Below are positions 1 to 64,000 of a DNA stretch of 64,000 nt, piece by piece. The position numbers and the translations under genes were made by a program. Under the pieces are notes generated by a model, which ran no database searches, had not been told where the DNA came from, and was given only the letters and a program-made list of their open reading frames with translations. The DNA comes from Deltaproteobacteria bacterium. Its GTDB lineage: Bacteria > Myxococcota_A > Polyangia > Polyangiales > Polyangiaceae. The DNA lies in contig QJWJ01000353.1 in NCBI GenBank assembly GCA_003235365.1, positions 1-64,000 of the forward strand, in the 5' to 3' direction. Each line of letters opens with the position of its first letter. The stretch's first letter is position 1.

Positions 1-1
1 C

Positions 2-625
2 GGCGCCGACATCAGTGACACGGGACACGACCTCTTCCACCGCGTGGATACTGCCGTCGCTTGCGTTCATTGCCACCCGGGGGGTGCGGACGACGGCCAT
101 GTATGGAACTTCGAAGGATTCGGCGCTCGCCGTACCCAAACTCTGGAAACCGGGCTGCGCCCACCGTTCCACTGGGACGGCGACCTGGCAGACATGAGTC
201 AACTCATGACGGAAGTGTTTCAGGGTCGCATGAGCGCCGCTCCGCAATCACCGGCACGCGTGGCCGCACTCTCGGACTGGCTGTCGTCGCTCACGCCACC
301 GGCGCCGGGCATGGTCGCCAATCCCGATCTGATCGAGCAAGGTCGGCAACTGTTCGAGTCACCAGAGGTGGGGTGCGCGGCCTGCCATAGCGGCGCCGCC
401 CTGAGCGATGGTGCCTTGCACGACGTCGGCACGGGTAACGTGCCGCTCAAGACCCCATCCCTCCTGGGCGTGTCGCAACGTCTTCCAGTGATGCACGACG
501 GCTGCGCAACCTCACTGCAGGACCGATTCTTCGTCTCCTGTGGCGGTGACGATCGCCACGGCGCGACATCGAACTTGTCGGCGACGCAACGCGACGCGTT
601 GGCGGCGTACCTCACGTCGCTTTGA
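2..625 (+). CDS. Di-haem cytochrome c / cytochrome c peroxidase-like protein (5' end outside window)
   Basis: The reading frame is open from the first bases of the window (residues GADISDTGHDLFHR precede the track's first start), so this is the C-terminal ~207 residues of a longer protein. Two c-type haem motifs are visible: CVHCH near the window edge and CAACH about 115 residues later. The phrase TPSLLGVSQRLPVMHDG resembles the TPSLRGV...HDG segment of the MauG/cytochrome c peroxidase family. Proteins of this family are periplasmic or surface exposed and carry out electron transfer or peroxide reduction. Without the N-terminus I cannot tell whether it is a true peroxidase or a longer propeller-cytochrome fusion. 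It converges on the VIT-vWA gene with a 74-nt gap. Confidence 0.8.
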   Translation, partial: GADISDTGHDLFHRVDTAVACVHCHPGGADDGHVWNFEGFGARRTQTLETGLRPPFHWDGDLADMSQLMTEVFQGRMSAAPQSPARVAALSDWLSSLTPPAPGMVANPDLIEQGRQLFESPEVGCAACHSGAALSDGALHDVGTGNVPLKTPSLLGVSQRLPVMHDGCATSLQDRFFVSCGGDDRHGATSNLSATQRDALAAYLTSL

Positions 626-699
626 TCCCCCCCACGCGCGGTGGTCCGACGTTGCGTCGCGTCCAGCGGCACTACACTGGAGCGCAGGCGACGGACACA

Positions 700-3600
700 T
701 CATGGTCGCCACAACGCGAGGCCACCGCGAGTCGCAACCCAGTAAGTTCCCTCAACAAAGGAAGACGGCAGTACTTGCGTCACGTCCTCGTGCGGCGTCG
801 GCACGGTGGACCAGCCCCCGGCGCCCGATACCCGCAGACCCTCCATCGTTGCCACCGCCACCCGACCAGAATCGAGCAGCTCGATGCCCGCCGGATTCAC
901 GTATCCAAGTGCCGCACTGCGTTTGGGATTCGATAGCTGAGCCTCACTCCAGTCGAAGCTCGTCACGCCAGCATTGTACGTCCCGACGAACAGTCGCTGC
1001 CCGCGAGCTTCGACCGCCGTCACCCAGTCATCCTCCAGCTCTCCGCTGACGACCGCAGCTCGGTGGAAGTCTGCTGCGACTGGGGGCGTCTCCGCGGTAA
1101 ACACCGCGCGCGGCGCCCAATACAGCCCACGTGTGGTCCCGACGAACAGGGTGTCATCTTCGGCAACCGCAAGTGCCCACACCTTGCCAAAGGGCCAGCC
1201 CCGTTTCTTGTCGAGAGAGACCTCGACATCTCCGCCAGCGGACACGAACGCGAGCTTACTGCCCCCCGAGACCACACCACCGCCAGGAAGCAATGCCAGC
1301 GCGTGCACGTCGTCCACCGGCCCGACGCGTTTGCACGCCAGCGCGCTCTCGAACGTGCAGCGGCTGAGGCCACGTGCCGTGGCGATCCACAATGCCCCGC
1401 GTGTCTCGTCCCAAGCCAATGCGTTGACGTTGCGGTTGAGGGCAGCGTGTGCGACGCGAGTCACGTCACCACGAGCGTCGACCGTGAACAACCCCTGGTC
1501 GAACGTGCCCACGAACAGCGTTCTTTTTCCCTGGGCCAGCGCCGCAACATCCCCGGGCAAGGCGTCGATGACTCGCTCGAGCGCCGGTCGTCCCGGGCTG
1601 TCTTCATCGACGGGCACCGGCTCGGCCACCATCTGTGCCATTAGGGGCCGAAGGTTTGGCAGGCTCGGAGTTTCCGGGCTCGGAGCCATCACGAACGTCT
1701 CAGTGCGGTGGTTCAGCGCACGATCGAACCCCACCACGCGGAGTTTTCCAGTGGGCTGCTCGGCGCTGACGTAACCGCGAAACTGAGCCCACCGAATCGC
1801 GGTCAACGGCGTGACCTGGCCGTCGGGAGTCTGGATCTCCACACGGCGCAGATCGTGATCCGCTTTCGGTCCTCGTTGCGTCACCAACACACCCATCTCA
1901 CCCGGGCGACGCCCTCGGATCAGTTTCACCACGAGCTCTGGCGCACTGCGGTCGACAGTGTACTGGACCGGTCGTGTCTCCACCCGCCCGTCGGCAAAGG
2001 TGATGTGGGCCAAAGCTTGGTACTTTCCCTCCTCCGTCGTCGATGGCACCAAGAAGCGAACCATCCACGCTCCACGGCCTCCTTTTGCCAGTGGCTCGTA
2101 CACTGCGTTCTTGCTCACACCGAACGGAAATTCGACCTCGACGCTCTCGGCATCGGAAGGCGCCTCCACGTAGATCTCTGGATCGCCCGGCTGGATCCTG
2201 TCGAGATTGATGCTCGCGCCGTCTGGGTCCATCCCCTGAAGATCCGCACCGACGATACGCGGACCGTCTGCTTGTTGCTGGGCGCGCCGAGCGATGGCGT
2301 AACGCGCATAGGCCTCCTCACTTTCCAAGACCAAGAAGGACGTATGTTTGCTCATCACCCCGTAGGCCAACGACGCATCGACGATCTGTTCCTTCGGTTT
2401 GTTCCTGCGCTCGAGTTCGCGCACCCATGAAGCACCGAAGCGCCGAGCCACGGAAGGTGAACCAATCGCGGACACGTCGTGCTCAATGACCTGCTCACGG
2501 TCACCCAGACGAGCGGTCAACGAAAGCCTCGAGAGCGCTCTTCCCGCTGGTGTCTTGACCAAGACAGTGAACGACTCGTCGGCATCGATACTGAGCGGAC
2601 CGCTCGGTAGCACCACGGCGTCATCTCCCGCGGACACCCGGACATCGAGCAGCGGTCGCCGGGGGCTGTGAAGCAGACGGGTGAACGCGCCAACATCGCG
2701 TTCGTCACGTGCGACGACGGCGCGCCCGGTCGTCGCCTGAGCGAGTTCACGAGCGAGCTCGGGATCTGCGGCACTACCAATCACGAGTGGAAAGATCGGA
2801 GTCTGCCCCAACTCCTTCTTGGCCAACTCGACGAGGTTCGCCGGAATCACTTCTCCCCAGCTAGGCTCAGTATCACCGATGTACACCATGCCCGCGTCTC
2901 CTGCGCGACGAGCGAGCTCGGAAACGGTGAGCAGCAACGATTCGATGTTGGTGGCGCCATCCGGCTCACGCGCCGCGACGAACTGCAAGGCCCGCTCGAC
3001 CGCCGCCGGACTCGGCACGCTGAAGCCTTCGGATTGAGCCTCAGAGTCGATGTCGTTCGTCACCACGACGAAGCGATGATTGTCGTTCATTCCCGACAAA
3101 ACACGCTTCAGAGCCTCGAGCGTCAACTTGCGCTCCTCGAGCGTGCTGCGCGACGTATCGACCGCGACGATCCAGTTGCTTGGTGGCTTGATGGCAGGCG
3201 CCGCGAGCTGCGACCAGTTTGGTCGAAGGCGCACCGCGGTGTGAGTCCCGTCATCCTGCTGCTCGAATACGGCGTCGGGACTCTCTCGAGCTTCCACCTC
3301 GATGCTACGTCCGGCAGCCACGTCGCGTTCCGCAAAGACGCGCTTGCCATTCCACTCGACCACCAGCTCGGGGAGCTTGGCATTCGCATCTGGACTGTGA
3401 GTGCCCTGAACGAAGGACAGGGCCTCACCTCTACGTCGGAGCGGCGCCAAGTAGCGGAGGGTCACGACCTTGCGTTCATGGGGCTCGATCGGAAACACCC
3501 GCATCTTGAAGACGGATCCATGCTCCCATTCGAGCAGCGCCGGGTCCTGCATCGAATCGACAATCTCCTGATATATCTGGCGTGCGCGCTCGCGCTCCAG

Positions 3601-4005
3601 CAGCTCGCCTTCCACCATGCGGCCGTCGATCATCATCGCCAAACCGGTCACGATTACGCCGTCCGGCATCGGGTAGCGAAATGTACCTTCCACGCGCTCG
3701 TCGGCTTCACTCTCGAAGACATGCTCCACGGACACTTCCGCATGGTCAGCAACTTGCCTTGCCGATACGGTCACCGACTGCAGCACGACCTGTGAGTCCT
3801 CAGCACGCCGCCCGCGCACCGCAATCGCGCCGATCCCCCCGGAAACCGACTGCCGAGTGGCGATTGAATCGTCAGCGGAGATCTCGCCCGCGGTAGGCGT
3901 CGAAGCGGAAGCCGGCCCGATACCGTCAGGCGGTCGCACTTCGTTCGGACCTCCACAGCTGACCATCGAAACCACCAGCACACCGACGGAAAACAGACGA
4001 TTCAT
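700..4005 (-). CDS. VIT and vWA domain lipoprotein with C-terminal beta-propeller
   Basis: A 1101-residue protein with a lipoprotein signal (MNRLFSVGVLVVSMVSC, lipobox MVSC). A vault/inter-alpha-trypsin (VIT) domain covers roughly residues 70-190, including FRYPMPDGVIVTG and the YLAPL end. A von Willebrand A domain follows with an intact MIDAS motif AVDTSRS (DxSxS), around residues 280-450. The last ~250 residues contain propeller-like blades such as LFVGTFDQGLF and GALWIATARGLS. VIT-vWA proteins usually take part in protein-protein adhesion at the surface. The start overlaps the stop of the upstream TPR/DUF2135 gene by 4 nt (ATGA), so the two are translationally coupled and probably act together. 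The ligand is unknown. Confidence 0.88.
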   Translation of the reverse strand: MNRLFSVGVLVVSMVSCGGPNEVRPPDGIGPASASTPTAGEISADDSIATRQSVSGGIGAIAVRGRRAEDSQVVLQSVTVSARQVADHAEVSVEHVFESEADERVEGTFRYPMPDGVIVTGLAMMIDGRMVEGELLERERARQIYQEIVDSMQDPALLEWEHGSVFKMRVFPIEPHERKVVTLRYLAPLRRRGEALSFVQGTHSPDANAKLPELVVEWNGKRVFAERDVAAGRSIEVEARESPDAVFEQQDDGTHTAVRLRPNWSQLAAPAIKPPSNWIVAVDTSRSTLEERKLTLEALKRVLSGMNDNHRFVVVTNDIDSEAQSEGFSVPSPAAVERALQFVAAREPDGATNIESLLLTVSELARRAGDAGMVYIGDTEPSWGEVIPANLVELAKKELGQTPIFPLVIGSAADPELARELAQATTGRAVVARDERDVGAFTRLLHSPRRPLLDVRVSAGDDAVVLPSGPLSIDADESFTVLVKTPAGRALSRLSLTARLGDREQVIEHDVSAIGSPSVARRFGASWVRELERRNKPKEQIVDASLAYGVMSKHTSFLVLESEEAYARYAIARRAQQQADGPRIVGADLQGMDPDGASINLDRIQPGDPEIYVEAPSDAESVEVEFPFGVSKNAVYEPLAKGGRGAWMVRFLVPSTTEEGKYQALAHITFADGRVETRPVQYTVDRSAPELVVKLIRGRRPGEMGVLVTQRGPKADHDLRRVEIQTPDGQVTPLTAIRWAQFRGYVSAEQPTGKLRVVGFDRALNHRTETFVMAPSPETPSLPNLRPLMAQMVAEPVPVDEDSPGRPALERVIDALPGDVAALAQGKRTLFVGTFDQGLFTVDARGDVTRVAHAALNRNVNALAWDETRGALWIATARGLSRCTFESALACKRVGPVDDVHALALLPGGGVVSGGSKLAFVSAGGDVEVSLDKKRGWPFGKVWALAVAEDDTLFVGTTRGLYWAPRAVFTAETPPVAADFHRAAVVSGELEDDWVTAVEARGQRLFVGTYNAGVTSFDWSEAQLSNPKRSAALGYVNPAGIELLDSGRVAVATMEGLRVSGAGGWSTVPTPHEDVTQVLPSSFVEGTYWVATRGGLALWRP

Positions 4006-5153
4006 CGCTCACCTCCTGCCTCTGCACGCACCTTGGCGACGGTGACGACTTGCTTCTCCTCGAAGAGTCGGTACGGCAGCACGTGCCGACGCTCGTCCGC
4101 CCTGCCTTCGTTCAAGAGCACGATGACTTCCCCCCTCGCTTCTTTGAATGCCGAAGCCCGCGAGCCGTAGTACTGCACCTGGATCGTGTACTCGCCGGAT
4201 TGGGCGCGGGGTGCGGTAAAGCTCTCCGGCCCGTAGCCACTGGTGACATCGTCAAACAGCGCCTCGCCGCCCCTCCCCTGCTTGTGGCTGTAGAAGATTT
4301 TCTCGCCTCGCGGGGTCGTCACCCACAAGTCGACGTCGGTGCGGTCCGTATCCCACGACAAGTAGACCTTGATGTCGTTCTCCACCCCCCCAGCGATTCC
4401 GAGAGCGCTGAGCTTGTCGCCGAGTTCGGCAGCTTCGCTCGTCTTGCCTGCGGAGAGCGCCTGCCGCCGACGGGTTGCGTAGATCTGGCCCAACCGCTGC
4501 TTGGCTGGGTACGAGAGCGACGTATTGACGTCCGGTGCCGTCGCCGTCGCTTCGAAGCGCCCACGTGCACTTTCGACCATGCCCAGGCGGTACTCGACGT
4601 CACCGAGTTCGAACTCGGTGCGACGATCTGCCGGTGTCAATTCGAGGGCTGCTCGCAATTGAGCGCGCGCCGACTCGAGGTCGCCTGCCTGTTTCAGCAC
4701 GGTCGCCAATGCACGGCGCGCCTCGACGTCCCTCGGCAGCAGTTCCACGATCGCGGAGTAGGTGCGCCGCGCCCGTTTCGTTTCGCCACGAGCCACGAGT
4801 ATGTCCCCGAGCAGCCGCACCGCGACCAGGTTGTAGGCGTCCTGTTCACGGAATCGTTCTGCCTCCTCGCGCGCTTCGTCGAGACGCCCCGCGTGAAACA
4901 GAGCCTGGACCAAGTCGAAACGCGGCTTGCGCAGGCGCGGAGCCTCGTCCACCGCCTTGCGCAACGCCGCCAAGTCGGCAGCGGTCGGAACGTTGGGTCG
5001 GGGCGGCTCCCTTTCGAGGGCAACGAGGGAGAGCCGCCCCGCGGGTGAGTGCTCGGCGGCCGGGGCGTTACCCGGAAGCGAGTCGCTGGCGAGAGCACGT
5101 GCGGCAAGGGGTAGCCAGCAAAGCAGTGTCAGAGAACCAAGGAAGCGTCGCAT
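4002..5153 (-). CDS. TPR protein with C-terminal DUF2135-like domain, exported
   Basis: I start it at MRRFLGSLTLLCWLPLAARA, which is a typical signal peptide; the track's longer version adds 40 residues that do not look like coding sequence. The mature protein (~383 residues in total) has several tetratricopeptide repeats in the first half (for example LVQALFHAGRLDEAREEAERF). The C-terminal domain YLSWDTDRTDVDLWVTTPRG...GEYTIQVQYYG matches the DUF2135 (YfaP-type) beta-sandwich. It lies directly upstream of the VIT-vWA lipoprotein with a 4-nt overlap. DUF2135 domains often accompany VIT-vWA proteins, which supports a shared periplasmic or surface complex. The precise role is unknown. Confidence 0.86.
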   Translation of the reverse strand: MRRFLGSLTLLCWLPLAARALASDSLPGNAPAAEHSPAGRLSLVALEREPPRPNVPTAADLAALRKAVDEAPRLRKPRFDLVQALFHAGRLDEAREEAERFREQDAYNLVAVRLLGDILVARGETKRARRTYSAIVELLPRDVEARRALATVLKQAGDLESARAQLRAALELTPADRRTEFELGDVEYRLGMVESARGRFEATATAPDVNTSLSYPAKQRLGQIYATRRRQALSAGKTSEAAELGDKLSALGIAGGVENDIKVYLSWDTDRTDVDLWVTTPRGEKIFYSHKQGRGGEALFDDVTSGYGPESFTAPRAQSGEYTIQVQYYGSRASAFKEARGEVIVLLNEGRADERRHVLPYRLFEEKQVVTVAKVRAEAGGER

Positions 5154-5353
5154 GACTGACACCGGTGCAAGGCGGATGCCGCGCACGATCGACGGTGTTT
5201 GTTGCGCTTCTCGCCGCTCGGTGTGTCCGGTGAGCCGCAGCTCGCGATCCAGGGGACACAGGTGAAACCGCAACGCCTCGGGGTCCGCCAGCGGTATCGC
5301 AGCGATTGACCCGGCGCCTCGCCACGCGTGCGCGATCTGCCGAGGAAGCGTTC

Positions 5354-6391
5354 CTACAGCACGCGATCGATCCCGCTCAGCAGGTTACCCATCTCTTCCG
5401 AAGTCATCATCAGGAACAGGTTGCCGCCAATGTGACGACCCGGCATCAGAAACAGCGTTTCGACGAGTAGAACGTAGTCGGCAACGTCGCTGTCGAACTG
5501 CCCGACCACTGCTGTCATGTTGCCGATGTCGCACTTGGCTTGCTTCAGGTCGAAGGCGATCCCGAGCGTATTCCCCATGCTTCCCACCAGGGCATTGATG
5601 AGGATGTTGCCCACTTCGACGAGCAGATCGCGGTCGGCGTCGCTGATCTCGTCGTCCGCCTGTTCGCTATCACTCACCAACGCGTTGACCAGACGCATCC
5701 CGCTTTCCTTGGACATCAGCAAGAAAGCGATACCACTGGCCTCTCCCGAGAAGTCTTGCCTAACCAGCGCCAAATCGTCGGAGAAGTTCTCGCGAACCGT
5801 GTCTTCGAGCGCCGAACGCGGCAAGACCTCGAGCCGAGGCACGCTCAGTTTGATCGTTTCGTAGACCAACTTGGATAGGGCATTGGCGGCCCGCCCCATG
5901 CCGATGTTGAAGATCTCCTTGAACGCATCGGCATACCGCGGCGAAAACGGCAACGCGTTGGGGATCTCCTTGCGGGCCAAGACGATCTTCATCACTTGGC
6001 GGAGCTCCGCTGCGTCGACCGGTTTGGGAACGAAGGCCGCCGCACCGAGCGACCGCGCCTTTTGGGCGGTCGTCTCTTGAATGTCCGCCGACGAAACGAT
6101 CACCCGAGTGTTCGGGTGCCGGGCGCGAGCATGCCCCAAGAACGCCAATCCGCTGATGTGCGGCATCAGCAGATCCGTGATGACGACGTCGTACTCCTTG
6201 CTCTCCATCATGGTCAGCGCCTCCGCGCCGCCCGTCGCCTCGTCGATATCGTACTCGTTGGAGCCTTTGGTCAGTGCCTTGCGCACCTGCCCGAGACTGA
6301 AGCGCGAGTCATCGACCAGCAAGACCTTCACGTTGCCGTCCGGGCGGATCGTGTCTTGATTTCGAAGGGGTTGGTTCTCGTCTGTGCTCAT
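5354..6391 (-). CDS. Response regulator fused to a CheC-type phosphatase domain
   Basis: The start is chosen at MSTDENQ, preceded by GAGAGAG; the longer ORF has an implausible N-terminus. Residues ~20-140 form a receiver domain (VLLVDDSRF, phospho-acceptor in VVITDLLMP, Lys in FVPKPVD). Residues ~155-345 are a CheC/CheX-like domain with both conserved helices bearing the ExxN signature: KEIFNIGMG and VEVGNIL. CheC-family proteins dephosphorylate CheY-P, so this is probably a cytoplasmic phosphatase whose activity is controlled by receiver phosphorylation. No chemotaxis genes are adjacent. It is 200 nt upstream of the TPR/DUF2135 gene on the same strand, which could be a loose operon or coincidence. 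Confidence 0.9.
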   Translation of the reverse strand: MSTDENQPLRNQDTIRPDGNVKVLLVDDSRFSLGQVRKALTKGSNEYDIDEATGGAEALTMMESKEYDVVITDLLMPHISGLAFLGHARARHPNTRVIVSSADIQETTAQKARSLGAAAFVPKPVDAAELRQVMKIVLARKEIPNALPFSPRYADAFKEIFNIGMGRAANALSKLVYETIKLSVPRLEVLPRSALEDTVRENFSDDLALVRQDFSGEASGIAFLLMSKESGMRLVNALVSDSEQADDEISDADRDLLVEVGNILINALVGSMGNTLGIAFDLKQAKCDIGNMTAVVGQFDSDVADYVLLVETLFLMPGRHIGGNLFLMMTSEEMGNLLSGIDRVL

Positions 6392-6895
6392 GACAACTCT
6401 CTCGTCTCGCCCCTGATGCTTTGAGTTTGCAGCCGTTTGGGGACGGATGCCCGCCTCGGTTCTCTCTCGAATTGTTTGGACAACTGGGGGCGTTCCTTTG
6501 ACCCTGTAAACCCGCAACGCGATCTCGGCAGACACATGCGCCGTCGGTCGTGTTGACACCCCTGTGCTCCGTTGCGGCGCGTCGGCCCCCGCTGGCCTCG
6601 ACATTCAGCAGACGCAAGCAGACGTGATTGGTGGGCGCGCATCGCGCTGGCTTCGGTTGCCCCGGTGGAGCGTATTCCAACTGCGCAGTGGGTAGACTCC
6701 GAGAAGTCGGCCCGAAGTCGTACACCCGGAGGGCGTCAGCGATCTTGGTCGGAACAGGCCGTTATGCTGTCGCTAGCCCCCGGCGGTCAGTTGGTTCGCC
6801 TGCCGCCCCGAACCAGAACGCGCACCGCAAACGCGATGGCGAAGTGTGGGTAGCCACATACAATGACTTTCCTCTCATCCTACGGGGGAAACTAC
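6392..6895. other. Divergent intergenic region
   Basis: About 500 nt between the receiver-CheC gene (minus) and the VPEL-CTERM gene (plus). It must carry both promoters, but I cannot point to convincing -35/-10 or -24/-12 elements. The track ORFs here (such as 6309..6725) lack coding character and homology signals. Confidence 0.5.
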
Positions 6896-7597
6896 ATGAC
6901 CAACATCACACGTCAGCTACTCACCTGGATCGCTGGCCTACTCGCCCTCACCATCGGCGGCGTAGCCCAGGCAGAACCAATCCTACAACTGTACGTCGAA
7001 GGCGCGACCTACGACGATACCACCGACACCTGGGTTGGAGAGCCTGGTTCGGAGGTCAACGTCTGGGTCATCGCCAACACCGCCGGCGGAGGCAGCAAAG
7101 GCACCGTCTTCGACGTCAACCTGGTTATCGCCTACGACGCCTCGAATACCGCCGCGACCTTCGGCAACAACGGTCCGGAACAATTCGACCTGGTGGCGAC
7201 CGGCACCGGTTCCCACTCGGTGCTCGCCCCTCACGGGATCTATGATTCCGAGACGGCCTGGCAGCAGTTCGCCCTGGGCGACTTCACGGAAACGCAGGAT
7301 CCGCTCGCGGATTTCAACGCCGACTTTCAGCTCAGTGATCTAGAGGGAACCACGGGAGCCGACATCGAGGTCTACTCCCTGACCATCCAGAACGTCGAAG
7401 GTGGCATTCACCTCGATGCCTTTGGTACCGTCATACTCGGCGGTTCGGAGAAAGTGTACGCAGCTCCGTATTCCCACGACGCTGAGATCACGAACGTACC
7501 TGAGCTCTCCGCGAACGGGTTGCCCAACGCGGTCGCATTCATGGCCGGTACTGCCGCGGTCGCCGTCGCATCTCGCCGGCAACGTCGAGAAATCTGA
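6896..7597 (+). CDS. VPEL-CTERM exosortase substrate, choice-of-anchor N-like
   Basis: Start chosen at MTNITRQLLTWIAGLLALTIGGVAQA (signal peptide), preceded by GGGGGA seven nt upstream; the track start adds 11 residues. The protein is 233 residues. The C-terminus has the tripartite sorting signal of the PEP-CTERM class: VPELSANG, a hydrophobic stretch (VAFMAGTAAVAVA) and a basic tail RRQRRE. The body (LQLYVEGATYDD at the N-terminus, an APHGIYDSE segment in the middle) resembles choice-of-anchor N proteins. Exosortases cut near the motif and hand the protein to the envelope or exterior. It is followed after 78 nt by a PrsT-like TPR lipoprotein, the same order as at 53673-50751, where the exosortases lie. 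Confidence 0.88.
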   Translation: MTNITRQLLTWIAGLLALTIGGVAQAEPILQLYVEGATYDDTTDTWVGEPGSEVNVWVIANTAGGGSKGTVFDVNLVIAYDASNTAATFGNNGPEQFDLVATGTGSHSVLAPHGIYDSETAWQQFALGDFTETQDPLADFNADFQLSDLEGTTGADIEVYSLTIQNVEGGIHLDAFGTVILGGSEKVYAAPYSHDAEITNVPELSANGLPNAVAFMAGTAAVAVASRRQRREI

Positions 7598-7623
7598 GTC
7601 TCGGCTACATTGAATGAGAACTC

Positions 7624-7646
7624 GGCCGTCTCCAAAGGGGGCGGCC
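7624..7646 (+). terminator. Terminator- or attenuator-like hairpin between CTERM gene and TPR gene
   Basis: GGCCGTCTCC-AAA-GGGGGCGGCC folds into a 10-bp stem (two G-U pairs) with a 3-nt loop and is followed by TTGCTTCATTT. It sits between the VPEL-CTERM stop codon and the RBS of the TPR lipoprotein. Partial termination here would give more substrate than TPR protein. Confidence 0.6.
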
Positions 7647-7675
7647 TTGCTTCATTTGAGCAGAGGAGGAACGTG

Positions 7676-9784
7676 ATGCTCTTACATCGTCAGGCGTTGT
7701 CGGCGTTGCTGTTGTTGGTGGCTTGCTCGCGAAACGCGCAGCAAGTGGAGAGGAGTGAAGTCGAGCGGGGGTTCGAACTGATCGCTCACGCGCCGGAGCG
7801 AGCGCTCACCGTGTTTAGCAACCATCAAGGCAGCCCCCAAGCACAACTGGGTGCGGGGCTGGCGTACGAGGCGCTCGGCAACTGGGACGCCGCGGCAACC
7901 GCCCTGTCCCGCGTCGCAGAAGGAGCTCCGGGCTATCTCAGGGCCCGCACCGCGTTGGCGAGGGTACTGCTGTTCTCGGGCAACCCCGAGCGGGCGAGGG
8001 ACGAGCTGAAACTCGTCCACGCCACCGCCCCCGGGGACCTGGAGGTGATACTACTGTTGGCGCTCACTGCCGTCGATGCAGCAGATCACGAGTCCGCCCT
8101 CGAAGCGCTCACCGGCTGGGAGTCGACGATCGAAGCAGGCGCACGCATTCCCGTGGAAGTGCTGGTAACCCGGGCCGCGCTGGAGCGAGCGAGCGGCGCG
8201 CATCGCAACGCCCAGGCCACGCTCGCCAGGTCGTCAGGCAGTCAGCTGAGAGACCCTCACGGCGCCCTGGTGTTGGCGAGTCTGGCCAAGTCGCTTGGCA
8301 AGGAGACTCTGGCGTCGGGGTTGGCGCGGCGAGTCAGCACGAGTGATGCTCCTGGCCTGTCCAGACACACGCTCGCCGAGCTCGGTTTCGACTTGGGGGA
8401 CATGACCATCGTCGCAAACGTCGTAGATCGTCTGCCAATCGCCCAACCTCACCCGCTAGACTCGCTGCTGCGCGGCCGCTATCTCCTCGCAACGGGATCG
8501 GCGGACAAGGCTCGCCTCGAACTGGAGAAGGCTCTCGGGGGTGTACCTCAAGCCGACACCATCAATCGATCCAAGGCCGAATATCTCCTGGCCCAGGCCT
8601 GCTTGCAGAGTGGCCGCAGCGCCGAAGCGCGCAGGTTGGCAGAAGAACTGCTCTTGGAGTCACCCGAAAGCGTCCCCTACACGCTGCTGTTGGCCGACGT
8701 CGAACTCGACTCGAAGCAACCGAGCAGAGCCGTTGATCTACTCGGTCGCGTCGTGCAGCGCGGTCCAGAGCGGGGTGAGTTGATCGCTCGATTGGGCAGC
8801 GCCCAGCTCGCCGCCAACCAACTCGCCGAGGCGGAGAAGACCTTTCGCAGCTGGTTGGCACTCGAGCCCGCTAGCATCGATGCCACGCAGAGACTCGCCA
8901 ACGTCCTGACCAGGAGAGGAAAGCACGCAGAAGTCGCCGCAGTATTCGAGAACCTGGCCGATCACGCTCCGAGCAACGTCCAAGCGCACCGCATGTTGGT
9001 TGGACACTACCTAGCTCGCCAGGACGCTGCGACAGCACTTCGTTCGCTCGAGCTTCGCGCTGAACGACCGAACGCCACCCTCGACATCAAGCTGCTACTC
9101 GCCGCAACCTACGAGAAACTCGGGAAACGCAAGCAGATGAGGTCGCTGCTCGAATCTCTCGCGCAGCTGGCTGCCGACGACACCCGAGTCTGGGTTGCGC
9201 TCGCGCAGTTGGAGTCTCTGGAAGGGCAGAAACGGCAGAGCGAAGCGGCGCTGCGCAAGCTGGTGACACTGGACCCCAATTCGGTGCTGGGACACGCTCG
9301 GTTGGGCAGCGTGCTGGCGGAACTTGGACAACCGGAACTTGCCGCCCAGGAATATGAACGTGTCCTGCAACTCGTCGAGAACGACGTCATCGCACTCAAC
9401 AACGCCGCCGCGCTGTACAACGAGCAGCTCGGTAACCCGAGCCGCGCCGTCGAACTAGCCGAGCGCGCCCTGGCCGTCGACCCGCGAATTCCGCAAGTTC
9501 AGGACACACTCGGCTGGGCGCTGTTCAAGCGGGGACGCCCCGCCGACCGAGCGCGAGCCATCCAACTGTTGCGCAGCGCGAGCAACGGCTCGAAGTCGAA
9601 GGCTGCCAGGATCCACTACTTGACCGCTTTGCACGAAAGCGGCGGCACGTTTCAAGCCATCGAACTTCTGCAATCCTACGACTGGGACCGGTCGGACGAC
9701 GAGGTCGCGGCTCTTGCCTCGCTGCTTCAGTCCCAGAGTTCCACCACACCCCCGGACAGCGACCGCACCGCCACAACGTTGTGA
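7676..9784 (+). CDS. PrsT-like TPR-repeat lipoprotein paired with VPEL-CTERM substrate
   Basis: Start placed at MLLHRQALSALLLLVAC (lipobox LVAC), preceded by the strong RBS AGAGGAGGA; the track's longer start is not supported. The 702-residue protein consists almost entirely of tetratricopeptide repeats. Near the C-terminus it has ALNNAAALYNEQLGNPSRAV followed by QDTLGWALFKRG, which closely resembles the C-terminal signature of PrsT, the TPR protein of PEP-CTERM/exosortase systems. PrsT proteins are about 900 residues, so this is shorter. It is probably tethered to a membrane and helps deliver exosortase-processed proteins or exopolysaccharide. It has a paralogue at 50751-52904. Confidence 0.85.
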   Translation: MLLHRQALSALLLLVACSRNAQQVERSEVERGFELIAHAPERALTVFSNHQGSPQAQLGAGLAYEALGNWDAAATALSRVAEGAPGYLRARTALARVLLFSGNPERARDELKLVHATAPGDLEVILLLALTAVDAADHESALEALTGWESTIEAGARIPVEVLVTRAALERASGAHRNAQATLARSSGSQLRDPHGALVLASLAKSLGKETLASGLARRVSTSDAPGLSRHTLAELGFDLGDMTIVANVVDRLPIAQPHPLDSLLRGRYLLATGSADKARLELEKALGGVPQADTINRSKAEYLLAQACLQSGRSAEARRLAEELLLESPESVPYTLLLADVELDSKQPSRAVDLLGRVVQRGPERGELIARLGSAQLAANQLAEAEKTFRSWLALEPASIDATQRLANVLTRRGKHAEVAAVFENLADHAPSNVQAHRMLVGHYLARQDAATALRSLELRAERPNATLDIKLLLAATYEKLGKRKQMRSLLESLAQLAADDTRVWVALAQLESLEGQKRQSEAALRKLVTLDPNSVLGHARLGSVLAELGQPELAAQEYERVLQLVENDVIALNNAAALYNEQLGNPSRAVELAERALAVDPRIPQVQDTLGWALFKRGRPADRARAIQLLRSASNGSKSKAARIHYLTALHESGGTFQAIELLQSYDWDRSDDEVAALASLLQSQSSTTPPDSDRTATTL

Positions 9785-9966
9785 TGAGTTGGGGGATTCC
9801 GGCCACGGGCGCGTTCGGCGCACGTGTGGTCGCTTCCACCACATACGCACACGCGATACCGAGCCCACGGTGAGCTGACAGACAAAATGCACTGCCGGAG
9901 CGTATGGATTTGGGTCCGTGCTGGCACAGACACCCTAGGCCGCAACTTCAGCGGCCAAGGTGATTC

Positions 9967-12306
9967 ATGCAGATACGAATTGCAAAGGGGATCCGGTCGC
10001 TGGCCACTTGGTGCGCCCTTGCCTTGACGTGGAGCTGCGACGAGGGCGCGACTGAATCGTCATCGGATGCTCGGGCGAGGAAGGGCGAACTGGACGCGGG
10101 CCACCAGACGCCGAGCGGCAAGCGCGGCGATCCGCCACAGCCAGCCAAGCCCCGAAGCGAACTCGACTCGGGAACCGCCGGACCCGCAACGGGGCCCGAA
10201 CAGACGCCGCAGGCTTCAGGCGACCCCGCTGGGCCCACGCAGTCTGCGAATGACCCGAACGATGCCAGCACCCCCGTCTCCGAGCCGACAGCGAAAACAG
10301 GGAGTCACCCCATCCTGTTCGTGACGCAAGTGCCCGTCGAAGGCTTCACCACTCTCAGTTCCACCTTCGGCAATCACCGGGGGACGATTGGTTCGGCGCC
10401 ACGCGGTGGAGATCTGATGATCCTCTACCCTGACGGAACGCTGCGCAATCTGACCCGCGAAGCTGGGTTCGGCTCCGAGGGAGAACAGCAGGACGAAAAT
10501 GCCATCGCCGTCCGCGAGCCGACGGTGCACTGGAGCGGGAAGAAGGCTGTGTTTTCGATGGTCGTGGGGGCGCCACCTCAACAGTACCAGCACGTATACC
10601 CACCGTGGCAGCTGTACGAGGTGAGCGGCCTCGAACGAGGGGAGACGGCAACCATCACCAAGGTCTCCGATCAACCCGAAGACTACAACAACGTTTCCCC
10701 CCTGTACGCCACGGACGGCGAAGACATTCTCTTCACTTCAGATCGGCCTCTGGACGGTGCAGAACACCTCTACCCGCAGCTGGACGAGTACGAAAGTGCT
10801 GCGACGGTAACTGGGATCTACCGGCTGAGCCCAGGCGATGGGGAGCTCATACTGCTCGAGCACGCACCGAGTGGCGCCTTCTCTCCCACCATCGACAGTT
10901 TCGGGCGAGTCATTTTCACCAAGTGGGATCACCTACAGCGCGATCAGCAGGCACTCCCCGATTACGAACCGATCACCTATGTCGACGAATCCCCCGATTC
11001 CGAGTCGAGCACCGAGATCGCCGGGGCCGAGGTCTTTCCCGAGGCGCGTGAAACTGAGGGTAACGTGTCAGGTCACACCTTCAATCACTTCTTCCCCTGG
11101 GAAATGAATGAAGACGGAACCGCTGAAGAGACGGTGAACCACGTTGGCCGGCACGAGTTCGGCGGGTCGTACACGGAGGGTTCGTTCACCAATGATGACA
11201 ACCTCAGCTACTATGCGCCCGAGGAGTACCACGCCAATCGCCTCTCTCTGGGCGGCGACGGTGGTACGTTTCACATCAAAGAGGACCCGCTACACCCGGG
11301 CAGCTACTACGCGACCGTGGCCCCCGAGTTCTACACCGCTGGCGGTGGACAGCTGATCCGCTTCGACGGGCATCCCTCCAAGAGCGCCGAAGAGATGGTG
11401 GTCGAAGCGGTGACCACCGAGAATGAGGGGCACTATCGAAGTCCGCTACCCTTGCGCGACGGACGACTCGTGGCCGTCTACACAGCGAGTTCCGAGTACG
11501 CCACCATCGACTATGGCGAGCGCACGACGACCAACTACGACTATCGGCTCTACGCGCTCGAGCCTTCTGGCGGATCCATGCGCGCTGCCACGGCATTGAC
11601 CGCCGGGATCAGCAAGCGCGTCACGTGGTGGGACCCCGACAGGAGTATCACCTGGGACGGTCCGCTTTGGGAGCTGGACCCCGTCGAGGTCGTTTCACGT
11701 CCCGCGCCAACACCACGAACGACGCAACTGGAGGAGCCCGAGCTCGCAGTATTGAACGAGTTGGGTGTAGATGAAGGAGAGCTACAGCGTTGGCTACGCG
11801 ACAATCAGCTAGCGCTGATCGTGATGCGCAACGTGACGCTGCGGGATCGAGCCGACCTCAATCAGCCGTACAACCTGCGTGTACCGGGTGGCACCGAAGC
11901 CATCGCGACGAGCGGTGAGGCCTATGACGTCAGCCATCTCCAAGTGTTTCAGGCCGAGGCGGTCCGTGGCTATGGTTCGATCGAGGGCCGACGCCTGTTG
12001 GCTCGTCCGCTCCGTCAGACCCCATTGTCCGAAACCGGTGTGGTCCCTGGGAGCACGGCCATCGGTGAGGACGGCTCGGTTGCCGCGTTCGTGCCCGCGC
12101 GGCGCGCACTGAGCTGGCAACTGGTCAGTCCCGAGGGTGAACCCGTGGTGCGCGAGCGCAACTGGCTTTCGTTCCAGGCGGGCGAAATCCGCGCCTGCCC
12201 CTCCTGCCACGGGATCAACGAGCTCTCCCAACTCGGCACTCCGACCCCGCAGAACGAACCCGACGCTCTGCGCGCGCTGCTCGAGCGGTGGCTCGAAGGG
12301 CGGTAA
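9967..12306 (+). CDS. Large lipoprotein with HzsA-like/TolB-like propeller and C-terminal haem c motif
   Basis: Preceded by AAGGTGATTC and opening with a signal ending in LTWSC (lipobox), then a ~90-residue Pro/Thr/Ser/Asp-rich linker. The ~600-residue body has propeller-like repeats (YATDGEDILFTSDRP, GRVIFTKWDHL) and a FFPWEMNEDGT...NHVGRHEF block like that of proteins annotated as hydrazine synthase alpha-like. Near the end CPSCHG is a single c-type haem motif. The family name does not imply hydrazine chemistry: HzsA-like domains are widespread in surface proteins of non-anammox bacteria. It may be an outer-surface redox or substrate-binding lipoprotein. The function is not known. Confidence 0.78.
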   Translation: MQIRIAKGIRSLATWCALALTWSCDEGATESSSDARARKGELDAGHQTPSGKRGDPPQPAKPRSELDSGTAGPATGPEQTPQASGDPAGPTQSANDPNDASTPVSEPTAKTGSHPILFVTQVPVEGFTTLSSTFGNHRGTIGSAPRGGDLMILYPDGTLRNLTREAGFGSEGEQQDENAIAVREPTVHWSGKKAVFSMVVGAPPQQYQHVYPPWQLYEVSGLERGETATITKVSDQPEDYNNVSPLYATDGEDILFTSDRPLDGAEHLYPQLDEYESAATVTGIYRLSPGDGELILLEHAPSGAFSPTIDSFGRVIFTKWDHLQRDQQALPDYEPITYVDESPDSESSTEIAGAEVFPEARETEGNVSGHTFNHFFPWEMNEDGTAEETVNHVGRHEFGGSYTEGSFTNDDNLSYYAPEEYHANRLSLGGDGGTFHIKEDPLHPGSYYATVAPEFYTAGGGQLIRFDGHPSKSAEEMVVEAVTTENEGHYRSPLPLRDGRLVAVYTASSEYATIDYGERTTTNYDYRLYALEPSGGSMRAATALTAGISKRVTWWDPDRSITWDGPLWELDPVEVVSRPAPTPRTTQLEEPELAVLNELGVDEGELQRWLRDNQLALIVMRNVTLRDRADLNQPYNLRVPGGTEAIATSGEAYDVSHLQVFQAEAVRGYGSIEGRRLLARPLRQTPLSETGVVPGSTAIGEDGSVAAFVPARRALSWQLVSPEGEPVVRERNWLSFQAGEIRACPSCHGINELSQLGTPTPQNEPDALRALLERWLEGR

Positions 12307-12314
12307 CCCCACCC

Positions 12315-12468
12315 AGAGCACCAATCAGCTTGCCAGTGCACGGAAATGCCCAGAAAAATCGCCCCAGCGGGGGCGAGGGCGTTTTTCGGGGCCACGTTCG
12401 GGCACTCTTGCTCGCAGCTCGGTGCTCTAGGTTGTTGGTTTGTCGCGACACTCAACATGATTGCCGCT
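12315..12468 (+). repeat. Dispersed structured repeat, full copy A (154 nt)
   Basis: Near-identical in length and sequence to copy B (38312-38465) and, on the other strand, copy C (57148-57302). It starts 8 nt after a stop codon. Arms AGAGCACC and GGTGCTCT form an 8-bp closing stem; inside is a long hairpin with AAAAA pairing with TTTTT. The 3' end matches the GCGGCAATC/GATTGCCGC hairpin of other copies, but its left arm is decayed here (GCGACACTC). Confidence 0.9.
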
Positions 12469-12801
12469 GTAGCCACGGGCAACGGCAATCGGCGGCGACG
12501 AACCACACAGCCTCCAGGTCCCCGCTCAGACGCGCCTCGGATGCACCGTGTCGCACCGTCAGCCGCTGCCGGTCGTTCCAGGGAGGTCGGACCACAACCA
12601 GGGTGGGGCGACTCGGTAATGCCCTGTGCGCGGAGGAAACACACCGAAGCGCGCCCGACCCCGAATTGGCTCACCGCGGGCGTACGAGTGCCCGCAAACG
12701 GTGGTCCTGTTTGGACCAAACCGGGAAGGGCGGAACTAGCTCCGAGGATCTGCCCGCTATCCCTGCCACATCCGGGCGAACCGCGATAACGTTCACGTTC
12801 G
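12469..12801. other. Intergenic stretch before the PAS hybrid kinase
   Basis: No credible gene. The track ORF 12346..12789 and the long ORF 12288..13172 are products of the repeat plus out-of-frame reading into the kinase gene. I see no clear promoter. Confidence 0.55.
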
Positions 12802-15129
12802 ATGACGGACTCGAAGCCGCCCGCTGCGCCAAAACTCGGCGAACCGCCAAACCTCGATATCATCCCCGGACCGAACAAGGCTTTCGTGGCTGTTCTCGAT
12901 TCGGTGCCGGGGTCCTGGTACTTCGCGCGGCGCGATGGGAGCTTTGCCTACGTCAATCTCGGAGCGTGCTCGTCACTGGGGTACTCGCGCGATCAACTGC
13001 TCCAAACGACGATCTTTTCAATCGACCCCGTGATGACTCCCGAACTCTGGGAGCATCTGTGGACCAGCAAGCGGCCCAGCGACACGATGACCCTGCGTAC
13101 GACTCATCGGCGGCGCGATGGTGTCGATTTTCCGGTAGAGGTCCGCGCCTCACGACTCGTCATCGACGGTGAAGACCTCGCGGTATCCTATTCCGTCGAC
13201 CTGACGGCGAGTGAACGCACTCGGGAGGCGCTCGCAAAGACGGAAGCCGAACTCGAACGTTTGCTGACGCACCTGCCGGATTTGGTCTTTCGCTTGCGGC
13301 GCGCGCCCTCGGTCGCCTGGCTATTTACCACCCCGAGTTGCAAGAATCTGCTCGGGTACGAGCCTGACGAGCTCGTATCCGGTGTGGTCAGCTTGGACCG
13401 CTTGATCCATCCCCACGACATCGAGATGTTCCTCGCCCTCGACGAAGCCGAAGCGGGGCGTTCCCACAAGATCCGTTTCCTCCACAAAGACGGGCACATC
13501 GTTTGGATGGGCGTGCGGGCGACCGCCATTCAAGATACCGAGACGGGCGGGTTGGTGATCGAGGGGGTTGCGCGCGACATCAGCAAGCGGCACCAGGCGG
13601 AATTGCAGCGCAACCGACTGTTGACCGGCATCGAACACTCGGCCGAAGCAATCGTCATCACCGACGCCGAAGGACGGCTGGAGTACGTCAACCCAGCGTA
13701 TGAACGCTCCACCGGCCTCGACAGCGAGCACGTGCTGGGCATGCCGTGGTCAGCACTCGAAGTCCGTAAAGATCCGACCCTACTCGCTGAACTGAATCGG
13801 GTGCTGGTCGAGGGCGTGACCTGGGCCGGGCGGATCAAGAGTCTTCGCGTCGACGGCGAAACCTACGATGAAGAGCTGACTCTCTCGCCGTTCCGCGACG
13901 CCGACGGTGCGTTCGCAGGTTTGGTCGCAGTCAAGCGAGACGTGACGGAACAGCTGAAACTCGAAGCCCAGTTGATTCAGGCTCAGAAGATGGAGGCCGT
14001 CGGACAGCTCGCCGGAGGCATTGCGCACGACTTCAACAACCTGCTGTTCATCGCGCTTGGCAACATCGACTTGCTGCGGCGGTTGTCTTCTGACGAGCGA
14101 GTTTCGCAGAGACTCCACGACGCACAGTCAGCGCTCGAACGAGCAGCGGGTTTGGTCAAGCAACTACTCACCTTCAGTCGCAAGGGCAACGTCGAAACGT
14201 CGGTGCTACCGCTGGAGAAGGTGCTGCAGAATTCACACGGAATGCTCAGCCGTCTGCTCGGCGAGCACATCCACCTCGACTTTCAATACGCGGCTGACAC
14301 CCCGTTGCTGCTCGTCGGCAACGCACCACAGATCGAACAAGTCATCGTCAACCTGTGCGTCAATGCGCGAGACGCGATGCCTGAGGGGGGCTCACTCCGA
14401 GTCACCCTAGAAGCAGTGGACCGCGACGACTTGCCGGAGTTCGCGGCGTCATCGATCGCGGAGCAGTTCGCGCGCGTCACCGTCAGCGACACCGGGCACG
14501 GGATGTCCCCCGACGTACTGGAGCGGGTGTTCGAACCCTTCTTCACTACCAAGGCTCCCGGCAAGGGCAGCGGGCTCGGGCTGGCCACGGCCTATGGGAT
14601 CGTTCAGCAGCACTTCGGTCACATGCATGTCGAATCGGAGCCGGGAGCAGGGACCAAGTTCTTCATCTACTTGCCGCTCAGCGACGCCGCGGCGCCGTCG
14701 CCACCATCGTCGCGCTCGGCATTGATGCTCAGTGGAGGCGGGCGCTGGGTGTTGGTTGCGGAAGACGAACCGGCAGTTCGGCAGCTGCTCGCCTGCTACC
14801 TCGAAGACGTCGGATTTCGTGTAGTGGTCGTGGAGAACGGGCGAGCCGCGATCGCCGCACTCCAGGAGCAAGACCCCGTTTTCGCGTTGGTCGTACTGGA
14901 CGCCGTCATGCCCGAACTCGGCGGGCGCGCGGTGCTCCAACACATGCGTGAAAACGGCATCCAGACACCGGTACTCTTCGTGACCGGCTACGACAACGAG
15001 TCACTGGCCGAGGTTCACGACGCGCCCAACGTTGCAACCATGACCAAACCGTTCGATCCCAGGACGCTCAATCGCCAAGCCGCGAAGCTGTTGGGGCTGC
15101 GACGCTCGGCTGGTCTGCAAGTTGGGTAA
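12802..15129 (+). CDS. Cytoplasmic multi-PAS hybrid histidine kinase with receiver domain
   Basis: A 775-residue protein without signal peptide or membrane segments. About three PAS domains fill residues 25-385 (SRDQLLQTTIFSIDPVM; LLGYEPDELVSG; STGLDSEHVLGM). The dimerisation/phospho-acceptor motif VGQLAGGIAHDFNNLL places the His near residue 409. The ATPase domain shows VNLCVNARDAMPEGG (N box), VSDTGHGM (G1) and GKGSGLGLAT (G2). A receiver domain follows from residue ~650 with LVVLDAVMPELGG (acceptor Asp) and MTKPFD (Lys). It senses an intracellular cue via PAS and relays within itself and to an unknown partner. No Shine-Dalgarno is obvious upstream of the ATG. Confidence 0.93.
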   Translation: MTDSKPPAAPKLGEPPNLDIIPGPNKAFVAVLDSVPGSWYFARRDGSFAYVNLGACSSLGYSRDQLLQTTIFSIDPVMTPELWEHLWTSKRPSDTMTLRTTHRRRDGVDFPVEVRASRLVIDGEDLAVSYSVDLTASERTREALAKTEAELERLLTHLPDLVFRLRRAPSVAWLFTTPSCKNLLGYEPDELVSGVVSLDRLIHPHDIEMFLALDEAEAGRSHKIRFLHKDGHIVWMGVRATAIQDTETGGLVIEGVARDISKRHQAELQRNRLLTGIEHSAEAIVITDAEGRLEYVNPAYERSTGLDSEHVLGMPWSALEVRKDPTLLAELNRVLVEGVTWAGRIKSLRVDGETYDEELTLSPFRDADGAFAGLVAVKRDVTEQLKLEAQLIQAQKMEAVGQLAGGIAHDFNNLLFIALGNIDLLRRLSSDERVSQRLHDAQSALERAAGLVKQLLTFSRKGNVETSVLPLEKVLQNSHGMLSRLLGEHIHLDFQYAADTPLLLVGNAPQIEQVIVNLCVNARDAMPEGGSLRVTLEAVDRDDLPEFAASSIAEQFARVTVSDTGHGMSPDVLERVFEPFFTTKAPGKGSGLGLATAYGIVQQHFGHMHVESEPGAGTKFFIYLPLSDAAAPSPPSSRSALMLSGGGRWVLVAEDEPAVRQLLACYLEDVGFRVVVVENGRAAIAALQEQDPVFALVVLDAVMPELGGRAVLQHMRENGIQTPVLFVTGYDNESLAEVHDAPNVATMTKPFDPRTLNRQAAKLLGLRRSAGLQVG

Positions 15130-15402
15130 CGAGGGTCAGTCGAACGACGCCGCCACCGCGCCGCGTCACTCCCAAGAAGACCCGCGAGCGGACCAATCTG
15201 ACTGCGAAGCGTCGACTTCACCCTTTCAGTCACTGCCTGCGATCGGCACGCACGCGCCTTCCCGAGCCAAGGTAACTCTACGCTGAGACCGGCGCTGAGA
15301 CCGCTCCCATGCCGAGACCGTGACGATCACGGCGCACGATCGTTGGACGGGCCACCTGTAGATGACTTGAGCGCACGAGAGCCTGGTGGTAGCGAATCGT
15401 CC

Positions 15403-16617
15403 GTGAAAGCACCGCTGCGAAATTGGGTCGTTTTGGCTGTGTTGCTCCCGGCAGCATGTTCCGACGGCAACGTCGACGACAACGCCGCTGGGGCGACCGG
15501 CACAGGCACTGACGGCCCCCATGCTCCGGGCAGTACGGTGATACCCGTGACGGGTACTGGGACGCTGCCGAGCGCGTCTCCCAGCGCACCGACGCCGTCA
15601 CCCTTGGGGACAACCGATAACCCGACGCCACAAATACCGCCAAGCGACGCGCCGGGTGCCCCCACAGCCAATGCAACGCCTGAACCGGCGGCAGTCGTCC
15701 CCAGCAGCCCCGCAACGATCCCCTCCAGCGAACCAGCTCCGGTGGCCAGTTCCACCGCAGGCGGCCCCGAGGCACCGCCCCCCGTGGATCAGCCGTCGGG
15801 CACACCGTCGAGCGTCACGCCCGAGCCCACCGTTCAACCGAGCGACGACCCGACGCAGCCCGGACCTGACGCGATACCCGACGGCCCATCGGTGTTGGGA
15901 CAGGCGGTGATGAGCGGCGAAGGAACGTCTGACGAACGCTACTCCGGCGGCGATGTCACGCGAAACGGCCAGAACTACTACTTCATGTCCAACGGCTGGG
16001 GTCCGGGTTTCGACCACCACGTCGTTTCGTGGGAGGGAACGTCGTTCACCATCGAAAGCATGGAAGGAACGGTCGGCAGCAACTACGAGCCGGCGTCCTA
16101 CCCCACGGTGTTCTGTGGTAACTACTCCAGTGAGAAGTCCAAAGAGTGTGGACTACCCGCCCCACTCGCCGACATCGAACAGCTCCGTACCGGCTGGCGC
16201 TGGGACCCGGGCGGCAATAGCGGCGAGTACAATGCGGCGTACGACATCTGGCTCGGAGATGGCGACGGCTTTGCTGGGTTCGCAATGGTGTGGCTACGTG
16301 ATCCCCCCGGGCAACAACCCGCAGGTCAACCGATCCTGGACGACGTCGAGGTAGCCAATGTTCCCGGCACCTGGGACGTCTGGCAAGGGACGGTCTTTGG
16401 GAGCGTGCCCATCATCAACTGGGTGCGCAACGAAGGCGAAGACATGACCGAACTCGAGTTCGACATCATGGACTTCGTCCGCGACGCTGAGGCGCGCGGC
16501 CTCGAATTGCCCGGCAACGTCGTCAACGCTGTCGCGGTCGGATTCGAGATCTGGCAAGGCCCGGTCACCAACCTCGTGAGCGAGGACTTCTACCTCGACG
16601 TAGTCCTCGAGTTGTAA
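15403..16617 (+). CDS. Lipoprotein with GH12-like beta-sandwich domain
   Basis: The GTG at 15403 gives a clean lipoprotein signal, VKAPLRNWVVLAVLLPAAC; the track's ATG 60 nt upstream is possible. Residues ~25-170 are a Pro/Ser/Thr linker, typical of surface-displayed enzymes. The C-terminal ~230 residues resemble glycoside hydrolase family 12 (endoglucanase/xyloglucanase, concanavalin-like fold): YNAAYDIWLGDGDG, FAMVWLRDPPGQQPAG and VAVGFEIWQGP. In GH12 the nucleophile Glu sits two residues before the Met of E-x-M-x-W; here that position is Phe, whereas the acid/base-like Glu in GFEIW is present. It may be a non-catalytic glucan-binding relative. It is 0.9 kb from a GH10 xylanase on the other strand. 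Confidence 0.68.
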   Translation: MKAPLRNWVVLAVLLPAACSDGNVDDNAAGATGTGTDGPHAPGSTVIPVTGTGTLPSASPSAPTPSPLGTTDNPTPQIPPSDAPGAPTANATPEPAAVVPSSPATIPSSEPAPVASSTAGGPEAPPPVDQPSGTPSSVTPEPTVQPSDDPTQPGPDAIPDGPSVLGQAVMSGEGTSDERYSGGDVTRNGQNYYFMSNGWGPGFDHHVVSWEGTSFTIESMEGTVGSNYEPASYPTVFCGNYSSEKSKECGLPAPLADIEQLRTGWRWDPGGNSGEYNAAYDIWLGDGDGFAGFAMVWLRDPPGQQPAGQPILDDVEVANVPGTWDVWQGTVFGSVPIINWVRNEGEDMTELEFDIMDFVRDAEARGLELPGNVVNAVAVGFEIWQGPVTNLVSEDFYLDVVLEL

Positions 16618-16799
16618 CGACCCAACGACCGCCACGCTTCCCCCGCAGCTCCAAGTTTCCGAGGGGTTGAAGCACAAACCCCCATCGGCACCACCCGTGG
16701 CTACATACCTTTGACGGGTGATGCGGTACAGTTGGACGCGGGTGGGGCCATCACGGCCCTGACGAGCCGGACCCCGTTCGGACCTGAGGAGAAAGCGAC

Positions 16800-17447
16800 G
16801 TGCCATCGTTCAGCGTTCGAACTTCGCCCAATGCGACGGGCCGATTTCATCGACCTCTCTGGATCGCGCTCGCATTGACGCTTGTCGTGTCATGCGGGGA
16901 GTCAGGCGAGCCTGAACCCCAAGACCTCTCAACCCGGGACGCAGCCGACAACTTCAAACCTTGCGGAGGTGACCCGACCGGGACGTGGACGATGACGCTG
17001 CTCGTGTACGAAGGCAAGGACGACTGCTCGAAGACACGTGCTGAGTTCGAGCCCAAGAAGAGCTTTCTCTACTTTGCCGAACCACACCTCGAAAACGTTC
17101 CCGGATCGTACGTGACGACGTTCGGCTCGGATGAACCCGACGGCAGGGTCGAGAAGACGGTGGGTGACGAATGCTTGGAAGGCAGTTCTTGCGAAGCGCA
17201 TCTGGCGGATGACGACGAGCCGCCAATCTGTTCCGAAGCGAAGGACGCCTGCGTTTGTGTATTCTACGTCGCTCCGCGCGCCGACATCGCAGCGGCGTTT
17301 TGGGTCACCGACAAGCATACGCTGAAGACGACCGATTCCTCCGGCAAGACCCTGAACAGTGCCACTTACTGTGTATCGCCTGAGTACCTGGTGATCAGAA
17401 GCGACGGCGACGAGAACGACGTGTGGACCTACGTCGCAGAGCGGTAG
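16800..17447 (+). CDS. Hypothetical lipoprotein
   Basis: A 215-residue protein starting at GTG, with RBS GAGGAG about 10 nt upstream. The signal ends with the lipobox LVVSC. The mature part has 8 or more Cys and a short GTWTMTLLVYEGKDDC segment reminiscent of lipocalin-like or calycin strands, but I do not recognise a family. It is in the same orientation as the GH12-like gene (182-nt gap). A fragment of the dispersed repeat follows its stop codon directly. Confidence 0.75.
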   Translation: MPSFSVRTSPNATGRFHRPLWIALALTLVVSCGESGEPEPQDLSTRDAADNFKPCGGDPTGTWTMTLLVYEGKDDCSKTRAEFEPKKSFLYFAEPHLENVPGSYVTTFGSDEPDGRVEKTVGDECLEGSSCEAHLADDDEPPICSEAKDACVCVFYVAPRADIAAAFWVTDKHTLKTTDSSGKTLNSATYCVSPEYLVIRSDGDENDVWTYVAER

Positions 17448-17453
17448 ATGCTT

Positions 17454-17484
17454 GAATTGTCGCGGCAATCAACCGGATTGCCGC
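17454..17484 (+). repeat. Isolated terminal hairpin of the dispersed repeat
   Basis: TTGAATTGTCGCGGCAATC-AACCG-GATTGCCGC matches the 3' end of repeat copies B and C with only a few substitutions, all outside the 9-bp stem (GCGGCAATC/GATTGCCGC). It begins 7 nt after a stop codon. It may act as a transcription terminator for the converging lipoprotein and xylanase genes. Confidence 0.75.
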
Positions 17485-17551
17485 ACTGGTACTGCCTTTG
17501 CTGTCGCTCAGCCACCTGCTCGACCAAGCAGGCCGGCAACCGTGCCAAACA

Positions 17552-18901
17552 TCATCGGCCGAGGAATTCGAGGAGCCAAGTCATGGCAGGACGCTGCACC
17601 CCGTCACTGCTCATCAACCCGCTGTTGGTGACCCAGGTCGCGCCTTCGATGTATCCCCACAGCGTGATCCCAGGCACGTTGGGGTTGTCCCAGAACATCG
17701 TGAACATCGCTTCCATCACGTCGCGCTGCCGGCCATCGTCGGCGATGTTCAAATCGAACTCGGTAATGTAAACGGGCAACCCGGTCTGCGATGCAATCGC
17801 GTCGATGTAGCCCTGCACCGTGCTGGCCGAGAGGTTCGCTGCCGCATGGGTTTGCGCACCGACTGCGTCAATCGGCGCGCCAGCTGCCTTGATACGATTG
17901 ACGATGTCGATCGTGTGGTTGTTGTCGTTGGGGTTCTCGACGTTGTTGTAGTCGTTGAGGATCAGGATCGCATCGGGACAGTATTGGTCCGCCCACTTGA
18001 AGGCTTGCACGATCCAGTCGTAGCCGCTCTCGCCGTCGCCCCCCAACGCGGCGATGTACACGGGCGAAGTGTGCGGTGGCGGCTCGTTGACCACGTCGAT
18101 GATCGGCGTGTCAGGATAGCGCTCGCAGAACAGACGAATCCACTCCTCGACTTCCTCCCGCTGTTCCGTTGCTGAAAGGCCATCGAGCCAGCTCGGCTGC
18201 TGCCGACCCCAGATGAAGTTGTGGTGTTTGAAGATGATGCCGTGGGTCTGGGCGTACTCGTACATGGCATCGACGCTCGACCAATTCATCTGGTCGCGCG
18301 TGCGTTCGATGGAACCCCACTTGCCCGCGTTCTCCGCGGTGAACTGATCCCAATACAGACTGAAGTCGTCGCGAACCTCGCCGCGCGTGTCGATGTTGCC
18401 GACGAACTTGGTCCGGGGCGTGGGCCCGATCGTCCCACCGTCTTCGGCGCTCGAGACTGATGTGCCACCTGCGCCCCCTAGTCCGACGCCGAGCCCCGCG
18501 TCGGCGCCCGGGTTTGCGCCGCCGCCGGCGTCTTCTCCAACAGAATCACGTCCACCCGCGCCTGTGCCAGGCCCGTCGGGGCGAGCACCACCTACACCGG
18601 AAGAACTGGTCATGTCCCGCGTGGGCTCCGATGCCAACGGCCGAGCGCTGGTCGTGCCGATCGTGCTCGCCGCAACCGGAACGCCGCTGGGCACGCCAGC
18701 CGTGGGTTGATCCGTCGCTCGATTGGCGGTTGCGGACGCGCTCCCTGGTGTATCCGCAGCAGACGTAGTCCCGCTGATAGCTCCCGTTCCTTCGCCCGAC
18801 TGGGCCGGTGGTCCATCGCATCCGTGCGCGATGGCAGCGAGCACCAGCGGCAAGGCCAGCCTCACAGCTGCAGAGAAGCGATGATCGAGTCGGAAGGTCA
18901 C
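17552..18901 (-). CDS. GH10 endo-1,4-beta-xylanase, lipoprotein
   Basis: A 449-residue protein with signal LPLVLAAIAHGC (lipobox AHGC) and a Gly/Ser/Thr-rich linker to about residue 135. The rest is a glycoside hydrolase family 10 TIM barrel: WDQFTAENAGKWG, FIWGRQQPSW, the acid/base Glu in DVVNEP and the nucleophile Glu in VYITEFDLN, plus GITLWGYIEGATW near the end. GH10 enzymes cleave xylan internally with retention of configuration. Lipid anchoring suggests display on the cell surface. Both catalytic Glu are present, so it should be active. The catalytic domain is about 310 residues, normal for the family. Confidence 0.95.
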   Translation of the reverse strand: MTFRLDHRFSAAVRLALPLVLAAIAHGCDGPPAQSGEGTGAISGTTSAADTPGSASATANRATDQPTAGVPSGVPVAASTIGTTSARPLASEPTRDMTSSSGVGGARPDGPGTGAGGRDSVGEDAGGGANPGADAGLGVGLGGAGGTSVSSAEDGGTIGPTPRTKFVGNIDTRGEVRDDFSLYWDQFTAENAGKWGSIERTRDQMNWSSVDAMYEYAQTHGIIFKHHNFIWGRQQPSWLDGLSATEQREEVEEWIRLFCERYPDTPIIDVVNEPPPHTSPVYIAALGGDGESGYDWIVQAFKWADQYCPDAILILNDYNNVENPNDNNHTIDIVNRIKAAGAPIDAVGAQTHAAANLSASTVQGYIDAIASQTGLPVYITEFDLNIADDGRQRDVMEAMFTMFWDNPNVPGITLWGYIEGATWVTNSGLMSSDGVQRPAMTWLLEFLGR

Positions 18902-19282
18902 GACTCGTTGATGGGTTGACGTCGAGATTCTGGTGTCGTTCGGCGGAACCGGGCCGCTGGCGGCAAGCCGGGGCTCCCGACTACGAGGGAACGGCGGACC
19001 TCGATCGAGTTGTCAGAGCGGTTCACCTTCTCCCGCCCCACGTAGAATTATCCCCGGACGTGGAAGCCCAGCTCCGGGAGTCCAAGCGACCCGCATGTCT
19101 CACCAAAACCACAACAACGCGCTGACCGGCGTGAATACGGATCCCCCACAGTGGGCATTGTCTCTGACACCAGCCGTGATGGGTAACACACTGAACATCG
19201 ACAACCGCTTCCGCCGCCCTCGTCGGCCGCGCAGTGCACGACACGAAGCTGCTCAGCTCGAAGTGCGTGGCAGGGGGTCGGC
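18902..19282. other. Divergent intergenic region
   Basis: 381 nt between the xylanase (minus) and a DUF1552 gene (plus). No gene with coding character; ORF 18933..19286 is Arg/Gly/Pro-rich noise. Promoters are expected but not identified. Confidence 0.5.
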
Positions 19283-20917
19283 GTGACACCCCGTGTGAAC
19301 CGTAGGCTCTTTCTGCGCGGCTTGGGTGGAGCGTGCGTCGCAGCCCCATTCCTCAGCTCACTCGTCGAACGTGGAGTCCTAGCAGGGTCGGCAGCCCTCC
19401 CCAGGCAGCTGATCGCAATGTTCACTCATTACGGCTGCATCACTACTCGGTTCTTTCCAGCCAAGTCACACGGAGCGCTGAGCGCGGCCGATCTCGAGTC
19501 GACGACGCTGAAGCACTTGGCTCCTCACGTCGACAAGATGCTCATGCCACGCGGCATCCGTGCCATGAACGAGTGGACGACATCGCTCGCGCGAGGGCAG
19601 GGAAACGACACCTACTTGCAGGTCGTCGGTTCGTACCTCACTTGCCAACCGGTAACGCCAAATTCCGACGACCCGTTCTCCTTCCAACAGGCCACGAAGT
19701 TCAACGCCAAACCCGTCGGTCCGTCACTGGACCATGTTATCGCCGCGCAGGTCAGTCCCGATGGACTGCCGCTGTTGCTGAACGTAGGCGGGACCCGTGA
19801 CAACGCGCAAAGCGCCATCTCGTACTCCGCGGCGGAAACGCCGTTTGCGGGGATCAGCGCCCCGCTTCAGGCGTTCCAAAACCTGACGGGGTTGTCCATG
19901 AACGGTAACGCCATGTCTCCCGACAGCTTCTTGGTAGCGCGGGGCAAGAGCGTACTCGACGTGGTGCACGACGACTTGGAGACGCTCGAGCGTTTCGACA
20001 TGAGCCGCTCAGACAGAGACAAACTCGAAGCGTGGAAGGCCCTCCTGCACGAGACGACACCCGCCCTCATCCCCCAGGGCTGCGACGGCCAGGTTGCTGG
20101 TTCTCTGATGTTGACGCAAACCACCTTCGACGCGATCGCGAGCCCGCTGGGCTCAGACGTTCTGACATCGAAAGTGACCGACAGTTTGGACGGTGCAGAC
20201 GTCTACTCGAACCTCGCGGTGCTCGCGGCGGTCTGCGGTGCCAATCCGATCATCTTACTGAAGTACCCCTCGACCTACGTGTTCAACGGCCTCGACATCA
20301 CCATCGAAAGTGCCAGCTTATCCCACCGGGGGGACAATGCCGGAATGCAGGGCGACTGCTACCCTGATGCAATTGACCACATCCTGAAGATCGACGACTT
20401 CTACACGAGAAAGTACGCTCACCTGGTGTCGCTCTTGGACAGCTTCTCGGAGGGCGACGGAACCGTGCTCGACAACACAGCCGCAGTCTGGTTTCAAGAG
20501 GTGTCGGATGGTTGTGCGCGCAATCTGAACAACCTGCCAATCGTGCAGATGGGCGGCATGGGGGGCTACTTCAAGACGGGTTGGGCGGTAAACGTCGAAG
20601 ACGGCTCGGCTGACCTGACACAGGGCAACAGCGAAGCGCAGTGCACGCCCGAAACCACGACCGAATACGACGCGCTCACCCAGGAAACCGGCACCGACCC
20701 GAGCGTCGCCAACGCACCGATCAACAAGTACTACTGCAACCTGATGAATGCGCTGGGCGTACGGGCCGGATCAGATGGCTTTCCCACACGCGGAGGGCTC
20801 GCCGAGGTCACCAAGTTCGGGATGTACGACAAGACCGAAGACTTCATCGGGGGAGGCACCAACCCGCCCATGATCCACGACCCAGGCGAGTTCAGTGCGC
20901 TGAAGGCGAACACCTGA
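19283..20917 (+). CDS. DUF1552 protein, Tat-exported
   Basis: GTG start with AGGGGG five nt upstream. The N-terminus VNRRLFLRGLGGACVAAPFL is a twin-arginine signal (RRLFLRG). The 544-residue protein matches the DUF1552 family seen in planctomycetes and myxobacteria: FTHYGCITTRFFP near the start, LDHVIAAQVSPDG, and a C-terminal NKYYCNLMNALGVRAG segment. Tat export implies folding in the cytoplasm, possibly with a cofactor. DUF1552 genes are normally next to a DUF1592-type cytochrome protein; here no such partner is adjacent. It shares its family with the proteins at 34259 and 41130. The function is unknown. Confidence 0.85.
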   Translation: MTPRVNRRLFLRGLGGACVAAPFLSSLVERGVLAGSAALPRQLIAMFTHYGCITTRFFPAKSHGALSAADLESTTLKHLAPHVDKMLMPRGIRAMNEWTTSLARGQGNDTYLQVVGSYLTCQPVTPNSDDPFSFQQATKFNAKPVGPSLDHVIAAQVSPDGLPLLLNVGGTRDNAQSAISYSAAETPFAGISAPLQAFQNLTGLSMNGNAMSPDSFLVARGKSVLDVVHDDLETLERFDMSRSDRDKLEAWKALLHETTPALIPQGCDGQVAGSLMLTQTTFDAIASPLGSDVLTSKVTDSLDGADVYSNLAVLAAVCGANPIILLKYPSTYVFNGLDITIESASLSHRGDNAGMQGDCYPDAIDHILKIDDFYTRKYAHLVSLLDSFSEGDGTVLDNTAAVWFQEVSDGCARNLNNLPIVQMGGMGGYFKTGWAVNVEDGSADLTQGNSEAQCTPETTTEYDALTQETGTDPSVANAPINKYYCNLMNALGVRAGSDGFPTRGGLAEVTKFGMYDKTEDFIGGGTNPPMIHDPGEFSALKANT

Positions 20918-20973
20918 CGCCCCTCTGCGCTTGTCAACGAGAACCCGCAAGTCGGGTTTCGTCGGCCGCGTCA

Positions 20974-20990
20974 CCGACGGGAGCCGTCGG
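20974..20990 (+). terminator. Hairpin downstream of DUF1552 gene
   Basis: CCGACGG-GAG-CCGTCGG is a perfect 7-bp stem 57 nt after the stop codon; a weaker AACCCG/CGGGTT hairpin lies just before it (20942-20958). There is no strong T tract, so termination is plausible but unproven. Confidence 0.45.
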
Positions 20991-21090
20991 GACGACACCC
21001 CCCGCCAATGCGGCACAGACCTGAGCAAGCCAAGGCTCGCAGGGGGTATAGCCGCACTGTCACGAGGTGCTTCCTGTCGCAGTAGGCATG

Positions 21091-21104
21091 TTTGCAGCTG
21101 CAAA
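21091..21104. promoter_or_regulatory. 14-bp perfect palindrome upstream of Cys-rich repeat lipoprotein
   Basis: TTTGCAGCTGCAAA is a perfect palindrome 38 nt before the chosen ATG of the Cys-rich repeat lipoprotein. Its position suits an operator for a dimeric regulator. No regulator gene is adjacent. Confidence 0.4.
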
Positions 21105-21142
21105 GTGTACAAAGTTGGGACAGAGTTGGAACGTCGTCGCTC

Positions 21143-23269
21143 ATGCGCCATCTTACTTCCTACTTCTTGCTTCCAATTGCCGCGCTGGCCCTGCCGGCAC
21201 CGACGCTGCTGTCTTGTGAAAGCGGGCTGCCAGACGACTGGGGCGTGCGCCGAGACTCCGGACTGGAAGGCGAGTCCGACGAGAGTACTTCGTCGGATGA
21301 TGCGCCCACAACCTTCGTCGACGGGGGTCCACAACCCAACGGGACAGCGATGGACTCGGGCGAAGGGGGCTCGGTCTGTGGCAAGGGCACGTTCCTCCGC
21401 AACAACCGGTGCGTCGCTTGGAGGAATTGTGATCCAGGCAGCTATGTCGTCGAGGCAGGCTCCACCGAAGCCGATCGACGCTGCGCCGATTGTCCCACGG
21501 GGACGTTTACGGCCACCAGCAACGAAGCGGAATGCCAGCCTTGGTCGATCTGCCAACCCGGGCAGTACGTCAGTCAAGCGGGCACGGACGCGCGGAATCG
21601 TGCCTGCGAAAAGTGCCGCACCGGAACCTCGACAACGACCGCGAACGCAAAAGAATGTGTGGTGTTCGCGGAGTGTCCACCTGGAACGCTCGAACTCAGG
21701 AACGACGACGAAGTGGCGGTCGGATGCGAGACCTGCGAAACCGGAACGTACTGCGCGGGAGGTGACGCCGACATCGTGCCGTGCGAGGCCGGCGAATGGG
21801 ACGATGACGGCGACTCGTCGACGCCTTGTGTCGCACACACGGCATGCGAGCCAGGTACCTACCTGAAACAAAGCGGAGATCGGTTGCGCGACCAGCAATG
21901 TGCCGCTTGCACCGATGGCTACTTCAGCCAAGACGTCGACGCATCTGCTTGCCAGCAGTGGCAAGACTGCGCGGCGGGGACTTACATCGAGCTGGGGGGA
22001 ACGGCGAGCAACGACGTGGAATGCGCCGGCTGTGAATCAGGCTCGTACAGTACGAACACGAACGCCGATTCATGCACATCCGCGACGGACTGTCAGCCGG
22101 GTGAGTTCGTCAGCGACCCCGGAAATGCCACGACGGACCGCACTTGCAGTCCGTGTCCCGATGGGCAGTACAGCGCGACGGTCAACGCGGGATCGTGTTC
22201 GGATCCCGACGCTTGCCCAGCGGGCACCGTGGAAACCGCGCCCGCGACGGGCATGTCGGCGGCGGAGTGCGCCCCCTGTTCATCCGGAAGCTACTGCGCC
22301 GGTGGAACCTCAGCCGAAGCAGCATGCGCCGCCGGCACTTGGGATGACGACGGCGACCCCGCAACGCCCTGCGCGACGAAGACCGATTGCGTACCGGGTC
22401 AACGCATCGCATCCGAAGGAGATACGACGACCAACCGCAGCTGTTCGAATTGTGATTCGGACAACTACAGTACCAGCATCAACGCGCTCAGCTGTGATGA
22501 CTGGACCAACTGCAGCCCCGGTACCTATGCCTCCGTGGCAGGTTCGAGCACGAGCAACCGCGAGTGCAGCCCGTGCCCGAGCGGCCGTTACTCCAGCGGC
22601 AGCAACGCTGCCAGTTGCTCACCCTGGACGACGTGCTCAGCGCCGACGTTCTACCAGTCGACGGCGCCAAGCTCGACCAAGAACCGGGTTTGCACCGCGT
22701 GCCCGTCTGGCCAAATTTCCACCAGCGACAACGCCACCAGCTGCATCGTGCCAGTGTATCAGATGAGTGGCGGGCAAGTCGTCATGGAAGCTGAACACTT
22801 CCATGCGAAGACCGATGTTGCGACGGACTCCTGGGCGGTCGAGGATATCTCTGCAGCGTCAGGCGGCCAGGTGATGACGGTGGGTCCCGATGCGGCATCG
22901 GGCGGACAAGACTGGATCGACTACATGACGGTGGACACCTCACCGCATTTCGACTTCAACGTGAACTTCGATCGGACCGGCCAGTTCTGGGTTTTCGTCC
23001 GCGGCGATGCCGCCCCCGCAAGCCCGAGCAACGGCAACTCGTGCTGGAACTTCCTGGACAACGAGGTCTTCGGTATCCCCCACGAATTCCCCTCGACGAC
23101 GGGAACGTGGAGTTGGGTGAGCAGCGGTCCGCTCAACATCAACTCGACGGGACTGCACAAGGTGGGAATCTACGCGCGAGAAGATGGGTTTCGTGTGGAC
23201 AAGATCGTGATCAAGAACTCGCAGACCGCAATCAGCGGGGCTGGACCCGCCGAGAGCCCGCAACAGTAG
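21143..23269 (+). CDS. Cys-rich (ephrin-receptor/GCC2-GCC3-like) repeat lipoprotein with C-terminal carbohydrate-binding-like domain
   Basis: I start it at MRHLTSYFLLPIAALALPAPTLLSC (lipobox LLSC); the track version adds 17 residues. After a Ser/Asp-rich linker come about ten tandem repeats of ~45 residues with the pattern CxPGxYxxxxGxxxxxRxCxxCPxGxY, resembling the GCC2/GCC3 or ephrin-receptor-like Cys-rich motif (e.g. CPSGRYSSGSNAASC). The last ~160 residues, starting YQMSGGQVVMEAEHFHAK, look like a CBM6/35- or GH115-C-terminal-type carbohydrate-binding beta-sandwich. This suggests a disulfide-stiffened stalk presenting a sugar-binding tip on the surface. There is no catalytic domain. It fits the nearby secreted glycan-active genes. 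Confidence 0.83.
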   Translation: MRHLTSYFLLPIAALALPAPTLLSCESGLPDDWGVRRDSGLEGESDESTSSDDAPTTFVDGGPQPNGTAMDSGEGGSVCGKGTFLRNNRCVAWRNCDPGSYVVEAGSTEADRRCADCPTGTFTATSNEAECQPWSICQPGQYVSQAGTDARNRACEKCRTGTSTTTANAKECVVFAECPPGTLELRNDDEVAVGCETCETGTYCAGGDADIVPCEAGEWDDDGDSSTPCVAHTACEPGTYLKQSGDRLRDQQCAACTDGYFSQDVDASACQQWQDCAAGTYIELGGTASNDVECAGCESGSYSTNTNADSCTSATDCQPGEFVSDPGNATTDRTCSPCPDGQYSATVNAGSCSDPDACPAGTVETAPATGMSAAECAPCSSGSYCAGGTSAEAACAAGTWDDDGDPATPCATKTDCVPGQRIASEGDTTTNRSCSNCDSDNYSTSINALSCDDWTNCSPGTYASVAGSSTSNRECSPCPSGRYSSGSNAASCSPWTTCSAPTFYQSTAPSSTKNRVCTACPSGQISTSDNATSCIVPVYQMSGGQVVMEAEHFHAKTDVATDSWAVEDISAASGGQVMTVGPDAASGGQDWIDYMTVDTSPHFDFNVNFDRTGQFWVFVRGDAAPASPSNGNSCWNFLDNEVFGIPHEFPSTTGTWSWVSSGPLNINSTGLHKVGIYAREDGFRVDKIVIKNSQTAISGAGPAESPQQ

Positions 23270-23782
23270 CCAAGGCGCGCCGCGGGTCGTTCATGGTGAA
23301 CGGCCAGTGTCGTTCAACGAGACTCGGGTACGCGTCTGCGGGGGCTCATCGACGACGGTCGGTCCTTCGTCGAGGCCAGCGAACCACCGGCACCGTCCCT
23401 CGGCGCCGTGGCAACGACTCTTTGGCTAATCGGATTCGGGGGACTGGGTAATGGTTTGAGGGAGGAATCAGTTGCCGTCTCCGACGGCGACCAAGCCGTG
23501 CCTTGCCCAGCAAGAATTGGAACCACAACTTAGCGCGTCTGAGTAACACCCCAACGAGGTCCACGAGAACACTCGCCGGCCACCGAGCTGTTGCACCACC
23601 AGCGATGGCCGCAAGCAACGAACGCGTGGCAGCTTTGGCTAGCGGCCCGACGTAGATGAGCAAAGTGAGCAACATCACTGTTGGGCACGAGATCCGTTGA
23701 GACGTTTTGATCGCGTCGCCAGACTGCGCCACGTCCTCAGCTCGTCCAGCGAGACGTGCGTCGGACGACTGGAGGCGTAGTC
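23270..23782. other. Intergenic region
   Basis: 513 nt with no convincing gene on either strand. The ORF 23346..23732 (minus, 128 residues) has no RBS, signal or recognisable motif. It probably contains the promoter for the PpiC-MBOAT-HTTM operon. Confidence 0.5.
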
Positions 23783-25489
23783 ATGAAAGCCCGCAATCTT
23801 GGAATCGGGGTTGTATGCCGAACAGTGACGTCAGTTCGTCGCAGCACTGTGCTGCAGCTGGCCTTCGTGTTGCTGTGTTGTGCCTGTCGAAGTGAGAGTC
23901 TCAGCATTGGGTCCAATCCATCGCGCGAGGAGGCACCAGCGATGGGGGACAGCCCAGCGAGCACCAAACCCGTTGGGCAAGGAACTGAGCCAACGGCACC
24001 CAAGCGTCGGCTTGGCCACTTACCGCCACCATACCCGCCAGGCCGCTGGCGACTCGCGTCCAGCGACGAGCTGGAGCTCACGACGGTTTGGGCTTCCCAC
24101 ATTCTGATACGCCACACCGACGCCGAATCCAAACAAGCGCCGCTCACCCTCATGGAGTGGAGCCTCCACCGGCAGCCATCAAAGCGACCGTGGCAGCAAG
24201 CGCTCACCCTGGCCCAAGATCTGGAGCGGCGCCTGCGAGAGAAGCCAGGCGACTTCAACGAAATCGCGACCCATCACTCCGAGGATCCCGCAACGCGCGC
24301 CAACGGCGGACAGTTGGGAGCCATGTCCGCCGTCGACTTGTCGGTCTGGCCCGAAGTGCTCGACGCGTTGGCCGCCATTGAGCCTGGTGAGATCTCGAAG
24401 GTCGTCGAAACCGAGTCTGGATTCCACATCTTCCGGCGCGATCCGCCTCCGGAGTCGGAAAGTCTCGCCGGACGCCACATCGTGCTCGGACATGACGACG
24501 TACCCGGACTGCGGCTCACACATCGCACGGACCGCGCTCCTGTCGCGAGGAGCCACGATGAAGCCGCGACCTTGGCTCTCGAGCTCGTTCAACAGCTGAA
24601 CGAGGACCCGGCAAGGTTTGCTCAACTCGTCGAGGCCTATTCCGACTCGGAAGACTCCCTACGCGGGGGTGATCTCGGTGTGTGGTCCAATCAAGAACGA
24701 ACGAACTTCCGCCTCGAGCTTCTGGCCATGGCGAAATTGGACATAGCGCAGGTCTCCTCTCCCATCGAAACGCAGCTGGGTATTCAGATCCTGGTGAGGG
24801 ACCCCGCGAGTGAACGCACGGAGCTGGGGGCATCGGTTTTGAGTTTGCCCTACGCCGCGAGCGCAGCAGCTAGCGACTCACCCCTACCCAGCCTGGAGCA
24901 AGCCCAGAAGAAAGCTGAAGAGGTTCGCTCGATCTTGCTGCGAGATCCCTCACAGCTGTCAGCATTTCAACAGGCCTATTGCTGTCTGGAGGCGCAACGC
25001 TGGGCGCCGGGTCGTGCACCACCTGGCGCCCTTCCCGCTCTACAAAAGGTGGCGGTCGGACAGTTCACGCCCGTGGTCAGGACGGCATCGGCGCTGATCA
25101 TCGCGCGTCGTCTCGACTTGGCAGACGTCCCTCCGCGCCAACCAACTAGATTGACCATTCCGACTCCGCTGGGACCTCAACTCGGGCGCCTCGTGCGAAG
25201 TACACAGCCTGCGGCCCTCGCTCGATTCTGCCGAGAGTTCGCCCCTGCTGCCCAGGCTCGACTGGACCTGGGCAGTCAACTCGCCGAACCATTCGCCGAA
25301 GTGCACGCTCGGCTGGCTACCGCTTTCGAGGGGGTGCACGAACCGAGTGCCAACGAGGTGTTGATGAACGAAGCTTTCGAGCGGCTGCGCGAGCTGCTCG
25401 GCGAAGCGAGATACGCTCAGTATCGCCGCTTGTTGGACGACCGCATCGAAGCGAAAGTGTTCGGCTTGACCGCAGGAGCCATCAGGTGA
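23783..25489 (+). CDS. Parvulin-type (PpiC/SurA-like) peptidyl-prolyl isomerase lipoprotein
   Basis: Start at ATG 23783 behind GGAGG; the track start is nine codons further up. The signal ends LLCCAC (lipobox), giving a 568-residue lipoprotein. Two rotamase domains are visible. The first starts ASHILIRHTD and ends GGQLGAMSAVDL...SGFHIFRRD. The second starts GRHIVLGHDD with the GGDLGVWS and LGIQILVRD segments. The ~250-residue C-terminal part is less clear. Parvulins isomerise X-Pro bonds and chaperone exported proteins, here at a membrane. It is the first gene of a four-gene operon whose members overlap or abut, suggesting that it folds or delivers a substrate of the downstream membrane enzymes. 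Confidence 0.88.
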   Translation: MKARNLGIGVVCRTVTSVRRSTVLQLAFVLLCCACRSESLSIGSNPSREEAPAMGDSPASTKPVGQGTEPTAPKRRLGHLPPPYPPGRWRLASSDELELTTVWASHILIRHTDAESKQAPLTLMEWSLHRQPSKRPWQQALTLAQDLERRLREKPGDFNEIATHHSEDPATRANGGQLGAMSAVDLSVWPEVLDALAAIEPGEISKVVETESGFHIFRRDPPPESESLAGRHIVLGHDDVPGLRLTHRTDRAPVARSHDEAATLALELVQQLNEDPARFAQLVEAYSDSEDSLRGGDLGVWSNQERTNFRLELLAMAKLDIAQVSSPIETQLGIQILVRDPASERTELGASVLSLPYAASAAASDSPLPSLEQAQKKAEEVRSILLRDPSQLSAFQQAYCCLEAQRWAPGRAPPGALPALQKVAVGQFTPVVRTASALIIARRLDLADVPPRQPTRLTIPTPLGPQLGRLVRSTQPAALARFCREFAPAAQARLDLGSQLAEPFAEVHARLATAFEGVHEPSANEVLMNEAFERLRELLGEARYAQYRRLLDDRIEAKVFGLTAGAIR

Positions 25490-27723
25490 ACGGGCGAACG
25501 CTCATTGGGGCAATACTCGCGCTGATTGCCGTGGGCATCGTCTACTGGGCGTGGCCTGAAGACGACGCCGTTCACCCGCACACGTCCGAGCTCTCCGTCG
25601 ATCCACGACCCGACGAACGGGAGCAACGCGTTCCCACCATTCAACGCTGGGAACGTTCGTCAACGGAGACCCACGACGGCTTCTCCGGTCGCATAACGGC
25701 GACGAACGGCAGGGCACTCACTGCGAGTGTTTGTGTGACGTCCGAACCGACGCGTGGAGACGATGTACCGTGTGTGAACACCAATGCAGCTGGCGAGTAC
25801 GAACTGCACCTCACATCCGGTTTTGTCTACACCGTCTCGGCATCCGCACCAGGCCACATCGCTTCCTCCCGCCGAGTCGTCGCGTCCGCTCCGGCCCTCG
25901 ACTTCGTGCTCGAGGCGGGCGGTAATCTCATACGCGGAATCGTGCTCGACGCGACCGGCGGAACCATCGCAGGTGCGCTCGTCTCCGCCGCGGCTGGAGG
26001 AATGAGCCCCCTGGGGCGCACGCTCTCCGACACCGAAGGACGGTTCGAGCTACGTGCCGCAGCAGCCATGGTCGATCTGACCGCGACAGCGCCGGGCTAC
26101 GCCTTGGCCCAACTCGAGCTGGTTTCACCAGCGGACGACGTCCACCTGGTCATGGCCCCAGGCGCCGTCTTGACAGGAAGGGTCCTTCACGCCGACACGA
26201 AACACGGTGTGGCTGGCGCCAGCGTGACGATTCGAGCGCGCGACGGTGTCTTGGCGAGGATCCCCCCAGCCGCAACGGGCGATGACGGACGATTCCGAGT
26301 CACTGGCGTCCCCGCTGGCGCGTACGAACTCACTGCAACGGCGGATCAGCTCATCAGCCAGCCTCAATTCGCACGAGTAGCTGTCGCGAGTGAATCCCCA
26401 GCGATCGTCCTCGAGCTGGCACCCGCGGCGCGGGTCGAGGCCAACCTGATGGTAGGCGATGAGCCCTGCCAACACGGCACTGTGAATCTCGTGGGAGCCG
26501 CGTCCGTCGCTGCCGACGTCGAGGAAGGGACTGCAGTGCTCCCCGCCGTCCGGGGGGGGCGGTACAACGTGCAAGCATACTGTGAACGGGGTGGCTTCGC
26601 GCGATACGAACTCGACGTACCCCAACGTGGCCTGGTGCATCCAGTCTGGCGAATGGATCCTAGCTTCGAACTGAAGGGTCGCGTCGCCACGACGTCCGGT
26701 ACTGGCGTCGCTGGCGTTTCCGTCCAGTGCATGCCCACGGGCTCCGCCGCTGCAACGCCGCCCCCCGTGCCTCCCTGCACCACGGGCGCCGATGGCGACT
26801 TCGCCTGCCACGGCTTCCACGCAGGGCGCTATCGGTGCGCCGCTGAGCTCACGAAGCCCGAATCCGCGATTGACGTCGAGCTACCCACCGATGATGTCGT
26901 CACACTGGTGCTCGAACCCCGCGCGACCATACGCGTAGACCTCGGCGCTGCGGTGGCGGGGGCCACAATCGTCGCAACCGATGAAGCGGGGATACGCCGC
27001 TACGCACGCAGCGCCGGGGGCGCCTGGTTCGCTTTCCACAACCTACCCCTCGGCGTCTACGAGGTCGGCACGGGCCAGACACCGAACCAGGCCAGCGTAA
27101 ACCTGACGACGGCTGGCCAAGTCGCAGAAGTCGCGCTTCGACCGGAGCTCGGCCTGCTTTCGGGGCAGGTACTCGACGCAGCGGGGATGCCAGTCGTCGA
27201 AGCCTGGGTGCAAGTCCAACCACAAAGTGACGGAGCAGCGGCGGTTCCACCAGCGCTCACCGACGACGATGGTCAGTTCGAATTTCGTTCCATCGCCGTT
27301 GGGATCTACTCGGCAATGGTAACGAGTCCACTGGGCGAAGCGTCGCTTACGGACTTTGAAACCGGCACGCCCAGAGTACTGACTCTCCGGGGATATGGCT
27401 CCGTCGGTGGAAGCGTGGTCGACACCGACGGCAATCCGGTCTCGGAGTTCGTCGTCTCGTACGCAGACCAGGAGAAGATGGAGGTCCAGAGGGTATCCGA
27501 CGCCCAAGGACGGTGGTCCCTACCCTGGCTGAAGGCGGGAAACTGGAAAATCAGCGTTCGCGGAGACGCCGGCAGTGCTGAACAGTCAGTGAAGATCCAA
27601 CCGGCGACGCGAGCGGAATTGCACTTCACGCTGAGTTCATTGGGTGGGACCCAGAACGATCAAGAGCCCACCGTAGACTCTGACACGACGTCAGGCGAAG
27701 AAGCGGAGGCGCGCGGTGGCTGA
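25486..27723 (+). CDS. Membrane-anchored protein with tandem carboxypeptidase-regulatory-like domains
   Basis: GTG start overlapping the PpiC stop by 4 nt (GTGA). It has an uncleaved N-terminal anchor (LIGAILALIAVGIVYWAW) followed by about seven Ig-like beta-sandwich repeats of the CarboxypepD_reg/Cna-B type, each with a G-x-V-x-D-x-x-G-x-P/I-x-G-A pattern (e.g. GIVLDATGGTIAGALVSA, GQVLDAAGMPVVEAWVQV) and a FxxxGxPxGxY end. Length 745 residues. Such domains are structural and non-catalytic and often mediate protein or glycan contacts. Its place between a foldase and two multispanning enzymes suggests a periplasmic scaffold. Its stop codon lies inside the start of the MBOAT gene (8-nt overlap). 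Confidence 0.85.
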   Translation: MNGRTLIGAILALIAVGIVYWAWPEDDAVHPHTSELSVDPRPDEREQRVPTIQRWERSSTETHDGFSGRITATNGRALTASVCVTSEPTRGDDVPCVNTNAAGEYELHLTSGFVYTVSASAPGHIASSRRVVASAPALDFVLEAGGNLIRGIVLDATGGTIAGALVSAAAGGMSPLGRTLSDTEGRFELRAAAAMVDLTATAPGYALAQLELVSPADDVHLVMAPGAVLTGRVLHADTKHGVAGASVTIRARDGVLARIPPAATGDDGRFRVTGVPAGAYELTATADQLISQPQFARVAVASESPAIVLELAPAARVEANLMVGDEPCQHGTVNLVGAASVAADVEEGTAVLPAVRGGRYNVQAYCERGGFARYELDVPQRGLVHPVWRMDPSFELKGRVATTSGTGVAGVSVQCMPTGSAAATPPPVPPCTTGADGDFACHGFHAGRYRCAAELTKPESAIDVELPTDDVVTLVLEPRATIRVDLGAAVAGATIVATDEAGIRRYARSAGGAWFAFHNLPLGVYEVGTGQTPNQASVNLTTAGQVAEVALRPELGLLSGQVLDAAGMPVVEAWVQVQPQSDGAAAVPPALTDDDGQFEFRSIAVGIYSAMVTSPLGEASLTDFETGTPRVLTLRGYGSVGGSVVDTDGNPVSEFVVSYADQEKMEVQRVSDAQGRWSLPWLKAGNWKISVRGDAGSAEQSVKIQPATRAELHFTLSSLGGTQNDQEPTVDSDTTSGEEAEARGG

Positions 27724-28903
27724 GCTCTTACTCGAACTGATGAACGAACGAGCGTTGCGTATTGGGCTTCTCGGCTTGTTCATGCGCAGCCTGCCCTTCG
27801 CCGTATACGTTTGCCAGTCCACCACGCGCCATTGGTTGGTCAAGGTCGGGGCGGTGCTGACCTGTACCTTGCTCGCGTTCGTCAGCGAGTGGAGCGCTGC
27901 TCACCTGTGGGTGATGGGCACCCTGCTCTACTTCGCCGTGGCCAGTGCAGGAACGTGGTGGCTAGAAGCCAAGTATCGCGAAGGAAACATCACCGGGGGC
28001 GCCCTCTTCGTGATCTGCGCCGCTGCTTTCCTCCTCGTTCCTTCATTGTGGCTGGCGGGGGCAGCCGAGCTCATGGTCCTCAGCGTCGGTTGGGAACTGT
28101 GCTTCGCCAGCTACAGCTACTGCCGGGATGCCAACGCCCGGGGCACTGGCAAGCTCGCGAGTCTGAAGGACTGCCTGTTCTTCATGATGGTCAATCCGGT
28201 GCTAGTGTACCCGGAGCGTTGCGCCTCAGGAGGGGATGCAACTCGGCTTCAGGGGTTGGTCCTGGCCGCCGTCGGCGCTGCCGGCTTCCTGATGGGCACC
28301 ACGCTATTAGTACCGCTCCTCGGCGCGGTAACCCCACTCACTGAGCAACTTGGTGGGCTGCGTCACCTTCTCTACTCCGTGCTCGGACTCGGGATCATGC
28401 GATTCGTCTGTGCCTATTTCGTCCAGGCGGGAGGTGTCAACTACCGCATCGGGATCATGCGAAGTCTGGGTTACGCCGTCCCCGACTCGTTCAACTACCC
28501 GTTCTTGTCTACGAGTCCAACCGACTTTTGGCGTCGGTGGAACGCCTACGTTCTGAACTGGCTCAAGCGCTACGTTTACCGTCCACTGACTCGGGCCAGC
28601 GCGTTCCGCAGACTGGGCGCTTTGAGCCTGGCTGCGGCAGTGCTCGTCACGTTCGTTGCCAGTGGCTTCCTGCACGAACTGCCCGCCTATGCTCGGCACG
28701 CGCGGTGGGTAGGGCACTTCGCTGCCCAGTTCACACTGGTAGCCGTCGGAACCGTACTTTGGCTGGGCGTCGACCGCTGGTTGAAGAGCCAGGGTCGACG
28801 CGCAAAGGGCGTGCGGCAAGCGCACGTTCGAACCGTTCGCGATTGGTTCGCCAGGGCGGTCATCGTCGGCGGCATGCTCACAATGCCATTGGTATGGGGG
28901 TGA
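27716..28903 (+). CDS. MBOAT-family membrane-bound O-acyltransferase
   Basis: GTG start overlapping the preceding gene by 8 nt. The 395-residue protein has about ten membrane segments. The MBOAT signature is NYPFLSTSPTDFWRRWNAYVLNWLKRYVYRPL-like (DFWRRW followed by YVYRPL) with the conserved catalytic His in ASGFLHEL. MBOAT enzymes move acyl groups from thioesters across or within the membrane onto polysaccharides (as AlgI and DltB do), lipids or proteins. The usual bacterial partner (an SGNH/AlgX- or DltD-like protein) is absent; instead an HTTM protein follows. The acceptor is unknown; candidates are an envelope glycan or a protein delivered by the operon's PpiC protein. Confidence 0.88.
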   Translation: MAELLLELMNERALRIGLLGLFMRSLPFAVYVCQSTTRHWLVKVGAVLTCTLLAFVSEWSAAHLWVMGTLLYFAVASAGTWWLEAKYREGNITGGALFVICAAAFLLVPSLWLAGAAELMVLSVGWELCFASYSYCRDANARGTGKLASLKDCLFFMMVNPVLVYPERCASGGDATRLQGLVLAAVGAAGFLMGTTLLVPLLGAVTPLTEQLGGLRHLLYSVLGLGIMRFVCAYFVQAGGVNYRIGIMRSLGYAVPDSFNYPFLSTSPTDFWRRWNAYVLNWLKRYVYRPLTRASAFRRLGALSLAAAVLVTFVASGFLHELPAYARHARWVGHFAAQFTLVAVGTVLWLGVDRWLKSQGRRAKGVRQAHVRTVRDWFARAVIVGGMLTMPLVWG

Positions 28904-28908
28904 GAGCA

Positions 28909-30255
28909 ATGCAAGCCGCAACACAACCGCCTCTCGTCGGCCCCACGTCCCCACAGGAATGCACACCATATCCACACGCCACAAAGCTGAGAGCGGAACG
29001 TCGCAGGATCGAAACACCATCGATCGAGAAGAGTTCTGCCCTTCGCTTCGACGCACTGCGAATAGCGCTCGGCCTGGCATTGGTCGTTCACTTTGTTAAA
29101 CAACTCCCACACACTCCAGCTCTCGTCGCACAAGGCGGGCTCTTCGCGCCCGAGCTGAGCACCTACCTCACCGGCCCCGGGCTGGCCTGGGGCGTATCGT
29201 TCTCAGAGTTGACACCAACCCACGTCCGGATCTGGTTTGGCGTCGCGCTGGCGCTCTGTTGTGCAATCGCGTTGGGGTGGAGGACGCGACTGTGTGCGGC
29301 TGCCTTGCTGGCGATGTGCACCGAAACTTACTGGGGTATCTACCCGGCCACGCTTCGAGACGACCAAATTGCCTGTGTCACCGCTGCGTGGTTGATGCTG
29401 TTCCCCTTTGGACGGACTCTCCAGCTGTGGCGCCTATCCAATCGGGAGTCATGGCGCCAACACTGGGCCGAGTCCTCCCGGCTGTCGATACCCCGCGGCA
29501 CACGGCTCGTATTCGCGGTCCAGTTGCTACTCGTGGAGTTCCAAGTCCTGGTGCTTCCAACCGTCCGCGATGGGACGTGGTTACCGCTGTTCGGGTGGGT
29601 GATGCTGATCGCCGCGGCGCGACTGAGTTCGCACCGCTTCTCGATCTCCCTTGCGCTGGCGCTCACACTTGCCCTGCACGTCGGGTTCTACATTGAGACC
29701 GAAATGCTTCTGGCGAGCGTCGCGCTGTTTTGTGCATTTGCGTTCGTGTTGACCGTCAACGGCTCAATCGCGATTAGCCCCACCCCCAAAGTCGGCGCCG
29801 GAATCGCTCTGGCGGGGGTGCTCAGCTTGGTGCAAACGCTGTGCGCGACGTCCTCGGCATTCCACTGGCAGCGTCCGTTCTTCGTCACTTCCCGGATACT
29901 CGCAGACTTGGGCATGGCGCCTCCCGCCTCCGTGCTTCTCGGGACTCGAGGCGCGACTGCACAGATTCATAGACTCTCACCCGAAAGCACCATTCCGGAA
30001 ACTCCCCCCGACACTCTTCGTGACCGTGCGGTGTTGGCAGTCGCATCTGCGCCGGAAAGCGAACGAATGACGCGCCTGCGATCGACTGTCGCGGGACGGT
30101 ACGCCAATGCGTATTGCTCACGCCACCCGCACTTCGACGGTTCGGCTCAATTGGTAGCCCTCGATCGCCAGCGGGAGCTGCCACTGGCGTGGTTCGCCTG
30201 TTTGCGGTCACGCCCCTCCGACGTGGTCTTGCTACGTCCCAACGGCGCGAACTGA
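28909..30255 (+). CDS. HTTM-domain (vitamin K-dependent gamma-carboxylase-like) membrane protein
   Basis: The track ORF starts inside the MBOAT gene; the real start is ATG 28909 (preceded by GGGGGTGAG) or the GTG at 28900 overlapping the MBOAT stop. The ~448-residue protein has a cytoplasmic N-terminus, then ALRFDALRIALGLALVVHFV and WGIYPATLRDDQIACV..LMLFPFGRTLQL, the arrangement of HTTM domains, with about eight membrane helices. The last ~130 residues are soluble. HTTM proteins are distant relatives of gamma-glutamyl carboxylase; most bacterial ones have no known reaction. Carboxylase activity should not be assumed. It ends the PpiC-CarboxypepD_reg-MBOAT-HTTM operon. Confidence 0.82.
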   Translation: MQAATQPPLVGPTSPQECTPYPHATKLRAERRRIETPSIEKSSALRFDALRIALGLALVVHFVKQLPHTPALVAQGGLFAPELSTYLTGPGLAWGVSFSELTPTHVRIWFGVALALCCAIALGWRTRLCAAALLAMCTETYWGIYPATLRDDQIACVTAAWLMLFPFGRTLQLWRLSNRESWRQHWAESSRLSIPRGTRLVFAVQLLLVEFQVLVLPTVRDGTWLPLFGWVMLIAAARLSSHRFSISLALALTLALHVGFYIETEMLLASVALFCAFAFVLTVNGSIAISPTPKVGAGIALAGVLSLVQTLCATSSAFHWQRPFFVTSRILADLGMAPPASVLLGTRGATAQIHRLSPESTIPETPPDTLRDRAVLAVASAPESERMTRLRSTVAGRYANAYCSRHPHFDGSAQLVALDRQRELPLAWFACLRSRPSDVVLLRPNGAN

Positions 30256-30374
30256 ATCCCTACGGCAACAGCTCGCGCGAATGACCTGCACCGCGGAGAC
30301 CGACTCGACATCCGCCTCAGATTTCGTGGGCAACGCCCACGGGAGACACATCGAAAACATCAAGGAGAATCAAG

Positions 30375-30758
30375 ATGACAAGCAAAACGATGAAATCGCT
30401 GGGTGCTGCAATCTGTGCGGCTGCCGGCTTGGCAGCGATTGGTTTCACCGTCACCCCGGCAGACGCAGCTTCCAAGCTGTGTTCAGCGGTCAGCTGGGGC
30501 ACAGGGAGCCAGTGCATTGGCGGCTCGGGCAGCCTGTGGGTGTTCAGCTCGGGCAAGGGTGACGGTAGCGGCACGTCCGCCAAGTTGGGCGTGAGTATCG
30601 ACCAGGGTGGGTACAAGGCCACGGCATACGCGTACGACGTGTACGGAAACTACCAGTCTTCATGCACGGTCACCGATACGACGCTCAACGGCGACTCGAG
30701 CTACGACATCACTGGTTGCGGCAACGCGGCAACTTACAAGATCCGCGTCTACTGGTGA
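30375..30758 (+). CDS. Small secreted four-Cys protein
   Basis: A 127-residue protein with a good RBS (AAGGAG, then ATCAAG, then ATG). A standard signal peptide ends TVTPADA-A, leaving about 95 mature residues. The mature chain has four Cys (KLCSAV, SQCIGG, SSCTVT, TGCGNA), enough for two disulfides, and an alternating pattern suggesting a small beta-sandwich (KATAYAYDVYGNYQSS; YKIRVYW end). I do not recognise a family. It lies 119 nt after the HTTM gene, followed by a GC-rich hairpin, and could be a secreted effector or a substrate of the upstream envelope modification genes. Confidence 0.8.
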   Translation: MTSKTMKSLGAAICAAAGLAAIGFTVTPADAASKLCSAVSWGTGSQCIGGSGSLWVFSSGKGDGSGTSAKLGVSIDQGGYKATAYAYDVYGNYQSSCTVTDTTLNGDSSYDITGCGNAATYKIRVYW

Positions 30759-30763
30759 TGAGT

Positions 30764-30780
30764 CGGGGCCGCTCGGCCCC
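30764..30780 (+). terminator. Hairpin downstream of the small secreted protein gene
   Basis: CGGGGCC-GCTC-GGCCCCG forms a tight 7-bp GC stem starting 5 nt after the stop codon. No long T run follows. It is the likely 3' boundary of the small-protein transcript. Confidence 0.55.
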
Positions 30781-31204
30781 GGACGTCAAGTCAGACAACC
30801 CGGTAGCCGTCAGCTCTGTTCCCGTCTCAGTCCTCGACAACTAGACAAGTCGTGTTCAGCGACGCTCAGAGTCAGCGGTGAAGCTCGTGAAGCACTGGCG
30901 ATCGAGCGGGTTCTGACCGCTTCGGGATTGAGTCGGGTCCTATTCAAGGAGTCCGCCGCAGGTGATCTTCGTTCTCGAAAGCGCACCTGCGGCGGACACC
31001 GCTACAGCTTCGCAACAACGACCCACGGTGACGTCCTCGAACGAGACTCCACTTTCTCGCTTAGCTGGTTTCCACAAATTGTGAACATCACAGTTTCTGA
31101 CCGACGCGGACGGCACGTCGTATGTACGCAGCACGACGTGCAAGGCTGTTGACCTGTATGACTCCCTTCGGCAGTCTGCAACGCAGCGAACGGGGCGCAC
31201 ACGG
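30781..31204. other. Intergenic region before the winged-helix/AAA regulator
   Basis: About 425 nt without a credible gene (ORF 30607..31152 is out of frame with the small gene and runs into noncoding sequence). It contains a striking inverted repeat at 30951-30997 (listed separately). The promoter of the regulator gene is presumably near 31080-31200. Confidence 0.5.
30951..30997. promoter_or_regulatory. 14-bp perfect inverted repeat upstream of regulator gene
   Basis: GTCCGCCGCAGGTG (30951-30964) and CACCTGCGGCGGAC (30984-30997) are exact reverse complements around a 19-nt spacer. It lies ~210 nt before the regulator start. It could be a long RNA hairpin or a bipartite operator. No T tract follows, so a simple terminator is less likely. 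Confidence 0.6.
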
Positions 31205-34102
31205 GTGGTGGGACAATTCACGAACAACGTCGCGGCGGAGATTCAGCTACCCGGATGCCGCCTCGACCTGGGGCGGGGAACGCTCGTCCGACGGGGAACG
31301 ACGCTCACCTCGAGACGTCAAGTCGTGCGCCTGCTTGCCTACCTTTGCACCCGACGCAACACGATGGTTTCGAGAGAAGAACTCGCGCGGGCCCTGTGGG
31401 CGGATGGCGGGGGCTCGGATGGCGCGCTCAACTTCTGCGTGGCAAGAGCTCGCGAAGTGCTTCAGCACGTTTCCGGTGCGCGTTTGGTGACGATTCGTGG
31501 TCGGGGATACCGCCTCGAGCTGGAGCCCGAGAGTCGCGGTGTGGGCCCAGGAACACTGTTGGCCTGCTCTCGCCACACACCACCGGCGGGTCGCGTAAAC
31601 TCGGGACTACTGGAACGCTCCAAAGAGATCGCGGTGGTCACGTCTCAACTGGAGGATGCCGCAACCTGGCGTCAACCGCGCATAACCCTGGTGAGCTCTG
31701 ACGTAGGTTTCGGCAAGACTGCATTGGGTGGAGCTATCGAAGTTCATGCCGCGAGTCGAGGATTTGGCCACATCTGGAGTGGCTGCATCGAGGGGGAGAC
31801 CGAGCCACCTGGGTGGCCCTGGCCAGACGTCCTCGAACGACTCCGCGGCGAAGATCGCCCAGGCGCTCCCGACAGTGACCAGCTGCCGGCGCCGATTGAC
31901 ACGCAACGGCACCGATTCTGTGGTCGAGTACTCCAAGCCCTGTCCGACTACCGGGGGGGCGTGCCGCTCCTCGTCGTGTTGGACAACATGCACCTCGCTG
32001 ACGAGCTGGCATTGTCCGTTTGCCACCACCTGCTGGCCCGAGGCCGTTCGCTGCCGGTTCATGTCGTCCTACTGGTTCGCACCCAGATCGGAGCCAGGGA
32101 GAGCGAAGGGCTCTCCATGCTGAGAACCCAAGCAGTAGAGATAAGTCTCCCACCCCTCTCTCGAGAAGCGAGTCGGTGTCTGATCCGACGATGCCATCCT
32201 GGAATGAACGCAGAACTGGAGCAAGCTGTTCTCGAAACCGGGCGGGGCAATCCATTGTTTTTGGTCAAAGCCTGCGCCCGCGCGAGCACCAACCCCTCCC
32301 TCGATTCGGCTGCGGTAATCCGACACGGTCTCGCGCATGTGCTGCCGGTCCAACTCAAGAGCCTGCCCGCCCGCGCAACGCAGTTGTTGCACGTCGCAGC
32401 GGTTCTTGGGATGCGATTCCAACTTCCGGTCGTCGCGTCCGCGCTGGAGTGGTCCATCGCCGAGGCTCAGCAGTACCTGCAGCCCGCACTGAGCGCACGA
32501 ATGGTGCTCGTGGCGTCAACCCTCGAGTATCGATTCGACTCCGAATCGACGCGACAGTTCCTGGTCGATGAAATCGGCTCAATTGAAAAAGCCGTACTGC
32601 ACTGGCGTATCGGTTTGGCACTGAGGCTCTCGGCAGACAACTGCACCGGGCGCGATCACGCCGCCGCCTATCATCTCACTCAAGGCGCATCCGACCAGAC
32701 ACAAGCAGCCCTGGCTTTCGACGCTTGCGAAGAATCGGGAACGCGAGCGTTGCGAGACTGTTCGTTCGAAGCCGCGGCGAGTCGCTTCAGCGACGCACTG
32801 GCGATGAGCGAGCTGGCTCGGCCCGAACCGCAACGCCTGATCGGGGTGCTATGCCATTCTGCCTTTGCGCACCGACATGCGGGTCGCCTCGGCCAAGCAA
32901 GAGAGTGTGCGTGGCGCGCCTTGCGTTTGGCCGATCAGAACGCGAATGGTGAGTACTTTGCGGAAGCGGCACTGCGCATCGCCGAGCTATCGCTCAATCG
33001 CGCGAGTGGCAACCAGCACGTCCTGGAAGCACTATTGCGAGCTGCGCTGCGGATCAAGCGCGGTACGGAAAGGCATTGCCACCTGCTCCTTTGCACCGCC
33101 GAACTCATGTTCGCCTCCGAGTCTGCAGATATCTCCTCCCTGGCGCGTGAAGCGAGGCAAGTGTATTCCGACGCCCAGACTGCGCGGGCAAAGGGACTAC
33201 TCGACTGTTGTGAGGTGTTGGCGTTGTGGAACTGTCCCGACGAGTCTGAGCGACTTCTCGAGCTGCTCGAACGGGCCAGTACGACGTCGGATGAAGCAGA
33301 AGACCGCGAACGAGTCGCGAAGTTGGACTTGCTGTATGCCGGCATCAACCTACGCCTGTGTCGAATGAGCGAATACCGGCACGGCATTCGCCAAGCCGCC
33401 CAAGTTGCCGAGCAGATGCCTTTTTCCGCTCCGGCACTCCTGGTCTCCATCGCTCGCGCCGCGCTCGCGGCGTTCCGAGGTCAGCTGCAATCTACCGACC
33501 TGATTGCTCACGCCTACCAACAGAGCGAGCAGGTCACGCCGGAAAGGGTTCTTCAGGCCGCAACGATGCAACGGCTGCTCTACGCGGTCGAAAACCCTTC
33601 ATCAACTCAGCTCTCCGAGCTCATCAGCCAGGTCCCGGTGCCACACTGGAGCACGAGGTCTGGGCAGGTGCACCGCGCCTTCTTTCAGGCAATGCTGGGG
33701 GATGACGCCGGCTCGTTCGCAACGTTCGAGCACCAAGCATCGGACGGTCTGTACGACGCAAACGCGAATGACTCGTTGGGTGTCGTGGCGCTGCGCTGTG
33801 AATTGGCAGCCCACCATGGCGACAGGCGGTACGCTCGCCAAACACTGGACGCGCTATCTCCTTTTGCCTCCCAGCTTGCCACCATAGGCTGTGTGGACGC
33901 GATTGTGGCACCGTTGGGGTTCAGTCTGGGTGCCTTGGCCACATTGGTCGGCGACCTCGAACTTGCACACCAACTGTACAGTCGAGGTGCGGCGGCGTCG
34001 CAACTCGTCGGCGCCTTCAACTGGGTGAGACGCTGCCAACTCGCACGAGAACGACTCCGTGACATGGAGCTGCCCACCCCGTTGCGAATCCGTCGCGACT
34101 GA
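31205..34102 (+). CDS. Winged-helix DNA-binding / AAA-type ATPase / TPR transcriptional regulator
   Basis: A 965-residue protein with GTG start. Residues ~5-100 are an OmpR/SARP-type winged helix (VRLLAYLCTRRNTMVSREELARALW; RLVTIRGRGYRLE). From ~150 is an AAA_16-type ATPase: Walker A VSSDVGFGKTAL (first Gly replaced by Ser), the family hallmark PPGWPWPDVLERL, and Walker B LLVVLDNMHLAD. From ~500 the protein is an alpha-helical TPR-like solenoid with Leu/Ala-rich repeats. This is the architecture of large signal-integrating activators (STAND class), which bind an inducer through the repeats and use nucleotide state to control DNA binding. The target is unknown; the operon upstream (same strand) and the DUF1552-DUF1592 pair downstream are candidates. 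Confidence 0.88.
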   Translation: MVGQFTNNVAAEIQLPGCRLDLGRGTLVRRGTTLTSRRQVVRLLAYLCTRRNTMVSREELARALWADGGGSDGALNFCVARAREVLQHVSGARLVTIRGRGYRLELEPESRGVGPGTLLACSRHTPPAGRVNSGLLERSKEIAVVTSQLEDAATWRQPRITLVSSDVGFGKTALGGAIEVHAASRGFGHIWSGCIEGETEPPGWPWPDVLERLRGEDRPGAPDSDQLPAPIDTQRHRFCGRVLQALSDYRGGVPLLVVLDNMHLADELALSVCHHLLARGRSLPVHVVLLVRTQIGARESEGLSMLRTQAVEISLPPLSREASRCLIRRCHPGMNAELEQAVLETGRGNPLFLVKACARASTNPSLDSAAVIRHGLAHVLPVQLKSLPARATQLLHVAAVLGMRFQLPVVASALEWSIAEAQQYLQPALSARMVLVASTLEYRFDSESTRQFLVDEIGSIEKAVLHWRIGLALRLSADNCTGRDHAAAYHLTQGASDQTQAALAFDACEESGTRALRDCSFEAAASRFSDALAMSELARPEPQRLIGVLCHSAFAHRHAGRLGQARECAWRALRLADQNANGEYFAEAALRIAELSLNRASGNQHVLEALLRAALRIKRGTERHCHLLLCTAELMFASESADISSLAREARQVYSDAQTARAKGLLDCCEVLALWNCPDESERLLELLERASTTSDEAEDRERVAKLDLLYAGINLRLCRMSEYRHGIRQAAQVAEQMPFSAPALLVSIARAALAAFRGQLQSTDLIAHAYQQSEQVTPERVLQAATMQRLLYAVENPSSTQLSELISQVPVPHWSTRSGQVHRAFFQAMLGDDAGSFATFEHQASDGLYDANANDSLGVVALRCELAAHHGDRRYARQTLDALSPFASQLATIGCVDAIVAPLGFSLGALATLVGDLELAHQLYSRGAAASQLVGAFNWVRRCQLARERLRDMELPTPLRIRRD

Positions 34103-34258
34103 CGCGAATGGTCCGATGGAGGTCGCGCAACCCAGCTCATCCCTCGAACAACCGATCAGTACAGGTGAAACGTTACCGTACGGGCAACATTCACTCGACC
34201 GTCCCGTGGCGTCGCGCTCCTCGCTAGCGATCGCTGCGTGCGTTACGCTTCGTGTCTC

Positions 34259-35716
34259 ATGTCGACGCTTGCGCAAAGTCGGCGCGCATTCCTCCGCGCT
34301 TTGGGCGCTGGTGCGACCGCATTGCCGTTCTTTCGTCTGTTGGAGAACAGCGCGGTGCATGCACAAGCGGCGTCGACGCCGATGCGCTACGTCAGCGTTC
34401 TGCACCTCCACTCCGCGGCGTCACCCCTCTACGTCCGACAAGCCGGCGAAACGGAGACGGACTTCGACATCGCCTACGAGGGGTGTGTGCTGAAGTGCTT
34501 CGACGACCCCGACACGTACGGGGTCAGCTTCAAGGACAAGCTGATTGCGATCGACGGGATGGACCTCGCAGTGGCACTGGCAACAGGAGACGGCGGCCAC
34601 TCCGCTGGACCTGGCGTGTTCACCGGGGCGACACCCACGTCACCGGAAAACTCGAGCATCGATCAGTTTTTGGCTGTGGAGCACGGATTGGGGGCGGATA
34701 CGCGAGTATCGAGCATTGCGCTCGGCATGGGCCTCGACACACCCGATTGGGGTATCGTTTTCGGAGCCGGCGGCGTGCTTCTGCAGAAGATCATCGATCC
34801 GACTGAGACGTACAACACGCTATTTGCGGGCATCGTGGTTGGGGACGATCCCGTAGCCTTGGCCGAAGCAGAGCGCAAACGACACTTGGGCGGTAGCCTG
34901 CTGGACTACCTGCGCAGCGACATTGGTCGGACCTACGAGCGTCTGGGAGGGGAAGAGCGAGAGAAGCTAGATCTCCACTTGACGACACTGCGGGAACTGG
35001 AAAAGCGCCTGGGTGATTTGGAGTTTCATTGCGCATCCCTGCCGGACCCTCCCCCGACTTTCGAACACCTCACGACTTTGGCCGGCGCCGGGCCGGACCT
35101 GCACGAGATCACGCAGCTGCAGATGGGTTTCCTCGCGCAAGCCATGGCCTGCGACCTGACGCGCTTCGGGTCGGTCGAACTGCATGACTTGAGCGGCGGC
35201 GCGGCTGTGGGTGCTGGCATCGTCGACATGCCAAATGACAACCACGCGGAGCTCGCTCACAAGTACTTCCCACCGATCTACGACGGCGAGGAGCTGGTGG
35301 ACCCAGGTGACCCTGAGAGCTGGGAACGACTCGCTGTCGTGCACCGCTACAATTACGGCACCGTCGCGGCGTTCATGAAAGACCTGCACGCGGCTGGAGT
35401 CCTAGATGACACACTGATCTACGTGTCCGGGGAAATGGGCGAGCCGAATCTCCACAGCTCCGAGGACACCCCGATGCTTTTGCTGGGCGGCGCGGGAGGC
35501 AAGTTCCAGATGGGGCGTCGCCTCAAGGTCAAAGACAACTGCGCCGGGAACGCGCGCAACTGCGCAGGACGAGAGCAACTCACTTCGCACAATCAAGTGC
35601 TCGTTTCCATCGCCAATGCGTTCGGCGTGGAGATCGACACTTACGGCACAGCTCTGGACACGGAGCTAACCCAAGGCGCGCTCGCCGCGTTGACGGAGTT
35701 GGGAGTGAGCTTGTGA
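34259..35716 (+). CDS. DUF1552 protein, Tat-exported, coupled to DUF1592-type cytochrome
   Basis: Start chosen at MSTLAQSRRAFLRALGAGATALPFF, a twin-arginine signal (SRRAFLRAL); the track adds seven residues. The 485-residue protein belongs to DUF1552: SVLHLHSAASPLY, SSIDQFLAVEHGLGADTRVSS, LDYLRSDIGRTYERL and the C-terminal NQVLVSIANAFGVEIDTYG. Its stop overlaps the start of the DUF1592-type gene by 4 nt (GTGA), so the two are cotranslated and probably interact outside the cytoplasm. In most genomes the cytochrome gene comes first; here the order is reversed. The reaction is unknown. Confidence 0.87.
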   Translation: MSTLAQSRRAFLRALGAGATALPFFRLLENSAVHAQAASTPMRYVSVLHLHSAASPLYVRQAGETETDFDIAYEGCVLKCFDDPDTYGVSFKDKLIAIDGMDLAVALATGDGGHSAGPGVFTGATPTSPENSSIDQFLAVEHGLGADTRVSSIALGMGLDTPDWGIVFGAGGVLLQKIIDPTETYNTLFAGIVVGDDPVALAEAERKRHLGGSLLDYLRSDIGRTYERLGGEEREKLDLHLTTLRELEKRLGDLEFHCASLPDPPPTFEHLTTLAGAGPDLHEITQLQMGFLAQAMACDLTRFGSVELHDLSGGAAVGAGIVDMPNDNHAELAHKYFPPIYDGEELVDPGDPESWERLAVVHRYNYGTVAAFMKDLHAAGVLDDTLIYVSGEMGEPNLHSSEDTPMLLLGGAGGKFQMGRRLKVKDNCAGNARNCAGREQLTSHNQVLVSIANAFGVEIDTYGTALDTELTQGALAALTELGVSL

Positions 35717-37455
35717 AGCACTCACTCCAGCGCTCAACCGCGGTCTTGGCCGTCGTCGCATCCACAACCGCGCTCGGCTGCTCGATGCCTGAAGGCGATC
35801 GCGCCGCTTCCTCGAGCATGAGCTCACAGCCGACTGAGGACGGCGGCGGTGCGGAAGTGAACTCTGATGGGTCGTCGACACAGTCAGGCGACGATTCACC
35901 GCCCAACACGCCTACAGCAAGTAGCACCACTGATGGTGACGAGGCATACCTGGAGGCCCGCGTGCGTCGCATGACGACGCGAGAATTCACGAACACCATC
36001 GCTGCGCTCCTCGGCACCGAGAGGGACTTCACGGACGTGTTGGCCCACGACGTCCCACAAGAGGGCTACGGTCGTAACCAAGCGCAATTGGTCGATCCCG
36101 TCTTCGGACGCCAACTCCAGCAAGCTGCGGAAGAGCTTGCAGCGGAGGCTGTTGCCACCGCGTTGCCGCGCCTCGCCCCCTGCTCGTCGAACCCGGGTCC
36201 CGAATGCGCGCTGACCTTCATCGAAGACTTCGGGCAACTCGCCTATCGCCGGCCCCTCGACGCGGCTGAAATCGAGGCGTTGAGGCACCTGTACGAACTC
36301 GCTGCCGAAGGCAGACCCGACGCTACGAGTCGGTTCACCAGCGGTGTTCAGTTCGTTCTTGGGGCGATGCTACAGGCTCCGAGCTTCATCTACATATCCC
36401 AAGTGGGCGAGTTGGCAGAGCCCGGTGAGGTGTCGAACCTCGACCAATGGGAGATCGCTTCGACGCTTTCGTACCTGGTCGTTGCCGGTCCTCCCGACGA
36501 AGAGCTCCGTGAAGCGGCCGCGATGGGGAAACTGTCGTCGACGGAACAACGACGCTCCCACGCCGAACGCCTCGTGGTTACGGACGCTGGGCAGGCTCAG
36601 GTGCGCGCCTTCATCCGACAATGGCTACACTTGGACAAGGTGGCAACCATCGACAAGTCGGATCCACGCTTTGCTCAGTTGCGGGGCCCCCTGCTCGACG
36701 AAGCCAATGCCTTCATCGACGAAGTCACCCTGCGCGACGATGGAACGCTCAGCAAACTGCTCACCGCTGGCTACACCGTCGTCGGACCAGAACTCGAACA
36801 GTTCTATGGGATCACGACTGGACCGGACGGGCGCGCCAGTTTGGCCGGCACAGGGCGCGTCGGGATTTTACAACAGGGCGCGTTTCTGGCGGCCAACTCA
36901 GCGGCGAACATCTCATCTCCGATCGAGCGGGCCGTGGCGTTGCTGGATCGCGTGACTTGCGTACCGCCGCTGCCGCCGTCCTTTCTCGACGTCGTGGTCA
37001 AACAACCCGAACCGGATCCCGATGCCACGACGCGGGAACTCTTCGCCGCACACGCCGCTGATCCCGGGTGTTTCGTTTGCCATGAACGCCTCGACGGCGC
37101 CGGATTTCCGTTCGAGAGCTTCGGCCCCATTGGGGAAAGCCGCACCGAGCAGTCCGGCAAATCCATCGACACTTCGGGACAGCTGATCTCACGCATCGAT
37201 GCGGACGGCCCGGTTGCTGACAGCGCCGAACTGTCTCAACGCTTGGCCGAGAGCGCAGACGTCAAGCGTTGCTTCGCACGGCAACTATATCGCTACGCCG
37301 CAGCTGCTTCCGACCCGCGCCGCGAAGAGACGTTCTTGCGTGGCCTCGAAGCGGAAGGGGCAATGAGTGACCGGGTGAAGGAGCTGGTCGTTTCGTTTGC
37401 GGCAAGTGACAGCTTCCTGCGTCGACAGCAGCCGCTCGCAGCGACCTCCAAATAG
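35713..37455 (+). CDS. DUF1587/1595/1592/1588/1585 haem-binding lipoprotein
   Basis: GTG start with RBS GGGAGTGAG; lipoprotein signal STTALGC. The domains run in the order typical of planctomycete/myxobacterial cytochromes: DUF1587 (RRMTTREFTNTIAALLG), DUF1595 (FGQLAYRRPLDAAEIEAL), DUF1592 (LGAMLQAPSFIYISQVG to QWLHLDKVATIDKS), DUF1588 (GRVGILQQGAFLAANS, and CFVCHERLDGAGFPFE with a CxxCH haem c motif) and DUF1585 (CFARQLYRYAAAAS). Length 580. The N-terminal haem domain often found in this family is absent, so only one haem site is seen. It is coupled to the Tat-exported DUF1552 protein. Probably a surface redox or degradation complex; the substrate is unknown. Confidence 0.9.
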   Translation: MKHSLQRSTAVLAVVASTTALGCSMPEGDRAASSSMSSQPTEDGGGAEVNSDGSSTQSGDDSPPNTPTASSTTDGDEAYLEARVRRMTTREFTNTIAALLGTERDFTDVLAHDVPQEGYGRNQAQLVDPVFGRQLQQAAEELAAEAVATALPRLAPCSSNPGPECALTFIEDFGQLAYRRPLDAAEIEALRHLYELAAEGRPDATSRFTSGVQFVLGAMLQAPSFIYISQVGELAEPGEVSNLDQWEIASTLSYLVVAGPPDEELREAAAMGKLSSTEQRRSHAERLVVTDAGQAQVRAFIRQWLHLDKVATIDKSDPRFAQLRGPLLDEANAFIDEVTLRDDGTLSKLLTAGYTVVGPELEQFYGITTGPDGRASLAGTGRVGILQQGAFLAANSAANISSPIERAVALLDRVTCVPPLPPSFLDVVVKQPEPDPDATTRELFAAHAADPGCFVCHERLDGAGFPFESFGPIGESRTEQSGKSIDTSGQLISRIDADGPVADSAELSQRLAESADVKRCFARQLYRYAAAASDPRREETFLRGLEAEGAMSDRVKELVVSFAASDSFLRRQQPLAATSK

Positions 37456-37598
37456 TGAATGCGACTGGGCAGTGCACGGCCCCGCGCGCCTCGACGCTCT
37501 TCGGCCGCCGAGTGCTCAATCGAGCTCCGTACTCGACAAGCACTGGGTTCGTACTCTAACGTCACACGCCGAACCTACCCACGAAGGAGCTCGCCAAG

Positions 37599-38156
37599 AT
37601 GATGCGTTCCCCACTGAGTCTCGCGTTCCCTCGCGTTCTGGCCGCGTTGCTGCTGGCGCTCACATGCGCGTGCGGCTCTTCACTCAACTACGCGTACACG
37701 GGCGCGCCAGGCATCTACACGCTGACGAACCTTCATTTCGACGCGGGGCGAAACCGCATCTATTCCACCCACTACCTGTTGGAGCCGATGATCCCCGTGT
37801 GCACTCAGGTACGCGTGGAGGCGGTCTCCGCGAAGAAGGCCGTCTTCACGGTCAACGGCAAAGAGTACAGCTACTTCTTCGAAAAGTACCTCCAACGCTC
37901 GCCACAACAGCAGCTCGACCTAGTCTTCGGTCCGAAGTGTCCGGACCTCACGCAACTTTCTGAAGTGGATCAGAAAGGGATCAAGGCCGGCTCGGCCGCC
38001 CTGGGCATGACTCGACGCGGAGTGGAGATCGCCAACGGCGTGCCCCCCGACCACGTCAACCGACCCGATTCGAAGGAATGGAAGTACTGGGTCAACCGCT
38101 TCAGCACGCGCCGTATCGTGTTTGACGGTAACGTCGTGAGTGGAATCCACGATTGA
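37599..38156 (+). CDS. Small lipoprotein with BamE/SmpA-like C-terminal segment
   Basis: A 185-residue protein with RBS AAGGAG and two adjacent ATG codons. Signal LLLALTCAC gives a lipobox (LTCAC; either Cys may be used). The C-terminal part SAALGMTRRGVEIANGVPPDHV...WKYWVNRFSTRRIVFDGNVV resembles the GMTxxxVxxxxGxP...W.Y...F.xG.V pattern of BamE/SmpA-like domains, but the rest is not BamE. It may be a periplasmic adaptor. It is the last gene before repeat copy B. Confidence 0.7.
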   Translation: MMRSPLSLAFPRVLAALLLALTCACGSSLNYAYTGAPGIYTLTNLHFDAGRNRIYSTHYLLEPMIPVCTQVRVEAVSAKKAVFTVNGKEYSYFFEKYLQRSPQQQLDLVFGPKCPDLTQLSEVDQKGIKAGSAALGMTRRGVEIANGVPPDHVNRPDSKEWKYWVNRFSTRRIVFDGNVVSGIHD

Positions 38157-38576
38157 GCGCCAAGCCACGTGGCGCAACCGTCGCTCGCCCAGCGTCGGAG
38201 AACCAGCGCTCCAGAAAGACAAGTTCCCAGTATCACCCTGGCGGGACCTGGGGCTCATTCGGACGACGGGCGGCGTGCTCCGCGTATGCAATCTGGTCGC
38301 CCACCTCCTCTAGGGCGCCGATCAACTTGCCAGTGTACGGAAATGCCCCGAGAAATCGCCCCAGCGGGGGTGAGGGCGTTTTTCGGGGCCACGTTCGGGC
38401 ACTCTTGCTCGCAGCTCAGTGCCCCAGGTTGTTGATTTGTCGCGGCAATCAACATGATTGCCGCTCCAGGGGTCGGTTCTTACCCTCCGCATTTCGCCAA
38501 GCTACGAAGCCGCTCGGTGAGGAGAACCTTCGTCATCATGGCTGCGCCCATCGAGATCCGTTAAGCTATCCGGGTC
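38157..38576. other. Intergenic region holding repeat copy B
   Basis: 420 nt between the small lipoprotein and the Ser/Thr kinase gene. Apart from the repeat (38312-38465) I see no gene; ORFs 38153..38596 and 38169..38435 translate the repeat. The kinase promoter is probably between 38466 and 38560. Confidence 0.55.
38312..38465 (+). repeat. Dispersed structured repeat, full copy B (154 nt)
   Basis: Same length as copy A and most of the sequence identical. The closing stem here uses AGGGCGCC and AGTGCCCC: one A-T pair of copy A is replaced by G-C, a compensatory change. CCCCGAGAAATCGCCC (38346-38361) pairs with GGGCGTTTTTCGGGG (38374-38388), and the element ends with GCGGCAATC-AACAT-GATTGCCGC. 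Confidence 0.92.
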
Positions 38577-40961
38577 ATGGGGGAGCGGCGCAATGATGTG
38601 GTTGCTGACGGTCGAGAGGCATTCGCGCAGACCGAAGAACGCCCCTCCGCCGCACACACATCCGAGGTGAAGGCCAAGCTCGAAACCCAGGTGCCGGTCG
38701 GAGCTGCGCTCGACGACGATGGAAAACCATTGCTCTTCGGTCGAGGCACGCGCATCAAACGCTTCGTGGTCGAACGCCGACTCGGCGAAGGCGGAATGGG
38801 CGTCGTGCTCGCGGCGCGAGACCCCAAACTGCGTCGCCGCGTGGCGCTGAAGTTGCTCCGCCTCGATATGAACCTGAGCACACGAGTCCAGGCCAGAGCT
38901 CGTATGTTGCGCGAAGCCCAGGCCATGGCGAGAGTGACGCACCCCAACCTCGTGACCATCTACGAGGTCGGCACCGTTGGTCAACACGTGTTCCTCGCGA
39001 TGGAGTTCGTGTCCGGGGTAACCCTGCGCCGCTGGCTACGCAAAACGAGACCGCTCCACCAAGTCATCGACTTGTTCGAACAAGCCGGTAGGGCCTTGCA
39101 AGCCGTGCACGACGCGGGGCTGGTGCACCGCGACTTCAAGCCAGCCAACGTCATGGTGACGAAGAAGCACGTCGCCAAGGTTCTCGACCTCGGTATCGCA
39201 CGCAAAGCTGACGAAGAGATCGCACGGGTCGTGGACGGTCCCCCCACTTCCATGAAGCTCGAAACGATGGATACGGAGTGTGGTGGTGGACGCCCCGCCC
39301 CGGGGAGCCAACGGTTCAATTGGCTCGATAGCGACTTGACCACCGCCGGGCAGCTGATCGGGACTCCGGCGTACATGGCCCCAGAACAGCTTCGCGGCGA
39401 AGGCTCGACGCCAGCGACTGATCAGTTCGCGTTCGCCGTGGCGTTGTTTGAAGCCTTGGCTGGCAGGCGGCCTTTCGAAGCCAACGATCGGGACGGGTTG
39501 TTGGCGGCGATGGAGGAGCGTCGAATGTCTCCGTGGCCCGAGGTCAGCGCGATGCCGCCAGGACTGAGGAAGCCACTCGAGCGGGCACTCGCCGCGGACC
39601 CCGAAGACCGATTCCCTTCGATGACGGCCTTGTTGAGCACCATCCGCGAGTCGCTGGGGGTGCGCCTTCGACTGCCTGAACTCGCCTCCAACTGGCAGCA
39701 GGATGATCGTCCGAAACGTCGGTTGCTCGAAGACTCCGAGGCACTCGCCGAATCCTGGTCGCTGCTGCAACGGTATCCCGACGCGCTGACGGGAGCCGAA
39801 GCCGAGTTCATTCGAGCGTCTTGGAACCACGCGCTAGGACGACGGCTCAAACGGCGTGGTGCAATCGCGGGCGCTGGAGCTCTGGCGCTGCTCTGGGCTC
39901 CGACAGCGTGGCTGCTGGAACGTCGCAGCGCAGAGCTGGCTGAGGCGACCGAGCGCAGAGTATTGGCGCGCATCTCCTCCGTGCGGGACGCCGTCCTTTC
40001 GGTGTTCAACCAAGCCGAGGGAGAAATCCTGCGGATGTTCGAACAACGACACATCTGGATGCCGCTGGTTGTCGATGCACTGGCGCCGCACGCCCAGAGG
40101 GGGGCCAGCCAGTTCGAAACCAAGCTGGTTGCAGAGTTGAAGAGAATCAACGACTACTTCCGACCGGTTGTCGAGGGCAACCAGATGATCTCATCGTTGA
40201 TGCTTGCGACGGACGAGGACGACGAGGTGTTGGTGTTCGACGACCCTGATGCAGAGAACTTCACCCCCCCATACCGTCTGTACAACCGCCTCGTTCGCAA
40301 ACGCGCGTTCAACGAAAACGCCTTCGAGGTGTTCTGGCCTCCTGGGCCCGATGGCGAGCCGCACTGGAATTGGTTGTACGTCGGCGGGGCAGACAGGCGC
40401 GGGCAGCCGTGGATGGGCTACACACCAACCGCTCGTCCGTGGTTCCGAGACGCAACCGAGCACGAAGTACCGACGATCTCGTGGACTCGCCCCTACTTGT
40501 TCTTCGTCACGAAGGATGCTGGGATCACTGGCTCGATCAGCTGGCGGTCTGGACCGACACGATACGTTCTGGGCGTGGACTTCATGCTCACCGACATTTC
40601 ACTGACCGCAACACAACTCGACGATAGCGAATTCCTGGCAATGGTGCTGACTCGGCAGGGCGGCGTGGTGGGCTTGCCAGCGGACCAGCGCTTTGGAACG
40701 CCGAAAGACGTCCGTTCGTTCTTTGCTGAATTCGACACGACACGACGAGCCGAAAAAGCGCAAGGCAAGAACGCCGATTCCGCGGCACAACTACCCTTGC
40801 CGGCAGACTTGGGGATTGGCGTCCTGACCCGCGCGGCGGAAGCGAGACCCGCAAGAGACGGCGTGTTCGCCTTCGACTACGACGGGCAACAGCGCTGGGC
40901 AGGACTTGCAAGTCTCGGCGCACCGAGACTCGGTCTCGAGGTGCTCGTCGTTCAGCGCTGA
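38577..40961 (+). CDS. Membrane Ser/Thr protein kinase with C-terminal Cache-like sensor
   Basis: A 794-residue protein. The kinase domain covers ~60-365: Gly loop LGEGGMGVVLAA, VALKLL (Lys), catalytic loop VHRDFKPANVMV, DLG instead of DFG, and GTPAYMAPEQL. Between DLG and APE lies an unusually long (~50 residue) activation segment rich in acidic and Gly/Pro residues. A single transmembrane helix (~GAIAGAGALALLWAPTAWLL) is followed by an extracytoplasmic dCache-like domain with helix ERRVLARISSVRDAVLSVF and the core YTPTARPWFRDA...RPYLFFVTKDAGITGS. It should phosphorylate cytoplasmic targets in response to an external small ligand. The target is unknown. Confidence 0.92.
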   Translation: MGERRNDVVADGREAFAQTEERPSAAHTSEVKAKLETQVPVGAALDDDGKPLLFGRGTRIKRFVVERRLGEGGMGVVLAARDPKLRRRVALKLLRLDMNLSTRVQARARMLREAQAMARVTHPNLVTIYEVGTVGQHVFLAMEFVSGVTLRRWLRKTRPLHQVIDLFEQAGRALQAVHDAGLVHRDFKPANVMVTKKHVAKVLDLGIARKADEEIARVVDGPPTSMKLETMDTECGGGRPAPGSQRFNWLDSDLTTAGQLIGTPAYMAPEQLRGEGSTPATDQFAFAVALFEALAGRRPFEANDRDGLLAAMEERRMSPWPEVSAMPPGLRKPLERALAADPEDRFPSMTALLSTIRESLGVRLRLPELASNWQQDDRPKRRLLEDSEALAESWSLLQRYPDALTGAEAEFIRASWNHALGRRLKRRGAIAGAGALALLWAPTAWLLERRSAELAEATERRVLARISSVRDAVLSVFNQAEGEILRMFEQRHIWMPLVVDALAPHAQRGASQFETKLVAELKRINDYFRPVVEGNQMISSLMLATDEDDEVLVFDDPDAENFTPPYRLYNRLVRKRAFNENAFEVFWPPGPDGEPHWNWLYVGGADRRGQPWMGYTPTARPWFRDATEHEVPTISWTRPYLFFVTKDAGITGSISWRSGPTRYVLGVDFMLTDISLTATQLDDSEFLAMVLTRQGGVVGLPADQRFGTPKDVRSFFAEFDTTRRAEKAQGKNADSAAQLPLPADLGIGVLTRAAEARPARDGVFAFDYDGQQRWAGLASLGAPRLGLEVLVVQR

Positions 40962-41129
40962 GACATCGCTCCAACGTCAACCGATGACGAGCATCGCTCG
41001 GCAATTTCCCACGCGCTGTTCGACGCTCAACAGCAGCCCAAGTCCGCCTTGTGGGCATTGGTCGACTTCTGCAGGTGAACGAGATCGGACACGGAATCCG
41101 CTCCGGCCGCCCTCGGGCGCGCCGTCAGT

Positions 41130-42527
41130 TCACAAACCCGGGACGGGGCCAGATGGCGGATCCCCGTATTCGCCAACGTCTATTCCGAAGTAGCCCAAGA
41201 TCGACGAGTGCAACGCCCCAGTGGGACGACCGCCTGCATCGACGACGCGCCCGGTCTTGAAGCCTCCAACGTTACCCGCCAACATGTACGGCACGCGTTT
41301 TCGACTGTGACTATCGCCATCGCCGTTTTCGGAGCAGTACAGTGCGAGGGTTTCCTCGAATAGGCTCCCGTTGGCGCCCGGTGCCTCTTTGAGCGCACCT
41401 ACGACGTTGGCGAACCGCCGAGCCTTGAAGCGCGACGTCTGCACCACGCGCGCGTTGGCGATACGCATCGCCGCCTCTCGACCGTCCCTGCTGATCACGT
41501 CGTCCAAGTCTTTCGCGCGGTCGTTGTCGTCGAGTTTGTGAGAGATGAAGTGATCGCTCCAGTCGCTACAGCCCTCGGGCAACTCGTACTTGCCGTAGTT
41601 GACGTCCCAACTGTTGCTGTACTGCACGACCGCCACGCGCGTCAGATCACACTGGAAAGCCATGATGGTCAGATCCAACATCAACTTGGTGTTGGTGTGC
41701 ATGTCCCGAGTGCGTTCGGGGTCCTCGGGGATGGAACAACCGGCAGTGACCGTCGTGTTCTGGATCTGCTGTTCGAGCTCGCGTACCGACTGCATGTACT
41801 GATCAACCCGCTGGCGGTCGGCAGCGCCCAGACGGTTGCCCAGTCGCGTCGCGTCCTCGATGGCGTAGTCGAGAATGCTCGCCTCTCGGCTGCGGATCTC
41901 GGTCGGCATGTTGTTCACCTGCGCCGCAGGGTCCAGCCCGGAGAAGACAGTGTCGAACAGCGCCGTCGCGTTGCGATACACCGCCTCGGCCTGACCGTTC
42001 TCGCGAAACGACAAGAAGCCTTGGGTGATTGCAGTGTCGCCCGTGGCGCTCGACGTCAGACTGCGATAGGCCGTCTCTGCTTGGATCTGCGACGCCAAGT
42101 ACTGGTCCAGCGTCGGCTTCGGCGTCACCTCGGGGCTGGCGCCGCGCGCATTGTGCGCGGAGAGGGCCATCGACGGATTGTGAATGTCGTTGCAAATCGC
42201 CTGATGGTCGACGTTCGTCACCCAGGTGATGTCCGAAAACACGGGCCCTGATGCGGGCCATTCGATCTCTGCATCGAACCCCGCCATGTCGACGAGGCAC
42301 TCCGTCAGGTCGGATTCGCTGATGGCATCGGTCACAGCCGGTTCCCAGCGGCTGGGCTCGGTTCCGCACGGACAGAAGAACGCCAAGAAGCGCTGGGGAC
42401 CAGTCGTCTGAGCGCTGACAGTCCTGGGGCGCATCGCCTCGAGGAAGGGAAGCGCGAGCGTCACCCCCGCACCACGCAACAACGTGCGACGCGAGATGGG
42501 GCGTACAATCATCCGTCGAATGCTCAT
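41130..42527 (-). CDS. DUF1552 protein, Tat-exported (orphan)
   Basis: Start chosen at MSIRRMIVRPISRRTLLRGAGVTLALPFLEAM, a twin-arginine signal (SRRTLLRGAG), preceded by GGAGAAG. The 465-residue protein is DUF1552: FLAFFCPCGTEPSRWEP at the N-terminus, PTLDQYLASQIQAETAYRSL, LDYAIEDATRLGNRLGAADR and a C-terminal GALHSSILGYFGIDVGEYG. No DUF1592-type gene is adjacent; the giant DUF4215 lipoprotein lies upstream on the same strand, separated by a strong terminator. It is the third DUF1552 gene in the window and clearly diverged from the other two. The function is unknown. Confidence 0.86.
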   Translation of the reverse strand: MSIRRMIVRPISRRTLLRGAGVTLALPFLEAMRPRTVSAQTTGPQRFLAFFCPCGTEPSRWEPAVTDAISESDLTECLVDMAGFDAEIEWPASGPVFSDITWVTNVDHQAICNDIHNPSMALSAHNARGASPEVTPKPTLDQYLASQIQAETAYRSLTSSATGDTAITQGFLSFRENGQAEAVYRNATALFDTVFSGLDPAAQVNNMPTEIRSREASILDYAIEDATRLGNRLGAADRQRVDQYMQSVRELEQQIQNTTVTAGCSIPEDPERTRDMHTNTKLMLDLTIMAFQCDLTRVAVVQYSNSWDVNYGKYELPEGCSDWSDHFISHKLDDNDRAKDLDDVISRDGREAAMRIANARVVQTSRFKARRFANVVGALKEAPGANGSLFEETLALYCSENGDGDSHSRKRVPYMLAGNVGGFKTGRVVDAGGRPTGALHSSILGYFGIDVGEYGDPPSGPVPGL

Positions 42528-42930
42528 CTTCTTCTCCGCGTTTCGCCCTTCAGATCTGACCTGCCGTGGGTGACGGCCCTGGATTGCCACAGCGCCATTG
42601 CGGTGTTTCCCGCAGCTGACTGATGGCACTTCGGCCAGAAAATATCACAAGCCGAGCGGCGCGCTGGCGGGGCTGGGCGGCGCGACCGTCACACCTCACG
42701 GCCGGTTTCAATAGGGCCTGATCATTCCGCTGCAGGGCGGTATCGCGGAGCGTCGTGAAACGGATTCTCGACGCTTCGATGGGAAAGGAATGGTCGGTCT
42801 ACGATCGACTGAGGGATCGCCAGTCCGTGCGCGGTCTCTGTTGGGACTCACTGCGGCCGAGCACGAACACGCGATTCCCCGCCATACGTCGTGGTGGGGA
42901 ATCGCGCGTCTCGCTCTACGAAGCCCTCAC
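42528..42930. other. Intergenic region between DUF4215 gene and DUF1552 gene
   Basis: About 400 nt on the minus-strand side, containing the terminator hairpin at 42871-42905 and then the presumed DUF1552 promoter. No gene is recognised; ORF 42755..42958 runs through the hairpin. Confidence 0.5.
42871..42905 (-). terminator. Strong intrinsic terminator-like hairpin after DUF4215 gene
   Basis: GCGATTCCCCGCCA (42871-42884) pairs with TGGTGGGGAATCGC (42892-42905) in a 14-bp stem with one G-U pair and a 7-nt loop. It lies 26 nt beyond the stop of the minus-strand DUF4215 gene, separating it from the DUF1552 gene. Confidence 0.75.
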
Positions 42931-45900
42931 TCAGGGCGTCGGGTCGAATTCGCAATAGAACCACAGTGACCAACTGCAACGCAGATCCCAGAGGCCTCCG
43001 GCTCCCATGCCCCCACAATCCTGGTCACCACCGGTGTCATCGGGCTCGTTGTCGCCCGGGTACCAGGGGAACGCGTCGCCTGCGATGGGTATCGCGCTGT
43101 CGAGCCAAACCCAAGAGCCCAAGGGTTCCAGCTCGGGACCGCCGATGTCCCTCATGCCAACCCAAACCCAGGCCTCGTCGAGCAGAGTGTCGAGAACGCT
43201 GACTTGTTGGGTCGTCTGGGGTGTGCCGAGATCGAGCACCGCCAGATCCGCACCGATACCGTAGGCCTGGCAGTGCTTTCGTGCGTTGTCCCAGCTGGCA
43301 AACGCATAATTCAAGGGCCCGGCGCCATCATCGAGGTTACTCGATGACGGGCCGACACCGTTCGCTCCGGCAACGAAAACGCAGCTCGTCGACGACTTCC
43401 AGCTGGCGACGAATTGGTTGGGTGCGTTGCACTGAAGCTCACAGGTGCTCGGGTTGCAGAACGCGACCTCGTCATTGTAGCCGTCGTCGCGCTGAGCGAT
43501 CGACGCGCCGCGAGCTTGCGTGTTCGCGTTGACGAAGTCGGGGTACAGGCCACCATCGACGTCGAAAGCCGCGCCGACATCACACGCCTCGGGAGCCGCT
43601 CCGGCACTCCCTGCTGCCGGATGGTCCCCCTCGGCGGTAACCTCACGCCGGACACCATCGCCACACACGTTCCACTTGCAGGCCGCCGTGCACAAGTCGG
43701 TGTTGATGAGATTGCCGTCATCGCACTCTTCTCCGTTGGCGGTTTGCAGGATCCCGTCTCCGCATTGCGCCGGAACGCAGCGATTCGTACACAGGTCCGT
43801 GTCGACGCTGTTCCCGTCATCACAGCCCTCGGTCTCGGTCAGGCACGTTTCGTCGCCATCGCTCGCCGCTTGCCCGGGGATCAATGGCCTACCGGTTTCA
43901 CACACGCCGTCCCTGTCGTTGTCGACGTCGGCCGCGTGAATGTCTTCGACTAGCACGGAGTCTTCGGCGGCACTACCGCAACTCGATGGACGACAATCGT
44001 TGCTACACGCGTCTGTATCGACGGTATTGCCATCGTCGCAGCCCTCGAACAGACCCTTGATGCCATCGCCACACTTGTTCTCCGTACAGGAGCGCAGGAG
44101 CCCGGTCTCCGCCGGATCGCTCAGGCACCCATCACCCGGGTCGGCGTTTCCGTCGTCACATTCTTCACCCGCCTGAACGACACCGTCTCCGCAAGTCGGT
44201 AACGTGCACTTGTTCGTGCAACCATCGTCGTCGATGGCGTTGCCGTCATCGCATTGTTCGACGCTCACGGCTGTTGCAGTCCCGTCTCCGGCGACGTTGT
44301 GAGTATGGAGCACGCCGTCGCCGCACTTGGCGCTCTGGCAGCTCGTCGGGCACTGGTCGTTCTCGTTGGAGTTGCCGTCGTCGCACGCCTCGAGTGGGTT
44401 GGGGTTGCCCTGGTTCGTCTCAGACGCGTACCGATGACCATCTCCGCACGAATTCCACCTGCAGTTGTCTAGACAGCTGCTCGTCGGGCCGTTGTTGTTG
44501 CCGTCATCACATTCCTCGTCGCCTTCGACGGCCCCGTCACCACAGACAGGATCTGTCGAAACGCAATTGGCATCGCAGTTCGCGGAACCGAGCGGGTCAC
44601 ACTGTTCATTGCCCAAGTCGACGTGACCATCACCACATTCGGCCGCGAGGCACTGCCCTACGCACTTGTCAGTATCGGAGGTGTTGCCGTCATCGCACTC
44701 CTCGACCTGCCCGATCCCGGTGATGCTCACGACCGTTTGGCGCCAGCCATCGTGGCACGTGGCTTCTGCACACGTGCTGAGACAACTGTCGTTGTTGCTG
44801 ACGTTGGCGTCGTCGCACTCTTCGTGACCGGCCCAAATCTCACCGTCGCCGCACGAAGCAGCAACGCACTCCAAAGCCGCGTCACCCGACAGGTTCTTGG
44901 CAAGGCAGTCGTCGGTGTTGACGGTGTTGCCGTCGTCGCACTCCTCGAACTTCTCTTGCTCGATGTTCAACGGTCGATTGTCGCCCACAGTTGCCGCATC
45001 AGCGACATTGCGGTCCTGAAGGTACTGCACCATCCAAGGGCCGGGAGACGGAGTCATTGGTCCGGCGCCATCGGGATCTGAGTAGGGACCGATGTTGTGA
45101 TCGTGAACGCTGCCGTCGGTACACGCGGCATAGACACAACTCGACAAGCACTCGTCGGTCTCGTCCGTATTTGCATCGTCACACTCCTCGAGCGAGTTGG
45201 GGTTGCCGATGTTGGACTCCACGCGATACCAAGCGCCGTCGCCACACCGGTTCCACAAGCAGTAGTGTGTACAGCTATCCGTATCATCGTCGTTGCCGTC
45301 ATCACATTCCTCTCCCGGGTCCAGATTTCCGTCCCCGCACTCAGAAGGAAGGCAAGCGGCACTGCACGAGCTGCCCGGACCGTTGTTTGAACCCAGATCA
45401 CAGAGCTCGACGCCGGCTCGCACGAAACCGTCGCCACAGCTGGCAGCAGTACAGTCGCTCAAGCACGCGTCGGTGTTGCTTGCGTTGCCGTCATCGCACT
45501 CGTCCAAGCCGTTGACGATGCCGTCGCCACAGTCGGGCGCCGTGCAGTTGTTGGTGCACGAGTCGCCGTTGTTCAGGTTGCCATCATCGCATTCCTCGTC
45601 CGTCTGGACGATGCCGTCACCACACTCGCCATGACGGCAGGCATTCGTACACCCGTCGTCGTCCACATCGTTGCCATCGTCACACCCCTCGCCGGGCTGC
45701 ACCAACCCGTCACCACACCTTGCCGCCTCACAGGTATCGGTACAGGTATCCGTGTTGCTAGCGTTGCCGTCGTCACATTCTTCCGATCCCTGCACTACGC
45801 CGTCGCCACAGCGCGCGCCGGCGCAGTTGTTGGAGCAATCGTCGGCGTTGTTGAGATTTCCATCGTCGCACTCTTCGGCGCCTTCGATGATACCGTTGCC

Positions 45901-47067
45901 ACAAGTCGGCTCACCACATAGGGAAGAACAGGCATCCCCATCGGCCGTGTTGCCGTCATCACATTGTTCGTTGTTTCCGACTTGAACGTAGCCATCACCA
46001 CAACGCGCCAACATGCAGCCTACGGTACACGTGTCCGTGTTCGAGCCGTTGCCATCGTCGCACTCCTCTTCGCCGGAACGAACCCCATCGCCGCAGCGCG
46101 AGATCAGGCAAGTGTTGATGCAATCGTCGCCGTTGTCGAGATTGCCGTCGTCGCACTCCTCTCCTGGCTGGACAATCCCGTCTCCACATTCGCCACTGCC
46201 AGCGCAGCGGACGCACTCATCATCGTCGAGATCGTTGCCGTCGTCACAAGCTTCGCCCGGTTGTACGTAGCCGTCTCCGCACGCCGCGTTCTTGCACTCG
46301 TTCGTGCAAGTGTCGGTGTTGACAGTGTTGCCGTCGTCGCACTCTTCATCATCGGAGCGAATCCCGTCGCCGCACTTCGCGTCGAGGCAGGTCGACAGAC
46401 AGTCATCGCGATCGTTGATGTTCCCGTCGTCGCATTCCTCCGGTGCCTGAACGACACCGTCACCGCAAGTTGGTACGGCACACTCGTTCGTGCACTCGTC
46501 GTCGTCGACGGTGTTGCCGTCGTCGCACCCTTCGCCGGCTGACTTGATGCCATCGCCGCAGCGCTCGGTTTTGCACTCGTTCGTGCATTCGTCGCCATTG
46601 GTGGAGTTGGCATCATCGCACTCCTCAACACCGTCCTGCGTGTATCCGTCACCGCACACGGCGTCCAGGCAGCGGTTCGTGCAAGCATCGGTATTCTCCT
46701 CGTTGCCGTCGTCGCATTCTTCGTCACCTTCACGAACGCCGTTGCCACAGGTGCCGGCGGCGCAATCGTTGTTGCAGTCGTCATCATCATCGTCGTTGCC
46801 GTCGTCACAGGCCTCACCCGCTTGACGCACGCCGTCACCACACCTCGGCGTCGTACAAGCGTTGGTGCACTCGTCGTTGTCGACGTCGTTGCCGTCATCG
46901 CAGTCTTCTTCGGCGTCCTTGTTCCCGTCACCACATCGCCCAGAACCGGCATCGCCATCTCCAGTCGAACCATCGGAGTTTCCGTCGTCCCCACAAGCGA
47001 CCAAGCCGACAGCCAACAATGCCGTGGCAACGAGAAGTCTACCTAACCCATGCTCTTGTTTTTTCAT
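42931..47067 (-). CDS. Giant DUF4215 Cys/Asp-rich repeat lipoprotein with C-type-lectin-like tip
   Basis: A 1378-residue lipoprotein (signal ending [20 protein letters not shown]). Roughly 25-30 tandem repeats of ~35 residues share [27 protein letters not shown], the DUF4215 motif expanded in myxobacteria. The dense Asp/Asn pattern suggests calcium binding and paired Cys a disulfide-stabilised rod. The last ~150 residues ([41 protein letters not shown]) have the layout of a C-type-lectin-like domain, including WIG-like WVWVGM and the final Cys pair. This suggests a long stalk holding a ligand-binding head on the cell surface. The repetitive codons create long spurious ORFs on the opposite strand. 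Confidence 0.92.
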
Positions 47068-47800
47068 TGCTTCGTATCCTCTTCCCGCGACCCGACCAAG
47101 CGTTCAAATTCACCGCTATAAGCTAACGGAACAAACCGCCGCCGCGCGCCAAACTCCCCCCGCGCCGCACACCGAATACCACAGGTCCGGAGTGATGGGC
47201 AGTCTACTGATCTCCGCAGTTCGATGAACCGATCATCCACCCGGCCCCAGACGAGGACCAGAAACCAGAGAAGAACGAACATGACGCGACCGTGATCTCA
47301 ACGCCTCAACGGGCTACAGCCTCCCCACAGCAATCAACGTGCCACGCACGTTGACCTACCCGTGGCCTGGGCTCGTTGCTCGACTGACGTGTCTTCCGCC
47401 GGACCCTGCACACCCCACCGGCTACGCTCTTGCGCATCTGTGCAGGGAGGTGCACACGTCGTGAGCTGCATTCGAGCCGACGCGCATCTTCAGTGACCGG
47501 TGCGCGGGTCATTGATTGCGGCCATGGATGCGAATGACCGTTTCGGGGCCAAGCCCAACGCGACCCGCCAATCACCCCAGGCGCGGGCATCGACCTCCGG
47601 AGCCGGTTGCTGCGGCAGTCCGCGAAACGCCGCGCCAACCTCCGACGGGAGTCAACGCTAGCCCCCGAACGTCGTGCGTTGGCACCGGTGGTGGAAACGC
47701 TGGGCGCGCGACCTCGACCGATGCAGAACGCGAGTCGCCTCAGCCGTGAGCGCACGGACGGACCGTCGGGTTCCGCTTGCCGCGTTGCCGGCGATCAGGG
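47068..47800. other. Long divergent intergenic region upstream of the exosortase-protease gene
   Basis: About 730 nt between the DUF4215 lipoprotein (minus) and the exosortase-protease (plus). ORF 47306..47755 (minus) is Arg-rich noise without an RBS or motif. I cannot identify promoters; the length suggests regulatory content or a decayed gene. Confidence 0.45.
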
Positions 47801-49498
47801 ATGTTGCAGGGCGTGAGCGAGACGATCGCCGGTGAGTCGCCGACCTCGGGTCCTTCAGACGAGCATGCTGCTCGCGCTTCCAGTTCGGACGCGAAAGGTG
47901 CCGAACGCGTCACCAAGCCGACCAAGATGAGCCGGCGGCTAGCCATCGCCGGCGCAGTCCTGCTCATCGAGTATCTGGCGATATCCTACACTTTCGACGC
48001 CTACGGTGTCGGTCAGCGGGGTGGGGTTTGGTCGGTGCTCGGTCAGGTGGGGCAGCTCGGGTCGCTCCTGGTGGTGGCCACCACGGCGTTCCTTCTCGTT
48101 CCATCAGATCGAAGGGGGTTGACAGCAGGAGCGAAGGCGGCGCGGCCGAGCATCGGGATCCTGGCGCTTCACGCAGTACTCGCAGGGGCGTTCGTAGCCG
48201 CCACCTACTTGGCCTTCGGCACGACCGAAGCACCCGCCGGACCAGCTTTGGCCTGGATGCTGGGATGGGCAATGCTGGGAGCGGCCACCGCAACATCGTT
48301 GTTCGTGGGGGTATTGGGCCAATGGCGCTGGCTGCTGAAGACACTGGGCCGAGCAGTTGCCGCGGGCGGAGTCCTGGGCCTGGTCGCATGGCTCGCCGGT
48401 TCACTGTCCACCGAATTGTGGGCACCCCTATCCCGGATGACGTTCCACGCCGTCGCGGCACTGCTACGACTGATGGCTTTCGAGTTGTACGTCGACCTGC
48501 CCAACGTCGTACTGGGCTTGGAGGGGTTCGCGGTCAGCGTGTCCCCGGCGTGCAGCGGCTTCGAAGGGATCGGTCTGTTCGTCGCACTGATGTCCGGTTT
48601 CATCTACCGTTTTCGTGCAACCCTTCGCTTCCCCAACGTGCTGTTGCTGCTGCCTGTCGGAATGGTCGCGGTTTGGTTTGGCAACGTGCTGCGCATCGCA
48701 GCCTTGATGATCGTCGGTGCGCGGGTCGATGCCCAAATGGCAATCGGCAGCTTTCACTCGAAAGCCGGCTGGGTGTTCTTCTGCGCCATTACGCTCGGTA
48801 TCGCCGCCGTAGGCAGGTCGTTGCCCTTCTTCAAGCGCGACGAGGTCAAGCAGACCGATTCCGACGACTTCGAGAATCCGACTGCACCGCTACTCCTGCC
48901 GGTGCTCACTTGGATCGGGGTCGGCTTGATCACGTCGATGTTCAGCACTGGGCACGATCCGCTGTACGGCGTTCGTGTCGTCATCACCGGCGCCGTATTG
49001 TGGTCATTCCGCGCGCGCTACGCCGAACTGTGGCAGAAGCCGTCGGCGTTGGCCTGGGTCGTCGGTGCCGCCGTTGGCGTGCTGTGGCTCGTCCTCCCCC
49101 TATCCGGCGTCACCAACGAGCCGGTTGCCGCACCAGGCGACGAGAGTTGGTCGTCGCTGCAGTACGTGTCCTGGGTCGGATTTCGAGTCGTAGGCGCGGT
49201 ATTGGTCATCCCGTTGTGCGAGGAACTGGCGTTTCGGGGATATCTGACTCGCTTCCTATCGAACCGCGAATTCTGGCTGGTTCCGTATCAGAGTCTGACG
49301 GCGCTCGGGGTTCTCGGCTCGTCGCTGGCTTTTGGGCTCGTCCACGACCGATGGTTGTTGGCCTCGGTAACCGGGGTCGTCTACGCCATCCTACTCAGAT
49401 ACTCCGGGCGTCTGATGGACGCCGTCGTCGCACACGCGGCAAGCAACCTGGTAATCGCCATCTGGGTCTTGGCGACAAGCAATTGGCAACACTGGTGA
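47801..49498 (+). CDS. Exosortase E/CPBP protease fusion (VPEID/VPEL-CTERM type)
   Basis: The start is uncertain (ATG 47801 chosen; GTG 47813 and TTG 47777 are possible). The N-terminal ~330 residues are an integral-membrane exosortase with the catalytic Cys in SVSPACSGFEG, Arg in GNVLRIAA and His in IGSFHSKAGW. The C-terminal ~200 residues are a CPBP (CAAX-type) intramembrane metalloprotease: CEELAFRGY, FGLVHDRW and HAASNL carry the Glu-Glu/Arg, His and His/Asn motifs. This fusion matches the exosortase E/protease class, which processes proteins with VPEID-like tails. Substrates here are most likely the two VPEL-CTERM proteins in the window. A paralogous exosortase without the protease lies tail to tail 5 nt away. 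Confidence 0.93.
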   Translation: MLQGVSETIAGESPTSGPSDEHAARASSSDAKGAERVTKPTKMSRRLAIAGAVLLIEYLAISYTFDAYGVGQRGGVWSVLGQVGQLGSLLVVATTAFLLVPSDRRGLTAGAKAARPSIGILALHAVLAGAFVAATYLAFGTTEAPAGPALAWMLGWAMLGAATATSLFVGVLGQWRWLLKTLGRAVAAGGVLGLVAWLAGSLSTELWAPLSRMTFHAVAALLRLMAFELYVDLPNVVLGLEGFAVSVSPACSGFEGIGLFVALMSGFIYRFRATLRFPNVLLLLPVGMVAVWFGNVLRIAALMIVGARVDAQMAIGSFHSKAGWVFFCAITLGIAAVGRSLPFFKRDEVKQTDSDDFENPTAPLLLPVLTWIGVGLITSMFSTGHDPLYGVRVVITGAVLWSFRARYAELWQKPSALAWVVGAAVGVLWLVLPLSGVTNEPVAAPGDESWSSLQYVSWVGFRVVGAVLVIPLCEELAFRGYLTRFLSNREFWLVPYQSLTALGVLGSSLAFGLVHDRWLLASVTGVVYAILLRYSGRLMDAVVAHAASNLVIAIWVLATSNWQHW

Positions 49499-49503
49499 TC
49501 GCT

Positions 49504-50544
49504 TCACCCATCAGGCGCGCCTGACGTCAATGGTTGCCTCGTCCACTTCCGGGTCACGGCAACAACCCCCAGCGCAACGCTCGCCGACAACAGCCAGCTC
49601 GCTTTGGAATGAAAGCTGGCTACCGCTGCACTTGGCCCGAACCAGTCGCCGACGAGACTCAGCAGAACGAAACGGACCACGTTCGCAAGCCATACCGCCA
49701 ATACCCCCATGGGCACTGCAGCCAGCGCCTTGGGAAAGTCCAGCTCGCGCCTGAAGCGAACCAGGTACGCGGCAATGATTGCGATCGCAACTCCAAAGCC
49801 TTCGTAGCCGCTGCACCCCGGCGAAATCACCATCGTCCAGCTGTCGGCGTGAAGCAGGTACCGGCTGGACACCGACGCCGCCTCAACCGAGATCAGTCGG
49901 AGCAGTAGCGTCACTGGGGTTAGTGTGAATCGCGCACCCACGTACCAAGTCGATGCGCTGACGAGGCCGGCAACCCACGCGAGTAGACTCGGCGGCCCAA
50001 CCACAGCCAAGTCCCGGTGCAGCACGCGAAGCCACCTGGTGCCACCGAGTATGCCGAGAAGCGAGCTGGCCGCGGTCAACAGCACCAGAAACGTCCAACC
50101 GAGCAGACACAGCGCGGCAGGCACGGGTGGGGCGTTCCGAGATCCAAAGATGACCTCGGTGGCGTACAGCAGCGCCGCGTACGCGATCGCGTGAAGCGCC
50201 AACCATGGCAGGCGACTGACAGACCGCCCTCCACCCCCAAGAGAAGCCGCCACTCGGGAAGAGCCGCCTTGGCATACGCCCAAGGGCGCAAGACGGAAGA
50301 GCGCAAACCACACCGCCGCCGTAGTGATTATCAACGGCGCGACGTAGCCGACTTCGCCAGCAACTCGCCAAATACCACCGCGTTCCAGAACGCTGTGCGC
50401 ATCGACGCGGTGTGACAGCACGACGTACTCGCCGAGAAGAACAGACGCGGCGCCAATCAGCAAGCGACCGCGGTTCGCGCCCGGTGATGCAATCCGCTCG
50501 CGCTGGCTGAGGGGGTTCGAAGACGGCAAGGGCGCTGGTAGCAT
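49504..50544 (-). CDS. Stand-alone exosortase, paralogue of the neighbouring exosortase-protease
   Basis: A 346-residue membrane protein with RBS TAGGTGAG. The catalytic triad is intact: Cys in VISPGCSGYEG, Arg in ANVVRFVLL, His in VASFHSKASW. Its N-terminus (LLGEYVVLSHRVDAHSVLERGGIWRVAGEVG) aligns with that of the exosortase-protease (LLIEYLAISYTFDAYGVGQRGGVWSVLGQVG), so the pair arose by duplication. This one lacks the CPBP domain. It is co-directional with the upstream VPEL-CTERM substrate and PrsT-like TPR genes (206-nt gap), suggesting an operon substrate-TPR-exosortase. A 14-bp palindrome TCAGGCGCGCCTGA lies at its 3' end. Confidence 0.92.
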   Translation of the reverse strand: MLPAPLPSSNPLSQRERIASPGANRGRLLIGAASVLLGEYVVLSHRVDAHSVLERGGIWRVAGEVGYVAPLIITTAAVWFALFRLAPLGVCQGGSSRVAASLGGGGRSVSRLPWLALHAIAYAALLYATEVIFGSRNAPPVPAALCLLGWTFLVLLTAASSLLGILGGTRWLRVLHRDLAVVGPPSLLAWVAGLVSASTWYVGARFTLTPVTLLLRLISVEAASVSSRYLLHADSWTMVISPGCSGYEGFGVAIAIIAAYLVRFRRELDFPKALAAVPMGVLAVWLANVVRFVLLSLVGDWFGPSAAVASFHSKASWLLSASVALGVVAVTRKWTRQPLTSGAPDG

Positions 50545-50750
50545 AGCTCACCTAGCCCTTCGCCGTGGCCACAACGGGCGCACGACAACTCCCCCGCGTC
50601 CGCCGGTCGGACTCCTCGGGCACGCCGAAGCCCACTCCCGCCGCGGAACGTCGTTCAACTATGAACCACTCGATGGCAGCGACGGCAGATCGGCAGCGAC
50701 CACCACCCGCGAGGTGGTGCACTGCGCCCCCGCATCGCCACCGTCCAAAG

Positions 50751-52904
50751 TCACGGCGCGGTCGTGTTACCGGGGTTCCCCGACGACTTCGCGCCGTTGC
50801 GCAACTGCGCCAACAGCGCCGTCGCAACAGAACGCTCGGAGAACTCCTTCTGCAGCAACGAGCTCTCGAGCTCCTTGATGGCGTCACCAGGCCGGCCCGC
50901 CGCGATGAGAACGCGCGCGTAGCGCAGGTACCCGTCTCCTGTTCTCAAGCGGCGGCTACTTTGGCGCAACAAGTCGAGGCTCTCCTCGAGGTTCTTCTTG
51001 TCGCCCGTCTGCGCGAGTGCCCAACCCAGCGTATCTTGAGCGGCTGGATTGTCGGGAGCGGCCGCGAGTGTTTTTCGTGCCAACGTCACGGCTTGTCCTG
51101 GCTTCTGCAACGGTCCGGCGAAAAGCATCGCAAGATTGTTCAAAGCGATGACGGAATTCGGTTCGACGTCCAGAACGCGTTCGTAGGCTACGCGTGCCTG
51201 TTCCGGATTGTCGGCTCGGCTTTCGAGGGCCCCTAACTTGACCAGCACGAGAGTATTGTATGGAGAACCTTCTAGCAGCGTCCGCAACGACGCTATCGCG
51301 TCCTGCAAACGCCCCTGGTGTTCTTGCGTCGCGGACAGCTCTGCCCAGCTCTGATTGTCCTTCGGATTGTCCGCGACGACCTTCTTGTAGACGCGCTCCG
51401 CATCGGCGTGGCGACCGTGACGCACGTAGAGCTTTGCCTCGAGTCGATCCAGCGACGCTTGAACAGCTCGAGCTCGGAGCTTCTCGATCATCGCGAGCCC
51501 TGCAGCCAACCCACCCGACCGATCAGCGCCCTTGACCAACGCTGCCGCAAGAGCGGTGCTGGAGGGCTCTCGTTCCAAAGCGTCGAGAAGCACTTTCGAC
51601 GCTTCCGCTCTGCGCCCGGCTTTCTCGTGCACCTTCGCTAACATCAAGATGGAACGCGCCGACTTTTCACTCGCCGCGACATACTCGCGGGCAGCAGCGT
51701 CAACCTTGGACTGATCACCCTTCAAGGCCAAAGCAGCGATACGGATTTCGTGCAGTTGCTCGAGATTGCCTTTGTCGTTCAGGAAGGGCTGGACCAATTC
51801 CAACGCTTCATCGGGCTTCTCAAGTGATACGAGCAAACTCGCCAACACGATCTTGGCTGGTTTGAATTCGGGCGCCTCTTTGAGCAAGTCCTTGGTCAGG
51901 CGCAACGCATCTTGGTAGCGGCGCGCCTTGAGGAGTCTGCCGATCGCGTTCATTGCGACCTCGAGCTTCTTCCCCTTTTCCGCGTCGCGAGGAAGCGCGT
52001 CGAGAGCCTTCTTTGCCGCTGCCGCGCTCTGGCGCGCGGAACTCTGGCGCTCGAACAACCGGGCCTGAAGCAGAAGCGCATCGGGATCCGCAGCGAACTC
52101 GGTGCGCAACTTGCCGATCGCCACCTGAGCCAACGTCAAGTGACCGAGACTCAGAGCCACGTTCGCAAGCTCACCGTGAATGTAGTCGGGCGCGTTGTTG
52201 TCCGCAGAAGCTCGCGTGAGGAGCCACTCGGCGTAGCGTTGGGCGCCCAACTTCAGGTAGGCGTGAGAAAGCGCAAGCGCCATCTGAGGGCTCAGCGAAC
52301 GACTCTCGGCGGCATCGCGCAATACGGCCTCTGCGGCAGCAGTGCCTTCCGTGAGCTCGGCGAGGCGCGCCTTGGCGCAAGCGTATTCCGAACTCGCCCG
52401 TACCTGGTTGTACTCCGGCCCGTTCATCCGCGCGAGCGCTACCTGTCCCCGTTTGGCGTCGGCTGGAGAGGCCACCAGCGCCGGCAACAAGAGAATGCTC
52501 GGAACATGGGGTGGTGTGTGACCGAGCGTCGCCGCGACGTCGGCACGAGCCTCGTCAAAACGACCCGCGTCGATGTGGATCCGCGCCAGGGCGAGGCGCG
52601 CCTCCAACCGCGTAGGTGCCTGCTCGATCACCTCGGCGAGTAGCTTTTCCGCTTCGTCGATGCGCTGCAACTGCTCGAGTGCCGCAGCTTTGCCGAGCTT
52701 CACGGCGATCGAGTCAGCCCCCTCGGCTTCTGCGAGTTCGTACTGCTCCAAAGCCTGTGTGGGCTCAGTACCTAGCAACTCTTTTCCGCGCTGTAGGCGG
52801 TCGGCGCCGTCCTTGCGCCGCTCACAGCCTACCAACAACGAGAAAACGCACGTGGCCACGAGGAACACGTGCGTTGTTTTTCGGGCGCTGTCGTACACAA
52901 CCAT
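50751..52904 (-). CDS. PrsT-like TPR-repeat lipoprotein of the exosortase locus
   Basis: A 717-residue protein with signal FLVATCVFSLLVGC (lipobox LVGC) and TPR repeats throughout (e.g. EAEKLLAEVIEQAPTRLEARLALARI). The C-terminal block SVIALNNLAMLFAGPLQKPGQAV...QDTLGWALAQTGDKKNL parallels that of the TPR lipoprotein at 7676-9784 and of PrsT from PEP-CTERM systems. The gap to the upstream VPEL-CTERM gene is 34 nt, and an exosortase gene follows, so the three form a probable operon. It is likely an envelope-tethered helper for substrate delivery or for a surface polymer. Confidence 0.88.
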   Translation of the reverse strand: MVVYDSARKTTHVFLVATCVFSLLVGCERRKDGADRLQRGKELLGTEPTQALEQYELAEAEGADSIAVKLGKAAALEQLQRIDEAEKLLAEVIEQAPTRLEARLALARIHIDAGRFDEARADVAATLGHTPPHVPSILLLPALVASPADAKRGQVALARMNGPEYNQVRASSEYACAKARLAELTEGTAAAEAVLRDAAESRSLSPQMALALSHAYLKLGAQRYAEWLLTRASADNNAPDYIHGELANVALSLGHLTLAQVAIGKLRTEFAADPDALLLQARLFERQSSARQSAAAAKKALDALPRDAEKGKKLEVAMNAIGRLLKARRYQDALRLTKDLLKEAPEFKPAKIVLASLLVSLEKPDEALELVQPFLNDKGNLEQLHEIRIAALALKGDQSKVDAAAREYVAASEKSARSILMLAKVHEKAGRRAEASKVLLDALEREPSSTALAAALVKGADRSGGLAAGLAMIEKLRARAVQASLDRLEAKLYVRHGRHADAERVYKKVVADNPKDNQSWAELSATQEHQGRLQDAIASLRTLLEGSPYNTLVLVKLGALESRADNPEQARVAYERVLDVEPNSVIALNNLAMLFAGPLQKPGQAVTLARKTLAAAPDNPAAQDTLGWALAQTGDKKNLEESLDLLRQSSRRLRTGDGYLRYARVLIAAGRPGDAIKELESSLLQKEFSERSVATALLAQLRNGAKSSGNPGNTTAP

Positions 52905-52938
52905 GCTCGAGAGCGACGCCGAGATGACGGACCCGCGC

Positions 52939-53673
52939 TCAGCCGGCGGCGAGTCGAATCCCGGACCCCCTACGTCGACCGGCGATGATCAGACCGAATC
53001 CCAAGAACAGGGCTACGGCGCTACCTGCACCTGCGGCACTCAGTTCAGGTACGGCGGCGCTTGCGACGCTGACCATGAAGCCGCTGAGAGAGAACTCGCT
53101 TCCTCCACTACCGAAGGAACCGGGTGCAGTGAGCACGATCGTCGTCGCCGTGCTGTTGATGGCGACAGTCTTTTCACCGTTGGAACCGCTGCCCAGAACC
53201 TCGCCCGGATCCGCGTAGAACGCGACCTTGGCTCCGCCGTCGATCTGGTAGTAGCCCTTCTCCAGGTAGCTCGAGCAGAAGCTGCAGCCAGCCTCGTTGA
53301 AGAGGTCCGTCAGATTCATGCTGACGATGTCAACAGCCTGGCTGAACGTGACGGTCAGGCTCTCGGAACCCTCGACCTCGTCGTCCTCGTAGTTCTTGCC
53401 CGAGTTGAACCAGGTGTCGGTGTCGACACCGAAGCCATCCTGGCCGTCCCACCACAGGTTGCTGGACGAGGGCCCCGCGGTCACGGTCACCGACAGACCG
53501 TCCTTGGAACCAGTCCAGGATTGATCACCCATCGGATTGGTTTCGCTCGTCGCGAAGCTATCGAGATCGGTGAAATCCAGCTCGATAGTCGAGGCGTGGG
53601 CGTTACCCACTGAACCCCAGGCGAGAGCAGCAACAGCTAGCGGAAGCGAAAACTTGGTGAGGGATTTGCTCAT
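52939..53673 (-). CDS. VPEL-CTERM exosortase substrate with PEP-CTERM-type beta domain
   Basis: A 244-residue protein with RBS TAGGAG and a signal peptide (MSKSLTKFSLPLAVAALAWGSVGNAHA). The body (WDGQDGFGVDTDTWF; VSMNLTDLFNEAGCSFCSS) is of the beta-rich type common in PEP-CTERM proteins. The tail is AVPELSAAGAG, a hydrophobic helix (SAVALFLGFGLIIAG) and RRR followed by 10 residues. The VPELSAxG motif is shared with the substrate at 6896-7597 and predicts processing by the exosortases at 47801-50544. It is the first gene of the minus-strand substrate-TPR-exosortase cluster. Confidence 0.92.
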   Translation of the reverse strand: MSKSLTKFSLPLAVAALAWGSVGNAHASTIELDFTDLDSFATSETNPMGDQSWTGSKDGLSVTVTAGPSSSNLWWDGQDGFGVDTDTWFNSGKNYEDDEVEGSESLTVTFSQAVDIVSMNLTDLFNEAGCSFCSSYLEKGYYQIDGGAKVAFYADPGEVLGSGSNGEKTVAINSTATTIVLTAPGSFGSGGSEFSLSGFMVSVASAAVPELSAAGAGSAVALFLGFGLIIAGRRRGSGIRLAAG

Positions 53674-54230
53674 CTGACGAACTCCTACCCAGCGCGACTC
53701 GTCTGGTGGGTTCGGTTATGTCAGCGCCCCTCAGTTGCGTCCATCACGAACACCGTGGCGTGGTGCGACAAACGGCGCCGTAGTAGTAACACAGCGCCAT
53801 TTCCAACCGATCCGGAACGTGAACGACCACTTTGGAACAAACCGACCAAATTTGCCAGCCCAATTGAGCCAGAACCTCTGCCCAAAACCGGCCCAAGGAC
53901 CAAGCCCCATCGATGCCGATGTCTGGCCGCCCGTGCCCGAGAACTCCTCGCAGACCGAAGCGCAGCGGTCACGACACGACGGCCAACGCGTCACACGGAG
54001 GTCACCCGGCAGCGTTTTGGCATCTTGGGTGATGTGCACTGACGGAGACACGCGGTTCCGATCCGTTCGGTTGCCGCGGCCAGAAACGAGACGGAGAAGC
54101 AATTGAACGAAATGGCGCACTCGATTCGAAGGCACCGGCCGTTTCGCGTTGGGTCTTTTTTTGGGCTTCTGGCACGCGTACACAACTTGTAGTCTGACCA
54201 CGTCGACGACTTTGGGAAGGACGGTTTCAG
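53674..54230. other. Divergent intergenic region
   Basis: 557 nt between the VPEL-CTERM gene (minus) and rfbA (plus), noticeably richer in A/T than the coding flanks. ORFs 53731..54201 and 53735..54106 overlap on opposite strands and show no motif or RBS. Promoters for both directions are expected but not pinpointed. Confidence 0.5.
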
Positions 54231-55109
54231 TTGAACAGGAAAGGCATCATCTTGGCTGGCGGCACGGGCACCCGGCTTCATCCGGTGACCAAGGCGGTGA
54301 GCAAGCAGTTAATCCCCGTCTACGACAAGCCGATGATCTACTACCCACTCAGCGTACTCATGCTGGCGGGCATTCGTGAGATCCTGATCATCAACACGCC
54401 GCACGAAAGCGAACAGTTCCAGCGCTTGCTCGAGGATGGGTCGCAATGGGGTTTGTCCCTCACCTACGCCGTTCAACCGAAGCCCGAAGGGCTCGCCCAG
54501 GCGTTCATCATCGGCGAAGAGTTTCTGGGCGGCGCGCCCGCGGCGATGATCTTGGGCGACAATCTCTTTTACGGCGCAAAGCTCCAAGACGTCGTGCGCG
54601 CGGCTGCCGCTGAAACCGACGGGGCCAGTGTTTTTGGCTACCACACCAACAACCCGTCGGCGTACGGCGTCGCGGAATTCGACGCCAACGGTGTCGTGAT
54701 TGGTCTCGAAGAGAAGCCCGCAAAGCCCCGAAGCAACTACGCGGTGACAGGCCTGTACTTCTACGACTCGAAGGTTTGCGACTTCGCCCGGGCCTTGAAG
54801 CCTTCGGCGCGTGGCGAGCTCGAGATCACCGACCTCAACCGGGTTTATCTCGAACGGGGAGAACTCCGGCTGCGCAAGCTGGGGCGCGGAGTCGCCTGGC
54901 TCGACACCGGCACACCGGAAGACATGCTGAGCGCTTCAAACTTCATCCACACGGTCGTTTCGCGACAAGGGTTGCAGATTGCTTGCCCGGAAGAGATCGC
55001 GTATCGCAACCATTGGATCGACGACAAGACGCTGCTCGCACAAGCTGACGCGCTTGGCAAGACCCGGTACGGCAGCTACCTCCGGGAACTCGTGGAGCAC
55101 GAACGATGA
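54231..55109 (+). CDS. rfbA: Glucose-1-phosphate thymidylyltransferase
   Basis: A 292-residue protein starting at TTG (preceded by GGGAAGGACGG), giving [40 protein letters not shown]-type sequence. The nucleotide-binding signature [11 protein letters not shown], the Lys in [21 protein letters not shown] (metal/phosphate) and [20 protein letters not shown] are all standard for RfbA/RmlA. The reaction is glucose-1-P + dTTP to dTDP-glucose, the first step of dTDP-L-rhamnose and other dTDP-sugar synthesis, in the cytoplasm. Its stop overlaps rfbC by 4 nt. rfbB and rfbD are not in the window. Confidence 0.97.
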
Positions 55110-55666
55110 AGGTCACCGAACTCGAGGTCCCCGGTGTCTTGCTTCTCGAGCCGCGAGTATTCGGCGACGACCGAGGCTTCTTCCTCGAGTCGTGGCAGGC
55201 AGACCGCTACGCCGAGATCGGCCTCCGCGATGCCTTCGTGCAAGACAATCTTTCCCGCTCCAGTAAGGGCGTGTTGCGAGGGCTCCACCTGCAGAACCCC
55301 AACGCACAGGGCAAGCTGGTGAGCGTGCCGTTCGGTTCGGTCGTGGACGTCGCCGTCGACGTGCGTATCGGTTCGCCAACCTTCGGCAAGGCCGTGTCCG
55401 TCGAGCTATCCGGAGAGAACCACCATCAGCTGTTCGTTCCTCGCGGCTGCGCCCACGGGTTCTGTGTGACGTCGGAATGGGCGTTGTTCAGCTACAAGTG
55501 CGACAACGTGTATTCGCCCAAAGACGAAATGTCGGTCCGCTTCGACGATCCAGAGCTGGGCATCGAGTGGCCTCAACTGGGCATGGCGTATTCGCTGTCA
55601 CCCAAGGACGAGGCCGCACCGAAACTGCGCGACATCGACCCATCGCGCCTGCCGAAGTTCGGCTGA
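55106..55666 (+). CDS. rfbC: dTDP-4-dehydrorhamnose 3,5-epimerase
   Basis: A 186-residue cupin protein overlapping rfbA by 4 nt (ATGA). It has [18 protein letters not shown] (catalytic His, substrate-binding Arg), [28 protein letters not shown] and [12 protein letters not shown] (active-site Tyr), all typical of RmlC. It epimerises dTDP-4-keto-6-deoxyglucose at C3 and C5 on the way to dTDP-L-rhamnose. With rfbA it supplies sugar for surface polysaccharide; the remaining genes (rfbB, rfbD) must be elsewhere. The length is normal. Confidence 0.97.
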
Positions 55667-55715
55667 ACACCAACCGGTGCGGGCGCGCTGACCCATCGTC
55701 GTGCGTGATGCCGAA

Positions 55716-56426
55716 CTACTTGATCGCCAGAAAACCTTCGAAGCTCAGGTAGCGGAACACGGTCATGATGTCGCTGAAGCCCGCGCGATGCAGCAGGCCC
55801 AAGTTGCCCTCAGTCGAAAAGGGCTCGAGCACCCCCTTCAAACTCGACGCCTTCGCCAGCACTTCATCGGCGCTCAGCCCCCTGCCCATCTTGAACTCGT
55901 TGTGGAGCACGGTGAGAATGTCCTGAAAACGCGCGTCGGGGCCCCGCACCTTCTCGAAGAGAATGAATGCACCGCCCCAGTGCAGCGAGTCGTAGATCTT
56001 CTGAAATGTCGCCTGCCGATCGCGCGGCGGCACGAACTGCATGCAGTAATACGAGACGATGAAGTCCGACTGGGCGAAGTCGAAGTTGCGCACGTCTTCG
56101 TGCAAGATCTCGATGTTTGAAACGTCTGCACAGTGTTCGCGCGCCTTGTCGACCATCGACGGTTCCACGTCCAAACCGACCCACCTGATGTGGGGTCTGG
56201 CAGCGTGGTGCACAGCGAGCTTTCTCAGCAGTTCACCGGTGGAGACCCCCAGCTCGTAGCAGACGCTTTCCTTGCCGCAGAAAAAGTCGCTCAAGCGGCA
56301 CACCAGGTCGTGCATTTCCTCGTAGAAAGGCACCGATTGACTGATGTGGTCGACGAACCTGTCTGGTACCTGGCCTCCGAAATGCCAGCCGGCGTTCTCA
56401 GCGTGTAAGTCTTTTCCAACTTTCAT
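55716..56426 (-). CDS. CmoA-like SAM-dependent methyltransferase-fold protein
   Basis: Start at MKVGKDLHAENAGW; the track adds 23 residues. The 236-residue class I methyltransferase fold shows CYELGVSTGELL (motif I), VGLDVEPSMVDKARE (motif II) and ILHEDVRNF. The arrangement closely follows CmoA: FVDHISQSVPFYEEM, YYCMQFVPPRDRQATFQKIYDSL, GGAFILFEKV, LLHRAGF and a C-terminal FEGFLAIK. CmoA makes carboxy-SAM for tRNA cmo5U34 together with CmoB. No CmoB is next to it, and motif I reads ELGVSTG where CmoA usually has DLGCSLG, so it may methylate or carboxymethylate something else. It converges on rfbC. Confidence 0.8.
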   Translation of the reverse strand: MKVGKDLHAENAGWHFGGQVPDRFVDHISQSVPFYEEMHDLVCRLSDFFCGKESVCYELGVSTGELLRKLAVHHAARPHIRWVGLDVEPSMVDKAREHCADVSNIEILHEDVRNFDFAQSDFIVSYYCMQFVPPRDRQATFQKIYDSLHWGGAFILFEKVRGPDARFQDILTVLHNEFKMGRGLSADEVLAKASSLKGVLEPFSTEGNLGLLHRAGFSDIMTVFRYLSFEGFLAIK

Positions 56427-56810
56427 GACGACAATCCGCGTCGCGAGCCGTCGCCCGCGGTCTCGTAGTGTCGTGAACGTGCCCTCCAGCAGCAAATGAA
56501 TTCGCCGCGCGGCACCCGTTCAAGGCACAGGGCGCATCCGTTGACGGCAACGACACGAGCGATGAAGCAAATCGCCGTGGCCGCGTCGAACCCGGTCCCC
56601 TCGCCACGCGACCCCAATTGGGCGCATTCGCCCACGCGTACCGACGCGTGTCCACGGGGTACCAGAAGCGCACACCCTGCTATGGCCTGGGTGTCATTTC
56701 AGCGGGTGTGCACGTGGGTAACGTTCACCAATCCAACTGCCCTTGACCGAGGCCTACATCGACGACATCGTCAACAGCATCACACAACGTCACCCAAGGG
56801 GGGAAACCGC
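56427..56810. other. Divergent intergenic region
   Basis: 384 nt between the CmoA-like gene and the YegP-like gene. The 5' part of track ORF 56496..57146 covers this stretch but has noncoding composition (Arg/Pro/Thr rich) before the RBS of the YegP-like gene. No further feature seen. Confidence 0.5.
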
Positions 56811-57146
56811 GTGACGATTCTGCATTTCGAGTTGAAGCAAAGCTTGGACAACCGCTTCTTGTTCAACCTCGTCGCCGCGAGCGGTGAGATCATCCTGACG
56901 AGTAACCGCTACACGACGAAAGCGAGAGCTAGAACTGCCATTCAATCCGCACGGGTCAACGCGCTCGTCGATGTTCGCTACGACCGCCGCTTGGGGGTAG
57001 ATGGCTCCCCGTTCTTCGTTCTGCTGGACGTCAATCACGGTATTCTGGGCACGAGTGCGGCGTTCGCTTCCAGCCAAACCCGCGAGAACGTCATCGAAAC
57101 GGTGAAGATCGCGACGTCGGATGCTGGTGTGCTCGAAGTGGCCTAG
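56811..57146 (+). CDS. YegP/DUF1508-family protein
   Basis: I start it at GTG 56811, directly behind AAGGGGGGAAACCGC; the long track ORF has a spurious N-terminus. The 111-residue protein contains the DUF1508 hairpin unit twice: FLFNLVAASGEIILTSNRYTTKARARTAIQS and FFVLLDVNHGILGTSAAFASSQTRENVIETVK, the same two-unit layout as E. coli YegP. It is cytoplasmic and of unknown biochemical role. Its stop codon is immediately followed by repeat copy C. Confidence 0.88.
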   Translation: MTILHFELKQSLDNRFLFNLVAASGEIILTSNRYTTKARARTAIQSARVNALVDVRYDRRLGVDGSPFFVLLDVNHGILGTSAAFASSQTRENVIETVKIATSDAGVLEVA

Positions 57147-57147
57147 G

Positions 57148-57302
57148 AGCGGCAATCATGTTGATTGCCGCGACAAATCAACAACCTAGAACACCGAGCT
57201 GCGAGCAAGAGTGTCCGAACGTGGCCACGAAAAGCGCCCTCACACCCGCTGGGGCGATTTCTCGGGGCATTTCCGTCCACAGGCAAGCTGCTTGGTGCTC
57301 TA
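57148..57302 (-). repeat. Dispersed structured repeat, full copy C (minus orientation)
   Basis: The reverse complement matches copies A and B over their whole length. The terminal hairpin GCGGCAATC-ATGTT-GATTGCCGC begins 2 nt after the YegP-like stop codon. Closing stem arms are AGAACACC (57188-57195) and GGTGCTCT (57294-57301), eight pairs with one G-U. It lies between converging genes (YegP-like and the propeller kinase, 57316). Confidence 0.92.
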
Positions 57303-57315
57303 GAAGCCTGGTACT

Positions 57316-60300
57316 TCAGGCCCGATCGGCATCCGACGCGGGCACCTGCGGCTCAATCTTCGCCGAGGCACCGCCCTCGGCGGACCACCGGTCCAACGCT
57401 CGGCGCACACGGCGCCGAATGTCTGCCGCCAAGAACGGCTTCTGGAGCAGCTCGATGCCCGGCGCGAGCACGCCCTGCTCGGCAATCGAGGACTCGGCGT
57501 ACCCGGACATGAACAGCGTGGGACCAGCGTAGCCGCGTTCGCCCAACCTGCGGCTCAATTCTTTGCCGCTGAGGCGCGGCATGACCACGTCGGTCACGAC
57601 CAAGTCTACGCGATGGCCAGCCGCAGCGGCAACGCGTAGCGCATCCTCGCCGTCGGTCGCGACCAGGACCTCGTAACCCGCATCGCCCAATGCGCGCGCT
57701 GCAAAGGTTCTCACCAGGGCCTCGTCCTCCACCAGCAGAATCGTTTCGTTGCCGCCAGCGACGTCGTCGGCCGCTGCAGGCGCTGAGGTGCTGACGGGTT
57801 CTTCAGCAGTACGCGGCAAGTACACGTAGAACGAACTGCCGCGACCCAACTGGGACTGCACGACGATGCAGCCGCCATTCTGAGTCACGATGCCGTGACA
57901 GGTGGCAAGCCCCAGGCCCGTCCCTTTGCCGACTTCTTTGGTGGTGAAGAAAGGCTCGAAGATGCGACTCTTGGCGTCTTCGCTCATGCCGACGCCCGAG
58001 TCCATGACCTGGATGGCAACGTAGTCGACCGCGGGTCTCAGCTCCGGCGGTCGCGAGACGGTCGTGGGAACGTTCATCGTGCGGATCACGAGCCGCCCCC
58101 CTTCCGGCATCGCATCTCGGGCATTGACGACCAGATTGACCAGCACCTGCTCCGCTTGACTCACATCGACTTTGACCGGCAGTGGTTCCGCATCCGGCAA
58201 GATGACGAACTCGATGTCCTCTCCGATGAGTCGACGCAGCATCTTGTCGAGATTGAACACCAGCTTGGTGAGGTCCACGACCTCCGGCTGCAATACCGAG
58301 CGCCGGGCGAAGGTGAGCAACTGGCGCGTCAGCTTCATCGCTCGATCCCCGGCGACCTGGATCTGAGCCATCCCATCGGCGTGAGGCGAACCCGGTTCGA
58401 GGTCCATGGCGATGAGATCGGCATTGCCGATCACGGCGGTGAGCAAGTTGTTCAGATCGTGGGCGATCCCCCCAGCCAAGCGCCCCACCCCCTCGATACG
58501 CTGAGCGTGGCTCAGTTGAAGCTCCAACGAACGCCTCTCGGTCACGTCGAACAGCGCGCCATCCAGCCACAGCAGTTTCCCTGCCGAATCGTGGCAACCC
58601 CGACCACGGTCGAGGACGATACGTTCACTTCCATCTGCCAAGACCAAGCGATACTCGACTTCGAACGACCTTCGCTGCTGCAGTGCCTCGCCGATACAGT
58701 GCAGCACGCGATCGCGATCATCGGGGTGAATCATCTGTCGCAGAGGCTGGTCGTCCCGGTCGAGCATTCGCGAAGCTGGTATCTGGGCAATCGACTCGAA
58801 CGCCAAACTGAGAAACTCGAACACACGTGCGCCATTCCAACGTGCCCGGTAGATCGCACCCGGAACATTCGCGACCAGGGAGCGAAAACGTTCCTCACTC
58901 TCGCGCAAGACCCGTTCGTTGTGTTTGCGCTGCGCGACATCCCGCTCCAAGGCTTGCCGTTGACGTTTGGTGCGCAAGACGAACCCGAGTGTCACTGCAC
59001 TCAGCGCCGCCAAACCGGATACGAGTGCTGTCAAGCGAAACCAAAGCGTGCGCCAGAACGGCGGCACGACGGTGACTTGGAGCGTGGCACCTTGCTCATT
59101 CCACACTCCGTCGTTGTTGGAGCCGATGATGCGCAAGGTATATGTCCCATCGGGCAGATTGGAGTAGCGGCCGAAGTGCCGGTCCCCCGAGTCGAACCAC
59201 TCGGTATCCAGACCTTCGAGCATGTACTTGTAGCGGTTCTTGAGCGAACGCGTGTAGCTCAACGCGGCGAACTCGAACTCCAAGTAGTTGCGCCTCCAAT
59301 CCAACGTGACCTCTTCGACGCGTTCAGGCGCCACACCCAACGACAGCGGCTCCCCTCCTTGCCGCAGCGAAGTCACGACGACGGGCGGAACGTAGGGATT
59401 GTCTTTCAGGTCCCGCGGGTGAAAACTGCTCGCGCCGGTGATGGTGGCGACCCAAAGCGTCCCGTCGCGTGACTTGGCGATGGCGGCCTCCTGAAACTGG
59501 TTACCTGCCAAGCCGTCGTCCGTCGTGTAGACACGCGTCGCGCGCGTGTCTGGATCAAACCGCACGAAGCCGTTTTTCGTGCCGAGCCACAGCTTGCCGT
59601 CATCATCTTCGAGGATGTTCGTGACCGAGTTGGTTACGAATCCGTTTTCGATGTTGAACCGTTCGAAGGTTTGCGTTGCCGGATCAAATCGGTTCAGTCC
59701 ACCGCCGTACGTCCCTACCCATATTCTTCCTTTGGAGTCGAAGAAGACGTGTGTGGCGGTGTCGCTGCCCAAGCTGTTCGGGTCGTCGGGGTCGTGACCG
59801 TAGTGCCGCACGACTCGTTCCGCGCTCGGGTCGAACAGATCCAACCCACCCCCCATCGTGGGCAACCAAAGGACGCCGTCTTCATCCTGGGCGAGCGTGA
59901 CCAGCAAGTCGTTCGACAGCGTCTCTTTGACCCCCGATTGATGGCGATAGTAGCGAAACGTACCCTGGTGCTTGTCGAAACGCGCAAGTCCCTCGCCCCA
60001 GGAGGTAATCCACAACAGGTTGCTGTCGCGATTGTCCTCGAGAGCACTGATGGGCGACTGAAACGTCGCGTAGGAGGTGATACTCTTGCCCTGCTCGCGA
60101 TCGAACAGCGTCAGATTGCGGTCCGAAAGAACCCAAAAGTTGTCGTCGCTGTCCTCGAACGGACCACAGACGAAACCACCGGGGATTGCGTCAGGGTCGC
60201 TCGGGTCGTGGGGATAGCGGGTGAAGCGACCCGTCTTGCGATCGAGTCGGTTGAGCCCGTTGGGCGTCGCGAACCAAATCGTGCCGCGTGAGTCCTCATA

Positions 60301-61473
60301 CGAGGTGTTGACCATCCGATCACTGATGGTCGTTGGGTCGTTCGGGTCGTGAAGGTACGAACGAATGGGGTGGCGATTCGGGTCCAACTGGTCCAGGTCA
60401 CCGTTGAGGTGAGCGAGCCAGGTGACCCCCGCTTTGTCTTCGAGAAACCCGGTGACGCTGTCGGAGCTCAGTTTCAGTTCGTCACCGACGCCTCGTTCGC
60501 CCGGCGCGTTGATCGAAAATACACCGCTATCCGGGTCGAAGGTCGTCAACCCACCCCCCTTGAGCGAGTGCCCGATCCACAAAGTGCCGTCCGGGCGCTG
60601 CACCATGGCGTGGATGTACGCGTTATGCAGGGCGCCCACTTCGCCTGTTGTCGCGGGATAACGCCTGAAACGTTCCGAGCGTCGATCCAGTCGGTTCAGA
60701 CCCTGGTCGGTGCCCACCCACAGTTCTCCAGTGACGCCTTCGAGCAGCGAGATGACACTGCCCGGCCCAATCGACGTCGTGGATGCGTCGTTTTCGAAGC
60801 AGCGAAACCGATCCATTTCCTCGTCGAGACGGCACAGCCCCTCGCCGGTGCCGACCCACAGAACGCCAGTGCTGTCCACCAACAGCGAGAAGATGTCACC
60901 GCTGTTCAGGCCACCGGAATCCGCCTCCGAATCCGAAGCGTATCGGGTGAACTTGCCGGTCGCGCGATCGAAGCGATTGAGCCCGTTGCGTGTGGCGACC
61001 CACAGTCGACGACTTTCGTCTTCGGTGATCGATTGAAGCGTCAGGTTGAACGCTTGACTGCTGATGGTCGTAGGATCTTGCGGGTCATGAGCGTACGTCG
61101 CGTATCGCTCCGCGCGCTTGTCGTAGCTGGACAGGCCACGCGCCGTGGTAACCCAGATAACGCCATCCGAGTCCTCGAACAGCCCCAAAACGTTGTCGTC
61201 TGCAATCGAATCGGGCCCTGCCAGATGTGGCTTCAGTTCGTAGCCGTCGTAGCGGAACAAGCCGCTGCCCTGAGTGCCAATCCAGATGAACCCATCCCGA
61301 TCCTGCAGCAGTGCACCGGTCAGGAAAGCGCCGGTCGATAGTACCCGGTCCAGATTGGATCGCGGTGCACCGGGCAACTGTGCGCTGACCGTCGGGCTGA
61401 GATGGACCCAGAACAACGCGAGCCCAAGCGCCAAGAACCACTTGGGGGTCGCTCCGCCCAGGAGCATTCGCAC
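57316..61473 (-). CDS. Hybrid sensor kinase with periplasmic two-component propeller
   Basis: The GTG at 61473 has GGAGG eight nt upstream and opens with a signal-like segment (WFLALGLALFWVHLSPTVSA); the track starts 42 codons earlier. The 1385-residue protein has ~13 Reg_prop blades (GFIWIGTQGSGLFRYDG; LWVGTGEGLCRLD) to ~650, a Y_Y_Y domain (RYKYMLEGLDTEW), one transmembrane helix, a PAS domain, the His box GRLAGGIAHDLNNLL, an ATPase domain (VNARDAMPEGG; GKGTGLGLAT) and a C-terminal receiver (LLVEDEALVR; VVTDVVMPRLSG; LQKPFL). It resembles the hybrid sensors that detect periplasmic polysaccharide fragments in Bacteroidetes, but it lacks their AraC domain, so the output must go to a partner. 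Confidence 0.94.
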   Translation of the reverse strand: MRMLLGGATPKWFLALGLALFWVHLSPTVSAQLPGAPRSNLDRVLSTGAFLTGALLQDRDGFIWIGTQGSGLFRYDGYELKPHLAGPDSIADDNVLGLFEDSDGVIWVTTARGLSSYDKRAERYATYAHDPQDPTTISSQAFNLTLQSITEDESRRLWVATRNGLNRFDRATGKFTRYASDSEADSGGLNSGDIFSLLVDSTGVLWVGTGEGLCRLDEEMDRFRCFENDASTTSIGPGSVISLLEGVTGELWVGTDQGLNRLDRRSERFRRYPATTGEVGALHNAYIHAMVQRPDGTLWIGHSLKGGGLTTFDPDSGVFSINAPGERGVGDELKLSSDSVTGFLEDKAGVTWLAHLNGDLDQLDPNRHPIRSYLHDPNDPTTISDRMVNTSYEDSRGTIWFATPNGLNRLDRKTGRFTRYPHDPSDPDAIPGGFVCGPFEDSDDNFWVLSDRNLTLFDREQGKSITSYATFQSPISALEDNRDSNLLWITSWGEGLARFDKHQGTFRYYRHQSGVKETLSNDLLVTLAQDEDGVLWLPTMGGGLDLFDPSAERVVRHYGHDPDDPNSLGSDTATHVFFDSKGRIWVGTYGGGLNRFDPATQTFERFNIENGFVTNSVTNILEDDDGKLWLGTKNGFVRFDPDTRATRVYTTDDGLAGNQFQEAAIAKSRDGTLWVATITGASSFHPRDLKDNPYVPPVVVTSLRQGGEPLSLGVAPERVEEVTLDWRRNYLEFEFAALSYTRSLKNRYKYMLEGLDTEWFDSGDRHFGRYSNLPDGTYTLRIIGSNNDGVWNEQGATLQVTVVPPFWRTLWFRLTALVSGLAALSAVTLGFVLRTKRQRQALERDVAQRKHNERVLRESEERFRSLVANVPGAIYRARWNGARVFEFLSLAFESIAQIPASRMLDRDDQPLRQMIHPDDRDRVLHCIGEALQQRRSFEVEYRLVLADGSERIVLDRGRGCHDSAGKLLWLDGALFDVTERRSLELQLSHAQRIEGVGRLAGGIAHDLNNLLTAVIGNADLIAMDLEPGSPHADGMAQIQVAGDRAMKLTRQLLTFARRSVLQPEVVDLTKLVFNLDKMLRRLIGEDIEFVILPDAEPLPVKVDVSQAEQVLVNLVVNARDAMPEGGRLVIRTMNVPTTVSRPPELRPAVDYVAIQVMDSGVGMSEDAKSRIFEPFFTTKEVGKGTGLGLATCHGIVTQNGGCIVVQSQLGRGSSFYVYLPRTAEEPVSTSAPAAADDVAGGNETILLVEDEALVRTFAARALGDAGYEVLVATDGEDALRVAAAAGHRVDLVVTDVVMPRLSGKELSRRLGERGYAGPTLFMSGYAESSIAEQGVLAPGIELLQKPFLAADIRRRVRRALDRWSAEGGASAKIEPQVPASDADRA

Positions 61474-61620
61474 TGACGTCGCCTCCCCTGACGGCATGGG
61501 CCAGGATACCCACATCACATAGGCGGCGCACGCCCGCGCGCCTCCAGATCTTGGGTCCTGGGCCGGGAAACGCCGCGACTGGCGAACTCGGGATATCAAT
61601 CACCGTGTTTTCTGGATTCC

Positions 61621-63282
61621 TCAGTTCAGCAACCGGTAGTGAACTCGTGGAATGCGGCGCGCACAACTCTGCTCAGCCGTGAACGCGGCACGTAACAGCA
61701 GGTGTTCGTCCCAGGGGCGTCCCATCAATTGCAGGTTGGTCGGCAGCCCATCGCGGTCATACCCCGCGGGAAACGAAATCGCCGGGTATCCCGTCAAGTT
61801 GGCCAGTGTGGCGAAACGCATGATGCGATCGAGCAACGGGAGATTCGATTCGCCAGTGCTCAAAGCATCGGCGGGCACGGCGCTGGCCGTCGTTGCGGTT
61901 GCTGGGGTTGCGAGCACGTCGATGTTCGAGAACAACCGCCGCATCTGGCGACAGGTTTGTCGGCGCACGCGCTGTGCCGTGACGTAGTCCACACCGGTCA
62001 GCGTCTCGACCAGCGAAAACAACAGCCGCACGTCGTGGGCGTAGTGTCGTCTGTGCCGGTGAAGCAGGCCACGCTGGGCGGCCGTCATTTCGCTGCCGAT
62101 GGTGACCAAGTGCGCAACGCGTATCAACTCGAGGTCATCCACGGCGACGTCGATCACCTGCGCGCCTTCGCGCTGCAGCCGTTCGACCGCCTTCATACAA
62201 GCATCGACGACGTCCGGGTCGGCGTGCTCGAACCACGGACGGAAAATGCCGATTCGCATTCCGCCGACCCCCGCGTCGAGCCCGTCCCAACGCGGCGCGG
62301 GCTGAGCGAGCGTGTTCGGGTCACGTGAATCGGGACCGGCCAGCAAGGCGTAGACGAGCGCCGCATCCCTGACCGTCGAAGCCAACGGCCCCAGATGCGC
62401 AACACTCCAACACAGCGGCGCAGCCCCAATCTCGCTGACGCGACCAAACGTCGGTTTGAGGCCAACGACACCGCAAAACGATGCGGGCGTACGGATCGAC
62501 CCGCCGCCGTCGCCGCCCAGTGCGGCAGGGCACAACCCAGCCGCTACTGCCGCAGCGGGACCACTGGAGGATCCCCCGCTGATACGCGTCGGGTCATGGG
62601 GGTTGCGGACCGCACCGTGGTGCACGTTGAGGCCGGTCACGCCGATCGCGATCTCGGTCATGTTCGCTTTGCCGATGAGTACTGCGCCTGCAGCGCGCAA
62701 GCGCTCCACGACCGCGCTGTCCATCGACGGCGGGGACGCCGCAAACTTTCTACCTACCGTCGTTGGATAGGGCACCTGGTCCACTTCGTCTTTGATGGCG
62801 ATGGGCACGCCATCGAGCGGCCCCAGCGATTCGCCGGCTCGGTAGCGCTCGGTCGCCGCTTGGGCCATCGCCAGCACGTCCTGTGCATTTTGCGCAATGA
62901 ACAGGCGCAGCGGCGGAGACGATTCATCGCTGGAACGCGTCGCCGCGAGCACGTGCTCGGCCACTCGTAGCGGCGTCGATTCGCCGCTCGTGTAAGCACT
63001 GACGAAGTCGTGTGCGGTCTCGAAGTCGTGCAAGCGAGTTCGTGTGGCGGCCAGATGCGACCACTCGGGCTGTGGAGGGAGATCGCTGTGACCCGTTCCC
63101 AAGTCCGGCCAAGGAGCGGGCGTTTCGTCCACCACGGCATCGCGCAACCGACCGATACCCGCGTTGCGAGTGAGCGACCTACGCAACGGACCACCGAGGA
63201 CAGACTCCGCCAACCACACCAGCAAGCGCAGCGACCCGCCGGCAACTCGAGGAACGTTCACGGGCGCCGGTTCGTAGGCCAC
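61621..63282 (-). CDS. Amidase-signature family hydrolase
   Basis: A 553-residue protein with a GTG start. The Ser-cisSer-Lys triad is intact: Lys in VPIAIKDEVD, cis-Ser in GGSSSGPAAAVAAG and nucleophile Ser in GGDGGGSIRTPASFCGVVG. The C-terminus has FATLANLTGYPAISFPAGYD and NLQLMGRPWDEHLLL. Amidases hydrolyse carboxamides or esters; the substrate cannot be predicted. The first ~90 residues precede the usual amidase start and resemble the extension of some membrane-associated (FAAH-like) amidases, without a clear transmembrane helix. It lies 147 nt upstream of the propeller kinase on the same strand; a functional link is not evident. Confidence 0.93.
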   Translation of the reverse strand: MAYEPAPVNVPRVAGGSLRLLVWLAESVLGGPLRRSLTRNAGIGRLRDAVVDETPAPWPDLGTGHSDLPPQPEWSHLAATRTRLHDFETAHDFVSAYTSGESTPLRVAEHVLAATRSSDESSPPLRLFIAQNAQDVLAMAQAATERYRAGESLGPLDGVPIAIKDEVDQVPYPTTVGRKFAASPPSMDSAVVERLRAAGAVLIGKANMTEIAIGVTGLNVHHGAVRNPHDPTRISGGSSSGPAAAVAAGLCPAALGGDGGGSIRTPASFCGVVGLKPTFGRVSEIGAAPLCWSVAHLGPLASTVRDAALVYALLAGPDSRDPNTLAQPAPRWDGLDAGVGGMRIGIFRPWFEHADPDVVDACMKAVERLQREGAQVIDVAVDDLELIRVAHLVTIGSEMTAAQRGLLHRHRRHYAHDVRLLFSLVETLTGVDYVTAQRVRRQTCRQMRRLFSNIDVLATPATATTASAVPADALSTGESNLPLLDRIMRFATLANLTGYPAISFPAGYDRDGLPTNLQLMGRPWDEHLLLRAAFTAEQSCARRIPRVHYRLLN

Positions 63283-63775
63283 GAACCGACGCTACACGGC
63301 GCCGGCCGCCCGAGTCACGCCCGAACCGGCCCCAAGTGAGCGAAAGGGCGCTCGGGCTGCAGGGTGGGCAAGCAGCGAACGCGGGGCAGGAACCTAGCGC
63401 TCAGGCCCCGCCCCAACCTGCTGTGACCAAGACCCGATGCAGAGGAGCCCGCGCGAAGCGGAAAGACTCCCGCACGGAGTGGTCGCGCCGGAAACGAAGC
63501 GCTACGAATCGGCGAGCGACTCAGCGCCGCTTCGCGAAAGGGTGCGATGAAGCAAGAGGGATCTTGTTTGGCCTCCCCGTGCCTTCCTCGAGGGGTCAAC
63601 CTTGGACAGTGAGCGACACGCGCGCATGGTGAATCCCATCGACCCCGCGCGTGTACGGTGGAGGCCCACCTACACCTAGAGCACCGAGCTGCGCGCAGAG
63701 GGGGCCGAACGTGGCCCCGAAGAACGCCCTCACCCATGCTAGACGCCGATCTTCGCGCTTGGCAGACTGGCACGG
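63283..63775. other. Divergent intergenic region with truncated repeat copy D
   Basis: About 490 nt between the amidase (minus) and a lipoprotein gene (plus). Apart from the truncated repeat I see no gene: ORFs 63315..63866 and 63336..63632 overlap on opposite strands and are Arg/Ala-rich noise. Confidence 0.5.
63674..63737 (-). repeat. Dispersed structured repeat, truncated copy D
   Basis: The reverse complement TGAGGGCGTTCTTCGGGGCC... to CAGCTCGGTGCTCTAGGTG matches the middle of copies A-C; the left arm and the terminal GCGGCAATC hairpin are missing. It has its own GGGGCC-ACGTTC-GGCCCC stem. Confidence 0.8.
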
Positions 63776-64000
63776 ATGAGAAGCACCATGGTTGGGCTAG
63801 CGTTGGGCCTGCTCTCGATTGGCGCCGGCGCGGTGTCCTGCCGCAGCGATACCGATACTGCAACAACCGACGATGGCCCCAGCGCGAACACGCCCAGAGT
63901 TCAACCGGCTGACGCGGGAGACGAACCGTCGCCCCAAGAACCGACGGAACCGGAACCGTCGGAACGGACCGAGCCCGCGGGGACGGGCACCCGAACGGTG
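63776..64000 (+). CDS. Lipoprotein, N-terminal part (runs off the window)
   Basis: Absent from the ORF track because no stop occurs before the end. ATG 63776 opens MRSTMVGLALGLLSIGAGAVSC, a lipoprotein signal with lipobox AVSC, followed by an Asp/Thr/Pro/Glu-rich linker (e.g. EPSPQEPTEPEPSERTEP-type sequence). The 75 residues seen contain no domain. The style is that of the many surface lipoproteins in this window. A second ATG four codons downstream is an alternative start. Confidence 0.78.
   Translation, partial: MRSTMVGLALGLLSIGAGAVSCRSDTDTATTDDGPSANTPRVQPADAGDEPSPQEPTEPEPSERTEPAGTGTRTV

Follow-up and report, generated by a model that had tools for sequence, protein, structure and literature searches.

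A modular parvulin cassette around a small secreted cysteine protein, with a possible role for its MBOAT in protein acylation

The 64,000-nt stretch of DNA analyzed here (the window), from a bacterium related to soil-dwelling predators, places genes for a predicted foldase, a repeat protein, a membrane acyltransferase, a further membrane protein, and a small secreted protein next to one another, and raises the question of whether these products form one system and, if so, what they act on. The original prediction had described five genes in this order and spacing, and all of the open reading frames were found on the + strand. The first encodes a parvulin-type peptidyl-prolyl isomerase of 568 aa (23783..25489; identified by Pfam Rotamase and a family alignment), and its ATG is preceded by GGAGG. 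It overlaps by 4 nt the gene for a CarboxypepD_reg repeat protein of 745 aa (25486..27723; Pfam), which in turn overlaps by 8 nt the gene for a 395-aa MBOAT acyltransferase (27716..28903) that Pfam, alignment, profiles, motifs, and a tree assign to a clade with an Asn-His pair. A gap of 5 nt separates the latter from a gene for a multi-pass membrane protein of 448 aa (28909..30255), which hhalign and a weak Foldseek result suggest to be a distant HTTM/GGCX relative. After another 119 nt lies the gene for a small secreted protein of 127 aa with 4 Cys in its mature part (30375..30758), recognized by profile and Cys pattern and with AAGGAG upstream of its ATG. GC and GC3 in the five-gene region are similar to those of neighboring genes, and scans for promoters, terminators, and Rfam families gave no signal above chance. 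Downstream on the + strand is a Trans_reg_C + AAA_16 regulator gene (31205..34102; Pfam), a possible regulator of the cassette; Trans_reg_C regulators also adjoin two of the related loci (L034 and L111).

Composition of the cassette in related genomes

An MBOAT search was performed over 184 genomes of the order, and reading around the relatives revealed a parvulin adjoining most of them. A parvulin search of the 184 genomes then gave a family of 15 loci in 11 genomes. For this set, one parvulin split over two contigs (in G169) was joined into one locus, and L112, L113, and L114 were left out, being of lower-scoring, partial similarity with no small gene seen. At 15/15 parvulin loci a small Cys protein with a signal-peptide-like start is encoded. 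An MBOAT is found at eight: the window, L014 (G125), L033, L034, and L038 (all in G009), L036 (G124), L037 (G178, Sorangium cellulosum So ceGT47), and L110/L115 (G179), where the MBOAT gene is split over two contigs. Seven carry a CarboxypepD_reg repeat protein: the window, L103 (G175), L105 (G170), L106 (G150), L107 (G114), L109 (G169), and L111, the latter a second parvulin locus in the window's own genome. One locus (L104, also in G175) has neither, and only the window has both. Most of these relatives are draft genomes, in which some contigs stop near the locus, and their genes were called from ORF length and third-position GC with signal peptides judged by eye. So far the cassette is known mainly from the order of Sorangium; genomes outside the order are thinly sampled, and a phylum-level MBOAT-profile search, in which 4 candidates per genome were scored, is uninformative on absence. 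No published description of such a cassette was found among the open-access papers searched.

The original prediction of a dedicated system made of a fixed set of four genes is thus upheld in one respect and corrected in another. What the 15 parvulin loci support is a dedicated envelope system centered on the small Cys protein, and the sub-modules do co-occur in relatives, but the four genes were not found together elsewhere: no other genome was found with an identical four-gene order, which is literally the outcome that the prediction had named as its refutation. A fixed four-gene operon is ruled out since the CarboxypepD_reg and MBOAT partners alternate. Judged from these gene neighborhoods, it is a modular cassette that is conserved and not the four-gene order.

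Homologues of the repeat protein adjoin the parvulin at all six of the other loci listed for it (L103, L105, L106, L107, L109, and L111), and Pfam confirms the CarboxypepD_reg repeats in L103, L105, L106, and L111. The window protein has one N-terminal TM segment followed by seven CarboxypepD_reg (transthyretin-like) repeats (Pfam E 2e-56). By its distribution among loci it is an alternative partner module to the MBOAT, and it is probably a periplasmic scaffold or anchor.

An unusual MBOAT clade and its membrane-protein neighbor

The MBOAT of the window scores 39.7 bits against a Pfam cut-off of 27 (E 5e-10), and its family profile matches both DltB (E 4e-8) and DGAT1 (E 1e-5). All nine complete family members carry the invariant His of the MBOAT superfamily (H320 in the window). 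They also share the motif [DEA]FW.R[WY]N, whereas the 20 other MBOATs of the order all read RWH, which puts an Asn (N276 in the window) where ordinary bacterial MBOATs have His. The C-terminal FxYxxF motif is absent from every one of the nine and present in 16/20 of the other MBOATs of the order, and in a tree against 15 of those 20 the nine form a clade with support 100/100. Eight of the clade's ten members adjoin a cassette parvulin; the other two (L015 and L035) have no parvulin nearby. A PP-binding carrier protein directly follows the MBOAT in L034 and L038, two of the ten MBOAT loci, and none is present in the window operon. No SGNH domain was found in the window operon or in the scanned neighbors of relatives, a result that a distant, unlinked SGNH partner would also fit, and the window operon leaves no gap for a gene encoding a DltX-like microprotein.

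In known bacterial MBOAT systems, an SGNH enzyme receives its acyl group from the FxYxxF tyrosine (PMC12148441). The window clade resembles these systems (PatA/PatB, AlgI/AlgJ-X, and DltB/DltX/DltD) in its MBOAT fold with the invariant His and in its match to the DltB profile, and the carrier protein that adjoins the MBOAT in two relatives recalls the position of DltC. It differs from them, however, in having the Asn, a parvulin, and a small secreted protein while lacking both FxYxxF and a neighboring SGNH partner (PMC12148441). The absence of motif and partner, together with Asn in place of His, argues against membership in the MBOAT-SGNH group. GOAT depends on an Asn-His pair spaced by about 40 residues, which DGAT1 and SOAT1 conserve (PMC8316800), and the N276-H320 pair has this GOAT-like Asn/Asp + His spacing, a non-specific feature that DGAT1 shares. 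In its key residues the window MBOAT looks more like animal enzymes than like the usual bacterial MBOATs. Further likenesses to GOAT are that no shuttle partner is seen and that a small secreted protein would be the likely acceptor (PMC8316800). The sequences, however, gave no evidence that the clade is closer to the eukaryotic protein-acylating MBOATs than to DltB or DGAT1. Beyond GOAT, the protein-modifying eukaryotic MBOATs also include Porcupine and HHAT. On the evidence of motifs and profiles, the clade would be compatible with protein and with lipid acceptors.

The fourth gene had been called an HTTM protein with a link to gamma-carboxylase. Neither Pfam nor NCBIfam matches it, and it does not reach the cut-off of the Pfam HTTM model (PF05090), which found six other HTTM genes in the whole genome and missed this one. 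An hhalign comparison with five HTTM proteins of its own genome, however, gave 97.5 % over 266 columns (E 9e-12) vs 0.1 % for an MBOAT control. Foldseek with a poor model (pLDDT 50) ranked GGCX structures first, with E values of 0.15 or higher, which is weak but agrees. The profile-profile comparison thus supports a predicted distant relationship to HTTM/GGCX proteins, and on this ground alone, not by the Pfam HTTM model, the earlier HTTM call is supported. The likeness consists of the profile similarity over 266 columns and the top Foldseek matches; against it are set the missing Pfam match, an unlike C-terminal part, and the absence of a lysine. This lysine, K191 of L116, which we take to correspond to K218 of GGCX, is invariant in the five HTTM proteins of the genome and has no Lys counterpart in the window protein or in its relatives at L014, L015, and L016. 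Carboxylase chemistry is therefore not predicted. Gamma-carboxylation by the fourth gene product was rejected as a reading because this Lys is missing in the relatives checked, and gamma-carboxylase-type chemistry is not supported. Besides the window, only L014 and L015 have a relative of the fourth gene next to the MBOAT.

The parvulin, its putative client, and the exchange of partners

The small protein consists of a signal peptide and a mature part of ~96 aa, which holds four of its five Cys (C36, C47, C97, and C115). Across loci the mature small proteins contain several Cys, mostly 4, 6, or 8; the gene lies on the opposite strand in L033, and L105 and L109 each have two in tandem. Seven of the proteins form a clear 4-Cys family, and the others are too diverged for confident alignment. 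A profile built from the MBOAT-free loci ranked the window protein (P0005) at the top of 969 window frames (E 3e-5, with the next at 0.8), and a profile in the reverse direction recovered the small proteins of L105 and L109, so that the small proteins are homologous across both configurations. One copy of the 4-Cys family was found in the window's own genome, and over the 184 genomes its profile found only the known cassette loci and one new place (G115), where the small gene stands behind a gene for the repeat protein and the upstream position, taken by the parvulin in L107/L106, is occupied by an IS3-like pair. No Pfam match was obtained for the small protein, a PDB sequence search with its profile gave no match, and an AlphaFold model, all-beta and of low confidence (pLDDT 56), gave no significant Foldseek match. 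No residue specific to the small proteins of MBOAT loci was found. A role as a DltX-like shuttle was rejected, as the protein has no FxYxxF: it ends in VYW in the window and in VFW in L014, and its C-terminus varies among the other loci. From its constant place beside the parvulin, the small protein is a probable client or substrate of the cassette.

The parvulin begins with a hydrophobic, lipobox-like segment, followed by one complete rotamase domain, one degenerate one, and a third region with conserved Cys. Pfam Rotamase matches it in two stretches (E 1e-30). H106, S166, D168, and H215 are invariant in the family alignment, so that the rotamase domain retains the conserved His pair of peptidyl-prolyl isomerases (H106 and H215); no NCBIfam equivalog cut-off was reached. 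The protein resembles PrsA and SurA in being exported, with a lipobox at most loci, and in combining one complete with further degenerate rotamase domains. In contrast to these, the cassette parvulin adjoins one small secreted gene throughout the 15 loci, a pattern suggestive of a dedicated foldase and not of a general one.

The parvulin tree also suggests that partner modules have been exchanged. L038, with an MBOAT, and L111, with a repeat protein, form a fully supported sister pair, and the tree forces at least two partner changes. These two belong with L037 and L110 to one starred parvulin clade, in which every locus but L111, with its repeat protein, carries an MBOAT. The small proteins of the same four loci share a C-terminal C-x5-C that is absent at the other 11 loci; for L110 this was assigned through 82 % identity to L037. 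With L037/L110 counted once, the distribution is 3/3 vs 0/11 (exact probability 0.003), a value that is suggestive only because the grouping was noticed post hoc. The type of small protein may therefore track the parvulin clade and not the partner module, a pattern that would fit a foldase having co-evolved with its client while partner modules were swapped.

A proposed maturation route and its alternatives

We propose that the cassette is dedicated to the maturation of a foldase client and that its MBOAT probably acylates the small secreted protein, a reading to which we give a probability of about 0.45. The foldase-client part, taken alone, is likely on the sequence evidence. A lipoprotein parvulin at the membrane would be reserved for folding the small protein encoded with it; the gene association is what we observe, and the folding role is what we infer from it. 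The client would be a small, disulfide-stabilized, beta-rich secreted protein. To this pair, interchangeable modules would have been added, namely a membrane-anchored transthyretin-like repeat protein and/or an MBOAT, and the window would combine both with the HTTM-like protein that accompanies the MBOAT at two other loci. A thioester in the cytoplasm would supply the MBOAT with its acyl group: acyl-ACP where a carrier gene is present, and CoA or a general ACP in the other cases. The group would then move through the enzyme's channel and be transferred straight to an acceptor on the outer side; the acyl-tyrosine shuttle and the SGNH transferase on which ordinary bacterial MBOAT systems rely would play no part. 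Of the possible acceptors, the small protein bound to the parvulin would be the most likely. That the small protein is the acyl acceptor is a tentative proposal, and slightly more tentative still is the full sequence of events, in which the parvulin would present the disulfide-bonded small protein to the Asn-His MBOAT for direct acylation without an acyl-tyrosine shuttle.

Some observations count against acylation of the small protein. The seven parvulin loci without an MBOAT indicate that the small protein can in general do without acylation. Two clade MBOATs (L015 and L035) stand apart from any parvulin, the small proteins of MBOAT loci share no residue of their own, and the models of the small and HTTM-like proteins are of low confidence. 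Carrier proteins occur at 2/10 MBOAT loci, and the Asn-His pair serves lipid acceptors too, as in DGAT1.

Under an unlikely but substantial alternative, the foldase-client pair is real and the MBOAT, working with the HTTM-like or carrier protein, adds its acyl group to a membrane lipid, a glycolipid, or a polysaccharide, the shared operon then encoding products needed in the same envelope state or stage of development. DGAT1, the best eukaryotic profile match and a holder of the Asn-His pair, is a lipid acyltransferase, two clade MBOATs have no parvulin nearby, and the parvulin tree shows exchanges of partner modules, all of which would be consistent with this. However, one parvulin family adjoins 8/10 of the MBOATs, and the cassettes share no recurring glycosyltransferase, SGNH, or lipid gene. 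We consider it distinctly less likely that the small protein is a subunit of an extracellular fiber or coat, anchored by the repeat protein or, through a lipid provided by the MBOAT, in an alternative way. Pilin, usher, or sortase-like genes were not seen, the fold matches are non-significant, and the window has both modules, although 14/15 loci do not, as alternative anchors would predict; the low-confidence all-beta model and a transthyretin-like repeat protein with one TM segment also agree with a fiber.

Somewhat more improbable is a secreted antibacterial or prey-directed effector, with the repeat protein, MBOAT, and HTTM-like protein protecting the producer's envelope or anchoring the effector. 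This would account for small, fast-evolving, disulfide-rich secreted proteins in a predatory group, for the tandem paralogues in L105 and L109, and for a patchy distribution with mobile elements near L014 and L136. No toxin family or fold was matched, however, and immunity genes should vary with the effector, whereas here the same parvulin and Cys type pairs with different modules. That the genes are chance neighbors without a shared function is very improbable. The lack of an identical four-gene order in other genomes would allow it, but the reading frames overlap, 15/15 parvulin loci have the small Cys protein, and 8/10 clade MBOATs adjoin the parvulin; the recurrence of the parvulin, MBOAT, and small-protein families together elsewhere speaks against chance.

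Maturation of a foldase client with acylation by the MBOAT, if correct, would represent a new kind of bacterial protein modification and would parallel, in bacteria, the acylation of ghrelin or Wnt. An MBOAT clade that has neither the motif nor a neighboring SGNH partner, and that is tied to a foldase and its putative client, points to a different route of acyl transfer and may bear on the origin of the protein-acylating MBOATs.

Flanks of the operon

In the window, the genes that border the operon on either side (19283-20917, 34238-35716 and 35713-37455) code for DUF1552 (HXXSHH) proteins and for a multi-domain protein of the PSD/PSCyt kind; the last two form a downstream pair that overlaps by 4 nt. 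Immediately 5' of the operon lies a 725-aa ORF (21092-23269) whose product combines eight Cys-rich repeats of the TNFR/NGFR type with a GH115 C-terminal-like domain. On this same upstream side, GH12 and GH10 glycosyl hydrolases are encoded near each other on opposite strands (15343-16617 and 17552-18901), and these are genes for plant-polymer degradation.

State of the parvulin gene

At L033, an MBOAT cassette of genome G009, the parvulin gene carries an in-frame TAG near the start of its ORF (about 3303-3308); it may be a pseudogene, or the TAG may be a sequencing error. The small gene of this locus lies on the opposite strand to the parvulin gene. At L136, where the small-protein and repeat-protein genes adjoin, an IS3-like transposase pair (9742-10982) lies 5' of both and occupies the position held by the parvulin in related loci.

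Motif-sharing proteins and a thiolase at MBOAT cassettes

A VDCR-x3-C motif is common to proteins near three MBOAT cassettes, L014 (8159-8884), L034 (8265-8909) and L033 (1416-2309), and none of these three proteins was assigned to a Pfam family. Within the L034 cassette, the second gene past the carrier protein encodes a thiolase (9900-11261), which is possibly connected with the acyl donor.
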